Assembly (NCBI RefSeq): GCF_026151205.1
Contig: NC_087077.1
Coordinates: forward strand, 15,598,983 to 15,662,982
Direction: 5' to 3'
From: Bolinopsis microptera
Taxonomy: Eukaryota; Ctenophora; Tentaculata; Lobata; Bolinopsidae
DNA length: 64,000 bases
Part shown: positions 1 to 64,000 of the stretch, piece by piece
Numbering within the stretch: position 1 is the first letter of the stretch
Layout: each line of letters starts with the position of its first letter
Notes under the pieces: model-generated
Databases searched by the model: none
What the model was told of the DNA's origin: nothing
Seen by the model: only the letters and a program-made list of their open reading frames with translations
Translations under genes and position numbers: made by a program

Positions 1-170
1 GTAGTAAGACAGCACAAATATAGGTGAATTCTTCGTAGATTTACATCACTAGCCTATAAAAATAAAAATAGTTTATTGTTGACTTTTCTCACTGACTTTA
101 GGTAGTGAAAGTTTCTTTATAGGTAGGGCTGGCAGTTTTCCTATTTTAGTTACAAGGTCTTCCTTCTCAG
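1..170 (-). pseudogene. T-family transposase C-terminal fragment (left side of a split copy)
   Basis: The minus strand reads EDLVTKIGKLPALPIKK and then SLPKVSEKS. This matches the order seen at 62.9-63.05 kb, where VLAAKIGKLPSQSLPIQK is followed by SEKSRLGDFVG. A further weakly similar stretch lies at 1-55, beyond an in-frame stop. The piece continues, across the 3.2-kb element inserted at 171-3361, into the ALFSDKV-containing half that starts at 3362. Role inferred only from the family: part of a DNA-transposon transposase. Broken and not functional. Confidence 0.5.
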
Positions 171-908
171 TAGGGCCTGTCGTGATATCATGGATCGCTT
201 AGGTTCCACCAGGATCTGGTAGTCCTCATAATTCTGCGGCCTCTATGTGTCGTCATCTCGCACAACTCTTTAAGAATCTTGTGGATTTGGCATGTGAAAA
301 TTTGCAGCCCTCCAGACATTGATTGGGTTAACGAGGTGTCGTACGTCACCTCAAGATCGGGTGACAGGGGGCTGACCAGGCCAGAACCCAATTGATTGGG
401 CCTGAGGTCACGTGATTATGAGCCTGAGGTCACGTGACTATGACGTCACCAGACCTTCCTCTCCGTTTCCCGCTCATTGGACCAGGTGAGCTTGCATGCA
501 TGTGAATGTGGGTGTAAGTATAGCTGTACTGTAGTTTATACCTAATTAAACCCCTATAGAAACCGACAATTTATTTTCTGGCAGAAAGCTAGAAATTTAC
601 CAAAATATCGTCATTGTTTTAAATCTATTTTGATGACCATTCCTGACCTAAAATCGCACGAGAAATCGATTAAACTTGGTTTCAGAACTCAACAATGCTT
701 CCTTATGCCTCAAAATCCATGTTTTATCGATACAATCAACATATCGATCCTGTAGTTCAACTTATTACTTAAAGGGTTCAAGTATAGTTACGCGGTAGAC
801 AAACTAAAACAAAATTGTAGGTTTATAACCTACCAGGACGTGTGCCGAGTTAAGCTCGAGTCGAAGGTAATATTTGGAACAAATATTTTACGAGTATCAC
901 CCGTTAAA
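171..908 (+). repeat. Left terminal inverted repeat of the MULE-like element
   Basis: This is the reverse complement of 2624-3361 with very few mismatches (for example the base following 'ggtc' near 2886). Homology ends inside CGAGTATCACCCGTTAAA. The repeat contains three GTCACGTGA-type E-box words near 410-440. A 67-residue open frame inside each arm is conserved only because the DNA is, and I do not call it a gene. Near-identical arms mean recent insertion or ongoing conversion between arms. Confidence 0.9.
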
Positions 909-1566
909 TAAACTTATATGTATAAAAACCTTGTGTTATGTGGCAGTTGTATTGCAATTTGTGCAATTTCAGTTGGGCAGCTTTTTTAAAGTGTCTGGTA
1001 TTTCAATTTTCGTAAACCTACTACCTGGGAATGTAATGAAATAAAAAGGTGACCATCTTTGGTTATTACTAGCACTTTGCAAATCCAGCAGATCTACTTT
1101 CGTAAAATATTTTGTTAACGATTTCTAATATAATTCAAGTTGCGCTGGTGAGGCTAAATGCTAAAAGTGAGTCGGCGATTGGTACAGTATAAATGGAAAA
1201 GACAACTACTTTTTATATTAATATAATGTTTTGTTTTATAAGGTTATTTATGAATTTATTCGAGAAATAATCTGGAAGTATTATCGGCATCTTTTCACAC
1301 ATATATATTATATGACTACGAGCACATACAAGTGGCCAATAAGCTGTACACAGCAGGGTTTATAGCGTAATAATCGATCTTTTAGCTATTTCGGACACCC
1401 TGAATCAGTCATTCTCGCTAAACTAGGTATTTATTTAACACCATAACACAGCCTTTAAATGATGTTTCATAATGTGTCCTACGTAGCACTTTATCAGTTT
1501 AAGTAATTGGGATATATTATTCATTTCTATAAAATCTTTTAAATTTGATTGAATGATGAATTTCAG

Positions 1567-2188
1567 CCGATGATGAACAAGATGTGCGGAGGGAGGGTGT
1601 GGCCGATTGTCTGAAAATCCTTGACTGGGAGGAGAAGGTGCCACCCTCCCGACGTGTGAGGGTTTTTTACAAGCCAGATTTGGACATGACCGCAAGGAAG
1701 TCCACTGAGCTCCCCATCTACAAGGAGGATTCTTGTGGATGGTGGTTTAAAACGGGAGTCGGTAATAATTATTATTATCAAAGATACTTTTTTCCATAAT
1801 ATGTGTCATATGTTAACGATCAGCTTAATCAATCATTCATTCGACATATTATTATACTACTACTAGAACTAACGTGTTCGAGTTAGGTTATAGTTTCTTC
1901 AGGCTCAGTACATGATGTAAATAAAAAATAACACAATTATCCTCAGCAAAGAAGGAGTATGCTCGGGTAACCCTACCCCCCTTGCTACGTGGTCTGACGA
2001 GAGCCGCTATTATATCATTTATAAGAATGCCTCTCAAAACAGCATTTGTTAACAACAACCAAGCTGTTGAGAGGCAAGTGGCGCTTATGTCAACCTGTGG
2101 TAAGAAGGTGGTAGGGGAGGATAGGAAATCTGGGCAACAAATTGCTGTCGCAGAGCACAGACAGCAAACGAAAAAGCAGAAGAAGTGA
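1567..2188 (+). CDS. Two-exon gene carried inside the long-TIR element (3' part)
   Basis: Exon 1567-1761 follows an acceptor (aatttcag) and ends GTCG before a donor, gtaataat. The second exon starts at 1947 after tatcctcag and runs to TGA at 2188. Splicing keeps the frame exactly, with the split codon G/CA. Exon 1 encodes CLKILDWEEKVPPSRR and SCGWWFKTG. Exon 2 encodes EYARVTLPPLLRGLTR and ends in a basic tail, RQQTKKQKK, which may be a nuclear localisation signal. No start codon is visible, so an upstream exon is probably missing. I do not recognise the family. It is either an accessory gene of the element or a captured host gene. Confidence 0.55.
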
Positions 2189-2623
2189 AGGTACAATAAA
2201 TCAGATATATTGTATTTCCTAAGTGGCTCACAAGTAGGAGCTCATCCATTATTTCTTGTATTGTCACAAAAAACGTCTGTAGCTTAACTTAATTTCAGAT
2301 CACATCATTATAATGGATTATAAATAATGCTAAACATTAGCCATATTAAGTGAAGAGTATTATGTAGGCTTTTAACAACCATATAATGCTTTATATCCCA
2401 CACCCAAGTAACAGAAATGCAATTGATTTTAACCTGTCGACAATATTTCAGAAAAGATTCCCGCAAGCAAGCATGTTCCTTCGTTCTGCTCTGATCTCTA
2501 CTCTGTTACTAACTGATGATGGACTTTGATACGATTCGTTGATATGATTTTTTGACGTATTGTATACAGCTAACACTTAACCATATGGTTCAGACAAAAG
2601 GACAATTAAACTGGTGTTTTGTT

Positions 2624-3361
2624 TTTAACGGGTGATACTCGTAAAATATTTGTTCCAAATATTACCTTCGACTCGAGCTTAACTCGGCACACGTCCTGGT
2701 AGGTTATAAACCTACAATTTTGTTTTAGTTTGTCTACCGCGTAACTATACTTGAACCCTTTAAGTAATAAGTTGAACTACAGGATCGATATGTTGATTGT
2801 ATCGATAAAACATGGATTTTGAGGCATAAGGAAGCATTGTTGAGTTCTGAAACCAAGTTTAATCGATTTCTCGTGCGATTTTAGGTCGGGAATGGTCATC
2901 AAAATAGATTTAAAACAATGACGATATTTTGGTAAATTTCTAGCTTTTTGCCAGAAAATAAATTGTCGGTTTCTATAGGGGTTTAATTAGGTATAAACTA
3001 CAGTACAGCTATACTTACACCCACATTCACATGCATGCAAGCTCACCTGGTCCAATGAGCGGGAAACGGAGAGGAAGGTCTGGTGACGTCATAGTCACGT
3101 GACCTCAGGCTCATAATCACGTGACCTCAGGCCCAATCAATTGGGTTCTGGCCTGGTCAGCCCCCTGTCACCCGATCTTGATGTGACGTACGACACCTCG
3201 TTAACCCAATCAATGTCTGGAGCGCTGCAAATTTTCACATGCCAAATCCACAAGATTCTTAAAGAGTTGTGCGAGATGACGACACATAGAGGCCGCAGAA
3301 TTATGAGGACTACCAGATCCTGGTGGAACCTAAGCGATCCATGATATCACGACAGGCCCTA
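2624..3361 (-). repeat. Right terminal inverted repeat of the MULE-like element
   Basis: Mirror image of 171-908. It ends in CCATGATATCACGACAGGCCCTA and is followed by the second copy of the 9-bp duplication, CCTTCTCAG (3362-3370). Confidence 0.9.
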
Positions 3362-3960
3362 CCTTCTCAGCTCCCCGTCCGAGACTTTGTCCGAGAAGAG
3401 GGCGATAAGTATCAACTCTTCGGTACCACGTGCGGCGTTGTAGTATCGCACTTTTCTTCTTCACTACTTTTTTGGACCGCTTTCCAGGAACTTTTCTGAA
3501 CTTCTGAAGAGATGAAAAGAGCTTGAGATCATTCACTGCTGCATCTTCGGGGGATGGGGAAAGAAACCAGAACTCCATGTAGCAGAAGACAATCCAGGGG
3601 GCTAAGAGGCGGACTTTCTCCTTCTTCTGCCAGGACAGTCGGGTAAGTTGGTGACCAATCAGCGACAGCTTTAGGATATATATCGCATCAAAATTAATCT
3701 GACAAATATCAGCACACTTAAAATCATCCTTGATCTACTTCGCTGCAACAGCTTGTGGTTCTTGCCTATACCTCCGTGCAGTTGACTTCGATAGGGCTAC
3801 ATCGTCTATGTCTCCACCACAGTGCTTGATGATAGTGGCTAGTGTAGCGACGAGGGTGTTGTTCCTTTGGTAAAATTAACCACCCTAGTGGACCCAGCGT
3901 TTGTTATGAACGCTTGTCGGAGTGTAAAAAGCGGTGCTGCAAGGTGATTGCAGCTGGGGA
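3362..3960 (-). pseudogene. T-family transposase remnant (N-terminal and middle pieces)
   Basis: Read leftwards on the minus strand, 3960-3600 encodes an N-terminal region with VALSKSTARRYRQ and an in-frame stop, then IKDDFK. 3590-3440 encodes a Trp-rich block (MEFWFLSPSPEDAAVNDLKL) and KSAILQRRTWY. 3440-3362 encodes EELILIALFSDKV in a shifted frame. The order fits the T family. The catalytic middle (FDTxxSNTG to HHARWM) is absent, so there is an internal deletion as well as frameshifts. The protein is cut at 3362 by the long-TIR element and resumes at 170. Confidence 0.5.
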
Positions 3961-5029
3961 CGACAATTTGAACATCTTAATTGAAATTAATGGATTTTTT
4001 TGTGTGGGAATTTTGATTAGTAGATTTCATTTCAGAAAGGTGTAGGCTTCCTTCACCGTTCTAGGGTGTCTTCTGTCCAGTACAGCTTCCCTCATTTGTC
4101 CGTAGAGTGCGAGGCAGGAATCCGGAAGGGACGTCCGGCTGTAGGGGGCGTGACCCCGGCGAGGTGGGCTGGCTGGAAGTGGTCGGTGGAGAGGACTTCT
4201 TGACCGTTGATAGGTAGGAGGATTAGGCGTCCTTCGCGGCTGAGACAGGGCAGGACCTGCTCCTCTGGATAGAGTTCTGTCAGAATTCGGATTCAAAGAT
4301 GGTAGGCATTAGGTGGAGTTGGGGAAAGTGGAGGATTCTGACGTGTTTGGGGACTTGTTGGCTGAAGATTTCGGTTTTTCAGATCTTGGAAAATTCGGTT
4401 AGCCAAAAAACGGCCGGTTAACCGGGTTTTCGGTTTCGGTTCGGTTAATCGATCGTTTCCTAGTAAAGTGGGAGCAAGTGAAGCAGTCGTCTATTTTCAT
4501 TTTTAAGCGCATGTACTTAGATGTTAGACGTGGCTATAATCTTGAATATTTCAAACTGTTAATTGTACTTAGACGTGGCCATAATCTGTTGCTTGAACTA
4601 AGACATAACCGTAAATATTTCATTATGATGCTTGTACTCAAACGTGGCTATCTAAATATTTCATACTGTTGCAACAAAGCTCTTTTTGTTAATATAAGAA
4701 TTAAGAACCTTTTTAACTGCCTTTAGAGCTTTCTGTTTGTCAGGAAATGCTTGATCTCTAAAATTGAGACCTTTCTTGAGAAGAGTTCCAAGATCGCTGT
4801 TTTCAATAATGTTCAAATGTCCAGTCACGACATGTTGATGATAATTATCCTTGAATTGACTACTTTCACAATCACAAAAAAGCTGCTCATGATCTAAGTT
4901 AGCTTCATGCGTTTGACGATAGTTGACTATCTTCGAACGAATATTAGCTGGGTACTTGTAGGATACAGTAGGGGTAGCCGCTGTACCTCCAAGTGGGCAA
5001 CTTCTTACAATATAGAATAAAAAAATATC
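3961..5029. other. No convincing gene; scattered short repeats
   Basis: A Pro/Arg-rich open frame at 4027-4296 (minus) has no recognisable domain and may be chance. About 4432-4505 (TTTCGGTTCGGTTAATCGAT onward) recurs at 43705-43778, so it is part of a dispersed repeat. 4500-4670 shows three or four decayed tandem units containing GACGTGGCTATAATCT and AATATTTCA. I see no RNA gene. Confidence 0.4.
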
Positions 5030-5163
5030 TTAATAACGAGTTTTAGGCTTCAGGGCGTTTCCTTGAGCATAGAGGCGTGTTAGGTCTCTATGTTTTATTT
5101 TGCAGATATCTTTTGCCGCTGGGTATACGGTTTGGAGCGTTACTTTACGTAGCTGCAGTAATC
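5030..5163 (-). pseudogene. X-domain C-terminal half
   Basis: The minus strand encodes LLQLRKVTLQTVYPAAKDIC, then LTRLYAQGNALKPKTRY and a stop at 5030. This aligns with LQLRDVRLPSVYTFANEICN and GVVLAPKNNY in the copies at 42.5, 45.2 and 62.6 kb. The N-terminal half is replaced upstream by the 81-bp tandem repeat. It sits on the same strand as, and downstream of, a FLYWCH finger and a Pro/Ala-rich segment, so the three may be pieces of one former gene. Function unknown. The fold is probably DNA-binding. Confidence 0.5.
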
Positions 5164-5359
5164 GCACTATATAGTGACAACACTATATAGTGACAAGCAC
5201 TTTATAATGACAGCTGATCTTAGTCATTATATAGTGTGCAAAACGAACTATATAGTGACAACACTATATAGTGACAAGCACTTTATAATGACAGCTGATC
5301 TTAGTCATTATATAGTGTGCAAAACGCACTATATAATGACAACACTATATAGTGACAAG
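5163..5359. repeat. 81-bp tandem repeat (about 2.4 copies) with internal palindromes
   Basis: CACTATATAGTGACAAGCAC recurs at 5181 and 5262 and the register continues at 5343, a spacing of 81 bp. Each unit contains the perfect palindrome CACTATATAGTG. It also has an imperfect inverted repeat, GCACTTTATAATGACAGCTG against the reverse complement of TAGTCATTATATAGTGTGC, so single strands could fold into hairpins. It looks like a small palindromic element duplicated in tandem. Confidence 0.8.
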
Positions 5360-5365
5360 TTTATC

Positions 5366-5640
5366 TTATATCGACTTTTCCTTACTTTTCTTTAAGTCTA
5401 CTTTTAGAATACTACTAAAGCAAATAATTGTATTTAAGTCAAATGTTTTTAGAGCGATGGACCAGGATCTCTGCTCTTTGTGGTTCGGAGAGTTCTTTAC
5501 TGTCTGTTCATGAAGCACCAGTCGAGCCAGACAGCCAGGAACAACACAGGTCCAGTAGGTGACTCCATCAGTTCCGTTCCTCTTTCTGTTTAAGGTGTAC
5601 CGTTGACCATCCACGAGAGAGATTTCCCGTTGATGGTCAA
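5366..5640 (-). pseudogene. FLYWCH-type zinc-finger fragment
   Basis: The minus strand encodes ISLVDGQRYTLNRKRNGTDG, then TYWTCVVPGCLARLVLHEQT, then NSPNHKEQ. The pattern (RYxLNRK, W-x-C, C-x-A-R, then H) is the FLYWCH fold, a WRKY/GCM1-related zinc finger often found in MULE-linked and nuclear proteins. The second ligand His is not evident (PNHKE), so zinc binding is doubtful. Upstream, after a frameshift near 5630, the strand reads RNITIDGVLVEYRTVLN, resembling the start of the X domain. No ATG-initiated complete gene is visible. Confidence 0.55.
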
Positions 5641-6010
5641 GTTGAGTACTGTTCTGTATTCCACCAAAACTCCGTCAATGGTAATGTTCCTCACTCGTGT
5701 CCGACGAGCTGCTGGAGGAGCGGTTGCTGGAGCTGCAGGAGGAGGGGTTGCTGGAGCTGCGGGAGGAAGGGTTGCTGGAGCTGCGGGAGGAGGGGTCGCT
5801 GGAGCTGCGGGAGGAAGGGTTGCTGGAGCTGCGGGAGGAAGGGTTGCTGGAGCTGCGGGAGGAGGGGTTGCTGGAGCTGCGGGAGGAGGGGTTGCTGGCG
5901 CTGCGGGAGGAGGGGTTGCTGGAGCTGCGGGAGGAGGGGTCGCTGGAGCTGCGGGAGGAGGGGTTGCTGGAGCTGCTGGAGGAGGGGTCGCTGGAGCTGC
6001 GGGAATATTT
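5640..6010 (-). repeat. 24-bp coding-type repeat (Ala/Pro-rich linker) upstream of the FLYWCH fragment
   Basis: There are about 12 units of 24 bp, GTTGCTGGAGCTGCGGGAGG plus GAGG on the plus strand, between about 5722 and 6003. On the minus strand they read as an Ala/Pro-rich linker like those preceding X domains at 42.9 and 63.4 kb. The period is a multiple of three and the units are nearly identical, so the array keeps every frame open on both strands. The long plus-strand frames here are therefore by-products. Confidence 0.75.
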
Positions 6011-6400
6011 TATTATTTAAATAAGATTGAAGACCCAGTCTACGTCTTTCACAATGACTAAAATTCTCGAAAGAAAATTTGTTTTTTTTACTTGGTAGTT
6101 GGTGGTGAACGAATAGTTCTTCGTGATCAGTAGACTCTTCTACGATTTTTGGTACAAAATGTTCCTCTAACAGTGACAGGACTTAAGGTATTGGGAAAAT
6201 CAAACTCTCGTCCTTAACGGCTTTTATATTAACATCTTATAAATAAACATATAATCTTCAGCTTAAAGACAAAAAGAAAGTAAGATTTAAGAAATTAAAT
6301 GTTGCTCACCTTCCTCGCTCCGGGGCATGAGAGGTGTGCTAGATGAGCACGGTAAGTCTTCCTCCTCTAAGATAAGAGTAATAGGTCTTTCAGTGTTACA
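6011..6400. other. No gene seen; AT-rich spacer
   Basis: No coding signal. 6331-6400 (AGGTGTGCTAGATGAGCACG onward) is repeated at 14603-14682 and leads into the duplicated segment starting at 6401. Confidence 0.5.
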
Positions 6401-6980
6401 TTAACATCTCTCTTCCGTTTCATAATAACATTTACTACGCGATACATAATTTTTGAATATTATCTCGCATATTATCATTTTTAGTTCAAATTTCCGTACA
6501 AACATTTTAGTCGTAAAAAGTGCGAAATTAGAAATTTGGGCCAGAAATTTGGGCCAGTGGCAGCAGTATCTGCCAATTCTAAATCGTATTTTTGTAACAA
6601 ACCGAATTATACCTTGATACTTTAATCCTATTTCAAATCCGAACCACCTCTCTAACACCCCAGATTCTCAGAAGTGAAGTGGGACCCCCTTTCTCCTCCT
6701 ACTGGCAGAAGATACCATCTCGGCACAACACCGTGTATTTTAATTAAATTCAGCGTACTCGTTGATCATGTTCTAACATTTGTATAGACAGTAAAACAAT
6801 GCGTAGAATTTTTGTAAAGTAAACAAAAATATATATATTATTATATATCTTCTTTATTATGAAAAACGGTATTTCTCTTGTTCAAAACCAATAAAACCCC
6901 TCTTTAAATGATAAAATTTAACATGCAATATAATAATAAATAACACATGCAATATACTAATTTACAACAATATAAATATC

Positions 6981-7517
6981 TTAAAAAGTCCACCCGCCGT
7001 TAAAAGATATCGATTGCAGAGATGATCCACATCCCTGCAAAACTTTTCGTATGGTTGCTCTCTCTATCCCCGTACAGTTCGTCAGTTCTATGGTTGTCAG
7101 GGGAGCTCCTATCAGGAACTCTCCTGCTGCCGTGTCGTTGTCAATGAGTTCCACAACTGTCAGATTGGGAAGACGTTTGGTTACGGAGGATAACCACCAT
7201 TCAGGTATGGCTCCTCTACAACGCAGTTCTGTTGCGTTTGTGGGTAACCTGATGAAACTGTTAAGTCTCTGATTCCTCGCATCACCAGTAAAGGTAATGT
7301 CCAGTTTCTTCACTTGTCGACATTCTGCTAACAGTAGCAGCACTGCATTCATGTTACTCGATGTTAACTCCAGAACCTCTATACGGTCCATTGCCGTTCT
7401 CCTCCACATATTGCTAACACCCATAATGGGCAGCAGGTCTTCATCACAAAGGTACCCGAGGATATGGTACAGAAGATCGTAAGAAATAAACATTTTTGAA
7501 TTGAAGGCTATGGACAA
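6981..7517 (-). CDS. F-box/LRR-like protein (178 aa)
   Basis: The frame is intact from ATG to stop. Residues about 12-50 form an F-box-like segment (YDLLYHILGYLCDEDLLPIM followed by a conserved Trp-Arg). Residues about 55-175 show repeats of the LRR type: VLELTSSNMNAVLLL, VKKLDITFTGD, LTVVELIDND, LTTIELTNCTG. F-box proteins recruit substrates to SCF ubiquitin ligases, with the LRRs binding the target; that role is inferred. It is short for the family, which usually exceeds 300 residues, so it may be a truncated or lineage-specific member. A damaged tandem copy follows at 8235-8690. Confidence 0.65.
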   Translation of the reverse strand: MSIAFNSKMFISYDLLYHILGYLCDEDLLPIMGVSNMWRRTAMDRIEVLELTSSNMNAVLLLLAECRQVKKLDITFTGDARNQRLNSFIRLPTNATELRCRGAIPEWWLSSVTKRLPNLTVVELIDNDTAAGEFLIGAPLTTIELTNCTGIERATIRKVLQGCGSSLQSISFNGGWTF

Positions 7518-7519
7518 AT

Positions 7520-7654
7520 AAACAGGGATATCGGTAAATATGACGGAAGGTTTTTATACTATAGTTTAAGTTCACAGCCACATGCACTTCTCAATTAATG
7601 GTTAATCAGCCTAATTAACGTCAGCTGATTAACGTTGCAAACATGACTCTTCCG
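7520..7654. promoter_or_regulatory. Putative promoter region of the F-box gene
   Basis: On the minus strand, TATAGTATAAAAACC (7550-7564) lies about 40 bp upstream of the ATG at 7517 and could be a TATA box. The assignment rests on position and sequence only. Confidence 0.3.
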
Positions 7655-8234
7655 TTAACATCTCTCTTCCGTTTCATAATAACATTTACTACGCAATACA
7701 TAATTTTTGAATATTATCTCGCATAGTATCATTTTTAGTTCAAATTTCCGTACAAACATTTTAGTCGTAGAAAGTGCGAAATTAGAAATTTGGGCCAGAA
7801 ATTTGGGCCAGTGGCAGCAGTATCTGCCAATTCTAAATCGTATTTTTGTAACAAACCGAATTATACCTTGATACTTTAATCCTATTTCAAATCCGAACCA
7901 CCTCTCTAACACCCCAGATTCTCAGAAGTGAAGTGGGACCCCCTTTCTCCTCCTACTGGCAGAAGATACCATCTCGGCACAACACCGTGTATTTTAATTA
8001 AATTCAGCGTACTCGTTGATCATGTTCTAACATTTGTATAGACAGTAAAACAATGCGTAGAATTTTTGTAAAGTAAACAAAAATATATATATTATTATAT
8101 ATCTTCTTTATTATGAAAAACGGTATTTCTCTTGTTCAAAACCAATAAAACCCCTCTTTAAATGATAAAATTTAACATGCAATATAATAATAAATAACAC
8201 ATGCAATATACTAATTTACAACAATATAAATATC

Positions 8235-8690
8235 TTAAAAAGCCCACCCGCCGTTAAAAGTCATCCATTGCAAAGATGTCCCACACCCCTGCAGAACTTT
8301 CCGAATGGTCGTTCTCTTTATCCCCGCACAATCCGTCAGCTGTATGGATGTCAGGGGAGCCCCTATCAGGAACTCTCCTGTTATCGTGTGGTTATCAATA
8401 ATCTCCACAGCTGACAGTTTAGGAAGTCGTTTGCACACGGAAGCTAACCACCATTCGGGTATATCACCTCTGCAACGCAGTTCTGTACTTCTGTTAGGTT
8501 TGAGGGTAGGCTGACAAAACTGTTTAGTGTCTGCTCCCTCCCATCACCTGTGAAGGTGACGTCCAATTTCTCCAGTTTTGGACATTCTGCTATCAGTAGC
8601 AGCACTGCATGAAGGTTACTCGACGTTATCTTCAGATCCTCTATGCGATCCAATGCCATCCTCCTCCAGAGATTGCTAACCCCCACAAGC
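8235..8690 (-). pseudogene. Broken tandem copy of the F-box/LRR gene
   Basis: The minus strand encodes MGVSNLWRRMALDRIEDLKI onward, with a frameshift near 8480. It then continues in another frame through PEWWLASVCKRLPKL to a C-terminus like that of the intact copy (SFNGGWTF versus TFNGGWAF). The N-terminal F-box is missing because the duplication ends at about 8690. Differences from the intact copy occur throughout, so this is not a sequencing duplicate. Confidence 0.75.
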
Positions 8691-8699
8691 TATTTTTTA

Positions 8700-8957
8700 T
8701 AAACCTTGTAAACCTTATATGGATAATTATTAAATTCTCTCATTATTTTATTTAAATTTATAAAGTTATTTTTCCGAAACTCTTAGTTTTTCTCTTCTAA
8801 TTAAAATTATTAATTCGACAAATCGTATGCATTGAACAATTATTATCTTGGTGTCCTTAATTGTGTGTAATGTACTATTTAGGATCGTTCTTGTTATCTT
8901 TACTACTGTATTCAGCAACTGCAAGGATACTCTAGCTGTTTGCGACACTGCTTCAAT
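8700..8957. other. AT-rich spacer, no gene seen
   Basis: No coding or structural signal beyond AT richness between the broken F-box copy and the RING gene. Confidence 0.4.
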
Positions 8958-9251
8958 CTACGGAGCCTTATTCGTCGGAGCCTCTTCTTCCTTAGATAAT
9001 TGATGTGGTCGAGGGCTCCCTCCGGTGGGGTTTATCTTTACTTTAGGTATCAGCTTCTTTTTACCTATCACTTCTCCGGTGATAGCGTTACGTTTCTGCA
9101 ACCCTAACATCGTTGATAGGCATATCGGGCAGGTGTAATAGTTATCCCGAATCCTCTGACGTATACAGGTATAGCAGAATTTATGGTGACATTGCTCGGC
9201 GAATACTTTTCCTTCCATCACAATGTCCGCGAAACAAAGTATACAAAACAT
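8958..9251 (-). CDS. Small RING-finger protein (97 aa)
   Basis: The ATG-initiated frame encodes an N-terminal C3HC4-type RING: MFCILCFADI, then QCHHKFCYTC and CPICLS (cysteines at about 3, 6, 20, 25, 28, 39 and 42 with histidines between). A basic tail follows, including GKKKLIPKVK, and it ends EEEAPTNKAP. RING domains usually act as E3 ubiquitin ligases by binding E2 enzymes. The related RING fragments at 22.5-24.6 kb share HKFCYVC and CPIC spacing. Small and free-standing; an upstream exon cannot be excluded. Confidence 0.6.
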   Translation of the reverse strand: MFCILCFADIVMEGKVFAEQCHHKFCYTCIRQRIRDNYYTCPICLSTMLGLQKRNAITGEVIGKKKLIPKVKINPTGGSPRPHQLSKEEEAPTNKAP

Positions 9252-9362
9252 GTTGAAAAGTTAATAAGAGTTATATTAATTGAATGGACCCAGTAGGTGC
9301 GGCGGGTCCAGGATTGGAGGTTTGTGGGGGTCCAGCAGGGTTAGGAGGCTGAGAGGGTCCAG

Positions 9363-9419
9363 CTAGTAGAGGCCGTGTAGAGGCCGTATAGAGGCCGTAC
9401 AGAGGCCGTATGGAGGCCA
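9363..9419. repeat. 12-bp tandem repeat (AGAGGCCGTATA)
   Basis: Five successive units of a 12-bp word, TAGAGGCCGTGT and variants, lie just upstream of the RING gene on its strand. Confidence 0.7.
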
Positions 9420-9429
9420 TAGATTAGAT

Positions 9430-9720
9430 GTTTTGTGTGGCCGTATTTTGCAATATTTGCAAAATTGTTTATGTAAATAATGAACAGTATCATAACAAGA
9501 ATGGATTATTGAGGAACTCTGGTGTTCTTCTTGAAAGAATCCGTATTTAGTCGTAGTATCTATCAACTTTTGACAATTTTAGTCCGTATCATAAAAGGTG
9601 AGATCTACATTGACATCACCGATTAAGATAATATGTTTCCTCGGGTGCCTCTCCATGCCGTGTAGTAGGGAGTCGATGAGTTTGTTATAATTGTCAGGTT
9701 TTTTTTACGCTGGTGACAAA
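9430..9720 (-). pseudogene. LINE remnant: endonuclease motif and RT-like piece
   Basis: 9715-9590 on the minus strand encodes NYNKLIDSLLHGMERHPRK followed by IILIGDVNVDL, the GDxN-type motif of the APE-like endonuclease of non-LTR retrotransposons. 9570-9430 encodes KYGFFQEEHQSSSIIHSCYD, weakly like the QxGFRxGHS segment of reverse transcriptase. The region between these domains is deleted. Dead relic. Confidence 0.45.
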
Positions 9721-10640
9721 TATATATATACATCAATTATTATCTTTGGTTGTTAGAACCAACAGAAAAAACTTACACAGTTATGTTTTTACGGAAATTC
9801 AAAATATTTCCTATTCTAATGTTTATCAACCTGATATAACAGAGGTGCGATAGATTTTGCCGCAGTTGATCCCCTAGAACGACTTCTGTAGAACGAGCTG
9901 GGAACAACTTTTATTCCTTTGGGCCCCAAACTTTGGGGCGACCTCTTGCCCTTGGACGATCTCTAGTACCATCGAAATGTGGTGGATTATTATGAGAGTC
10001 TGCATAAACAGGTCCTATGGTGGCTTTATTTAGTCGCACTGTATACAGTATAAATATTATTTAAATAAGATTGAAGACCCTACAGTCTACGTCATATTAC
10101 ACTATATCCCCCGGAAAGATTTAATCGATTTCGTCAATATCTCCAGGAAACAAATTCGACCAAATTCGACCAAATTCGACCAAATCCCCCTCTACCTACT
10201 AAAATCCTAAAATACTAAATCCTACACCTCTAAATAAAAATGAAAATGCACGTATAAACCCTCACGTGACTAACACTAACCCTAAAATCCCACGTGCTAA
10301 CCGAACCTCACGTGTCCAATAAATGAATAAACAATACGCGCATATAAAATGCTCGTAACAACCAAATAAATTATAATTCAAATACCCCGTGATAACATCA
10401 CGTAATCTCAAAATATATCCACGTGCTACACTACACGTCATACAAAATAAACTTATTAATTATAAAAACCCACTTGCTACCCTCCAGTCTCTCCTAAATT
10501 GTTTCTCCTAACTGTCCCTCCTGTTTCTGATGTTATAATCTGACTGACGAAGATGACGTGTCGTCTCCTGCCCTCTCCACTATTTGTTGTTCCATCTCCC
10601 GCATGTTCCACCAGGTGTTCAATCTCCGTCAATCCTCTAC
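9721..10640. other. No gene seen
   Basis: AT-rich, with several CACGTG E-box palindromes (about 10262, 10291, 10310, 10421) and a triplicated word AAATTCGACC near 10152-10180. I find no convincing reading frame. Confidence 0.4.
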
Positions 10641-10669
10641 TTGGTACTCCCAGATATCAGCCCACTACT

Positions 10670-10893
10670 CCATCTAATGTTCAGTACGCTTAGGTACGAA
10701 CATACTCTCTACTAAAATGCTCCGTACGCTTAAGTACGAACCTTCTACTAACTAACATGTCCTGTACGCTCAAGTACAACCTAACTAACTAAGATGCTCA
10801 GTACGCAATTAGGTATGAACCTATTACTAACTAAGAAATTCTGTACGCTCAGGTACAAACTAACTAACTAAATTGCTCAGTACGCTGCAATGC
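10670..10893. repeat. Imperfect ~45-bp tandem repeat (GTACGCTTAGGTACGAAC)
   Basis: Five degenerate units each carry an AGTACGCTTAGGTACGAAC-like core followed by CTAACTAACTAA-like sequence. The core has GTAC words on both sides and is partly palindromic. Confidence 0.65.
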
Positions 10894-11118
10894 AACAACA
10901 AAAATGTATTTTCTCTTACAACTTAAGTCTGAGAGGGTTTCGTATGTCCTTCTTGCATCTGAACATTACATGTTTTTTAATTCAAATGCTTCTTATGTTG
11001 TTATGATCACTATTATTATTTTATTAGCACCAAGAACTCTTTTTGCGAAACTTTCCGTCTTTTTGTTTTGCGCAGTCATCTCAAGATCAGCCGGTTTATT
11101 GAATATAAAGTGACGAAG

Positions 11119-11222
11119 GAATTCTCGTTCTCTATACACCATAGTGCGATCCAGCTTGTGTAGCAGTATATCGCTGACTACTCGATCAAATGCCTTGGAA
11201 AAGGTCTGAGGAATAGGGCGTC
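11119..11222 (-). pseudogene. LINE reverse-transcriptase motif A fragment
   Basis: The minus strand encodes TFSKAFDRVVSDILLHKLDR, matching the (D)FSKAFDxVxHxxLLxKL motif of CR1/Jockey-type reverse transcriptases. The leading catalytic Asp is replaced. Downstream (10900-11110) is non-RT sequence. Its 3' part (10887-10970) is repeated at 15290-15370. Confidence 0.5.
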
Positions 11223-11825
11223 CTTCTTTTTTTTGGGGACTGGCCCGTGGTACCAGCCAATGTTTATTGTTTACTCAAAAAAATAAATATAATATCAATG
11301 GTAATACGACATTCATCCCCGTGACGCCACCGTCGCATTCTGCAACCATCTGGAACACGTTTTGCAGATTACAGTCAACCTCTCGAAAACCATTCTTCTC
11401 CACACTTGGTAACTCGGTAATCTGCCGATGCACATCTGGGGCACACCTCGGGCACAAACTCGGGCACACCTGGGGCACATCTCGGGCACATCTCGGGCAA
11501 AACCACCTGGGGCACGGCTACTAACCTCACAATAATAAATGATAGATATCATTTATTATTATGATATTATTTATTACTATATGATGATAGATATCATTAT
11601 TTATATTACTTATATTGGTGACAGTATTAAACTATATGTATGAGCAATATAATTTTCAGAGACACAATTTTAACTTTGTTTATATTATTTATTTATTAAC
11701 GAGCAATTGAAAAATACGATTGATCTGTTCGTAATGTATTTAATAAATTCAATAGGTAAGCATTATTATATTATCAAAGTATCAATCGGAACATCTCATA
11801 ACCATTAAAAACTATAAGTATTACT

Positions 11826-12160
11826 GTAACAGAAAGGTTCCGGTTACAGATGTCCCTGGCCACTGGTAGAAGGTTTTTCAGTGTGGGATTAATCAGCTGG
11901 AGGAGTCCATGTCGGAGAGAAGGTAGGTCAATCCTCGCTGCCTCTGCTATGCAGCGCTTCCTGCCGAAGGACTCAGATATCCCCTCTGCAGCGAGTGCCT
12001 CCTTCTTCGTAGCACCATTCCGGACACGTGCCAGGATCCTGTCGTACTTTGAAACTTCTCCATCGATGGTGAAGGTGCGTGTTGAAGGAAAAAATTGGAA
12101 TGGGGAATTTCGATTTTCGAAAGGACAGAACTCATGGCGAAGGGGTTCTTAGGAGTAGAC
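11826..12160 (-). pseudogene. X-domain ORF (copy at 12 kb)
   Basis: The minus strand is open without an ATG. It encodes PSTRTFTIDGEVSKYDRILA, RVRNGATKKEALAAEGISES, FGRKRCIAEAARID, LRHGLLQL and DICNRNL, so it is a nearly whole X domain. The copy at 52.6 kb has SFFGRKR where this has SFGRKR. The C-terminal LAxLR-GxVLxPK block is missing, so the copy is 3' truncated. The lack of an ATG suggests an exon or a relic. Confidence 0.55.
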
Positions 12161-12299
12161 GCTATAAAGGGGTTGTTGAATGGGTCAGAGTTGCCGACCC
12201 AAGGATCTTCGTTGGATCCTAGAGCTGGCGAAGGAGTTCTTAGTGATAACACGCGACAGCAGCTCCTAAGGACAGGTCATTGTTCCTATAAGTGAAGGC

Positions 12300-13030
12300 A
12301 ATGGTTAGTAAACTTAGGGATGTAATATAATATAATATATCATCTTAGGACTTTAGGAGTAGAATAACCTAAGAATGGGTTGTTGAAGGGTCAGAATTCA
12401 GATTTACGATTTTTTTACCCCGCGGTGGAGTCTGATCATGTACCGAAATAAATAATCATAATTATATAGGATAAATATAATAATAATAATTTATATGAGG
12501 AGTCGAGGAGACCCATTATATTAGAGCTCGCAATTGGCGACGAGGTAACGTTAATGGTACCTCCAAATGTCAAGTGAACTCTCAAGCTCCAACCTTCCTG
12601 AACTCCCACTCCTTCTCCCTAGTTGATAACAAGTAGATCTATTTAGGACTTTCGACTTTAGGACTTTCGACTTTAGGACTTTCGACTTTAGGACTTTCCC
12701 ACTATCCCGTACTAGCTTCTAGTCAGCTGACTTCTTTTAAAAAACAATTCTCGTCGCAGCTTCAACCGCAGCATTATAACATCTGCCTGAATCTCAGTCT
12801 GAAGACTGCTGTACCGGTCGAGTTTGTACTCATGTGATTCAGCGAAAATTAGTTCATACGACGACAAACTTTATAGCAAATAACGTTCAATCCTAAAACT
12901 ACTACAAGACTAAATATATTAGTACACATGATCACATAAGCATGGAATACTACAACGGTGAGCAGGTATATGTATCTAGTGTGGAGCAAAATTATGGCGG
13001 GAATGGCATTGACCAATGAGAAGTGTGAAA
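12300..13030. other. No gene seen, apart from a short tandem repeat
   Basis: 12645-12700 is a 15-bp tandem repeat (AGGACTTTCGACTTT, nearly four units). The remainder is AT-rich with no persuasive reading frame. Confidence 0.5.
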
Positions 13031-13435
13031 CTAAATATGGTTTGATTGAGGTTTAGGGTTAGTGTACCTAATATTTCTTAATTTTCTAGCTGGGGAAAAT
13101 ATTACTTTAATAAGTAAATTGTTCTGATTCCTAATTCTGATACCGATACTGTCTGAGATAAAATCTAACTTTAGCACTGTTCTGTTATTATCCCTGTTCC
13201 GATTACTTATACTGCTACGACGTCGGTTAGATAAATTTGTGGGTGTCTGGTACCCGTTTCTAATCATGAGACGGTCTAAAATGCTGAATGAATGTTCTCT
13301 CTCCTGAGGTCCTGACGAGATCTTGTCCACTTCCTTGTAAAGGTTTATCACGGTGTTAGTCTTCACAGATTCCTGGTGACAGTAGTTCTTGTGAAGTGTG
13401 ATGTCCTTCTGCTGTGGCTTACGGTACAAGCTCAC
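13031..13435 (-). pseudogene. Penelope-like element RT fragment
   Basis: The minus strand encodes SLYRKPQQKDITLHKNYCHQ, then ILDRLMIRNGYQ. This matches the post-catalytic region of Penelope RT (SVYRKPTHTN onward, LxxNGFP) as seen intact in the element at 56.8-59 kb. Neither RT catalytic motifs nor the GIY-YIG domain are here. Relic of a different Penelope lineage from the 57-kb copy, judged by divergence. Confidence 0.5.
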
Positions 13436-13718
13436 TTGAGCTTCTTGTCTGGGTCCTGGTTTTAAAGAACCTATATGTGTTGTATGTCGAGGATGACTTT
13501 CTCTGTAATGTTTCGCTTATGTTTTGTCTTTTTTGTTGGGTTAGCTGCACTAAAGTTATAGTGTTCGTCAAATCTGCAATTCAGTGGTCTATAGGTTCTC
13601 TCTGCAGTTGTCGACTACACAGGTGATTTGATATTAGCTAAATTAAAAATAACCTAATTCCTGAATACCAAATAAATACATTAAACAACTAATACATTAA
13701 TAAAATTATACATTCTAT

Positions 13719-14259
13719 TTAATACTGTCTTTTCGGTTTGAGAACCGTTCCTGCAGCATGCAGAGTTCTCAGCTCAGCTAATTTCCTGTTACAAATTGAA
13801 GATGCGATAGGGAGGCATTCTTCAATGTAACGTTTCGTAGTTGTAGCATTCCGTGCTGCAGTGCCACCATATCCACCACATTAACAACTGATCCATCTGA
13901 AATCTGAATACATCTTTAAAACGAAACGTACTTTCTCTTAAAGCTATCCGCCAAAGGACTAGCTTATAGACTCCGGGACTGCGTTCGTTGTCATGTCTTA
14001 AAGTCGCCGCGAGTATTACTTTTGCTCTAGTGAGCAACCCGCGTTGTAGCTGGTATTGCACCCACTCGAAGTGGGGTCGTTTCTTCTTGATGGTGGTCGT
14101 GTAACGCCATCCACGAATATCAAACTCAATCTCGTAGCTCATTTCCCCGGATATCACGTTGAGAACTGTTGCCCTGCCTTCGAAGATTCGTGGTGTCAGC
14201 ATCAACCTTACTGCATTCGGGTTCTGCATCTGACGCCTGTTCACCTGTCCTCGCATCAA
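13719..14259 (-). pseudogene. Degenerate FLYWCH-like domain joined to an X-domain C-terminus
   Basis: Minus strand: RATVLNVISGEMSYEIEFDI, then RGWRYTTTIKKKRPHFEW, then LTRAKVIL and RHDNE. The layout (TVLN, RYT, K-rich, W, xRAxV, HxxE) follows the FLYWCH piece at 5.4-5.6 kb. The two Cys codons lie in the +1 frame between W and TRAK. After a frameshift near 13900 the strand gives VVDMVALQHGMLQLRN and SSICNRKLAELR, then GTVLKPKRQY and a stop at 13719: the X-domain C-terminal half. It supports a FLYWCH plus X-domain gene organisation. Confidence 0.5.
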
Positions 14260-14399
14260 TGCAAACGGGTTCGGGCAGGAACTGTGATAATAAATGTTTA
14301 GTCAAAACGGAAAATCTTTTAATTGTAAACGTAAATAAAAGGGCTGTTAACCCCCTGAAGGAGGTACTGATCCTGGCGTCGTTTCTTATAACTTTTCTT

Positions 14400-14545
14400 A
14401 TATCTGTGCGATTATATGCGATTATATGCTATTATATGCGATTATATGCTATTATATGCGATTATATGCTATTATATGCGATTATATACTATTATATGCT
14501 ATTATATGCTAGTGTAATATGCGATTTCATGCGATTATATGGGAT
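14400..14545. repeat. 10-bp microsatellite-like array (ATTATATGCG / ATTATATGCT)
   Basis: Alternating decamers make a 20-bp higher-order unit that decays at the right end. No gene. Low complexity. Confidence 0.8.
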
Positions 14546-14602
14546 TATTTGCGGTTTTATGCGATTATCGCTATATAATGGCTGTATAACAATGGCTGGC
14601 AG

Positions 14603-14853
14603 AGGTGTGCTAGATGCAATGAGCACGGTAGGTCTTCCTCGTCTAAGATAAGAGTAGTAGGTCTTTCAGTGTCATTATCATCTCTCTTCCGCTTCATAAT
14701 AACATTTACTACGCAATACATAATTTTTGAATATTATCTCGCATATTATCATTTTTAGTTCAAATTTCCGTACAAACATTTTAGTCGTAGAAAGTGCTAA
14801 ATTAGAAATTTGGGCCAGTGGCAGCATCTGCCAATTCTAAATCGTATTTTTGT
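14603..14853 (+). repeat. Third copy of the non-coding repeat found at 6331-6597 and 7655-7851
   Basis: It shares AGGTGTGCTAGATG, CATCTCTCTTCCG and CGTACAAACATTTTAGTCGT with the F-box duplication, including flanking sequence to the left. It has lost one of two tandem AAATTTGGGCCAG words. Confidence 0.8.
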
Positions 14854-14924
14854 TTCAATTGGCCCCGGGGCCCCCATGTGCAAAAAACAGCACTCTACTT
14901 TGGAGTCGAAACAATATAGAAACA

Positions 14925-15180
14925 TGTATAACAGCTTTAGTTTCCCGGATTTCCCTCTTCTTTTGTCCATGATTCTTTTTATCTTCTTCTATAAATTCTG
15001 TAAGTGTGAACGATTCTTTCAAATTTCTCAGATTTTCCTCCGGATCCTTATAGACACAATTTCAGGACAGATCTGTATATGAGGTCTTCATCGAAGGATC
15101 TATATTTAACCTTCTCCAAAGCTGATGGAAACTTGAGCTTCTTTTTCTGTTCAATAAATATATCGGCCGCATGTTTTTAG
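14925..15180 (-). pseudogene. Unrecognised coding-like fragment
   Basis: The minus strand encodes KHAADIFIEQKKKLKFPSAL and a stop at about 15056. It continues in another frame as YKDPEENLRNLKESFTLTEF and KKNHGQKKREIRE. The charged, helical composition looks like real protein sequence with one frameshift. I do not recognise the family. It could be a pseudogene exon. Confidence 0.3.
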
Positions 15181-16229
15181 TTGGAAATGTAAAGACCTTA
15201 TTGAGTTATCTTCACCATTGTCTCACTGTTGTGGGGATTCATAATATTATATTATTATCATTGTTCAAACGGATAACAGTACGATGAAATGCAACAACAA
15301 CAAAAATATATTTTCTCTAACAACTGAACTCTGAGAGGGCGTTTTTTTAATTTGTATGTCCTTCTTGGATCTGAACTAATAATTAAAGTCACATTTTACA
15401 CATCTGATAATTTGTATAGAAAAGTTAAATGTTTTCGGCTGGCAGGTTTGTCCCACGGATAGATTTTCAGGATCTATACTTCTATAATCTATGGCGATGG
15501 CCCGCTGTTGAATCAGTCAATCACACGGCCGTACTCATTTACGATGTCAAGGATTGAGAAGGTCGTCAGAACTGAGCGTGAGCATTTTCATATGAAATTA
15601 TAAAAAGAGATTAGAGTTTAATGTAGGAAAATAAAATAAATAACATTATGTATTCTAAATATTGCTCAGGTAGGCGAGATACATTTTTAGGTTTTATCCC
15701 ACAGCAACATGTCTTCCCATCTGTCTGTCTAGAACGTTAACTAACATAGCCATCCAGGTCAGTTTCAGTGTTAATAGTGATGTAGTTATCAGAAAGGTGC
15801 TCAGAGCCCTCCATAGCTATACAATAGCTGTGTTGAGGATGAGAAGGTAGCGTTTATTGTAGTCATCGTGATAACAGCCCGATAGTGAATTTGAGAATAT
15901 TGATAGTTACATTATAAGTTATCTTACCTTTAAGTCTAAGCGTTTAAAATAATCTATAAAGTCATAAAGCCGATTGGTTTGGCAGCTTACTGGATAAGTT
16001 TCGCCTGTGACCCAAGTATCCAGATGTTGCAGGTGCATACGGGGTTCCACATTCCTCCGAGTAACATGACCAGACCGATGATGTTTTCTGTTTTGAGTTT
16101 TATACAATGGTTTTATGTTCAATGATCTTAGATTTGTTCTACCTCTAACTTTATTTGAATGAAAGATACTGAATTTTTGAATAAGAATCAAAATTATAAC
16201 ATCAAACGACATAAAAACACATTAATACA
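15181..16229. other. No clear gene; minor repeats
   Basis: 15290-15370 repeats 10887-10970. About 16100-16225 is similar to 33045-33120, and both lie immediately downstream (minus strand) of T-family C-termini, so it is probably the 3' flank of that element. I see no other feature. Confidence 0.4.
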
Positions 16230-18153
16230 TTAATAGAGCTTCTTTAGATCCTCCTTGGTCTTTAAAGAGAACTTCCTGCAGTGGGATTCTACAACGAGTA
16301 TCAGCTCTTGATACGATTCTTCAGTCCTGGTGATCCGGGTGTTGTAGCGTGTAGCCAGAGTTAATGCTTGCTCAGATGAGTCATTGAGTGGCGTCAGATT
16401 CTTCAGAGCTGATTGTATCACGGAGAATTCAGGCGCTTCGCTCCAGTTTTTTTTCTTTTTTTTTGGGTTGGGGCACCCACTTTACCTTCCTATCGGAAGG
16501 CTACGTCCGTCTGGTGACTAACGTCTATTGGGGTCCCTCTGGTTGTAGGTGTCACAGGGTACGGGCACTTGGCATGGGCTAGTGCTCCTTACCCTCCGGA
16601 GGATAAAGCCTTGTGAGCGACGTTTTCCCGTAGGAAAACTGTCATAATGCTCGGTCTCGGGAGAGCCCCATCCATGCCTAGGTGATCTCCCGGGCGCTCT
16701 TTTAGAACAAGCTGCCCCTGTCTTTTCTAGTGAGCAGACAGGAACCTACCGGGCATACCTGAGCACCTAGTATCTCTTACCCAAATCTATGATTTCTTTT
16801 ATTTGCGCGCGTCTTTGCGACGCGCGCGTTCTTGTTTGTAACAATTTTTGCTTTATATTACGCTATATCTTTTTTGCTAGTTATGGCGCTATTCTCAGTT
16901 GTCCAACATTTGCGTACACATGTTTATCTTAATCTTCTACATAATAACTAACAAATTCATCCTCCATCCTTCCTGTTTTCTTATGTAATTTATTATTTCT
17001 GAAGCTTTGGCTTTTTCTATGATAGTTTTGATGTTGGTATGCGTAATTTGTAAAGTTTGTTGTCTTACCTCTGAATATGCCGGGCACCTCGCCAAATAAT
17101 GTTCCGTTGTTTCCAGTTCTGTGGGACAGTGTCTGCAGAATGGTACTACTGTCTACTGTTCTATCTAACTTGTGTAGATTTGCAGTTAACTTGTTTTGTC
17201 CTGAAATTATTTGTGTTAGGTATCTAATTTGGTCTCTGCTTTTTGTTGGAAGATGGAGTCCTTGTTTCTCGAAATATTTTCTGATAATTTCCTTATTTTC
17301 AACTTTTATTTTAGATGTTTTGATTTTACTCGTGGTGATGTTCCTTGCTTTTTCCATTATTTTATTTATTATATGTTTTTCTGGAAAATATGTGAATGGT
17401 TCAGGCCCATATTTAATGGACATTGCCCCTCTTTTTGCTAGTTTATCAGCTGCTTCATTACCTTCAATGCCGATATGTGCTTTTACCTTATATATTGATA
17501 CTGACAGCAGCGGAGGCACTCATAACTGCAGTACACAAATCCAACAAAACATGGAGGGCGTTCAGCCCATCACTAGTGAAAGAGCGCGTGAGATGTATCC
17601 TATCACTTCAACGAAATGCGCCCAAAAGGTAAGTCTGCTTACCTTTTGTCTACCTGCTGTCTTAGACTCCACTTTAGCTTTTAGTGAGATCTCCGTCACC
17701 CCATTGAACGCGTCTATTATCTCAATACTGTCTTCTATTCCCTGCGAAATGAATTTTGTTATGTAAGTATTAATTGTACATTAGTGGTTATGGATGTCAT
17801 GTTACTTCAGAATTCTATATTTCTTGTTGGATGGTTTCATAACTTCATCGTTGCATTACTTAGATAATGATATGCGAGAACTATTTCTTTATTATGTTCA
17901 GATATGGGGAAATTTGGGAATTTGTAAATTCTTGTAAACTTACGGCTTCGCTCCAGTTATCATCCTTCAGAAAGTCCAATGAAACATTGAGCAGGTCGAA
18001 TAGGACTCTCGATCTACCACTGACATAGTCTTCTAGTGTGGAATTAATTGCAGAGAGGTAACGTGTGATAAACTGATTATTATTAGACACGAGAACAATG
18101 GATATACACAATCTACAAATGATAGTAAATAAATAGTCAATCAATACAGTCAA
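16230..18153 (-). pseudogene. T-family transposase C-terminus, split by a LINE
   Basis: The first part (18153-17945, minus) encodes NSTLEDYVSGRSRVLFDLLN and SLDFLKDDNWSEA. The second (16448-16230) continues WSEAPEFSVIQSALKNLTPL, NDSSEQALTLATRYN, then ELILVVESHCRKF and ends TKEDLKKLY with a stop. Removing the inserted LINE and one 14-bp duplicate restores a continuous frame across WSEAPEF. The ND...ALxLATxYN and VVESHxRKF blocks are the C-terminal signature of the T family. A damaged relative is at 33.15-33.43 kb. Confidence 0.6.
16449..17944 (-). mobile_element. 5'-truncated I-type LINE with RNase H, 3' hairpins and poly(A)
   Basis: It is flanked by the 14-bp direct repeat GCTTCGCTCCAGTT (16435-16448 and 17945-17958). 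The minus strand carries SIYKVKAHIGIEGNEAADKL, the RNase H C-terminal motif of I-clade-like LINEs. After a frameshift near 17110 comes FCRHCPTELETTEHYLARC, a CCHC knuckle. The 3' region (16470-16800) is GC-rich with perfect stem words such as TTTTCCTACGGGAAAA and CCTTCCGATAGGAAGG. The A-rich tail is interrupted by G (16448-16466). 17520-17944 is probably the upstream RNase H part with frameshifts. Dead copy. Confidence 0.75.
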
Positions 18154-18381
18154 TCAACAACTGGGAACAACTGAGTTTATCTAGATATTAGTCTGCTAAG
18201 GTCACACTGCTAACGCTCTTTCTCACATACACAGCTGACTAACACAGAGATTAACTATTAATAATTATCAATGTAACACCAAATACTAATTATTAAATGG
18301 TACACTACAACAAGACAGTTTCTTCTTCTTCTCCGAAGCTTAAGCACCGAACTACAATTGTCACTGGTCACACCGACCGTT

Positions 18382-18548
18382 ACTATCTCTACACCGATAT
18401 TACACGTACACTGAGAAGAGTTCTTAACCACCGAACTCCTATCTTCTCCTCTGACTATCTCTACACCGATAGGACACGTACACTGAGAAGAGTTCTTAAA
18501 CACCGAACTTCTATCTTCTCCTCTGACTATCTCTACACCGATAGTGCA
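18382..18548 (-). repeat. 72-bp tandem repeat encoding a 24-residue unit
   Basis: Units start near 18382, 18454 and 18526, spaced 72 bp. On the minus strand each encodes GVEIVRGEDRSSVFKNSSQC plus TCPI, repeated in one frame within 18258-18584. The period is a multiple of 24 codons, which keeps the frame open. Whether it is translated is unknown and no domain is recognised. Confidence 0.6.
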
Positions 18549-18599
18549 AACTGAGTCTCTCACAACGAACACATCTACTAACACTCTATGTAGTTAAAC

Positions 18600-20105
18600 A
18601 GCATACAACAGGCGTGGCTAGCAGCTCCTAGATCTGCACTGGTACAGCAGTCTCCAACGTCAGGTATAGTAGCAGCCTCCAAGATCAAGTCGTCACTCGT
18701 ATAAGTCACGTCATGTTCCTACAAGAGATTAAATTAAGTTAGTATGGTTTTAATGATGTACTTAATTATCATATTATATCATCATTAACAACGTGTACGT
18801 ATCTGGCGTCAATGTCAGGTAAAGAGAATGATCTGTTGTTTCTTCTCTGGCTGTTGCACTACTATCAGGTCTTCTGCAGATCATGCTCCAATCTAAGCTC
18901 CCGACTCTGGAAAACTATACTACATACCCGACATGGGAAAATATCCCCCTTACATACCAAACAATGACTTACCAAATCATCAGGACGAGTAAGGCAAACT
19001 GTACACCACTTAGCTTACCCTTACCACACGCTTCCAGATGTCTTTTAAAATTCTGAAGAAACCAATAATTCTGACACGCCGGGCACTGATGACCTGGATT
19101 CTTTATCTCTCTGAGGTTCAAATTATAAGACTAAGAGGCCGGGAGTGTTTATAGACTCGAACACACCTGCATTTGCCGCATCCATCAAGGCAAGCTCTAG
19201 TTGAGCATCAATACTACTCCTAAAGGTATGATCAATCATCTCCTGTTTAAACTGATGAACATACAAGGGACTGGAAACATAGCGGACACCATTCGTGGCA
19301 TTCACTGTCAAAAGTGCTTACAACTTTTTGAATATTCGCCAACACAGCCTAACTCTAAAAAATCATTTAAATTTAACTCTAGCATGCCCTTGCGCGCTAG
19401 AAAATAAAATACCGAAAAGAACAGTTTCTAGAAGTAAAGTCTAAACTTACTACAAATACAATTTCAGTTAAACAAAAATTCAGTTAAACAAAAATTCAAT
19501 TTTATGCCATTTATTACAGAGTAAACAAGTTTACAATAAATCAATTTGATATTTAAAGGAATCCTAATTCAATGTGTAGTATGGTTGACACTCTTTAAAT
19601 AGATTAGATATAGGTTGACGGGGCAAAGGAGTGTGCGTGCTGTTCGCTATTGCTCACACCAAACGGCAACCTAGTAAATGTTTTGTATGGACACCGGTCT
19701 CCATCACGATACAAAATTAGGATTGTAGAATTTATTGTATAACTTTTAGTGCAGTGGAGGAAGCGGTGTGGTGCATTAATAGAGTGACAGCCTACTGATT
19801 TAGAGTTGTTTTTAAGTGAGCATAATGGGTATATTTTTGGACCTAAAGGCTTTACTATGGCAACTTTAAAATTGGTTCTTTTGATCATTTATTAAATGTC
19901 ACTTAAAAAATATATAAATCTGGAATCTGTTCACACTGTGAACCAGTCCTATAAAAAAAAACCTCTTAAATCAAATATTTAAAACGTCTCAATAAAAACG
20001 TTTCAAATACAGTTTTCTAACACTCTCCTCACTTTTTCCTTTTTCTCCTTTCTTTAAATTTTAAATCCTTTTATCCATTTTCAGCACGCGAAGTTCTTCT
20101 GAAAG
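18600..20105. other. No clear gene
   Basis: A 62-residue minus frame at 19123-19311 (FRSSIDAQLELALMDAANAG) is coding-like in composition but unrecognised. Around 19940-20070 the plus strand is rich in pyrimidines. Nothing else stands out. Confidence 0.35.
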
Positions 20106-20569
20106 TCAGTACTCGGTGAAGACGGACTGTCCTGGTAGGAGTAAACTGGTGGGGGTTGGGTAATGGGTATCCATACGCTGATCCCAATGATGTGCCGCCT
20201 GTGCCGCATAATATTCATTTTCAACCCTTAGATCTCTGATCATCCTCTCCACACTCCTTAGCCTCTTTTTTAACGTCTCCTTCTTTCTAATATCATCCCA
20301 ATTATTTCCGACTCAATTGGGTGACGTAAGGACTTCTCAAGTCGGTAAAATGGTCCTCCTTTAGTAACATGTACAAGTCTTGTCATGGCGGTACTGTCTT
20401 CTTCCACCGGCATCTCCGCTATCCGCAGCGCCAAGAATTCCATGATTTCCCGGCGTACCTCTTCCGTGGGTGGGCCCGCAGTGGGTGTGGACTCGACATC
20501 ACTGTTCTGTAGTCCGTAAATTGCAATCATATACTTTCCTTTTAAAATCAAATACATATCCAATACCAT
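20106..20569 (-). pseudogene. Unrecognised protein with C-terminal coiled coil, one frameshift
   Basis: The ATG at 20569 opens a frame through VRREIMEFLALRIAEMP, TAMTRLVHVTKGGPFYRLEK and SLRHPIESE. Near 20310 the coding potential moves to another frame: NNWDDIRKKETLKKRLRSVE, RMIRDLRVENEYYAAQAAHH, and a stop at 20106 after GQSVFTEY. The second part is a heptad-like helix. I do not recognise the family. It could be an intact gene with a sequencing indel, or a pseudogene. Confidence 0.35.
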
Positions 20570-20632
20570 CCGTATTGTTTTTCACTTTGAGTAGCTATAG
20601 CTTCGAATACAAACGTATGTCTATAACTTTAT

Positions 20633-20990
20633 TTATATTAATACAATAATATTAATAGTTACGTCATAGTAAATACAATTTGAAATGAACTTGCTGCACG
20701 CAGTTTTAAAACAGAGACTAAATAAATGATACGGTTTGAAAAACTTAGTCTTTCTCACCGGATCTTTATCCTCGATGTCAGTGTTGTAAATGACAAGGTC
20801 AAGGTAAGATTTTGCATTTCTGTTAATCTCTGGCTTGCAAAATATCCGCGGTTTTCCATTCGGGCGTACTGTCCGGTTCATGCCCTTCTACTCTAGCTCT
20901 ATGAGCTGCCTGCAGAGAACCACGCCCTTTTCCCGAACAGCTCTAAGTCTATCTGCGTCACCTTGAGGAGTGTTTTCATTCACATTTATT
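20633..20990 (-). pseudogene. Unrecognised coding-like fragment
   Basis: 20990-20890 (minus) reads ENTPQGDADRLRAVREKGVV and ends LIELE with a stop. From the ATG at 20881 it reads MNRTVRPNGKPRIFCKPEIN and NAKSYLDLVIYNTDIEDKD. Both look like protein but in different frames. Family unknown. Confidence 0.25.
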
Positions 20991-21043
20991 TAAAGAAATT
21001 AAACAGAAACAAAAGCGGGGACAAGGGTGAACAATTTAAATAA

Positions 21044-21619
21044 CTAAACTGTAACAAGAGCTTCGTAACACCAAATATCCACTAAAATAAAACATGTACT
21101 GATTGATTGAAAGTTCAATTGATCTTTAATCTCATATATGTTGTTACCTGATATAATAATGTTGGCATCATCTGCATATAAGATAAACTTTGCTAGTGTG
21201 CTTATGCCAGGTAAGTCATTAATGTATAGGACAAAGAGTAGAGGACCTAGGATGCTACCTTGTGGTACTCCATACTCCATATCCCTGCACAGTGCACGAG
21301 CTGAGTCAGCGCCATTAATACTAACATATTGTTTTCTATTCGTAAGGTATGACTTAAACCATTTATTAGCGATGCCTCTTATACCGTAATGATTAAGCAT
21401 GAGTAGAAGTATTTTGTGATCTATCATGTCAAAAGCCTTTGAAAAATTTATGAGGAGGAGAAGAGAAATTTGCTTTTTATGTAATGAGCTGATGAGGGTA
21501 TTTTGCGCATCCAGAAGTGCATGTTCACAAGATCTACCTGCCCTATTACTACTAAATCCATACTGTCGTTCATATAAACTTGAATTTTGATCCAAGAATT
21601 CTACAAGTCTGGCATGCAT
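21044..21619 (-). pseudogene. CR1/Jockey-group LINE reverse-transcriptase fragment
   Basis: It encodes [55 protein letters not shown] and the YADD box ([14 protein letters not shown]). These are RT motifs from the fingers to motif C; the first catalytic Asp is Asn (NFSKAF). It lacks the endonuclease and the C-terminal domain. A C-terminal LINE piece at 23.2-24.04 kb could belong to the same family. Confidence 0.75.
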
Positions 21620-21696
21620 AACTACTAATTTCTCGCCGAGACTGCCAACAATAATTTCTTCAGGATGAGCGAAATAAGAATTGTTGCAAACTTTCT

Positions 21697-21957
21697 TTAA
21701 AACCGCAGTTCTTTCTTTTGGCGAAAGTTGGATGTCATTATTGAGTGTGAGGCTTGTAAAAACATGATGAGCCCCATCTCAACATAGCCTTCCATATCCT
21801 GATCTTCAGCCACTTTAGCAACTGGTTCAGGTTCCTTAAAAGTACTGCTTATAATGGGACTAAAGTCCTCATATGTCTCCGGTAGCAGCATCGTAGATAA
21901 TCCCACTTCATCCTCGACTAACGCTTCCAAGTCGAACCATCTTTCAAAGCTAGCGAC
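21697..21957 (-). pseudogene. RING/coiled-coil family 5' exon without RING
   Basis: The exon follows a consensus acceptor (ttttatattttctag, then GTCGCTAGC on the minus strand). It encodes FERWFDLEALVEDEVGL, LLPETYEDFSP, then acidic [13 protein letters not shown]. FDLExxxEDEV and EDFSP also begin the RING gene at 22.8 kb, but here the RING is replaced by other sequence. EDQxMExYxEM recurs at 31.4-31.5 kb. Confidence 0.45.
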
Positions 21958-22069
21958 CTAGAAAATATAAAATTAATAAACATATTCTTTTAATGTGGGT
22001 TTGCTAGATAAGTAACACAATAAGTTAATTATAATATCATTCATAAACATAGTACAAAAACATTCAAAT

Positions 22070-22835
22070 TCAACGTTTGGCACGTTTGGGAGCGTTAAGA
22101 GGTTCACTATCACTACTCATTCTCTTGCTCTGTGCAGGTTTTATCACTCCTTTCCGTAGCTCCTCTCTTATAAATATATACTCATGTTTTGCGGCGATCT
22201 CTTTTAGTATCTCCAGTTTCATCTGATACTGGGAAACCTTGTTGTGCAGTTTATCATCCTGCATATCCCGTAGCAGTCTGTGTAGTTGTTTTATATGGAG
22301 TTTCTGGTCTCGTGTGGTAGCCGATTGGTCTCGTGCGGTAGCCGATGCCCGATTGGCGTGATCGATTACGGGAAGTAGCAGTTGCTGCGGGAAGTAGCAG
22401 TGCTTCCGGAAGTAGGTGCGCTGTGAGAGGCGGCTGGAGGAGTTGAATTCTCTTCGTTAGGGGCTGGTGAAGTATCCATTTGGGGATCGTTAGCTCTTGT
22501 GGTGGATTCCATGTTCGGCTTCGTAGTTGAAGTTAGTTAATAGTTGATGTTGTTGATGCTGGATAGACTCTTCTGTTGCTAGATCGATCTTATGTAGGTG
22601 ACTTATCCTACGCCTGCAGATAGGGCAGCTATTTCTGATTCGCAGTTTTGGTGCTGTACAGACGTAGCAGTATCTATGGGTACAGTGCTTCAGGAAAGTC
22701 CTCCCTTCGGTGGAAATAATGCCATAGCATACGTCACATAACGTTGGGCTGAAGTCCTCAGATGACTCCGATAACATCATCGTATCCACTTCATCCTCGA
22801 TTGATGTCTCCAAGTCAAAAATCCTTTCAAAGCTT
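22070..22835 (-). pseudogene. RING finger plus coiled-coil protein, frameshifted
   Basis: It begins FERIFDLETSIEDEV and SESSEDFSP, followed by a RING: CDVCYG, HCTHRYCYVC, NSCPICRRR. A Ser/Thr-rich linker (PPAASHSAPTSGSTATSR) breaks near 22380. After a frameshift, RDQKLHIKQLHRLLRDMQDD, HNKVSQYQMKLEILKEIAA and a basic tail, NAPKRAKR (likely nuclear signal), end at 22070. The paralogue at 29.9-30.36 kb has the missing linker bases. RINGs usually act as E3 ligases, and the coiled coil suggests dimerisation. Probably dead. Confidence 0.6.
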
Positions 22836-23221
22836 TTTTTTTTTTTTTATCAATAAACTTTCAAATTGTTACACAAATACATCATTTTATTTCAAAGAAA
22901 ATATCGCCGAATGACCTTACATGCCTTGACAAGTGACCGAGTGTAAACAAAATAAGGGACACCGAAACACCAGTTGACCAGTAAACTGATCATAGCAATT
23001 ACATCGGGCCCTAAATACAACTATAAGTGAAGCGATGCTGCAACCAAGGCATGCTAGGTTTATTCCATTGAACTAATAAGGTTACAGCCTAAAATATAAA
23101 TATAATAAATAACAATGTACCATAAATCATAATTATAAACACACTTTATTTAACATATTTTATTAATTATACTTTTTATCAATTTATATTTAGCCAATAT
23201 AGTTACATTAAGGTAAATTGT
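22835..23221. other. No gene; T-tract and AT-rich DNA
   Basis: A run of about 17 T at 22833-22850 could be the poly(A) tail of a minus-strand insertion. Nothing else is identifiable before the LINE 3' end. Confidence 0.3.
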
Positions 23222-24040
23222 TTAACTGTCAGAGGATGTTATATGGTCGTTTAGAACTGTCCAGAGGTACTTAATTAAATGGGTTTTAAACACGGATGGC
23301 CTTGAGATTTCCCTTAATTCATAAGGGAGTTTATTCCAAAGAATGTGTGCTCTGTAAAAGTAAGACTTAGATATGCCTGAACATCTGGTCTGGCTTGACG
23401 TAAGGTTTTGTGGAACTTGAGGAGAAATGTCACTAATCATACTGAGATCGTCTAGATGTGATCGCCTTAACCAACTTCCCATGAAACGTCGTAAGTAAGG
23501 TGGAAATGTCACAACTGACATGTCATAAAAAATATTATGAAAATATAATATATTCTTGTAATCAAACCTTACCGAGAGTGGAAGGATATTTAGTTCCTTT
23601 CACGCTATGAAATACCTTTTTTTGTCCCTAAGGCTCAAGTAAATATCATTAAGGATCCACTTGATACCTCTTTTTTGTATCGATTCAAGTTTCTCCACCG
23701 AGGTTTCTGAATAAGGCCGCCAGACAATTGTGCAGTGTTCGAAATGACTTCTAACCTGAGATAGATAGAAGGCCCGACGTTTTTTAGTGTTCTTGGTGAA
23801 GTAACATGTTCTTTTTAGAAGGCCTAACCTCTGACTAGCCTTAGAGTATATCATATCACAGTGATGTGACCAATCTAACTTACTATTGATATGTACTCCA
23901 AGATCTTTTTCAATGTCTGTGTATTCGATAGCCGTTTCATTCATTGAGTACACAAAATTAACACTACGATTCATAGAATATGCTCGGGTAATAGAAAGAA
24001 CGTGACTTTTTGAAGGGTGAAACACCATCTTATTTCTAGA
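23222..24040 (-). pseudogene. 5'-truncated LINE, C-terminal part of RT protein
   Basis: The minus strand has KMVFHPSKSHVLSITR, DIEKDLGVHINSKLDWSHHC, RLGLLKRTCYF, HCTIVWRPYSETSVEKLESI and QKRGIKWIL. After a frameshift near 23560 it has PPYLRRFMGSWLRRSHLDDL and SYFYRAHILWNKLPYELREI. This is the thumb and C-terminus of CR1/L2-type LINE proteins. The insertion splits the RING cluster. Confidence 0.65.
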
Positions 24041-24115
24041 AAATCGTTCTAGAAAATAGAATATAATAATATAAAATATAAAATAAATAACCTTATTCTT
24101 ATGATAATCATTATT

Positions 24116-24606
24116 TTAATTATAAATGCATAGTGAATAGAAAAAAGATAATATTACATAATAACATACCTTTGATTTTTCATTAGCGATTGGGGAGAGG
24201 ATCATATCCCATGAGCTTTCAACGTCTTCCATGGGAATGGTTGTCTGAGCATCGTTTATAGGACTATAGATTGTTACATGTTGAGAGATTTCCTCCGTTA
24301 ACAGGTCTATCTTTTGCAGGTGATCTATCCTGCGCTTGCATATAGGACAAAAATTTCTGATTTCTAGCTTCGGTGCAATACACACATAGCAGAATTTATG
24401 GCTGCAATGCTTCAAGAAGGTTCTCCCTTCTATTAAAATAAGTGGTATTCTTATCCTACGCGGTACGCCTGCAGATAGGGCAGCTATTTCTTATTCGCAG
24501 TTTTGGTGCTATACACTATACAGACGTAGCAGTATCATGGGTACAGTGCTTCAGGAAAGTCCTCCCTTCGATGGAAGAAATGCCATAGCATATATCACAT
24601 GACGTT
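24116..24606 (-). pseudogene. Two fused RING-finger fragments of the RING family
   Basis: 24606-24520 (minus) starts MSTSCDICYGISSIEGRTFL and KHCTH, then shifts frame and stops, with NSCPIC-like codons persisting to about 24440. A second RING starts abruptly at EGRTFLKHCSHKFCYVC, then NFCPICKRRIDHLQKIDLLT, followed by acidic MEDVESSWDMILSP. It ends at a good donor, AAAG/gtatgttattatg (near 24170). The second piece therefore looks like an exon. The duplication point lies within the first RING loop. Confidence 0.55.
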
Positions 24607-24669
24607 GACATAGTAAAAATGTTTTTAGATAATACAGCAACAAGTGAATGAAGAGGGATAATCTTTTGA

Positions 24670-25550
24670 ACTAAATTAGGAGTTGTTTGCATCAATATAG
24701 GAAAGGTAACTTTCAGCTTTAGAGGGATCAAAGTCTGGAAGGTTACGATTATTAGCTTTAGGCTTTAGCATAACGGTGTGTAATGGTGCTAATACTCTAA
24801 TACCACCACGGATAGCCTGCTCAACAAATGTATATAGGTAGTGCGCCATCGACAGTGAGCCGCGCGTGCCGACTGTAGGATGGTTTTTTAGCGCTAATTT
24901 CGGCCAGCACAATTTTCTACAAACAAATAAATATTGAGTATCCTTCCCGACCTCCAATTGCAACAAAAATTGGCAAGCTTACTCTTAGACTTACAAGGAC
25001 AGTGTCCGAAAAATTTAAAGCATATCCAACCATCAGACATTATGTTACAGCTAAAAGCAGCATATTTTGCCCCATTTTGATCACTATATCAACTCCGATA
25101 TCCACCAAATTTTTCGGACAGTTGTGAAAGCCCTATTGGAAGGTTATCGCCAATTTTCAGAATGATCTCATTCAAGGAACTGAAGATATATCCAAATAAT
25201 ACGACAAAATACGACAAAAATCAACAAATTTGGTCAAATAACGCGACTTTTACAGCTAATTTTGCCCCAAAAGCCGCGCACCATCAAATATGGCACCTAG
25301 GCGAAACTCACTGATCTTTCCAAAAAGGTATGACAAATTTGGTATTGTGAAAATTCTCAAAGTCTCTAGAAAACAGTGGTACAAAAATTTTAAAAATCCG
25401 ATCAAGTTTATTTTTATCGTGCACCTCCTAATGTATACATCTCCTGATACTTAAATAATTCTAACTCTACTTTAGTATGCTTTAATCGTGCATCCCATGT
25501 TAGGTCTGGTGCAGTGTAATAATGAACAGGATCAAGGTTACAAAAAGTTT
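24670..25550 (-). pseudogene. Polinton/Maverick DNA polymerase B fragment, split by a small element
   Basis: 25550-25438 (minus) encodes NLDPVHYYTAPDLTWDARLK and HTKVELELFKYQEMYT. 24834-24670 continues FVEQAIRGGIRV, NLPDFDPSKAESYLSYIDA and NN. This is the protein-primed B-family polymerase of Polintons (DPxHYYTxPxLxWDA, GIRGGI, YLxYxDANN). Removing the insert at 24835-25429 restores EMYT/FVEQ exactly. A second polymerase part is at 26449-26637. The catalytic palm lies beyond and is missing. Confidence 0.7.
24835..25429. mobile_element. Small non-autonomous DNA element, hAT-like (about 595 bp)
   Basis: It is flanked by the 8-bp direct repeat AATGTATA (24827-24834 and 25430-25437) inside a Polinton polymerase fragment whose reading frame it interrupts. 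The ends are imperfect inverted repeats: TAGGTAGTGCGCCAT versus AGGAGGTGCACGAT, reverse complemented. An 8-bp duplication with TAGG ends suggests hAT. No coding capacity. Confidence 0.65.
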
Positions 25551-25725
25551 AACACTTTGTCCTTTATTATCTCTTCATCTTCCTGAATAAACAATATCGT
25601 TTCTACATTCTGAACACTCTTTACTCTCTCCACTTGTACAGAGTTTGCAGCAATGAGTCGAGGAGAGTAGTAGTCTAGACTCAGTCTACACTACTCTAGA
25701 CTCTAGAGAACCAGCTGCAAAGTCA

Positions 25726-26001
25726 TCAATGTCTGCTGCTCCGAGCACTCTCTTTGAGTATTTTCCCGTCTTTTTTATCTACATAATAACTTACCTTTGA
25801 TTCTTTATCTATTACGGACAAGGACTTAATATAGACGGCCATGAACTTTCTACATCCTTCATAGGAGGGGTACATTGAGCATATCTGTAATGGGGCTGCA
25901 AACATTCCTGATGCGCAATTGTTGAGAAATTTTGGAGGTTTGGAGTCTGATAAGAGATATTTATTTAATAAATACCACTCGTGTTTTTTGATATTGATCA
26001 A
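25726..26001 (-). pseudogene. RING-family C-terminal exon-like fragment
   Basis: It encodes ASGMFAAPLQICSMYPS, GCRKFMAVYIKSLSVIDKES and K, followed by a donor-like gtaagttattatg (near 25797). The end resembles WDMILSPIANEKSK/gtatgttattatg in the fragment at 24.17 kb, so it is probably a paralogous exon. Weak similarity and no domain. Confidence 0.3.
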
Positions 26002-26216
26002 GTAAAATTAGGATATTGGATAAGATGATAGGAATACAAATGAGAACTGGCGAAGCTGAAGGGGTTCTTAGTTTTAGATAGGTAACTATGGAAGCCTTCA
26101 GATTTGGGGACCTAAGCATCGTCCTAAGAGATCCTAGACCTGGTGAAGGGTTTTGTGGGAGTAGAAGAAGCTGGGTTGCTGAGGGATTCAGACTTGCGGA
26201 ATTGATGATATTGTGG

Positions 26217-26320
26217 CAATAGGGAAATACACTGAGATAATGATTTGGACAACTGGATTACCTTATTTACACTCTTCTTATAATCCGCTAACAAACTTGT
26301 TACGTTTTTCCTTAAGTACT
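26217..26320 (+). repeat. Dispersed repeat, also at 30426-30530
   Basis: Both start AATAGGGAAATACACTGAGA and share TTACCTTATTTACACTCTTC, then diverge. The copy at 30.4 kb abuts a Penelope-like terminus. Origin unknown. Confidence 0.7.
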
Positions 26321-26448
26321 GTCTTTTCTTCCGGACTAAGAATTTTTTTTAAAATCATCAGAGAAAATAGAATACAATTTTTATTTATCACGTCTAATAA
26401 AATAGGCAACTATGAAAATTACCATTATATGAAGGTGCATGTCTTATC

Positions 26449-26637
26449 TTAATGTGTTGTATAGTGACAATGATCTCTGACTTTATCCTTACCGACAAGG
26501 AGTTGATGACAAAGGTAACATGAATTGCTTGAAGGGAATGTCTGCTTCTCATCATCTGTCAGAGGAATCATGGGCTCCTCTGCCCAGATGAGATCGTGTA
26601 AGCGATCATATTCTTCGTACATCATGGCCACAAACAC
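26449..26637 (-). pseudogene. Polinton polymerase-associated HNH/zinc fragment
   Basis: It encodes MMYEEYDRLHDLIWAEEPMI, then CYLCHQLLVGKDKVRDHCHY followed by T. CxxC ... DHCHYT is the HNH-like zinc motif near the N-terminal part of Polinton polymerase proteins. Strand and order agree with the polymerase piece at 24.67-25.55 kb, so both probably come from one decayed element. Confidence 0.6.
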
Positions 26638-27059
26638 ACTCCTCTCTATGCTCTCGCTTCCTTCCTTCCTTCCCCCTCCATATCTCGTCCTTCCTACTAG
26701 GAATCCTAGTCTTAAACGTTTAAATATAATTCATATGAATATAATTTATTGCTAAATTCTCTGACACAATTGTAGCAGGCAAAGGAGCTATTTCTCCCTT
26801 GAATTGGGCAGGACTGTTAGGCGGATGCCGTTAGCTGCTAGGTCTAAAATAATCTGTTTTCTCTGATGAAGCACAGTACAGATGTGATGCGAATCAGACT
26901 CTCTAGTGCTAGAAAATTAAATGTAAAAATTAAATGTAAAATTAAATGTAAAAATTCTTAATCTCCTCGTTAAGCAATGAAATACGTTTAAGAACTAAAA
27001 AGGTAAACGTAATTGTCGTTTTAGGGTATTATTCACACAAATAAATCATATTATCTTTA

Positions 27060-27620
27060 AATTCACGTGATAAACCTGCTTTTCCTTTAGTCCGACCTTA
27101 TCGAGACTACTTACAAAAGTAGCTCCCAACATCCAATGAGATGGTCGTCCTCCTCCTCACTACATGGGAACAACTTTATGTAGCAGCTTTATATTTCGAC
27201 GGTCAATACTGTCCACAATGACAGTCTTCTCGAAATAATCAACTATAGACATTAGCTTAGTTTGTGTGAATAGAGTATTATATATGATACTTCCTCGACA
27301 TCAGCCACTGGAACAAAAGCAAGAAACACAATAAGCTTTACAGCTCTGGCAAACAGTTTATCTTCAAAATAAATCTTCTTAATAGTTTTTTTTATGTTCT
27401 TTTGAACAGCTTGACAGAGGTGGAAGTAGCAATTGCTCACGTCCCATCCTGGCAATCAATCATAATTGTACCAGTGTCTACTGGACAGTGGACAGTGCTG
27501 GTCAAAATAATGCTTAATCACACTTAAAACAAATTCATAGTTGTCCCCTTTCTTGTCGCCACTTAAAATATATACCAATGGGACTCACTTATTATGGATG
27601 ACAAAGGGTTCATTTCTTCT
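27060..27620 (-). pseudogene. MULE (Mutator-like) transposase catalytic-region relic
   Basis: The minus strand reads PLVYILSGDKKGDNYEFVLS and VIKHYFDQ, then TIMIDCQDGT in a second frame, then NCYFHLCQAVQKNIKK and FARAVKLIVFLAFVPVADVE in a third. This is the order of MULE transposases: substrate loop, IxDxxxA motif, GCxFHLxQ (the C2H region) and LAFVPxxDV. At least two frameshifts and two stops. It is the only visible source of a MULE transposase in the window. Confidence 0.65.
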
Positions 27621-28204
27621 GGTGGAGGTACAAGTGGGAGGAAGGGTAAAGTCCTCTGAGGTATTAGCCTCCTGGTGTTGGGAGGATCCTGACGCTACAG
27701 CTCTGGAACGTTGTATCACTCTGACCAAGGACATGATGTTGGGGAGAGTCTGGTTAACTGCAGGCGATGTCTCTACCAGGGCTTCTGAAATGAGGTTCTG
27801 CGTCGCCGAAAGAGGTTGATCTGCAGTTGATCCTTGTCCTTCTTCCGGGAGTAGATGTATCCATCTGGATCTGAGCGTGCATCTGAAATTGAAATGCTTG
27901 AGTAATGAGTATAATTGTTACAGTTTCACTTATCAGGAACAGAATATATGGCTTATATTAGTTTCATTTCATGGAGTGACGAATTAAATATTTAGCAAAA
28001 TTGTTTAATACTTAATATTCATAAATTTTCTGGTCTGGAAAAAGGTGATGATTGGCACAAATGTACGTAAATTGGTGTTGTAGCTACAATCAATAGTTTG
28101 GGGGCATGAGGATTAATTCAAATTGAAAAAGCTATATTATGCAATTTTTATCTCGATTTTTACTCTGATAAGACCGCAGGTGATAATCGAAGTATTGAAG
28201 TACT

Positions 28205-28432
28205 TACCCTATAGTACACCTGAACCACATAACGTGCCAGCGTGTCCACCTCCTCTCTCCTGACTACAGGATCAGATACGTAGTACCTTACTAGTATCCG
28301 CGATGCCAGGGTCAGCCACCGTGCGTGATTCATTGCTCCAAGTTTTGCGGAAGCAAGGTCATCAGGAACATATCCTGAAACATTATTTGTACTATCTGTT
28401 TCCCTTCTTTGACTCTCAAAGAGACAAGCCAC
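28205..28432 (-). pseudogene. Transposase-like exon with HARWL motif
   Basis: It encodes SAKLGAMNHARWLTLASRIL, VRYYVSDPVVRREEVDTLAR and YVVQVYY, then a donor (TACTATAG/ggtaagtac, near 28207). GAMxHARWLT corresponds to GADHHARWMAK of the T family at 60.8 kb, but the rest differs, so it is a separate related family. No catalytic acidic residues are visible in this piece. Confidence 0.45.
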
Positions 28433-28439
28433 TACAAAA

Positions 28440-29890
28440 TCTGAGTTATGAACAGATATAGATGGTTTTACATGTAGTCTAGAGTTACTTAATACAAATC
28501 TAGATAAAACATTTTGACTTTAAATTGGCATGTTCCATCGAGACAGGCGAGGCAAAGTCGATAGACCATCCTGTTATCCTGGCTTAGTTATTGAATAACT
28601 TTTGTCGGTTACCTCGGAAAATCGGCGCAGGAGATCGTATTCAACTTTACAACTTTCCTTTTATATACGTCATCACTCATGAGAATTTTACCTGAAATTG
28701 CATATTTAATTGAAAAGTATATGCATTATGCCTATACAAAAAAGGTCGTAATAATTCATTCCATGCAAATTTGGACTACAGAAAGCTTGTTTAATTTACC
28801 TTCTTTTACGTTATCTAGCTCACAGAACAATCCACGAAGTGGTAACTCCACCGAGTTGATTGTAATTAAAGATTTTAAGGCGTTAGTGCCGAGTAATGCC
28901 TTTGGGTAGTGCTCGTAAATCAATCAATCAATCAGTGCAGTAAACACACCGAAAGAAAGCAGGGCTTTCCAATCATTTCCTGTATATGTCTTAAAGCACC
29001 CTCCTGTAGTGGAACACAACAAGAAAATTGAGAATAATCTTGTGCGAGGGTAGGAACCCAGATGTCGTTTCAAACCCAAATAAACTTTAAGGAGGCTTCT
29101 CATCAGTAGCCGCACCTCCTTACTCGGTTTCTGAACTGGAATTCTATGGGCTTCCAGACGGCCAGACCGAGTATTACCACCCCATCCTTCTAGAGTTCAT
29201 CACAAGTAGCACCCACCTTGAAGATCTTTGACACCCAGAAATTAAATTCTTACATTGTATCCAGTAAGCGTGTTGGTACCGTCACTCCCTAGCATCTCTA
29301 ACTTCTTATAATTGATCCGCTTACTCTCCAAATAATTGATTATTGTTAAACTTGGACGTCGGTCTCCCTATATTTGAAGCATGAGCTACAAACTTTAAAG
29401 CGTACTCCCGTGCGTTGATGAGGGTTTTTTTAATGTGCTACCTGAAAATATGATATTTAGTAAAATATTATTCTTTCTTTTTTAGGTCTTTTATTAGGTC
29501 TTTCTTTGGAGATCTTAGAACTGGCGGAAGGTTTTTAGTTTTTAGTAGAGTAGTAGTAGAAAAATCCAAGAAGGGGTCAGATTTGCGGATCCAAGCATCG
29601 TCGTTGGAGATCCCTGACCTGGCGAAGGGGTTTGAAGGGGTAGAAGAACCTTGGTTGCTGACTGCTGAGGGTGTTACATTCTACTTATACCTTAACTAAA
29701 AAACTTATAATGGGGATGTTATTACAAAATAAAACACAGAATTATAATCTGGTATGGTAGAGGTGTAAGTTTGCGGCCCTAGCCGTAGTTATTGACGTCG
29801 AATAGAGAATTTGGGTTTGCTAGAGAAGTGACATAATGAGCTAACAATTTAATATCATTCATAAACATAAATATACAAAAACACTCAAAT
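28440..29890. other. No clear gene
   Basis: 29500-29690 has phrases (GGAGATCTTAGAACTGGCG, GGTAGAAGAACCTTGGTTGC) that recur near 26050-26190 and 12120-12250, so it is a dispersed, non-coding repeat built on 'CTGGCGAAGG...TTCTTAG' words. No domain-bearing frame is seen. Confidence 0.4.
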
Positions 29891-30356
29891 TCAACGTCTG
29901 GCACGTTTGGGAGCGTTAATTAGAGGTTCACTATTACTCCTCATTCTCTTGCCCTGTGCAGGAGAATGAGGTTTTATTACGCCTTTCCTTAGTTCCTCTC
30001 TGCGTATAATCGTTCTTTCCGGCGATCTCTTTTAGTATTTCTAGTTTCATCTCAAACTGGGATACTTTGTTGTGCAGTTTATCATCCTGCATATCCCGTA
30101 GCAGTCTGTGTAGTTGTTCTATATGGAGTTTCTTGTCTCGTGTGGTAGCCGATTGGTCTCGTGTGGTAGCCGATTGGCGACCACGTCTTCTCCTTTGTGA
30201 TCGATTACGGGACGTTGCTGCGCTGCGGGAAGTAGCAGTGCTTCCGGAGGTAGCTGCGTTGTGGGAAGTAGATACACTGTGGGAAGTAGATACACTGTGG
30301 GAAGAGCCTGGAGGAGTGGAATTCTCTTCGTCGGAGGGGGATTTGTTTAAAAACAT
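29890..30356 (-). pseudogene. Paralogue of the RING/coiled-coil protein, RING replaced
   Basis: It encodes a Ser/Thr linker (NSTPPGSSHSVSTSHSVSTS), basic RNRSQRRRRGRQ, then KKLHIEQLHRLLRDMQDDKL and VSQFEMKLEILKEIAGK. A frameshift near 29990 spoils the C-terminal ELRKGV...NAPKRARR region, still present in another frame. Upstream of the linker, where the paralogue has its RING, the DNA changes to a Penelope-like terminus (30350-30425). The 5' half was evidently lost through that insertion. Confidence 0.55.
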
Positions 30357-30425
30357 ATAAGAGATACGAAAAGTTTGTTTTAGCAGGAGTTTTCAAAATA
30401 CATGTGTAAATCGTCTTCAGCTTGT
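30350..30425 (-). mobile_element. Solo Penelope-like terminus
   Basis: The minus strand matches the 3' end of the Penelope element at 56.67-56.75 kb: GCTGAAGACGATTTACACATG here against GCTGACGACGATTAACACATG there, then TTGAAA and TCTCTTATATGTTTTTA. The rest of the element is missing. The segment includes CUGANGA and GAAA words, compatible with a decayed hammerhead core. Confidence 0.55.
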
Positions 30426-30640
30426 GGTAATAGGGAAATACACTGAGATAATGATTTGGACAACTGGATTACCTTATTTACACTCTTCTTATACGCAAAC
30501 AAGCTTTTTAAGTTGTTTCTTGAGCATTATCCTTTCTTCCGGGCTATAAAGCATCACGCTTTTCGGAATCATTGCATGGTTACTGCCCGGAGCCTTTCTG
30601 CTTTCGCTTCCAGGTTGGGTCTGATCTTGCGTGAAGTCTC

Positions 30641-31063
30641 GATTTGGTGGACGTTATAACTGTAATCAGTCGTGTCACTGGAATAATGATTTGGTGGACG
30701 TTATTACTGTAATCAGTCGCGTTACTGGAATAATGATTTGGTGGACGTTATTACTGTAATCAGTCGCGTTACTGGAATAATGTTTTGGTGGACGTTATAA
30801 CTGTAATCAGTCGCGTTACTGGAATAATGATTTGGTGGACGTTATTACTGTAATCAGTCGCGTTACTGGAATAATGTTTTGGTGGACGTTATAACTGTAA
30901 TCAGTCGCGTTACTGGAATAATGTTTTGGTGGACGTTATTACTGTAATCAGTCGCGTTACTGGAATAATGTTTTGGTGGACGTTATAACTGTAATCAGTC
31001 GCGTTACTGGAATAATTATTTGGTGGATGTTATAATTGTAATCAGTCGCGTTACTGGAATAAT
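30641..31063. repeat. 47-bp minisatellite, nine copies
   Basis: Nine contiguous 47-bp units (GATTTGGTGGACGTTATTAC, TGTAATCAGTCGCGTTACTG, GAATAAT). Two unit types alternate (gATTTGG with TTATTAC, gTTTTGG with TTATAAC), hinting at growth by two-unit blocks. The first and last units are the most diverged. Not coding. Confidence 0.9.
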
Positions 31064-31405
31064 AATTTGGGATTCCTGGTTTAGGTTTTCAACTGGCTTC
31101 CAGAAGTGTCTGGGATTTTTAGGAATTGGTGTAGATCTCGACTCCCGTAGATTTTAAGAATTAATTATGATTCAAATATTACAATATTCTCAATTTTTGT
31201 AAACAATTACATTTTCGCGTTGAACTAAAAACAGATAAGATGTTTTTTTTTCACTTTCATCTCTGTCTTGATCTCTGGCATTTCTTAACTTCCGAGATTC
31301 AGCATCTGGATATAAAACTGATCGTATAGCTGCAGTAAAATCTGTCACGGACGTATTTCTATATAATAGTACCTACCAGCTTTTATAATTCCTAAAACGC
31401 CTCTA

Positions 31406-31510
31406 AACTTCCATCGGATGATTCCTCTTTGAATCTAAAATGAAAATGCTTTTCCATCTCAAGGTAGCATTCCATAACCTGATCTTCAGAATAATTACTT
31501 CCGACTTACT
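31406..31510 (-). pseudogene. RING-family acidic exon fragment
   Basis: One minus frame reads SEDQVMECYLEMEKHFHFRF and KEESSDGSLEAF before a stop at about 31407. It matches [13 protein letters not shown] at 21.78 kb. Too short for more. Confidence 0.35.
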
Positions 31511-31863
31511 TTTCCTATGATCTGTTGTCGAAATAAAGAGATTAGATTTAAACTTGATTCTGTTCGATGGATACAGTGTTGAATTGATAAAAAGTTGAAC
31601 AAATTGTGAGAATTGTACACATTGTAGCAATCATTTCAAGTTGATCGAAAAATTCAAAATATAATTATAACATGAATCATTAAATCTAATAAAATATGAA
31701 CTTTGACAATAACTCTGATAGTTACAGTCTTCAATATCTGCCTTTAGGAGGTATGTCTTCTTTTTGTGAGTGGAGAGTTCTCCCACTGACCTCATTAACA
31801 AGATTCCAGCTTTCCTTGTTCTTGCATCTATCGGCTTCGTTTTCAGCTTTTATAATTTTTTGT

Positions 31864-32163
31864 TTAAGCAGCTCTTCCTCCACAGTACGGTAGCATGGAG
31901 CATGCAGAGAGAGTGTCTTTCTTTCTCAGGGCAGCAAGCTGGTGGTTGCATATATCCTTAGCAGCAGGGTAGAGGGTATGGAGCGTTATCTTCCGTATGT
32001 GCAGCATTGCTTGCTGAAGGGCAGGCTTGTCCACCATAGCAGCCTCAGATATGCAGCGTTTCCTGGTGAAGTGGGTTCTTGATATCCCCACTGCGTTTAG
32101 AGATGCTGCAAGAGATTCTCCAGCGTTGACTCGGTCCAAGATTGATTTGTACTCTGTTTGTAT
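31864..32163 (-). pseudogene. X-domain exon
   Basis: It follows a strong acceptor (ttttattttattttcattag). The exon encodes TEYKSILDRVNAGESLAASL, NAVGISRTHFTRKRCISEAA, MVDKPALQQAMLHIRK and AAKDICNHQLAALRKKD. It then diverges (LSACSMLPYCGGRAA, stop). It is an almost complete X domain with the ISRTHFTRKRC core. The splice acceptor shows that at least some X domains were exons of spliced genes. Confidence 0.5.
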
Positions 32164-32261
32164 TCTAATGAAAATAAAATAAAATTGTCATTTATTTAAT
32201 AAAACGTCAACTATGACATAACCATTAAATCAAGCTGTATGTCTGATCTAAATGTTTTGTA

Positions 32262-32337
32262 TAAAGAGGTGTGCTCTCCCTCCCTTCCTCCCTCCATCCC
32301 TTCCTCCCTCCCTCCCTTCCTCCCTTCCTCCCATTGA
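32262..32337. repeat. Polypyrimidine tract (CCCTCCCTTCCTCCCTTCCT)
   Basis: About 75 bp of almost pure C/T on the plus strand, with mirror-like CCCTTCC words. It could adopt triplex-type structure. Both strands give long artefactual frames. Confidence 0.8.
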
Positions 32338-32339
32338 TA

Positions 32340-33150
32340 CGATAACAATTCTCACTAACAATTATGGCACAACATTTGCAGTTCCTCTGGTGGAATGGTT
32401 CTATTTTGGTCAAAGTGCTGTTTTCTGCATGTAGTTGGGGATTGAGAAGTCTTCTTCGATGACCAAGTTCTTTTCACATAACTATAAAAGACCCTTTTGA
32501 TAACTAAATTAGATATAAGAAAAACACAATGTATAATAATCATTAACTGGAAATAGTCAAGATAATTATTATACTAATTATTAACTCTACTAGATACTAG
32601 TAAATCGCTTTTAAGAATAATTACACACAGCACAACGCACTCTCACTTTCACAGCAATGACTAACAAAGTCATGGCCTGGATTACAAGTGGCCTGGATTA
32701 CAAGTGAAGGTGAATAATTATCAATATGTTCTTATCTGTTGATCCCTAGGTTCAAATACGACCAAAAATTCAAGTTCCAACTCACCCATCTTAGTCCTGC
32801 TCCGGCCACGCCCATATTTTATTGGTTTCTTATACAGGTAAAATATCTGGAATCGGCGTTTTTAGTATGAAGGAGTATAAATGTTGGCTGTTTAAGATTC
32901 GTTATTCAAATATAAATGTCATAAAGGCATTTCGTTTAATGCGGGTTTTAAGTTCTGGTGATGATGAGAACAACGCCCATTGATGACCACGCCCATTTTA
33001 GAAAAATGAGTCATACAAATTTCGGAAAACCGTATTTTTTGAGTTTTATTTAATGGTTTTGATGTATAACCCTCTATGAATGAAAGATACTGATTTTTTG
33101 AAAAGAATCAAAATTAATAGCAAACAACATATATCACACAACATATATCA
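32340..33150. other. No gene seen
   Basis: AT-rich. 33045-33120 resembles 16100-16225, the sequence downstream of the other T-family C-terminus. Confidence 0.4.
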
Positions 33151-33154
33151 CTGT

Positions 33155-33430
33155 TTAATAAAGCTTGGTCTTCAGGAAATATTTTCGGCAGTGGAATTCC
33201 ACAACGAGCATCAGCTCTTGGTACGACGCTTCAGTAGCAAGAGCTAATGTCCGGAGGAGTCGTTGATTCGGGTGAGATTCCCTTAATGCTGTGTGTATAA
33301 GGAGAATTCCGGGGCTTCACTCCAGTTATCTTCCATTAAGGAATTCTAAGGAAAAACGCCAAGGTGGTCTTGATCTTCCCCGACGAAATCTTCAAGGATT
33401 AGACTTGCGGTGATGGAAGAGAGTCATTAA
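33155..33430 (-). pseudogene. T-family C-terminus, heavily damaged
   Basis: The minus strand has DWSEAPEFSLYTQH, a stop, NLTRINDSSG, and further pieces with stops in all frames. The order equals DNWSEAPEFSVIQ, LTPLNDSSEQ in the copy at 16.2-18.15 kb. There is no LINE here, which confirms that the LINE in that copy is a later insertion. Confidence 0.5.
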
Positions 33431-33439
33431 AGAACTTTG

Positions 33440-35060
33440 AAAGGTGGCTGCAAATAAATCTATAAATTTGTGAAAATAATTTGTATATAGTGCGACCAGA
33501 ATTGAGGAAAGGTTTAATATACTTCATTACTTCAAAAAACAGTAATATGTAAATAGATTGATTCCCAGCTAATATTTTATATTTCGTTATTTAAATGAGA
33601 AAAAAGTAAAGTAAAGTAAAGAAACTTGTGTTGTTTTTGTCCTTGCTGTTGTACACTGCAATGGTGAGAGGCCAAACGAACAGAAGAATTTGAAAATTCC
33701 AATAATCGTTACTTACGACGGTAGTGCATAGTAATCGTACAGTACTTATCTTTAAGTAAAGAGGTCAGCAGCAGGCGTTTGTGACGTGAGGTGGTCTTCA
33801 GAGGACTGAGGGGGTTTTCACGAGAGAATCTCGGTGCAATTTCAAATAGGGGTGGTAAAGACTCCATGACGTGTCAAGAAATCAAAATCACTGGAGAGTG
33901 TAAAATTGAAACGTAACATACGCGCGTAGTTTAATGATAACCCTATTCATACTTCCCAGTGGTTGTAAGATTTATAAATCTTTTTTTGCACAAAGGGTGG
34001 AAATAAAGATAATCGTTATGCTTCTCTTTATACTAGCATAGTATAGGTATTGGTCCTTCTATTCTACCCTTAATACTTCATTTGAAACATTCCAAAAATT
34101 AAATCATTAGAAATATCCTTAGAAATGATATCTTCTTAAACCCTTTCTTAATTTAATCTTAAAACTTAAAACAGTCACGAGTTCTTAACTCTAGAGGGAG
34201 TTTATTCAGCTAGGAATAACTCGCTCTGGAAGAAATGAACTTTGGATATCCATAATCTTGCCATACTCGCGCATTCAGGACTGCCTGGCAAAAGGGGAAG
34301 TAGGCACGTCCACCACTGCTGAGTGGATAAGTCTCGGAGAGAGGTAATTCCCGAAAGCGCCATCTCGAGTGATCTTTACCATGATGGTCTGTGGAGCAAA
34401 AGTCGTAATAAAGGGATTTAAGGAATGTGAAGCCCTCCAGGTGGATGTCGGTTTCCTTGTAGGTCTGAAGCATGTAGACACAGGAATGACACTGGGGTGG
34501 CTCCCACTGTGGGTTAACTACCTGTTCCTAAACACTTCTGAAAACACTTAGTTACTAGTGCTTCGACAAAATGTCGTCATAAGCAAGATTTTACCAACTT
34601 TGGATGGGACTCCATCCGGACCTGAACTCTTAAAAAAATATTAACGGTTTAAAAGTTTGCTTCTTGATATCAGCACTACTAACTTGTAAATCATCATAAC
34701 ATCATATTTAATCCAAAGTATCATTTTTTGAAGAGGGCCAGGTGGTTCGTTTACAAACACTGAGCTGAAACACTTGCAAGTTTACCTCAGAGGACTCAGC
34801 AGAAGAACTGTCTGTAGCGTACCATTCTTCCCTATTCAAAAAAAAATCACACTTGATTTTAATTGCCTTTTACTACGTAAAATAAGAGTAAAAAGACTAC
34901 TATTTATCTTTAAATTAGATGTTATCTTCTTTCATAGTTAAACTTTAGCTTTAACTTTCCGCAACTTCAAAAAATATGTGCTAGCTATTAGCATGACTAA
35001 AATTAATATCAGAGGGTTTCTATCATAACTCGCCATGCTTTGTCCTTATTCTTTCTCATT
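33440..35060. other. No gene assigned
   Basis: An 87-residue minus frame at 34210-34473 (SLYYDFCSTDHHGKDHSRWR) is protein-like but unrecognised. Short tandem AAGTA words occur at 33606-33624. Otherwise empty. Confidence 0.35.
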
Positions 35061-35063
35061 CTC

Positions 35064-35195
35064 TTAAGTGCAGTGAACTCCATGGCAACTTGGACAGGCC
35101 TGTTGTCGAGGGTAAACATAACCAGTGCAGCTGGAACAACAGCGGCAACACGTCTCCAGTTTACCATGAAGTTTCAGTCCACATTTCTTGAACAT
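35064..35195 (-). CDS. Tiny Cys-rich ORF (43 aa), zinc-ribbon-like
   Basis: ATG at 35195 to TAA at 35064. It encodes MFKKCGLKLHGKLETCCRCC followed by SSCTGYVYPRQQACPSCHGV and HCT. Nine Cys and three His in 43 residues, grouped as CCRCCSSC and CPSCHGVHC, would suit two zinc sites. It could be an isolated exon of a larger zinc-ribbon protein. No family recognised. Confidence 0.35.
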   Translation of the reverse strand: MFKKCGLKLHGKLETCCRCCSSCTGYVYPRQQACPSCHGVHCT

Positions 35196-35311
35196 TATTA
35201 TTTGTAGTACTATAATCCCAGTGATGTTATTTCCACTAAACTCAACAAGCTCTTTAGAAGGATATTCTTACCCCAAATAGGCAAGAAAGAATCTTTTCTT
35301 TAGGGCTTATT

Positions 35312-35557
35312 TTGGTATCTGCCGAGACAACTAGTTCAACCAAGTATCCCATCTTGATCACTCTACCAAGCGGAGAACGAAGCATTGGGACAAACCGGAA
35401 GCTTCTTGTCGAATACATATACATATTTTTCCATACTGTTAGGTATGATCGTTATGTTGTTGAGATCATCCTCGAAATTGGCGAGCGTTTAATTCCATTT
35501 GTACATCATTATCCTGTTAATGATTACACTTTAAAGAATATGACTGTAATTCTGTAA
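35312..35557 (+). CDS. Hypothetical 81-aa ORF
   Basis: The open frame encodes YPILITLPSGERSIGTNRK, EYIYIFFHTVRYDRYVVEII and LEIGERLIPFVHHYPVNDYT. Composition is protein-like and partly hydrophobic. No family recognised, and the start codon is uncertain (GTG, not ATG). Confidence 0.2.
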   Translation: MVSAETTSSTKYPILITLPSGERSIGTNRKLLVEYIYIFFHTVRYDRYVVEIILEIGERLIPFVHHYPVNDYTLKNMTVIL

Positions 35558-35559
35558 TT

Positions 35560-38330
35560 TGAAGTGTGATATATAGATTTTAAACCCTTCATTTCTATTT
35601 TGATTGATCTATATATAATAGAGAATTACCTCGAAATTGTGAAAGACTATATCGTTCGATTATGTCTGTCTTCTCGTTTCATATTGCAAACGTATGTGCG
35701 GCCTAGATATCTCATCTCTGAAAATCAATTGATTCGACATCAATAGTAGGCTCGTCATCGGAGTGGCTGGGGAAGTGAGCTATTATGACCTGCATACGTA
35801 TTCACGAGACAGGAATGATGACAGGAGGTGAAGGTTGCCTCTCAGGATTGTGACTTTAAAGGTTGGGTGCTGTTGTAGAATTAATTCCTTTTACGAACGG
35901 GAAACGTTAAATCCCTCTATGGCAATGGACACATAACATTTTTATATGTAAAGAGGCAGATCCGCAAACAGGAAAATCTGTTAGTCAAATAATATAAATA
36001 ATATTGCCACGGCATTCATTCGTGCAAATTATACGAATATAGTATATATATTAATTTATGTTAATAGATTGATTAATATTCTATAATTATTATATATATA
36101 GTGATAATATCGGTCACACTTGTTTTATTTCAAGTCATTCAATTATAATTGACTGTAATGCAAAAGTTTCTTCTTTGTCTGTTTGTTTGTCTGTGCGGGA
36201 CTACACATTTTAAATGTTCGTTTGACGTGCGTTCGTTTTATCCATAACTTTGATTATAACAATAGACAGTTTTTGGAGTTCATTGTCTGAATGCCATTTA
36301 CAGGTGTTTTCCGAGTCTAAAATTAACATTAAAATCCTGATCAATAATAAATCATAAACGTATTGCCTTCAGCAGTAAACTTGCTTTCCCAAAGGGTAAC
36401 GAGTTGACTTGTAGAAGAGTCTGCCTTTAATGCGAGGGATGACGGTTTCTTGTCCCTGTAGGCGTATCAGTGCTGAAGCTGGTGTCCTCGGTAGCTGATG
36501 ATTCGTAGCTTGAGGGCACTTGGCATTATTATTATTTCTGCGTTCTTCAGATATGCCCGCATTTACTTCATGTCGCTGTCTCGGTCGCACTGTGATATGT
36601 GATTAAACGAAATAAGTAGTTCTAATATTAAAGTTAGCTTGATTATTGATTTATTAATATTCTCTTGATTCGTGGGAGGTTTGTTACGTGTGCATGGACC
36701 CTTCTCGGACCGATCTAGCACTGCGTCTGCAGTAAAAGTTTCTGATTTAATTCGTTTGGCATTATTCAAATTAAAATGGATTAATGTATATGTGATTGAT
36801 GATTGAAACGGTATAATGCATTAATATTTCAAGATTATAGAAAGTTTTTGGGAGTTCCAAAATATTTGTGATTATTATGATTTTTTGCGACAAATGATAC
36901 TGCACTGTTAGGAAAAACGCGTTTCAAAGTAAACAACTTCGTATTCATGCTGACAAAATTGGTAAATATGTGAAGAAAATGTCTCATAAATTTATAAGTC
37001 AAATTTGGCTAAACGACAACAACTATGTTTATAAACAATCTCTTTTACTCACTTCATCCCTTCACCTTAGTCTTAATACGTTTGAAATTAAATTAACTAG
37101 CATAATCATGTATTGCACTTTGTCTTAAATTTTATAAATAAGTTAATAAAATTGAAGTTGACTCCCCATCACGAATCGAGTCTGCGGTACTTTCAGTTAT
37201 TACTTATAAAGCTGCAAAGCGCAATAAAATTGGTTAATGGTTGAGCTGTTCTGATGAGTTCTTCCGAAGAAGGTTTAGGTCGATAATCGATATTGTTGAA
37301 GCACTTAATTAATAGATTGAATACCTTCAAACCATGATATCTTGAGGTTGACCTGCTCAGTGGTTGCCTCTCAGTTCTGTTATAGAAAGGCTTATAATTT
37401 ATTTGAAATGTTTAACGTTTTGTTTGGGTATGAAATATGGAATAGTTTCTCCCCGGGCTGTGACATTAAATGTTATTCTATTTTTTATAGTTATACGAAG
37501 AAGATATTTGAAGTGATGTAGTTGCACACGGGTAACGCACAGGTATAAACGCACGGTTAGCACAAAAGCACCAAGGCTCGACTGGGATCCCGTTGTATTT
37601 ATTTTAAAGAAACAATTTCATTTCTACATTTTCCGGCCGGAGGCTTAGTTTGTTATCCGGGACCGGGATCTTCGTTATCGTTATAAAAACAATAGGCGTT
37701 CTTGAAATTGACTAACATATTTCTATTTTCTAATACCCCTCCTGCTAAGAAGAGAAAATATGAAAAATCTTGACGAGATGGCGCCCGTGATAGCTGCGCA
37801 ACGGGTGAGTAGCAAAGGATTCTCTAAGGACTAAACATAACGAGGTGATGAGGATTGGCCAGAATCTTACAGAAAAGAAAGTGAGGGGATTTGTGAGGAG
37901 GTCCAAATAGAAGGAGCTAAAATAGGTTCGAGGTCTAAAAGTTGAATCACTCTACCTCGACAGGCGTAGAGGTATACTTCTTTAGATTTGTCTGGAGAGG
38001 CGAATCATACACAGTTTAGGCTCCTCAGAACACTGCGATACAGAGGCTGTGAAACTGACAGACCCCGACGAGGTCTTCAAGAAGGGTAATCCATTACTCA
38101 CCCTGATTGTAACCAAGGCGGAGACATTCAGTGACGCACGTGATCACATCACACGTCTTCTGTTCGTGGTCTCACAACCACTCAAAATCACACTACTACA
38201 ATCAACCATCGACGGGCGTATAGGTATACTTCTTGTTGTTTCTTTATTTCATTGATTTACCTTTCGGCAACTAAACGCTTTAAGATCGCTTTAATAACGC
38301 TATTGGTCGTTTGATGCTGCAAGCATTTGT
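35560..38330. other. Long stretch without a recognisable gene
   Basis: AT-rich. At 37759-37803 an ATG-led word (MKNLDEMAPVIAAQR) abuts a donor-like GTGAGTAGC, and an overlapping frame ends PPAKKRKYEKS. Either could be a short exon; I cannot decide. TCGACAGGCGTAGAGGTATA (37957) and TCGACGGGCGTATAGGTATA (38210) bracket a 68-residue plus frame (38049-38255) of unknown kind. Confidence 0.35.
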
Positions 38331-38339
38331 TGATCGCAA

Positions 38340-38880
38340 AATGCTGACCCATTATTCCTGCAGTCGCCCCACCACCTTCCATTATTCCTGCAGTCCCTGC
38401 AGTCGCTCCACCGCCTCCCACTGCAGCAGCTCCTCCGCAGCTCCTCCACATCCGAGCTCGCTCAGTAATGAGGACTTTTTCCATCCTTGGGATCGTTCAC
38501 GAATATGACAGAGTAAAGATGACTCTCCTCCGTCACCAACTTGACCTACACTGGCAGCTGGACATCAGAAAGCCGTCCCTACCCTCCATCCACCTGAAGT
38601 CGGAGCTGATCGAGTATGTTGGAGTAAGATCAACACTTCCGTTCACCCTGGTTGGAGTGCCACATACCTTCCTCCTGGTGCCAAAGATCCTTCTACCGCA
38701 AGAAGAAGATAGCAGAGCTGATTATCCTCGATAGACCACGATTCAGCAGTCTCATCAAAGGAGCGGACTGACAGGATCAACCAGCAGATTCTTTCTGACC
38801 GATGTGGGGCTATCCTCAAGCAGAGTGACTTTCTGGAGAAGAAACGACTCGCAATTGCTGCTGGAAAGATTCTCTAAATG
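38340..38880 (+). pseudogene. Chimera: Pro-rich/X-domain N-terminus fused to T-family middle
   Basis: 38340-38515 encodes a Pro/Ser-rich linker ending RTFSILGIVHEYDRV, identical to the start of the X domain at 63.27 kb. Directly after GACAGAGT it switches in frame to KMTLLRHQLDLHWQLDIRKP and continues as the T-family copy at 60.42-60.79 kb, reverse oriented, down to RLAIAAGKIL near 38877 after a frameshift. In the 60-kb copy the same residues follow HHARWMAKSIYILKM. So the X domain and the catalytic part were both deleted across one junction. Confidence 0.55.
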
Positions 38881-38893
38881 TAAATTATTAGGG

Positions 38894-39525
38894 AAGTTGG
38901 TCGTTTAGCTCCGGACAGTCTATGCAACGTCTATGCAACGTCCGTGCAACAACAAAAGAACCGTCTATGCAACGTCCCTGCACAATGAACACTCTATGCA
39001 CACTCCCTGCACGGTCAGTCTATGCAACGTCTATGCAACGTCTATGCAACGTCCCTGCACAGTACCATATGAACACCGGCTACTAGCCGGCTACTAGCCG
39101 GCTAGTAGCCACTTTTGTAATAACAGCTCCTCAACTTCACATTAACAACCGGCTACTAACCGGCACTTGAAAAGTGGTCACTAGCCGGCTACTAACCGGC
39201 TACTAGCCGGCTAGTGACCACAAAGTGGCTACTAACCGGCTACTAAGCGGTCACTAGCCGGCTATTAGCCGAGCTCTAAAGCAGACCTATTAGTAGCCGG
39301 TTCTAAACCGGCTACTAGCCGGCACTTGAAAAGCGGTCACTAGCCGGCTACTAACCGGCTAGTAACCACCAAGTGGCTACTAACCGGCTACTAACCGGTC
39401 ACTAGCCGGCTCTTAAGCGGACCTACTAGCCGGCACTCGAAAAGCGGTCGCTAGCCGGCTACTAACCGGCTACAAACCGGCTAGTAACCACCAAGTGGCT
39501 ACTAACCGGTCACTAGCCGGCTCTA
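38894..39525 (-). repeat. Copy A, outer part: GTTGCATAGAC array and CCGGCTACTAGCC satellite
   Basis: 38915-39065 carries tandem words TCTATGCAACG (reverse complement CGTTGCATAGA) broken by TCCCTGCACGGTCAG. 39080-39525 is a dense array of CCGGCTACTAACCGGCTACT and GGTCACTAGCCGG, with spacers CACCAAGTGG and TCTAAAGCGGACC. The satellite is cut at 39525 by a CR1-like LINE and resumes at 41844. Confidence 0.85.
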
Positions 39526-41843
39526 CTTACTTTAGGTTACTTTAGGTAGGTTCGGCAGGGATCGCTTCTGGACAACAGTATCAAGTAAGTCCTCCAATCA
39601 CTCCTGGCTTAGATCTTTTTGTAGAGTCCATTCCAGAAGAGAATTATTTGTGATGGCGGTATACCCTTTTGTGGGCGGGGTGTCCGGGAAGCCTTTCAGG
39701 AATTTAGCAAGGGAGGATTTGAAAGTTTCCAAGACTTGGATTGTGTTAACTTCCTTGGGGAGCAGGTTCCATAGTTTGGCTGCTTTTACTCCAAAAGAGT
39801 TTTCATAATGGGTCGAGATTGAGCATTGTGCCTTTTTGTTAAATGCAGGCACAGTGGCCTTTACACCGTGTCGGGAGCTTTCCTTGAACTGCATGTTGAT
39901 GTCGTTCGGAGCTAATCCATTCATCATCTTCCATGTATGGATTATGATGTATCGTTCTCTGCGTCTCTGTAATGAGAGAAGATTCAGGTTCTGCAGGCGT
40001 TCCCAGTAATCAAGGTTCTGGTAGCCACTGATTCGACGAGTGTAGTGTCGTTGGATGCTTTCAATAGCTTCTATATCGCTGATCTTGTCAGGGTTCCACA
40101 CCGGGCAGCAGTATTCGAGTTTGCTTCTCACCATGGTTTTGTAGAGTGTGAGCATGAGGAAGCGTGACCTATCTCTGAATACGCTAAGGACCCATGACGT
40201 CATCGTCCTTGCTGTTTTAGCCATCTGCTGTATGTGAGAAGACCAGGAGCAGTCATTTGACAGGAGAACCCCTAGGTCCCTCACAGTTTTGGCTGGGTCA
40301 ATAGTTCTTCCATTTGTTAAATTGTAACAGGAAAATTGACTGGTGAAGGGCAATTCTCTTAACAGTAATGAATTGTTCAAGCTGTAATTCAATATTTCGA
40401 ATTTGGCCTCATTTAGTTGCATGTTGTTCTTCAGGGCCCAAGCGATTACATTTAGGAGGTCGTCTTGAAGTAGGCTTTTGGTAGCTAAGTCCATGATTTT
40501 TCCAATGAGCTTGGTGTCGTCAGCAAACACCTTTCCCAGAGCGGTAACCAATGTATCAAGTTGGTCGTCAATGTATAGAATGAAAAGAATGGGTCCCAAT
40601 ACTGTTCCTTGGGGTACCCCACTGATTACTAGCTGAAAGGATGATTTTGTTCCTTCCACGACTACGGTTTGCAGGCGATCCTTCAGGAATTCAGTCAGCC
40701 ATTGCAGAGTCTTTCCTTTTATTCCATAGCGTTTTGCCTTTGCAAGTAATATTTGATGATCTACCTTATCGAACGCTTTGGCATAATCAAGGTATATAAC
40801 ATCAACCTCGTTGCCGTCGTTGAGAGTTTTCAGGATGTTATCTACGTGGTCTATTAGTTGAGTTAAGCAGCTTCTTTTCTTGCGGAATCCATGCTGATGG
40901 GGGGAGAGAAAGCTGTTTGACTCCATATGTTCCACAAAATGATTTCTGACCACTCTCTCAAATATCTTAATAATGTGAGAGGTTATCGAGACAGGGCGAT
41001 AGTTAGCGGCAGATGTTCGGTCTCCTTTCTTGAACACAGGCGTGATGTACTGTGTCTTCATGCCAGATGGTATGACTCCGTTATCAAATGAGCGTTTCCA
41101 GAGTAGATAAATTGGTTCAGCGATTGTCCTTCGACATTTAGTTAGGATCTTGGCCGGGATGTCACCATCAGGGGTGGAGGCATACGGGTCCAGTTCCTTT
41201 ATGGCATCTGATATGTCGTCTGCTGTGAAGGTGAATGTGTTGAGATCTTCTTTTGGATGAGGATCTAATCCGGCGAGGCATTCTTCAACATTTGCAGAAT
41301 TTGGGTTGCTGAAGACTGTGACATATTGAGTCTGGAGAATTTCTGCTTTTTCCGCTGGGTCCATTTTCAGAGTTCCGTTTTTATCTCTAATTGGGGCGAC
41401 GGATGATTTTACCTTTGCAAATCGTTTAGCGTAAGAATAAAAGAATCTTGGGTTCGTCTTTATTGTACTTACAGCTTTAACTTCTTTTTCGTTAAGTTGC
41501 TTGATCACAAGTTCACTTATTTCGAAGGTCAGAAGATTCACTTCGGTTTTCAGCTTTTCGATTTTCCTCGAAGTTGGGTTGTTTTGAGTAAGTGCACTTA
41601 TTTTGGCATTGAGTTTTCTTCTTTTCCTCTTCATTGTGTATTTTTCACGGACTTGGCGACTTCTACGGGGGCGGGAAGGGCCAGATCCAGTAGGGTCTTT
41701 AGAAGGCGAGTTTAGGAGGGTTATCTGAAGGACAGTTAGGCGTATCAGCTCCAGAAAGGCACTTCCATCTTCATCTTCATAACAGAGTTCTCTCAAAGAG
41801 ATCCAGTTAACAGCTTCTAAACGATCGTTCATTGCTTCAAAAT
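39526..41843 (-). mobile_element. 5'-truncated CR1-like LINE inserted in satellite A
   Basis: It interrupts GGCTCTA/AAGCGGACC, a site that is intact in copy C (62.06 kb). Flanking CTCTA (39521-39525 and 41844-41848) is a likely 5-bp duplication. The 3' end on the minus strand is a short tandem repeat, ACCTAAAGTAACCTAAAGTA, typical of the CR1/L2 group. The 5' end is truncated before the endonuclease. The single long frame is intact. Confidence 0.85.
39598..41832 (-). CDS. LINE reverse transcriptase (744 aa), CR1/Jockey group
   Basis: Uninterrupted frame. Residues 1-170 are the linker between endonuclease and RT, with a basic segment (RRSRQVREKYTMKRKRRK). RT motifs follow in order: KTQYITPVFKKGDRTSAANY, HQHGFRKKRSC, VIYLDYAKAFDKVDHQILL (motif A with catalytic Asp), SGVPQGTVLGPILFILYIDD (motif B) and KVFADDTKLIG (motif C, FADD). 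The thumb and C-terminal region follow (DLGVLLSNDCSWSSHIQQM, KLEYCCPVWNP). RT would copy its own RNA at nicked target DNA. No endonuclease domain, so not autonomous. The intact frame suggests recent insertion. Confidence 0.9.
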   Translation of the reverse strand: MNDRLEAVNWISLRELCYEDEDGSAFLELIRLTVLQITLLNSPSKDPTGSGPSRPRRSRQVREKYTMKRKRRKLNAKISALTQNNPTSRKIEKLKTEVNLLTFEISELVIKQLNEKEVKAVSTIKTNPRFFYSYAKRFAKVKSSVAPIRDKNGTLKMDPAEKAEILQTQYVTVFSNPNSANVEECLAGLDPHPKEDLNTFTFTADDISDAIKELDPYASTPDGDIPAKILTKCRRTIAEPIYLLWKRSFDNGVIPSGMKTQYITPVFKKGDRTSAANYRPVSITSHIIKIFERVVRNHFVEHMESNSFLSPHQHGFRKKRSCLTQLIDHVDNILKTLNDGNEVDVIYLDYAKAFDKVDHQILLAKAKRYGIKGKTLQWLTEFLKDRLQTVVVEGTKSSFQLVISGVPQGTVLGPILFILYIDDQLDTLVTALGKVFADDTKLIGKIMDLATKSLLQDDLLNVIAWALKNNMQLNEAKFEILNYSLNNSLLLRELPFTSQFSCYNLTNGRTIDPAKTVRDLGVLLSNDCSWSSHIQQMAKTARTMTSWVLSVFRDRSRFLMLTLYKTMVRSKLEYCCPVWNPDKISDIEAIESIQRHYTRRISGYQNLDYWERLQNLNLLSLQRRRERYIIIHTWKMMNGLAPNDINMQFKESSRHGVKATVPAFNKKAQCSISTHYENSFGVKAAKLWNLLPKEVNTIQVLETFKSSLAKFLKGFPDTPPTKGYTAITNNSLLEWTLQKDLSQE

Positions 41844-42290
41844 CTCTAAAGCGGACCTTCTAGTTCCAAACCGGCTACTAGCCGACACTTGAAAAGCGGT
41901 CACTAGCCGGCTACTAACAGGCTACTAACCGGCTAGTAACCACCAAGTGGCTACTAACCGGTCACTAGCCGGCTCTAAAGCGGACCTTCTAGTTCCAAAC
42001 CGGCTACTAGCCGACACTTGAAAAGCGGTCACTAGCCGGCTACTAACCGGCTACTAACCGGCTAGTAACCACCAAGTGGCTACTAACCGGTCACTAGCCG
42101 GCTCTAAAGCGGACCTTCTAGTTCCAAACCGGCTACTAGCCGACACTTGAAAAGCGGTCACTAGCCGGCTGGTGGGTACTAGCTGGTTAGTAGACGGCTA
42201 CTAACCAGCTAGTACCCACCAAGTGGCTACTAACCGGCTACTAACCGGCTAGTACTAACTAGCTCTAGGCGACTCTAAATCAGACCGGCT
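41844..42290 (-). repeat. Copy A, inner part of the CCGGCTACTAGCC satellite
   Basis: Continuation of the satellite after the LINE. A higher-order unit of about 125 bp (GCGGACCTTCTAGTTCCAAA through CACTAGCCGGCTCTAAA) is repeated nearly three times. It ends in GACTCTAAATCAGACCGGC and a TTATTTGAAACAAATTATTT tract (42318-42425) present in all three copies. Confidence 0.85.
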
Positions 42291-42489
42291 ATAATTCATT
42301 ATTGCCAAATAAACAAATTATTTGAAACAAATTATTTGAAACTTGTTATTTGAAACTTGTTATTTGAAACAAATTATTGAAATGAATTATTTGAAACAAG
42401 TTATTTGAAACACGTTATTTGAAAGTAAGTTCCAAAATCGATTACAACATTTTTATGAAAAATAAAAAAATACTGAAAACTGATTACAT

Positions 42490-43354
42490 TCAATTTCTTC
42501 GTGGTGGAGGAGCAGTGTAATTGTTTTTGGGCGCTAGGACGACGCCTTGGGTACAAAGGGTCCTAAGAGTGGCAAGATTACGGTTGCAGATCTCGTTTGC
42601 GAAGGTGTAAACACTAGGAAGTCTGACGTCTCGTAGTTGCAGCAGTGCGTGTTGGACACCTGGTAGGTCAACTTTTGCTGCTTCAGCGATACATCGCGTT
42701 CTTGAGAAGTGACTCCGAGAAATGTGTATCTGCTCCAGAGCGGCAGACTTTGAGAGACCAGAGTTGACTAGCTGCACAACGGCGTCGTATTCCGCTATAA
42801 CCCCGTCTAAAGAAAATATCCGCCTCGTTCTGCGACCAGAGCTGGAGGTTGAGGAGCTGGAGGTTGAGGAGCTGAAGCGGGAGGAGCTGGAGCGGGAGGA
42901 GCTGGAGCGAGAGGGGCTGGAGCGGTTGAGGAGCTGGAGGTTGAGGAGCTGGAGTGGGAGGAGCTGGAGCGAGAGGGGCTGGAGCGGGAGGCGGTTGAGG
43001 AGCAGCAGCGGTACGAGGAGCTAGTCCTGAAACAGTGGGAGGAGGGGGTGGGGTAGGTCTTGAAGTAGAAGAGGTTCTAAGTCGGTGATTGGTGGTGGGG
43101 ATAGGTCTGTTTGGTCGAATTGTGGGTGTAGAGTGCAGGGAGCACGGATCGATGTGTACTATAATCTGTAGATAATCTGGGTCCTCTCTGTAAGCGCTTC
43201 TAACAGTCCGAATGCAGGCAGTACATCTGAGGGAGGGAAGGTCGGGACTGTAAGTCCTTCTGGAGCAGATTGAGGAGATGTGACCGGTAGACCCACAGTG
43301 ATCGCATTTAGGAGCAGGTGTAGGAGCGGTATATCTGTTTCTTCTGGTCCGCAT
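42490..43354 (-). pseudogene. CCHC zinc-knuckle / Pro-rich / X-domain protein (copy A)
   Basis: ATG at 43354. Residues 1-33 include the zinc knuckle CDHCGSTGHISSIC (CX2CX4HX4C), then RCTACIRTV, a long Pro-rich linker (RPTPPPPPTVSGLAPRTAAA) and 12- to 27-bp degenerate repeats. A frame change inside those repeats (42840-42960) is needed to reach the X domain: GRRTRRIFSLDGVIAEYDAV, VQLVNSGLSKSAALEQIHIS, RSHFSRTRCIAEAAKVDLPG, LQLRDVRLPSVYTF, EICNRNLATLRTLC, and the tail TAPPPRRN. Knuckle plus HTH-like domain suggests a nucleic-acid-binding accessory protein of a mobile element. Most complete architecture in the window. Confidence 0.6.
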
Positions 43355-43359
43355 GTTGA

Positions 43360-43930
43360 TTAAGAGTAAAGAATGATGTATAGTAAAGAACGATGTAAAG
43401 AACGAGGGATAAATAAGTTGGTGGCTAATGCTACTTATATAGTTTTTGGAAAGGTCTGCAGGTCCGTCAGGGCTCGTTATACCCATGGTTATTTGATCTG
43501 ATCTATCATGCATGGTGTCACGTCAAATCCTAACGATTGCGGTGATCCGTTAGAACTCAATTGGGGATCACATCGTTTTCACTGATCACGTCCCTGCAGG
43601 GATTCTTATGCAAAAGGAGGGATATAACCTAAACAATCTTGATAAAAGGATTAAAAAATGACTATGATACTTGATGCGTCCCATATCATAAATAATTTGG
43701 GATCCATCAGTTTCGGTTCGGTTTATAGATCGTTTCTTAGTAAAGTGGGAGCAAGCGGAGCATTCGTCTATTTTCAAAATACAATAATTGCGATATTACT
43801 CGTCAGCCAGCGCAGGCCAGCGCAATATAGTTGCGATATTACTCGTCAGCCAGCGCAGGCCAGCGCAATATAGTTGCGATATTGATTCTCTTTAACTTTC
43901 TAACATGCTTACCTTCATCAAATCTTAACA
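43360..43930. other. Spacer between palindrome copies A and B (left part)
   Basis: 43790-43876 is a 43-bp direct duplication (GCGATATTACTCGTCAGCCA...) containing the ATAGTTGCGATATT word. 43705-43778 repeats 4432-4505. No gene. Confidence 0.5.
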
Positions 43931-44225
43931 CTACAAGCCGAAGCTATCCCATGGCGTCTTCCTCTACAACTACCACCGGTAGAAGTCAAACGGCTCAATA
44001 ACTTGGAGATGTGAGATGAACAGCAAGCACTACCGGGATAGAGGGATATCCTGGAGAGCGACGGCTTCTACCACTGGAACTTCTCCTACCTCTACCTTGG
44101 AGTTGGCCCGCGATCACACCCACCCTCCTGACAACTCCAAGATTAGAGCAAGAGTGATCTGGCAGAATGTGAGGGAGGGAACGGGCTACCACGGAACCGA
44201 CACCCAAGCAGACAGCTCGCAATAG
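43930..44225 (+). pseudogene. FLYWCH-type zinc-finger fragment
   Basis: The plus strand has LSHGVFLYNYHR, a stop, then KSNGSITWRCEMNSKHYRDR and, after an apparent frame disturbance, DHTHPPDNSKIRARVIWQNV followed by REGT. FLYxY, W-R-C and the HxH pair are FLYWCH ligand and core positions. The second Cys (CxAR) is lost in this reading. It lies between X-domain copies A and B and on the same strand as B, about 540 bp upstream. Confidence 0.5.
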
Positions 44226-44763
44226 TAGGATTGTAACTCTGGTTTCCACCTACCCCAGCAACAACATTGATCGGACCCTCCGAGGGATTGCTTTCAACTA
44301 TATGACTTGATGTTATATTAATATTGGAGTATGTAACATTGTTTTAATATTTTAGCATGTGACAGTATATTATCAGGGATTATTAGAATCAGAATGTAAC
44401 CGTTGTATGGTTATACGTCATATGACTCCACTTTTGACCTATTTAACGGCAACTTATTAATTTCATAATCGCACCGGTTTTCTTCCTAGGGGGTGCAATT
44501 ACAAACTAATTGCACTGCTCATTTGCACTGCTCAACGCAATTATTTTACAGGGTGGCCCAAGAACGTTCACCAGTTCTTATCTCTTAAAATTGTTACATG
44601 TCGCTCGGATCTTGCTAATTATTTTAAAAACAAAAAGTGGCATAACTTATGTTCTGATAAATATTTTTGCTTCAAAATTTAACAGAATCTTACATATATA
44701 AAGCGAGACGATATATATATATATTTGTTACCATTTTACTGACACCAGGGCATCAACTTTAAC
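44226..44763. other. No gene; AT-rich spacer
   Basis: A TATATATATATAT run sits near 44712. The sequence before 44759 (CATTTTACTGACACCAG) resembles a splice acceptor for the X-domain exon. Confidence 0.35.
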
Positions 44764-45242
44764 ACGACGTTCCGCAAAAACCTGATCAACAACCTGCTCC
44801 CAATTCTCCTCAACCTCCTGCTCAGCAAGCTGCTCCTGGACACCAACCTGCTACTGATCAGCAACCTGCTCCCAATGCTGCTGCTCTGCCTACTGGTCGC
44901 AGAACGAGGCGGATATTTTCTTTAGACGGGGTTATAGCGGAATACGACGCCGTTGTGCAGCTAGTCAACTCTGGTCTCTCAAAGTCTGCCGCTCTGGAGC
45001 AGATACACATTTCTCGGAGTCACTTCTCAAGAAAGCGATGTATCGCTGAAGCAGCAAAAGTTGACCTACCAGGTGTCCAACACGCACTGCTGCAACTACG
45101 AGACGTCAGACTTCCTAGTGTTTACACCTTCGCAAACGAGATCTGCAACCGTAATCTTGCCACTCTTAGGACCCTTTGTACCCAAGGCGTCGTCCTAGCG
45201 CCCAAAAACAATTACACTGCTCCTCCACCACGAAGAAATTGA
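44764..45242 (+). CDS. X-domain protein, copy B (exon or short gene)
   Basis: Open from after the TAA at 44761 to TGA at 45242. It encodes a Gln/Pro-rich linker (DVPQKPDQQPAPNSPQPPAQ), then TGRRTRRIFSLDGVIAEYDA and the same X domain as copy A: VNSGLSKSAALEQIHISRSH, FSRKRCIAEAAKVDLPG, EICNRNLATLRTLC and the PPPRRN end. No ATG starts the frame, and an acceptor-like sequence at 44742-44758 suggests an upstream exon. The intact frame and near identity with A and C point to recent copying. Followed by the satellite. Confidence 0.6.
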
Positions 45243-45389
45243 ATGTAATCAGTTTTCAGTATTTTTTTATTTTTCATAAAAATGTTGTAATTATCGATTT
45301 TGGAACTTACTTTCAAATAATGTGTTTCAAATAATTTGTTTCAAATAATTTGTTTATTTGGCAATAATGAATTATAGCCGGTCTGATTT

Positions 45390-46460
45390 AGAGTCGCCTA
45401 GAGCAGGTTAGTACTAGCCGGTTAGTAGCCGGTTAGTAGCCGGTTAGTAGCCACTTGGTGGGTACTAGCTGGTTAGTAGCCGGTTAGTAGCCGGCTACTA
45501 ACCAGCTAGTACCCACCAGCCGGCTAGTGACCGCTTTTCAAGTGTCGGCTAGTAGCCGGTTTGGAACTAGAAGGTCCGCTTTAGAGCCGGCTAGTGACCG
45601 GTTAGTAGCCACTTGGTGGTTACTAGCCGGTTAGTAGCCGGTTAGTAGCCGGTTAGTAGCCGGCTAGTGACCGCTTTTCAAGTGTCGGCTAGTAGCCGGT
45701 TTGGAACTAGAAGGTCCGCTTTAGAGCCGGCTAGTGACCGGTTAGTAGCCACTTGGTGGTTACTAGCCGGTTAGTAGCCGGTTAGCAGCCGGCTAGCGAC
45801 CGCTTTTCGAGTGTCGGCTAGTAGGTCCGCTTAAGAGCCGGCTAGTGACCGGTTAGTAGCCGGTTAGTAGCCACTTGGTGGTTACTAGCCGGTTAGTAGC
45901 CGGTTAGTAGCCGGCTAGTGACCGCTTTCTAAGTGCCGGCTAGTAGCCGGTTTGGAACCGGCTACTAGTAGGTCCGCTTAAGAGCCGGCTAGTGACCGGT
46001 TAGTAGCCGGTTAGTAGCCACTTGGTGGTTACTAGCCGGTTAGTAGCCGGTTAGTAGCCGGCTAGTGACCGCTTTCTAAGTGCCGGCTAGTAGCCGGTTT
46101 GGAACCGGCTACTAGTAGGTCTGCTTTAGAGCTCGGCTAATAGCCGGCTAGTGACCGGTTAGTAGCCGGTTAGTAGCCACTTGGTGGTTACTAGCCGGTT
46201 AGTAGCCGGTTAGTAGCCGGCTAGTGACCGCTTTCTAAGTGCCGGCTAGTAGGTCTGCTTTAGAGCTCGGCTAATAGCCGGCTAGTGACCGCTTAGTAGC
46301 CGGTTAGTAGCCACTTTGTGGTCACTAGCCGGCTAGTAGCCGGTTAGTAGCCGGCTAGTGACCACTTTTCAAGTGCCGGTTAGTAGCCGGTTGTTAATGT
46401 GAAGTTGAGGAGCTGTTATTACAAAAGTGGCTACTAGCCGGCTAGTAGCCGGCTAGTAGC
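45390..46460 (+). repeat. Copy B of the CCGGCTACTAGCC satellite
   Basis: About 1.07 kb of TAGTAGCCGGTTAGTAGCCG and GCCGGCTAGTGACCG words, with spacers ACTTGGTGGTTACTAGCC and GAACTAGAAGGTCCGCTTTA. Six or so higher-order units of roughly 125-165 bp. Sub-words such as CTAGCCGGCTAG are themselves palindromic. Longer than A or C because units were gained. Confidence 0.9.
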
Positions 46461-46480
46461 CGGTGTTCATATGGTACTGT

Positions 46481-46655
46481 GCAGGGACGTTGCATAGACG
46501 TTGCATAGACGTTGCATAGACGTTGCATAGACTGACCGTGCAGGGAGTGTGCATAGAGTGTTCATTGTGCAGGGACGTTGCATAGACGTTGCATAGACGG
46601 TTCTTTTGTTGTTGCATGGACGTTGCATAGACGTTGCATAGACTGTCCGGAGCTA
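46481..46655 (+). repeat. 11-bp GTTGCATAGAC array next to satellite B
   Basis: Runs of GTTGCATAGAC with variant GTTGCATGGAC, separated by GTGCAGGGACGTTG and CCGTGCAGGGAGTGTGC. Equivalent arrays are at 38915-39065 and 61420-61590. The order is always X domain, satellite, array. Confidence 0.9.
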
Positions 46656-46867
46656 AACGACCAAGTTGCCAATTATTTTATTGCTCCAGGGTGACAGTTA
46701 CTGATTTAAAGTTATAATGATATTGTATGAACTTATTTACAACTAATATTGATTTATCCAAACATATTAATTGACAAATCATCAAAATCGTCTCTTTAAT
46801 TGACAAATCAATGTGAACTAATCATCAAACTCATGAAATAATTGGATCAAAAGTCTGATATAAGTGT

Positions 46868-47246
46868 TGTCACTATACTGCCGTGGCACTGCCGCCGTAC
46901 TGCCGCGGTACTGCCGCCGTACTGCCGCGGGACTGCCGCCGTACTGCCGCCGTACTGCCGCGGTACTGCCGCCGTACTGCCGCGGGACTGCCGCCGTACT
47001 GCCGCCGTACTGCCGCCGTACTGCCGTCGGAATTCTGATGTATGACCATTAGCAGGCAGTCGTCCCTGTACACATGATGGTGGAAAGCTCACAAGGAGCA
47101 GTACCAATTTTGGTAGCATCTCTGGACACCGTACTGCCGCGGGACTGCCGCCGTACTGCCGCCGTACTGCTGTGGAAATCTCACGAGGAGCAGTACCTTT
47201 TGGTAGCATCTCTGGACACCGTACTGCCGCCGTACTGCCGCCGTAC
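46868..47246. repeat. GC-rich 11-bp minisatellite (left palindrome arm)
   Basis: Tandem TACTGCCGCCG / TACTGCCGCGG units in three clusters, separated by AAATCTCACGAGGAGCAGTA and TTTTGGTAGCATCTCTGGAC. An 11-bp period rotates all frames, so the many long frames on both strands (AVLPPYCRG-type) are artefacts. Confidence 0.85.
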
Positions 47247-47353
47247 TGCCGTGGAAATCTCACGAGGAGCAGTACATTTTGGTAGCATCTCTGGACAGGA
47301 AATTTCTCTCTGTCCCGATGGGATCTATTGCTACTGAGCGAGAGTTCAAAATA

Positions 47354-50279
47354 CTACTACTACTACTACTACTATGTCGGAGCTAAGTCCGATCTACGCC
47401 AGAAAACCCCCTCCATATATCCCTGTCCCGCATCAGGGTTCGCAGTTCCTCTTTAGAGTTTGTCCCAACTTCCTTCAGTAACATAGACAAGTAGCTTTGT
47501 CTTGGTCGGCCTTGCTGTGCTCTACCGTGCGTAGGTTCCCATAAGACTAAATCACTGGCAAGTAGCTCAGGATGTCGGATGCAGTGTCCCGCCATTTTTA
47601 ATCTCCTGCTTCGTAACTTGTTTGACAGCCTTGGGAGGCTACCATACAAAGTTATATTGCTGACCTTGTCCTTCCATGAGATACCCAGCACCATACGCAA
47701 CATCTTTGTGTATGTCCCGTCCAAACTTTTCTCTTGAGCCTTTGTCAGTGTCCAGGTTTCTGATCCGTAGAGCAGTACTGATTCACAAGCCGCTATGAAC
47801 AATCTAATCTTTAGGCTCTTTGAGAGTTTGGATTTCCAGATATCCTTCAGTCTATGTAGGGCACCCCACGCTTTTCCCTTTCTAACCCTTATCTCCCTAT
47901 CTGTGCTCTCAATCCAGGAGCCTAAGTAGATGAAATCATCTACATTTTCTATGGCTTCCCCGGATCGACTTTGTAGGTCGCTAGATCGATCCTCCATATT
48001 CAGTGTCATGACCTTGGTCTTGCCTTCGTTTATGTGTAGTCCCACGCTTGCTGCCGCCGATTCTACTCTAAGCAGGAACTCGTTAGCCTTGTCCATGTCC
48101 TCAGATATAAGTGCTATATCATCTGCAAAGTCCACATCGGTGATGATCTTGGGCCCCACTCTTCTGCTTTTTCTACGTTCGAGGGTGAGTCCAAGTCGCT
48201 CCGCATCATCGCCTATGGCTTGCCTCATACAGTAGTCGATGACTATTGCAAAGAGGTAAGGTGCTAAGGTATCACCCTGTAACACACCTGCAAGTATCTC
48301 GAACAATTCAGTTTCTCCGTCTGGAGTTAGGACTTTGGCCATTGTCTTCTCGTACATGAGCCGTATAAGCTGCACGATTTTGACTGGAATGCCGTAAGCT
48401 TCTAGAATCTTTAGCATTTTCCCACGATGTACACTGTCGAAAGCCTTCTTAAAGTCTATAAATGTCAGAACAGCTGGCAGATTCCGACTCTTGACACCCT
48501 CTATAAGACGTCTCAGTACCAATATCTGTTGAGTTGTTGACCTTCCTGGTCTGAATCCATTCTGGTTTCTACGCAGAATTGTCTCGATTTCTGGCTTCAA
48601 CCGGTTTAGAACCATCTTGTTTAGAGACTTGGCAACTAGGGATGACAAGCTTATTCCCCGATAGTTCATTGGTTCGCTAAGGTCGCCCTTCTTTGGAATT
48701 GGTATGATGTTGGCAGTTGACCATTGGTCTGGTTTCTCACCTTTCAATAGAGCATTGTTACAGAAGTCTAAGACAATTTGATCAAGGTCGCATCGTTTTA
48801 AGACTTCTGGGGCTATGTTGTCGTCACCCCATGCTTTCCCTTCCTTTATGCTGGACTTTGCTTTCCTGTACTCATCCAACGTAAACGGTTCTGTTCCGAT
48901 ATTCAGAGGTGGGTGGACTGGATCAATATCCTCTTCCGCGTTCTCTACCGTCGGTGGTGAGCCGAGAAGAGTAGCAAAATAGTCCTTCCATTTCTGAACC
49001 CTTTCCGTTGGTGAGTTTCCCTTGATTTTGCCAGTATATGATGGAGCTTTACCTGTGATCTTGTTGATCATGGTCCAGCTTTTAGCATGTCTGCCCTGCC
49101 AACTTGCTTCCTCCAGTTCCCGGACCTGCCCCTCCAGCAGGTGCTCTTTGGCTGCTTGATAAGCATCGCCTAGCTTCTGTTTGCCCTCTTGAACAGCTAT
49201 TCGGTTGTCTTCTGTAGCATCTGAGTGGTATTTTATGCTACATTCCCTCAGCTTCAGCCTGGCAATCTCAACACTTGGAGTCGCTGAGATTTTACATCTT
49301 TTCTTTTTCTCCTTTTCAGGTAGTAAAAGTCGAGAAGTTGTCCTATTCGCATCAATAAAGCATTGGTACCTTTCTGTTGCCGTCTGATCATCCTTTTCAA
49401 GTATGGAAAAGCGGTTTTTAACTTCCACTGTGTACCTCTCTTGTAGAGCGATATCAGTTTTAAGTTTAGACCAGTCCAGAACCGGAGCCCTCTTCTCCGT
49501 CTTGCTTATCCGTAGACTAAGCTTTACCCTTGCTACGACTACTCTGTGATCCGAGCCAATACTGTGGAAACTACCATATGCTTCGGAGTTCTTGACGGAG
49601 TTCCGCCATTTCTTCCGGCAAATGATGAAGTCGATTTGAGATTTACTTTGACTCATATCTGAGAGATATGTCCAGAGTTTACCTCTTCGCTTCTGAAATC
49701 TGGTGTTTGTGATTTCTAGCTGTCGCTCCAACAGCATATCCTCTAGCAGTCTACCATTTCGGTTTGCTGGACCCTTGTGGAAGGATGTCCAGTTTCCTGA
49801 TGATGAGACATGCGCATTGAGGTCTCCTACAACGAATAGTAAGTTGTGGGCTGGTATCTGGTCGATGGCACCACCAAGGCTGTCGTAGTAGTTTTCTGCT
49901 TCGTCGACAGTCGCCCCCTCTGTCGGGCTATAAGTCACAATAACAGTTGTGACCGGGTTCCCTGCAAAGTTGGCTACCATCGTCCTCCTGTCATGTGAGT
50001 ATACACTAATCAATGAGTTGAATACTGTCTTTTTGTCCAAGACAATACCAACCCCACCAGCAGCCGCCCCATTGCTGGTTCTCCATGCCGAAGTTGTTAT
50101 GAGGTGAGAGCTTCCAAGATCTTGATACTCGATTTCAGTGCTATGTACTACCCGATGCTCCTGAATGCCCAAAATATGTACGCCACTATCCCTCATGCAT
50201 ACACCCAGCTCATCCCTCTTGTATTGTTCTCTTATTGTTCGTACATTAAGAGTTCCTACAAGAATTTCCTTCTGGCCAC
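47354..50279 (-). mobile_element. RTE-clade LINE, nearly full length, with 10-bp target duplication
   Basis: It interrupts a site that is uninterrupted in the opposite palindrome arm (59890 region). Flanking GTTCAAAATA occurs at 47344-47353 and 50280-50289. The 3' tail on the minus strand is a (TAG)n trinucleotide run (CTACTACTACTACTACTAC on the plus strand), typical of RTE elements. The 5' end begins within the first strand of the endonuclease, so only the 5' UTR and a little coding sequence are missing. Confidence 0.9.
47383..50279 (-). CDS. RTE endonuclease-reverse transcriptase
   Basis: The frame is open from the 5' junction (GTLNVRTIREQYKRDELG) with an internal Met at 50196 giving 937 residues. 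APE-like endonuclease: GIQEHRV (catalytic Glu), VVGDLNAHV (D/N pair), IDFIICR and the terminal SDHRVVV. RT: ANIIPIPKKGDLSEPMNYRG, QNGFRPGRSTTQQILVLRRL, TFIDFKKAFDSVHRGKML (motif A), GVLQGDTLAPYLFAIVIDY (motif B, RTE-like), DVDFADDIALIS (motif C). The C-terminal region includes LLYGSETWTLT. All catalytic residues are present and no stop interrupts, so the protein could be active. Confidence 0.93.
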
Positions 50280-50359
50280 GTTCAAAATAGCAAAACGAAT
50301 AACACAGGGAAAATACAATTTAAAGTCAGAAAATTTTCAGAAATTCCTATTTCTTAAGT

Positions 50360-50511
50360 ATAATAACTCCACCGCTTCCTACTGTCCCTTCCGCGCCTGC
50401 CGCAGCTCCTCCACATCTGCCACCACCATACCGAGCGGAGCACCTAGTTTCAATCCTTGGTATCGTTCACGAATATGACAGAGTACAGCTATCTCTAAGA
50501 TGAATTACAAC
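50360..50511 (+). pseudogene. Pro-rich linker with X-domain N-terminus, truncated
   Basis: It encodes TPPLPTVPSAPAAAPPHLPP, PYRAEHLVSILGIVHEYDRV, then QLSLR and a stop. The break occurs immediately after GACAGAGT, as in the copies at 38.5 and 59.7 kb, while at 63.25 kb the domain continues (VMGRVNAGSS). The mirror copy is at 59690-59830. Confidence 0.55.
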
Positions 50512-51110
50512 CTACCTGCCAAGGAGGCTATACAAGAGATCATCAGAAGAGCAGAACCTGGCGAGAAAAAGAAGAAACCCACCAAGAAGCTGGCTGGAGT
50601 ACGTTTTGCTGACATCGGTGGCGGGGATCTCGCATCATCCATATCCTTGGACGACGACACTACTACTCCTAACCCTATCGCCGCTTCCTCTTCTGACGCT
50701 AGTTCCACTGCAGTAGAGACCAGATCCGTGGGCCAGACTTGCCAGCCTCGAGTTCATCAAATCTCCTGTATCCGTTGTGGATACACGGCACCACTTTCCC
50801 TGAGGATGTCGCACCAGCACGAGCTGCCGCTAACAGACAACTGCCAACCCCACCTCCCTCGAGTTCCTATCAATTCCTCCTTCCTACCTCAACACAGCTA
50901 CTGGCGACCCCCTCCTTCTCTGGGATTCCGGATACACCTCTTCACTGCGGAGATCATACCTATTCGGAACACCTTCCAACGTGGACGTCCTTGGTAAGAT
51001 ATGGATGCCTTCACACTCTACTTTGAATCCACGTGGATGGGTACATCGAACAGACCTGCCCGCTTTGATCAACTCTCCTGGAACCATGAGTATGATTGCA
51101 GTCTAGCTGG
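50500..51110 (+). pseudogene. Gag/protease-like ORF (left arm copy, damaged)
   Basis: ATG at 50500. It encodes NLPAKEAIQEIIRRAEPGEK, a Lys stretch, KLAGVRFADIGGGDLASSIS, an acidic/Ser-rich linker, and SCIRCG of a zinc knuckle. Small deletions then shift frame, and the protease-like part (ATGDPLLLWDSGYTSSL in the other arm) is out of frame here. Inferred to be part of an LTR-type or related element. See the better copy at 59040-59676. Confidence 0.5.
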
Positions 51111-51559
51111 ACTCCCTCGCTCTTCAAACGTTGCAAAACAATGGCATAATGGTTTCCGCAGTCTCGTCCAGTGTACTAATCATACCAAGGACTTACAGAC
51201 GGAAAGGCTGATTTTATTTCTCTTAACTTTTAGAATACTACCAAAGCAAATTGGTTGCTTTTCATTTCATTTAAGTAAAATGTATAACTGTCATAGAAAT
51301 ATCGTACAATCGAAAATATAACTAAACTAGTGTAATGTATTGGAATTGGGTTAATTTTAATTAAATTAAAGGTTAGGTTAATTTTAATTAAAAATACATC
51401 TGATACAGGCTGATGGGGGTCCATAACAACAAGAGCTGCCATAACTTTTGACATGATCTTAAATGTTGCAATGTCATATTACGTACTGTATGACATATCT
51501 CGTTATCGATACTATATAACTTTCAACAGACGACAGGAGACATCATCATTCATCATTCG

Positions 51560-52404
<845 letters not shown>

Positions 52405-52439
52405 AACAACTCATCTTAGTTATGATTAAAATATAAAGA

Positions 52440-52788
52440 TATTGTGGCAATTCGGTAATCTGCCGATGCACATCTGGGGCACACCTCGGGCACAATTCGG
52501 GGACAAACTCGGTCACAACCTTATCCTGGTTCGAGCCGCACCTTCACCATCGACGGAGAAGTTTCAAAGTACGACAGGATCCTGGCACGTGTCCGGAATG
52601 GTGCTACGAAGAAGGAGGCACACGCTGCAGAGGGGATATCTGAGTCCTTTTTCGGCAGGAAGCGCTGCATAGCAGAGGCAGCGAGGATTGACCTACCTTC
52701 TCTCCGACATGGACTCCTCCAGCTGATTAATCGGGTGAGTGTATCCTAAGACTTTGCCGGTGTAGTGACAATGATCCAGATGTTTCTT
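52440..52788 (+). pseudogene. X-domain copy in left palindrome arm
   Basis: It encodes FTIDGEVSKYDRILARVRNG, ATKKEAHAAEGISESFFGRK, RCIAEAARIDLPSLRHGLLQ and LI, then departs at NRVSVS (GGTGAGTGT, a donor-like word). It is very close to the copy at 11.83-12.16 kb, and both are preceded by TGGGGCACACCTCGGGCACA words (11436 and 52476). The mirror copy at 55251-55560 is riddled with single-base deletions. Confidence 0.6.
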
Positions 52789-52911
52789 ATCAGTATGCTT
52801 TGATTCACAAATAATACAATTAGGATTTGAATCAAGAAGTGCCAAAGTTGCCTGATCTACCTTCTCCATTGGTTTTACCATCTCCAATACTGGTCTAAGA
52901 CGCTCATACAA
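52750..52911 (-). pseudogene. Polinton polymerase HNH-type fragment
   Basis: It encodes RPVLEMVKPMEKVDQATLAL and LDSNPNCIICESKHTDKKHL, then DHCHYTGKV. CxxC...DHCHYTGK is the same motif as at 26.45-26.64 kb. It breaks at TGK into X-domain antisense DNA. It has no counterpart in the right arm at this position. Confidence 0.55.
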
Positions 52912-53160
52912 TCTCTTACGTGGGACGCAGGCTAAAATTTACTAAAGTCGAGTTAGAATTATTCAGTGAACTGATATGTATACTAATTTCATTGAGCAGG
53001 CAATTCGAGGAGGAATCAGTACAATCACGCATCGGTATGGAAAAGCTAATAACCATCATCTCCCAGATTACAATCCTGAATTACCTGAAAGCTACCTCGG
53101 ATACATTGATGCAAATAACCTCTACGGATGGGCAAATGACAGAAACTTTCCCCCACATCG
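52912..53160 (+). pseudogene. Polinton DNA polymerase fragment, left of palindrome centre
   Basis: Across two frames: SLTWDAG, LKFTKVELELFSE, then MYTNFIEQAIRGGISTITHR, YGKANNHHLPDYNPE and SYLGYIDANNLYGWA. This is the same protein region as at 24.67-25.55 kb and extends slightly further, to the DxxxLYGWA motif A of B-family polymerases. It is joined directly, without spacer, to a T-family segment. Confidence 0.65.
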
Positions 53161-53179
53161 AAGTCAGTGTACAGGATAA

Positions 53180-53660
53180 ACTTCTGGCTAACAGAAATCT
53201 CCCTGGATGGCTTGCCGGCAACCATATCCGCGTACTGTTGATCGGGAGCACTTTCAAAACTCTCTTTGGAGATACAAAGTCTCCCGAATGCACGGTTATT
53301 CAAGGATCTGAAGAATCATGGGACTACTCCCTCTGACTGGATTCTTTCCACGCTCCCAGATATTCCATCATCCCACCAGAAAGATTAAGAAGAACTTCTC
53401 GAATACAATCGCCTCCCTACTCTCCTCCTGACAACGTGATATACCTGCCCCGGGTGACTACAAAAGAGCTCCTGGTCATGAGTAAAGTCATAACTCGGAG
53501 GGACCATTGAAAGGAAGAAAGGATACGTCTACAAGATTCACTCAATTCAGCGACCAGACAGACCACCACCTCGGTGGAAATGTCGAATGTCAATCTACAT
53601 CCTAAAGATGACTCTCCTACCGTCCTTGACCTACACTGGCAGACCAAGAGGAAGGATGGA
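53180..53660 (+). pseudogene. T-family middle fragment fused to polymerase, left of centre
   Basis: Frames include LLANRNLPGWLAGNHIRVLL (compare NRNLLWMACRHHILELV), IGSTFKTLFGDTKSPECTV, then DHHARW-like and SIYILKMTLLP near 53595. Many indels relative to 60.58-61.2 kb. Ends at the palindrome centre. Confidence 0.55.
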
Positions 53661-53679
53661 AAAGATGAACCTCTTCTTT

Positions 53680-54420
53680 TGACTTCGCCATCCACCGAGC
53701 GAGGTGGTCTGCTTCTGTCTCTGAATTGAGTGAATCTTGTGACGTAATCCTTTTCTTCCTTTCAATGTTCCCGCCGAGAAATGATTATACACTCATGCCC
53801 AGGAGCACTTTGTGATCACCCCTGGGGCAGGTTTCGCACGTTTTGTCAGGATAGAGAGGGATTCGATGTCAAATTCGAGAAGTTCTTCTACATCTTTCTG
53901 GTGGGATGAAGGAATATCTGGGAGGCGTGAAAGAATCCAGGAGCGGTGGAGGTGAGTCCCTGGACTTCTTTCAGATCCTTGAATAACGGTGCATTCGGAA
54001 GACTGATTGTATCTCCAAAGAGAGTTTAGAAAGTGCTCCCGATCACCAATTCGAGGATATGGTGCCGGCAAGCCATCCAGATGAGATTTCTGGTTCAGCA
54101 GATTTATCCTGCCACTTGAACTTCGAAGTAGGAAGTTCTGACACATTGCCCATCCGTAGAGGTGAATTGCATCAATGTTTCCAGGAACTCTTTCAGGTAA
54201 TTCAGGAGAATGTACTCTGGGAGATGATGGTTATTCGCCTTTTGTGCATACCGATGCGTGATTAGTACTGAATTCCTCTCGAATTGCCTCTCAATGAAAT
54301 TAGTAATACATATCAGGATCCTGAATAATTCTAAACTCACATTCAGTAAATATTAAAGGCCTGCGTCCCACGAAAGACTTAAGGAGCGTTATAAAAATTG
54401 AACAGGATCAAGGATTATAT
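53680..54420 (-). pseudogene. Mirror polymerase/T-family chimera, right of centre
   Basis: Inverted copy of 52912-53600. Minus strand 54420-54130 reads LDPVQF, SLSWDAG, TNFIERQFE, THRYAQKANNHHLPEY, and 54090-53680 carries the T-family GSTFKTLFGD region with frame errors. It extends further 5' in the polymerase (DPVQF) than the left copy. The rate of single-base indels is visibly higher than in the 60-kb copy. Confidence 0.55.
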
Positions 54421-55250
54421 ACGAAAACACTCTGTCCAGATACTGGCTGCAGCACCGAATCCAGGAGAACAACGTCAGAGGGAAATGTAGAGGTGAACCA
54501 TTTCAATTGAGACTCTTCAGAACGCAAACTCCTCCAAGACTTTCTGTGCGTAGCGAATCCTCCTCTGTGCCGGCTCTTTGCTGAGAATGCTATAGAAGGC
54601 TTCGATGGAGCGGTAACTCAGTTTTCATCAAAGACTTCGAAGGATGAGATGTACGAATAGGGATAGACCCTTTACTAGGGGGGGGTGATTGTTCAGGAGC
54701 TTCAGCGGTCTAGCTGGACACACACACACAATAATGCTGAGGATCCAACTACACCATACTTTAGTCGAAGGAATCGTTGGGTCGGTTTCGAAGGCTGCAG
54801 GTCCCTGATGAGCTGAGATTTTACTACAAGATTCTCCAAAGAAGAAAATAATAATGATCGTTAAAAAAAACATAATATCGTAGATAAATAAATAAAATGG
54901 TTTCAAAGTGTGTACTGCATATGAATCAATGAATCTGAACATACGGTACTGAATGCTATATAGACTCCTTGGGATTGGGTAAGATGTTATATCCCATGGA
55001 TCTTGTGTGCGTTTTGCAATTTTTTTAGTGTTTTTTTATGGGGGGGTGTTTTGTTTTTTTGTGCCTTGATTATCTCATGTGAAGTCATAACCCTTAAGAT
55101 GGTGTAAAATCCGGATTGGAGTATTATTTATGATCGCATTGTTGTAATGTATTCCGGGTAAAATTATCTTTATCCCGTTAAGATTGGGAAGAAAAATAGG
55201 TATGTATTCTGCGCCGCGTTTTCTATATTACAAACGGGTTGAGTGTATCC
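54421..55250. other. Unpaired segment of the right arm
   Basis: A minus-strand stretch near 54640-54530 reads ELSYRSIEAFYSILSKEPAQ and RRIRYAQKVLEEF, protein-like but unrecognised. 55224-55300 contains a small fold-back of GAGTGTATCCTAAGAC. A T/G-rich low-complexity stretch lies at 55015-55070. No other feature. Confidence 0.35.
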
Positions 55251-56659
55251 TAAGACATTGTCACTACACCGGCAAAGTCTTAGGATACACTCACCCGATT
55301 AATCAGCTGGAGGAGTCCATGTCGGAGAGAAGGTAGTCAATCCTCGCTGCCTCTTCAGAATATCCCCTCTGCACGAGTGCCTCCTTCTCGTAGCACCATT
55401 CCGGACCCGTGCCAGGACCGTCGTTACTTGAAACTTTCTCCGTCGATGGTGATGGTGCGCTCGAACCAGGATAAGGTTGTGCCCGAGTTTGTCCCCCCGA
55501 TTTGTGCCCTGAGGTGTGCTCCAGAAATGTGCATCGCAGTTACCGAATTGCCACAATAACTTTATATTTTTAATCATAAACTAAGATGATTGTTTTTAGT
55601 GAGTTGATTTGACCATGGCTTCTGGTTCTGGTTCTGGTTTCTGTTCTGATCTGGTTTCTGTTCTGTGTTCTGGTTCGGTTCTGGTTCTGGTTCTGGTTCT
55701 TTAGCTGCAAGCATACCGTTTCAGCGTGCAATTTTTTCGGTGTCTTTTCCTTCCTAGAGTGTTGTATGCGAAATGGTGTTGTCGTCAGTTACTCCAAGCT
55801 CTGTTGCAGAGCTCTAACAGGTTTCGTGATAACGGCGGAGTAAGTGACGTGAAGCCGATGTCTTTTCCCCTATGTTTCTCTAGACTGCTAGGCTTCTGTC
55901 CGGATGGTATTGTGGGGCCTGTTGAAACATTGAAGAAAACTTCTGTTCTTGTCTGTAGTAACGTATCAGGACACCTTCCCATTCCTCGCGTGGTATAGTT
56001 ACATCTGTTATCAGTAACTAATGTTGTTTTGTCTTTTCCATCGTTGCTGAAATAAGTTTGTCATCGGGAACAATCATGGGCTTCCCCCGGGATGTGGGTT
56101 ATAAGAACTTCTAAAAGGTCGAGCATGGGGCCGGGTAGGATGTCGACCAGGTTGTGTAAGCTTACAAGGGGTTGAGGTGGATCCGGATGGGGATAGACTA
56201 AGTAGGGATATGGGAATTGATTGGAAAAGTTCGTAGTATTCCATTGCTTAGTTGTGAAGTGTAGATGGTCCTAAAGATGATGTCACCTGTCGTCTGGTTG
56301 AAAGTTATATAGTATCGATAACGAGATATGTCATACAGCACGTATGACATTGCAACATTTGAGATCATGTCAAAAGTTATGGCAGCTCTTGTTGTTATGG
56401 ACCCCCATCAGCCTGTATCAGATGTATTTTTAATTAAAATTAACCTCACCTTTAATTTAATTAAAATTAACCCAATTCCAATACATTACACTAGTTTAGT
56501 TATATTTTCGATTGTACGATATTTGATATTTTACTTAAATGAAATTATTTGCTTTGGTAGTATTCTAAAAGTTAAGAGAGAATAAATAAAATGAGCCTTT
56601 CCGTCTGTCAGTCCTTGGTATGATTAGTACACTGGACGAGACTGCGGAAACCATTATGC

Positions 56660-58990
56660 CATTGAGTGGAGTTGGGTTAAAAACATATAAGAGATACGAT
56701 GATTTAACTTGTAGAAGCTTTCAATAAACATGTGTTAATCGTCGTCAGCTGAATGTGATGTGGTGGACAATGCTTATATGTGATTGAGTGGTGTCAGGGA
56801 TGGAGGGTGGGGGAGGTATGGGTGGGAAAGTGAAAATTACAGTACAATGTCAATAAAAATTTTGTCTTCTGTTGAGGTTGAGAAGGAAATGCCAGATGGT
56901 CTGGACTTTAAGGATTTGGCAATTTTAGGAAGAATGGGGTCCCAGAGGGAACTACATTTGGGTGCGCGGTCTGTTCTGTTCATAGCTGGTTGTCGTATTT
57001 GTATAGCTGCGTGTTCTGTGAGGTCTAGTTGGGTGCGTGAGGTGAGGGATTTGAGGACTTCGATGTTGTTCCAGGAGATGGTGTGGCCGGTGGTCAGGGC
57101 ATGATGTGCAGGGGCTGATTTGATTCTGTCTGTGGATTCGTCGATGGCGTTGTTGAGTCTGTAACATCGTTCGTGTTCTTTCATGCGGTGGACCAAGGGT
57201 CTGTAGGTCTGTCCGGCGTATTTGGAGGGGCACTGTGAGCAGGAAATTTCGTAGATGGTGTTGGGGGTGAGGTGAGTAGGGGGTGTGGTCTTCGTTTTGG
57301 TGAGGAGGTTGCGGAGGGAGGTAGCAGAGGAGTGGGTGACTTTGATGTCGTGTTGTCCGAGTATCTTGGAGATGGGTTTGGATAGGGAGGGATGGAAAGG
57401 AAGAGAAACACTAAGGGCATGTTCACGGGTCTGTCGGTTGAATGAGGCTAGGGATTGGTGGCGAGAGGGGTTGGTGAATTTCCGTTGTACTTCGTCCATG
57501 ATGGTGGTGATGCGGTGAGGAGGGAAGCCGTTCTGGAGGCAAACGTGTCGTACTGTTTGGAGTTCGTCGTCAAGGTGTTGGGGTGAGCAGATGTTGTGGG
57601 CTCTTCTGGTCAGTGATCGGATGACTGCGTTCTTAGATGAGTTGGTGGTGCAGGAGGAGTACTTGGTGTAGAGGTTGGTGTGGGTGGGTTTTCTGTAGAC
57701 TGATGTGGATTTGTCAGGGTGGATGAGAACGTCAAGGAAGGGTATAGTTCCGTCTGTAGAGGGATGTTCTTGGGTAAAGTTGAGGTCTTCAGTAAGGGAG
57801 TTAAGGAATGTAAGGAAGGATTCTGCGTGGTTTCTGTCTCTGAAAGATCCAAGGCCGTCGTCAACGAAATGGGAGTAAGTGTTAGGAGGGTCAGGACATG
57901 AGGATAAAGCTAAGGTCTCGATTTCAGCAAGGCGGATTTCAGCTAGTTCAACAATGAGGGGGGATCCCATTGTACCACCTTCGTCTTGGGAGTAGAAGGA
58001 GCCGTTGAATTCAAGGTATGAGTTGTCAAGGCAAAAGTTGATAAGGGAGCCTATGGTGGTGGTGGTGACATTGGAGGGAAGACGAGAGGGGTTCTGTTCA
58101 AAGGAGGAGATGACAGTTTTGAGGGCTAGGCGCATGTCACAGGAGGTGTACAAGGATTGGACGTCTAAGGGAGGCGTGGTAGTGGAAGGAGGGATTGAGA
58201 GAGGAGTCGAAGCGATGTTTGAAGTCGGAAGAGTCTTTGAGGCGTAAGGGGTTCTGGGCTAGGGGTTTGAGGAAAGATGCGAGGACTTTGTGGAGGGCTT
58301 GGAGGGGGGTGTTGTAGAAGCTGACTACGGGACGGATAGGTGCGCCGGGTTTGTGTATCTTAGGTTGTCCGTAAAGTTGAGGCCATCTAGGATGTAGGTT
58401 GCGCATCTTGTGGTATAGGTCGGTCGTGATCTTCTTGTCGGTGTGTAGTTTCTTGAGGACTTTCTGTAGTTTAGTGGTAACGGATTGAGTGGGGTCTTTC
58501 GTTAAGAGGGTGTAACTACCTGAGGATAAGTGGTCGGTAACTTTGGTTATGTATTGATCGTGAGTCAGTACAACAGTGGCGTTGCCCTTATCAGCAGGAA
58601 GAAATTTCAATTCAGATTTCTTAGATTTTAAAGATTTAAGAGCGGTACGTTGTTGTGGAGTCAAATTGTCGGTGGTCATGTCACGTTTATTGTCAAATTT
58701 AGATAATACAGAGGTGACCTGATATGTGGCTGAGGCTTCCATGCCTTCTCCTAGTTGTTTAGTGATATTCTGTATGAGGGGAGCCAGGTCGGGGGTAGGA
58801 TCTGAGGTGGGTGTCGGGACGAACTTCAGTCCAAGGGAGAGGACGTCAGTTTCAGCTGTGGAGAGGGTCTGTCCAGAGAGGTTGATCACTGTTTTGGCTG
58901 TGGTGTCTTTCTTGGGGGTAGGTGAGGTCTTGAGGAGGGGACCATGAAATGTGGGAGAGGGTATGTCGAGCGTTTTTATTGTTGTTCTGC
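56660..58990 (-). mobile_element. Penelope-like retroelement in the right palindrome arm
   Basis: It interrupts an arm that is continuous on the left side (51130-51145: GTTTGAAGAGCGAGGGAGTC resumes at 58993). It carries RT and GIY-YIG coding regions (56837-59027) and a 3' end with GCTGACGACGATTAACACAT and GTATCTCTTATATGTTTTTA, also found alone at 30350-30425. CTGACGA...GAAA words 19 nt apart resemble the hammerhead ribozyme core known from Penelope termini. The 5' end is truncated. Confidence 0.8.
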
Positions 58991-59027
58991 TACGTTTGAA
59001 GAGCGAGGGAGTCCAGCTAGACAGCAA
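56837..59027 (-). CDS. Penelope RT with GIY-YIG endonuclease, one frameshift
   Basis: Frame 1 (59027-58137; the first residues derive from target DNA) holds KFLPADKGNATVVLTHDQYI and YGQPKIHKPGAPIRPVVSF. It shifts at about 58150-58170. Frame 2 (to 56837) continues LDVQSLYTSCDMRLALKTVI (motif A), FYSQDEGGTMGSPLIVELAE (motif B), TYSHFVDDGLGSF (motif C, VDD), IPFLDVLIHPDKSTSVYRKP, then IYEISCSQCPSKYAGQTYRP and LVHRMKEHERCYR, the GIY-YIG nuclease with the Penelope-type CxxC insertion. The last part is Ser/Lys-rich. RT and nuclease drive insertion. Apparently inactive because of the shift. Confidence 0.88.
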
Positions 59028-59039
59028 TCATACTCATGG

Positions 59040-59676
59040 TTCCAGGAGAGTTGATTAAAGCGGGCAGGTCTGTTCGATATACCTATCCGCGTGGATTCAA
59101 AGTAGAGTGTAAAGGCATCCATATCTTGCCAAGGACGTCCACGGTGGAAGTTGTTCCGAATAGGTATGATCTCCGCAGTGAAGAGGTGTATCCGGAATCC
59201 CAGAGAAGGAGGGGGTCGCCAGTAGCTGTGTTGAGGTAGGAAGGAGGAATGGATAGGAACTCGAGGGAGGTGGGGTTGGCAGGTTGTCTGTTAGCGGCAG
59301 CTCGTGCTTTTCGGACCATCTTCGAGAGACTGCTGGTGCGAGACATCCACAGGGAAAGTGGTGCCGTGTGTCCAAGATCGCCACAACGGATACAGGAGAT
59401 AGTCTGACAGGAGTTTTGATGAACTCGAGGCTGGCAAGTCTGGCCCACGGATCTGGTCTCTACTGCAGTGGAACTAGCGTCAGAAGAGGAAGCGGCAATA
59501 GGGTTAGGAGTAGTAGTGTCGTCGTCCAAGGATATGGATGATGCGAGATCCCCGCCACCGATGTCAGCAAAACGTACTCCAGCCAGCTTCTTGGTGGGTT
59601 TCTTCTTTTTCTCGCCAGGTTCTGCTCTTCTGATGATCTCTCGTAGAGCCTCCTTGGCAGGTAGGTTGGAATTCAT
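59040..59676 (-). CDS. Gag-like protein with zinc knuckle and protease-like DSG (right arm copy)
   Basis: ATG at 59676. Residues 1-30 NLPAKEALREIIRRAEPGEK; 31-50 KLAGVRFADIGGGDLAS; a Ser/Thr-rich linker; about 93-103 SCIRCGDLGHTAPL (C-x2-C-x4-H, the start of a CCHC knuckle with its last Cys uncertain); about 150-160 LLLWDSGYTSSL, a retropepsin-like D-S-G; ends NPRG. After a stop, YRTDLPALINSPGTMSMIAV continues. Knuckle followed by DSG is the gag-protease layout of LTR retrotransposons and some captured genes. No RT follows. I judge it a fragment of an unidentified retroelement, moderately intact. Confidence 0.5.
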
Positions 59677-59689
59677 CCTAGAGATAGCT

Positions 59690-59860
59690 GTACTCTGTCA
59701 TATTCGTGAACGATACCAAAGATTGAAACTAGGTGCTCCGCTCGGTATGGTGGTGGCAGATGTGGAGGAGGTGCGGCAGGTGCGGAAGGGACAGTAGGAA
59801 GCGGTGGAGTTATTATACTTAAGAAATAGGAATTTCTGAACATTTTCTGACTTTAAATTG
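59690..59860 (-). pseudogene. Pro-rich linker with X-domain N-terminus (right arm)
   Basis: Mirror of 50360-50511. It reads the same Pro-rich linker and SILGIVHEYDRV-like end (ISFGIVHEYDRV after changes), stopping after the GACAGAGT junction. Confidence 0.5.
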
Positions 59861-59979
59861 TATTTTCCCTGTGTTATTCGTTTTGCTATTTTGAACTCTC
59901 GCTCACTAGCAATAGATCCCATCGGGACAAAGAGAAATTTCCTGTCCAGAGATGCTACCAAAATGTACTGCTCCTCGTG

Positions 59980-60215
59980 AGCGGCAGTACGGCGGCAGTA
60001 CGGCGGCAGTACGGCGGCAGTCCCGCGGCAGTACGGTGTCCAGAGATGCTACCAAAAGGGTCATACATCAGAATTCCGGCGGCAGTCCCGCGGCAGTACG
60101 GCGGCAGTACGGCGGCAGTACGGCGGCAGTACGGCGGCAGTACGGCGGCAGTCCCGCGGCAGTACGGCGGCAGTACGGCGGCAGTCGTGCGGCAGTACCG
60201 CGGCAGTGCCACGGC
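59980..60215. repeat. GC-rich 11-bp minisatellite (right palindrome arm)
   Basis: CGGCGGCAGTA / CCGCGGCAGTA units, the inverted counterpart of 46868-47246. Unit number and cluster order differ from the left arm. Confidence 0.85.
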
Positions 60216-60424
60216 AGTATAGTGACAACACTTATATCAGACTTTTGATCCAATTATTTCATGAGTTTGATCATTAGTTCACATTGATTTGTCAATTAAA
60301 GAGACGATTTTGATGATTTGTCAATTAATATATTTGGATAAATCAATATTAGTTGTAAATAAGTTCATACAATATCATTATAACTTTAAATCAGTAACTG
60401 TCACCCTGGAGCAATAAAATAATT

Positions 60425-61335
60425 TACATTTAGAGAATCTTTCCAGCAGCAATTGCGAGTCGTTTCTTCTCCAGAAAGTCACTCTGCTTGAGGATAGCCC
60501 CACATAGGTCAGAGAGAATCTGCTGGTTGATCCTGTCAGTCCGCTCCTTTGATGAGACTGCCGAATCGTGGTCTATCAAGGATAATCAGCTCTTCTATCT
60601 TCTTCTTGCGGTAGAAGGATCTTTGGCACCAGGAGGAAGGTATGTGGCACTCCAACCAGGGTGAACGGAAGTGTTGATTTTACTCCAACATACTCGATCA
60701 GCTCCGACTTCAGGTGGATGGAGGGTAGGGACGGCTTTCTGATGTCCAGCTGCCAGTGTAGGTCAAGTTGGCGACGGAGGAGAGTCATCTTTAGGATGTA
60801 GATTGACTTCGCCATCCACCGAGCGTGGTGGTCTGCTCCTGGTCTCTGAATCTTGTAGACGTATCCTTTCTTCCTTTCAATGGTCCCTCCGAGTATAACT
60901 TTACTCAGCTCCAGAAGCTCTTTATAGTCATCCCGGGGCAGGTTCCTCACGTTGTCAGGAGAGAGTAGGGAGTCGATGTATTCGAGAAGTTCTTTTTCAT
61001 CTTTCTGGTAGGATGAAGGAATATCTGGGAGCGTGAAGGAATCCAGGTCGAGGGAGTCCCATGACTTCTTCAGATCCTTGAATAACGTGCATTCGGGAGA
61101 CTTTGTATCTCCAAAGAGAGTTTTGAAAGTGCTCCCGATCACCAGTTCGAGGATATGGTGCCGGCAAGCCATCCAGAGGAGATTTCTGTTCAGCATCTGT
61201 TGTAGGAGAGTACAGGCACCCTTGTGAACTCCTGTGTTCGAACTCATCGTATCAAAGCCCATGGAGATGATGTAGGAGGCAAGCTGCCAGTCATCCAAGG
61301 ACTTCTTCACGGCCTCTGCTTCCGTCTTTCCTGTA
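60425..61335 (-). pseudogene. T-family transposase, best N-terminal/catalytic-region copy
   Basis: From about 61335 (minus): TEAEAVKKSLDDWQLASYII, SMGFDTMSSNTGVHKGACTL, NRNLLWMACRHHILELVIGS, TFKTLFGDTKSPECTLFKDL, LPRDDYKELLELSKVILGG, RPGADHHARWMAKSIYILKM, TLLRRQLDLHWQ. The open frame ends at 60576. A further piece (RINQQILSDLCGAILKQSDF, KKRLAIAAGKIL) lies in another frame to 60425. FDT...SNTG and ACRHH..ELV recall the D and C/H motifs of DDE transposases, but I cannot place the superfamily. It lacks the HTWY...DKV half, which is at 62.8-63.1 kb. Confidence 0.55.
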
Positions 61336-61339
61336 GACT

Positions 61340-61397
61340 ATAAAGGGTCCTAAGAGTAGCAAGATTGCGGTTGCAGATCTCGCTTGAGAAGGGGTAT
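61340..61397 (-). pseudogene. X-domain C-terminal scrap at T-family start
   Basis: It encodes FSSEICNRNLATLRTLY, the ICNRNLATLRTLC end of the X domain, fused at that point to the T-family N-terminus (SLQERRK in one frame, STGKTEAEAV in another). It shows an X/T junction independent of the one at 62809. Confidence 0.5.
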
Positions 61398-62400
61398 GGC
61401 AACTTGGTCGTTTAGCTCCGGACAGTCTATGCAACGTCTATGCAACGTCCATGCAACAACAAAAGAACCGTCTATGCAACGTCTATGCAACGTCCCTGCA
61501 CAATGAACACTCTATGCACACTCCCTGCACGGTCAGTCTATGCAACGTCTATGCAACGTCTATGCAACGTCTATGCAACGTCCCTGCACAGTACCATATG
61601 AACACCGGCTACTAGCCGGCTACTAGCCGGCTAGTAGCCACTTTTGTAATAACAGCTCCTCAACTTCACATTACCAACCGGCTACTAACCGGCACTTGAA
61701 AAGTGGTCACTAGCCGGCTACTAACCGGCTACTAGCCGGCTAGTGACCACAAAGTGGCTACTAACCGGCTACTAAGCGGTCACTAGCCGGCTATTAGCCG
61801 AGCTCTAAAGCAGACCTACTAGTAGCCGGTTCCAAACCGGCTACTAGCCGGCACTTAGAAAGCGGTCACTAGCCGGCTACTAACCGGCTACTAACCGGCT
61901 AGTAACCACCAAGTGGCTACTAACCGGCTACTAACCGGTCACTAGCCGGCTCTTAAGCGGACCTACTAGCCGGCACTCGAAAAGCGGTCGCTAGCCGGCT
62001 ACTAACCGGCTACTAACCGGCTAGTAACCACCAAGTGGCTACTAACCGGTCACTAGCCGGCTCTAAAGCGGACCTTCTAGTTCCAAACCGGCTACTAGCC
62101 GACACTTGAAAAGCGGTCACTAGCCGGCTACTAACCGGCTACTAACCGGCTAGTAACCACCAAGTGGCTACTAACCGGACACTAGCCGGCTCTAAAGCGG
62201 ACCTTCTAGTTCCAAACCGGCTACTAGCCGACACTTGAAAAGCGGTCACTAGCCGGCTGGTGGGTACTAGCTGGTTAGTAGCCGGCTACTAACCGGCTAC
62301 TAACCAGCTAGTACCCACCAAGTGGCTACTAACCGGCTACTAACCGGCTAATAACCGGCTAGTACTAACCTGCTCTAAGCGACTCTAAATCAGACCGGCT
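61398..62400 (-). repeat. Copy C: GTTGCATAGAC array and CCGGCTACTAGCC satellite
   Basis: 61420-61590 is the 11-bp array; 61600-62395 is the satellite. It is organised as in A (same strand) and as the mirror of B. It retains the intact site GGCTCTAAAGCGGACCTTCT that the CR1-like LINE interrupts in A. Confidence 0.9.
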
Positions 62401-62530
62401 ATAATTCATTATTGCCAAATAAACAAATTATTTGAAACAAATTATTTGAAACACGTTATTTGAAAGTAAGTTCCGAAATCGATTACAACATTTTTATGAA
62501 AAATAAAAAAATACTGAAAACTGATTACAT
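62401..62530. other. TTATTTGAAA tract between satellite and X domain
   Basis: CAAATTATTTGAAACAAATT words followed by TTTATGAAAAATAAAAAAAT, conserved in A (42300-42485) and B (45245-45370). Probably the 3' UTR of the X-domain gene. No typical poly(A) tail. Confidence 0.5.
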
Positions 62531-62899
62531 TCAATTTCTTCGTGGTGGAGGAGCAGTGTAATTGTTTTTGGGCGCTAGGACGACGCCTTGGGTACAAAGG
62601 GTCCTAAGAGTGGCAAGATTACGGTTGCAGATCTCGTTTGCGAAGGTGTAAACACTAGGAAGTCTGACGTCTCGTAGTTGCAGCAGTGCGTGTTGAACAC
62701 CTGGTAGGTCAACTTTTGCTGCTTCAGCGATACATCGCTTTCTTGAGAAGTGACTCCGAGAAATGTGTATCTGCTCCAGAGCGGCAGACTTTGAAAGTCC
62801 AGAGTTGACGTACTGAGGTAGAAGCCACCACTCATCTTTTGATAGGAAGGTGTGAGACTCCCCGAGTAGCTGGAAGATGAGGATAGAGCGGGGTCCCAC
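62531..62899 (-). pseudogene. In-frame fusion of a T-family piece with the X domain (copy C)
   Basis: It encodes GPRSILIFQLLGESHTFLSK, DEWWLLPQY, then at 62809 VNSGLSKSAALEQIHISRSH, FSRKRCIAEAAKVDLPG, EICNRNLATLRTLC and the PPPRRN end. The T part aligns with YVSGRSRVLFDLLNVSLDFL, KDDNWSEAPEF at 18 kb. The X part lacks its first 20 residues. Similarity to copies A and B starts exactly at GTCAACTCTGG. The frame is open across the join, but no ATG is obvious (GTG at 62899), so expression is uncertain. Confidence 0.55.
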
Positions 62900-63096
62900 G
62901 AAGTCACCAAGACGAGACTTCTCACTGGTAGTAGGCAGCTTTTCGGTTTCTGGATAGGTAAAGATTGAGACGGCAATTTTCCTATCTTAGCCGCAAGGAC
63001 TTCTTTTTCCTCTTCCGGGACTTTATCTGAGAAGAGGGCAATCGAAATCAATTCTTCTGATAGGTACCAAGTGTGTCGCTGGATTATTGCGCTTGT
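62812..63096 (-). pseudogene. T-family C-terminal half
   Basis: SAIIQRHTWYLSEELISIAL, FSDKVPEEEKEVLAAKIGKL, then SEKSRLGDFVGPRSILIF in a second frame. Same region as the split copy at 1-170/3362-3440, here uninterrupted by the long-TIR element, so it serves as the empty-site reference. It is joined upstream to the X domain at LQLRK (about 63097). Confidence 0.55.
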
Positions 63097-63415
63097 TTTC
63101 GTAGTTGTAGTATTCCGTGCTGCAGCGCCACCATATCCACCTTCGATGCCTCCGCAACAACTCTTTTCCGAGAGAAGAAGGAGGCCGACAGATACTCCTC
63201 GTCCAAAGCAGAGGCGAGCGATGAACCAGCATTGACTCGTCCCATCACTCTGTCGTATTCGTGAACGATCCCAAGGATGGAAAAAGTCCTCATTACTGAG
63301 CGAGCTCGGATGACGTGGAGGAGCTGCGGAGGAGCTGCGGCAGTGGAAGACGGTGGAGCGACTGCAGGGACTGCAGGAATGATGGGAGGTGGTGGAGCGA
63401 CTGCAGAAATTTACA
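63097..63415 (-). pseudogene. Pro-rich linker plus X domain (copy at 63 kb)
   Basis: After an acceptor-like sequence (attgctctgtaaatttctgcag) the minus strand reads VAPPPPIIPAVPAVAPPSST, RARSVMRTFSILGIVHEYDR, VMGRVNAGSSLASALDEEYL, SASFFSRKRVVAEASKVDMV, ALQHGILQLRK, and a stop soon after QAQ. It is the only copy here in which GIVHEYDRV continues into the rest of the domain, so it is the reference for the three copies broken at that point. Lies about 10 bp downstream of the ISXO2 transposase on the same strand. Confidence 0.55.
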
Positions 63416-63425
63416 GAGCAATAAA

Positions 63426-63989
63426 TTAATCAAAAATTCTTCTGAATAGGGCTGGGATATCTTGGTTGAAGGCTTTCCTCACGGAGGCGTCGTCTCTTGT
63501 CAGTCCGTATCGCTTACACCACATAAATGCTGACAGGGCTACAGTCATGGCTGCTGGATCAGTTCGGGTACGACCGGTTCCTCTTCTCATGTGGTTCTTT
63601 GCGTGGAACCACATCCCTTCGCAGCTGTTGGTGTGAACACCAGTGACCGGGTCCACAAATCCTCGACTATGGTTGACAATTTGATGAGGAAACCCGTGGT
63701 ATTGCAGGGCGTTATAACCTTTCCACTTGTCGGTGAGAATAGTTGTATCCGGTAGAACGTGCTCCTTGATGAGTGGGATTAGGGTGTTGTGATCGCGTCG
63801 ATTACCGGTACACTCCACTAAGAAGCAGTCGCCAGTAGTCCTACAGAACACACCCAGCACCCATTTTCCGACTACCCGTCGACCTCTGTTATATTTTCGT
63901 TTACCGAATTTGGATTCGTCAATCTCCACTATACAGCCGACCCCACCAATCTTTCTACGTGCACCGTTGTCGAACAGGTCTTCAAGCAT
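63426..63989 (-). CDS. Merlin/IS1595-type transposase catalytic domain (ISXO2-like), cut by window edge
   Basis: 187 residues. DDE-type core: VEIDESKFGKRKYNRGR (Asp about 24), TILTDKWKGYNAL (Asp about 87), GVHTNSCEGMWFHAKNH (Glu about 124, with the N-S-x-E signature), and RGTGRTR. This is the ISXO2-like domain of Merlin DNA transposons, which cut and paste DNA. The N-terminal zinc ribbon/HTH would lie beyond 64000. The reading frame is intact to the TAA at 63426. In plain order it is followed by an X-domain exon, so the two could be one transcription unit. Confidence 0.88.
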   Translation of the reverse strand: MLEDLFDNGARRKIGGVGCIVEIDESKFGKRKYNRGRRVVGKWVLGVFCRTTGDCFLVECTGNRRDHNTLIPLIKEHVLPDTTILTDKWKGYNALQYHGFPHQIVNHSRGFVDPVTGVHTNSCEGMWFHAKNHMRRGTGRTRTDPAAMTVALSAFMWCKRYGLTRDDASVRKAFNQDIPALFRRIFD

Positions 63990-64000
63990 GCAATTTCGGA

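Follow-up and report, generated by a model that had tools for sequence, protein, structure and literature searches.

The window, by which we mean the whole stretch of 64,000 nucleotides analysed here (C6:15598983-15662982 of a 264.65-Mb genome; C4, C5, C6, C10, C11 and C13 are our own contig labels), holds scattered copies of a protein domain, termed X in the following, that a first-pass annotation had picked out at ten sites, at 5.1, 12, 13.8, 32, 42.6, 45.1, 52.6, 61.4, 62.7 and 63.2 kb. The annotation took these copies for a single diverged family, and in this it is upheld: a tblastn search of the window with the 45.1-kb copy recovers all ten sites, at E-values ranging from 1.7e-59 to 3.9e-5. 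An HMM of X, built from seven family representatives and run on window ORFs of at least 80 amino acids, finds seven of the ten at E <=1e-28, the 5.1-, 13.8- and 61.4-kb sites being absent among its matches in these ORFs, with two additional matches, one of E 6.5e-6 at 5.6-6.0 kb and one of E 0.0025 at 38.35-38.73 kb. What the annotation missed is where X belongs: it forms the C-terminal domain of an accessory protein of Merlin DNA transposons, elements with terminal inverted repeats (TIRs), 8-bp target site duplications (TSDs) and subterminal arrays of 11-bp units.

Each X copy in the window is partial, broken or without its N-terminal domain (Table 1), and the full copies of the accessory gene are found elsewhere in the genome. 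The family-A element around the 42.6- and 45.1-kb copies bears X in each of two oppositely oriented arms and has a reverse-transcriptase ORF nested within it; its left-arm accessory gene is broken in the linker and split over two frames. Over 38891-39520 of this element the identity at lag 11 is 0.56, the shuffled maximum over all lags being 0.33. A retrotransposon origin of X was considered and rejected, since the reverse-transcriptase ORF is a nested insertion and forms no part of the X elements delimited elsewhere (families B and C).

Table 1. Features of the window that belong to X-bearing Merlin elements or their remains (window positions)
Feature	Position	Strand	Basis or detail
Family-C relic: X pieces 5033-5161 and 5578-5706, Pro/Ala linker	5033..6009	-	sequence search, HMM
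Family-B relic: tip 11408, array 11430-11499, X 11828-12085 (-)	11408..12085	.	tip, array, X
X relic, pieces in differing frames	13722..13984	-	tblastn
Family-D X relic, fragmented	31734..32178	-	tblastn
Small family-F X start behind a Pro-rich stretch	38348..38731	+	X HMM
Merlin family-A element, 7780 bp, enclosing the first-pass stretch (42490..45242)	38891..46670	.	GG tips; flanks AATTATTA / AATTATTT, 7/8
Left terminal arrays, period 11	38891..39525	+	GTCTATGCAAC outer, AACCGGCTACT inner
RVT_1 ORF nested in the Merlin element	39598..41859	-	Pfam E 6.7e-27
Remainder of left terminal arrays and AAACAAATTATTTG array	41844..42424	+	repeat analysis
Accessory ORF piece, X at 42526-42798	42490..43020	-	ORF, tblastn
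Zn-knuckle N-terminal domain of the 42490..43020 gene, other frame (ORF 42683-43522)	43103..43354	-	C6:15642085-15642336
Second accessory ORF piece, opposite arm, X at 44934-45206, without N-terminal domain	44763..45242	+	ORF, tblastn
Right terminal arrays, period 11	45311..46670	-	lag-11 identity 0.59 over 45400-46670
Family-B relic: tip 52446, array, X 52528-52731	52446..52731	+	tip, array, X
Short X relic	61343..61408	-	tblastn
Second family-A tip and terminal arrays	61398..62465	+	tip, repeat analysis
X domain, family A, altered N-terminus	62567..62833	-	tblastn
X domain, family F, N-terminal part	63099..63305	-	tblastn
Merlin transposase fragment, runs off the window	63429..64000	-	C6:15662411-15663031, 67% identity to family-B transposase

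Other repeats share the window with these elements. Another 11-bp array (GCGGCAGTACG and its complement) occupies 46876-47297 and 59981-60219 in mutually outward-facing copies, the latter adjoining what look like pieces of a hAT-like transposase, with no Pfam match. An inverted repeat of 89% identity (51139-52212 and 55620-56664) includes 42 arrayed copies of AGAACC and matches FLYWCH weakly, an open ORF of 978 amino acids at 47383-50319 encodes an endonuclease/reverse transcriptase, and the ORFs at 56837-59027 presumably derive from a Penelope-like element with a GIY-YIG motif, though the 473-amino-acid ORF among them has no Pfam match at E 0.001. Rfam and tRNA scans of the window returned nothing.

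Across the genome, which ASC sodium-channel and homeodomain genes outside the window suggest to be that of an animal, the 45.1-kb X query finds 81 places at E <=0.001 and the query of a second family 85, which hand merging reduced to 87 X places. Twenty of the 87 lie in an island at C6:15.35-15.82 Mb that includes the window and in which three blocks of the same arrangement (15353547, 15661549 and 15819346) look as if produced by segmental copying; at C11:9985545-9986523 (L015, L026, L027) five X copies or pieces lie head to tail inside 1 kb.

The accessory gene and its Merlin elements

The gene was read from twenty 10-kb stretches around X copies, and in complete copies X forms the C-terminal end of an uninterrupted ORF of about 280-430 amino acids, stop to stop. 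From its methionine the accessory protein runs through a CCHC knuckle (Pfam zf-CCHC at E 0.0025 and 18.3 bits, the cut-off being 20.8), a second Cys/His set of one CxxC and one CxxH, and a Pro-rich linker of short tandem repeats to X, and it ends soon after the motif LxPK. The Pro-rich linkers and CCHC knuckles noted at first as neighbours of X therefore lie within the same protein; the FLYWCH fingers named alongside them are not part of the gene, as the weak match of E 0.0055 at 51.8-52.4 kb does not reach the Pfam cut-off and is located in another element. The linker can grow: at L031:1-5292 tandem repeats have extended a Pro/Ala/Gln linker to more than 1600 residues, with several frames open over long distances. 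At L032:4901-6343 a deletion has fused transposase remains in frame with the accessory ORF, giving an ORF of 481 amino acids.

The X domains fall into families A, A', B, C, D, E and F, with 39-62% identity between families and 83% between A and A'; a far relative, G (L051), has the same architecture and aligns to X in hhalign with a probability of 77 and E 2.1e-5. Comparison of A with A' gives a dN/dS of 0.17 at a dS of 0.49, which indicates purifying selection between the two; the pairs that span different families have a dS of at least 1.5 or are saturated. B and C are 45% identical in X and 64% identical in the transposase, a comparison that shows the accessory protein to evolve faster than the transposase. 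The possibility that X is chance similarity or neutral debris is ruled out by the tblastn matches, by the HMM scores set against shuffles (below) and by this dN/dS.

Adjoining the accessory ORF, which is placed between the TIRs and keeps its architecture in diverged families, is an ORF of 318-337 amino acids that matches DDE_Tnp_IS1595 (PF12762) above cut-off, at E 2.2e-15 and 5.8e-13 in families B and C. This is the domain of Merlin transposases, and the X elements belong to the Merlin superfamily, which is defined by GG tips, TIRs of 24-462 bp and TSDs of 8-9 bp (PMC8101967; see also PMC4202319) and whose bacterial counterpart, the IS1595 family, has a single transposase gene (PMC8101967). 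The ends of the elements described here start with GG, with a TIR beginning GG in families A, B, C and D. Both tips are available for fifteen elements; ten of these are flanked by a perfect 8-bp TSD (L034, L038, L041, L042, L043, L045, L047, L048, L050 and L033 with L052), three by one matching at 7/8 (L044, L049 and the window element) and two by none (L040, 0/8; L046, 2/8). The accessory and transposase genes are divergent in B and C elements and lie on one strand in the A copies that retain transposase remains (L032, L036); an intact transposase ORF is present in none of the seven family-A stretches L032-L038. Paired Cys residues occur near the N-terminus of the transposase, in which no Pfam zinc-ribbon is matched at E up to 1, and the Zn_Tnp_IS1595 domain is, according to PMC8101967, lacking in every Merlin described so far.

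Five transposase genes of family C show no difference in 954 bases, three family-B genes show 2-5 differences per 1011 bases and six family-A X domains 0-2 differences per 321 bases. Such near-identical copies, together with intact TSDs, point to recent movement, and the two-gene Merlin variant is both real and recently mobile. Two broken family-A transposase fragments give a dN/dS of 0.61, and the transposase labelled 'F(win)' is 95% identical to that of family C.

The transposases form two groups, set by identity to one query (36-40% as against at least 46%) and not by a tree, group 2 being 36-40% identical to group 1. Next to a group-2 transposase we read one accessory ORF, L053, of 257 amino acids, in which a Pro-rich stretch precedes an X-like domain. 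The X HMM matches L053 at E 7.6e-8, and 2000 shufflings of this protein give nothing better than E 2.9; hhalign aligns X to it with a probability of 93 and E 3.2e-7; and L053 as a genome query returns the window copy C6:15643772-15644095 at E 5.3e-5.

Linkage of the two genes was measured from the 32 distinct transposase rows, out of 130, with 200 or more matched query positions, two C11 rows that overlap being counted as one, to 87 X places, 47 N-terminal places and 23 group-2/CCDC106 places. The last comprise 20 of the 24 rows for the L053 query, four being X places already, and three of the 13 rows for the Pfam model of CCDC106 (PF15794), the remainder having been dropped as duplicates, as an X place (one row) or, in one case, for an E-value of 0.97. 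An accessory gene lies within 3 kb of 23 transposases and is missing from that distance at the other nine. Outside the C6 island 20 of 29 transposases are linked; 5000 rotations, for which the length of C13 was guessed at 12 Mb, give 0.06 on average and never more than 5. Two of the unlinked transposases, C5:242434 and C4:14168844, lie between family-C arrays and are possibly deletion copies. Among the 57 X clusters outside the island, 37 have no match within 5 kb in the 93 of 130 transposase rows considered (E up to about 1e-12), so that most X copies reside in elements that lack or have lost the transposase, or else beside a transposase that escaped detection.

The links respect the groups. 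X lies within 3 kb of 13 of the 21 group-1 transposases and of none of the 11 in group 2, and the group-2 type of accessory gene accompanies seven of these 11, each link through an L053-query match, and none of the 21. The two Merlin groups thus carry homologous, diverged partner genes without mixing, group 2 being represented by the one sequence read, L053, and otherwise by search matches.

Predicted fold and possible relatives of X

AlphaFold2, supplied with nine shallow rows from the window, predicts X to be all-helical (pLDDT 81.9, pTM 0.73), with helices at residues 10-25, 30-37, 41-67, 73-86 and 88-96. The order and spacing of the first three are HTH-like, and HTH_7, HTH_23 and HTH_28 are among the sub-threshold Pfam matches of X; in prediction X is HTH-like, as the first reading had suggested. 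The N-terminal domain, modelled from one sequence, gave a poor result (pLDDT 53.9). Foldseek searches of PDB and BFVD with the X model returned nothing at E <=0.001 (99 and 163 matches at E up to 10), and we set aside the KorB DNA-binding domain (E 3.9) and virophage transposase-A proteins (E 0.6-2.3) as too weak. Sequence searches gave no solved relative of X, and a single peptide pattern gave no confirmed viral relative in IMG/VR.

X had also been called undescribed, which is correct insofar as it falls below the cut-off of every Pfam family and has to be qualified insofar as one family appears to be a distant relative. The best matches of X are to the resolvase HTH_7 (E 0.0012) and to CCDC106 (E 0.005), the family treated in PMC9208459, and the match to CCDC106 covers the C-terminal part of its profile. 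The gathering cut-off of PF15794 is 30.2 bits; two of six X representatives score 17.1 and 15.7 bits and the other four have no match, one place with tandem X reaches 32.3 bits by summing, and L053 scores 24.1 bits (E 3.7e-5), again below cut-off. In the genome the model matches 13 places, three of them within 1 kb of a group-2 Merlin transposase. With the group-2 protein as a bridge, and hence transitively, X looks distantly related to the C-terminal part of CCDC106, from which the accessory proteins differ in what precedes the domain: in group 1 a Zn knuckle, in group 2, to judge by the one protein read, a Pro-rich stretch.

This relation would suit a captured host gene that Merlin carries as a passenger with no role in transposition, and so would a cluster at C10:10783393-10845829, possibly of host genes, in which six CCDC106-like places, two of them over the Pfam cut-off, occur with no Merlin transposase match nearby. 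We nevertheless judge a passenger to be improbable, as homologous accessory genes are found in two unmixed Merlin groups whose transposases have diverged to 36-40% identity, and as the gene is kept in diverged families and bears the mark of purifying selection between A and A'.

Terminal arrays and the proposed role of the accessory protein

Arrays with a period of 11 bp line both ends of the elements in all four families examined (A, B, C and D), and their units are family-specific: GTCTATGCAAC and AACCGGCTACT in A, GCACACCTCGG in B, ACATTAAGACA in C and CACGGTTAAGG in D. The identity at lag 11 is 0.56-0.69 on the 11 arms tested, in every case more than the highest value among 200 shuffles; three coding controls, at 0.23-0.25, lack the period. 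Exact dimers of the units number 279 for C, 154 for D and 1092 for A in the genome, and dimers of the B unit with at most one mismatch 279, the reversed controls giving 0 in each case. The 99 exact B-array sites fall within 5 kb of 11 of the 18 B-type X places and of none of the 69 others (at 10 kb, 11/18 and 2/69), which leaves seven B-type places without an exact site at the shorter distance.

We consider it rather probable that the accessory protein is a partner of the Merlin transposase that binds the terminal arrays, working as TNPA does in CACTA elements or the Myb-like protein in Harbinger, but with an apparently unrelated domain. X would act as an HTH domain on the 11-bp units, next to one another along a single face of the DNA, given that the period is about one helical turn; coating both ends of the element in this manner, it would bring the ends together or to the transposase. 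The N-terminal Zn domain, across its flexible linker, could provide protein contacts or added DNA contacts, and the transposase would then cut at the GG tips, with insertion producing the 8-bp duplication. Against this model stands the presumed recognition-helix core, RKRCIAEA, which hardly varies although the array units differ by family. The lack of a significant fold match also counts against it, as do the nine of 32 transposases without a nearby accessory gene, the 37 of 57 X clusters without a nearby transposase, the seven of 18 B-type X places without an exact B-array site and the family-A stretches without an intact transposase ORF.

The GGCA(A)C of the element tips recurs in the B, C and D units, and GCAAC in the outer unit of A, so that the arrays might be bound by the transposase itself. 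They would then be reiterated transposase-binding sites, and the accessory protein would have some other task, for example nuclear import, control of element transcription or blocking of silencing by the host. The Cys-rich N-terminus of the transposase and its own sub-threshold HTH-like matches are consistent with such sites; X, however, is itself predicted to be HTH-like, and the B array is found near B-type X only (11/18 vs 0/69), yet the linkage of transposase and X leaves the two readings unseparated on this last point. We judge this reading of the arrays and the protein to be rather improbable. The arrays also flank the divergent genes of families B and C, as might be expected were the protein a self-repressor that binds them and shuts off transcription of its own element, in the manner of the Spm suppressor; L033, L034 and L038, which have an accessory ORF and no intact transposase, were inserted with perfect TSDs, which suits a regulator acting in trans. 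We regard self-repression as very improbable.

The organisation assigned here to an array-binding partner can be compared with known systems. In their DDE_Tnp_IS1595 transposase, GG tips, 8-bp TSDs and tandem repeats the elements resemble Merlin, the relative of IS1016 and IS1595, as described in PMC8101967, in which some families have internal tandem repeats. They differ in the conserved second gene and in the 11-bp subterminal arrays at both ends, the relevant part of that description dealing with transposase genes only, and in family-A arms of about 1 kb as against TIRs of 24-462 bp; the one extra Merlin ORF it mentions, overlapping and 1 kb long, is ascribed by its authors to chance (PMC8101967). 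To the extent of that account Merlin has so far been described with one protein; among the titles and abstract openings listed from the open-licence literature there was no Merlin accessory gene and no transposon origin of CCDC106. CACTA elements likewise encode a second protein alongside subterminal motifs that diversify between families (TNPA/TNPD; PMC2613891), but the transposase, the TSD length and the protein itself are different. The Myb-like second ORF of PIF/Harbinger is similarly a helical, faster-evolving DNA-binding partner of a DDE transposase (PMC9179366), whereas no Myb/SANT family was among the matches of X within the E-value limits applied. A second gene that follows the transposase group, along with 11-bp arrays at both ends, would rank Merlin with CACTA and Harbinger among the two-protein systems, and it supplies paired proteins and candidate DNA sites for recognition tests.

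Through its link to X, the origin of CCDC106 becomes testable as well. Vertebrate CCDC106 reportedly promotes the degradation of p53. Tentatively, Merlin may have been two-component from its ancestry, with a transposase and a CCDC106-type array-binding protein, in which case the vertebrate protein would be a domesticated Merlin accessory protein whose C-terminal domain formerly bound transposon ends.

Finally, the first 100 A-array places include at least nine opposed pairs, 0.8-1.3 kb apart and with no X place within 5 kb, as would be small derivatives that need only tips and arrays in cis.
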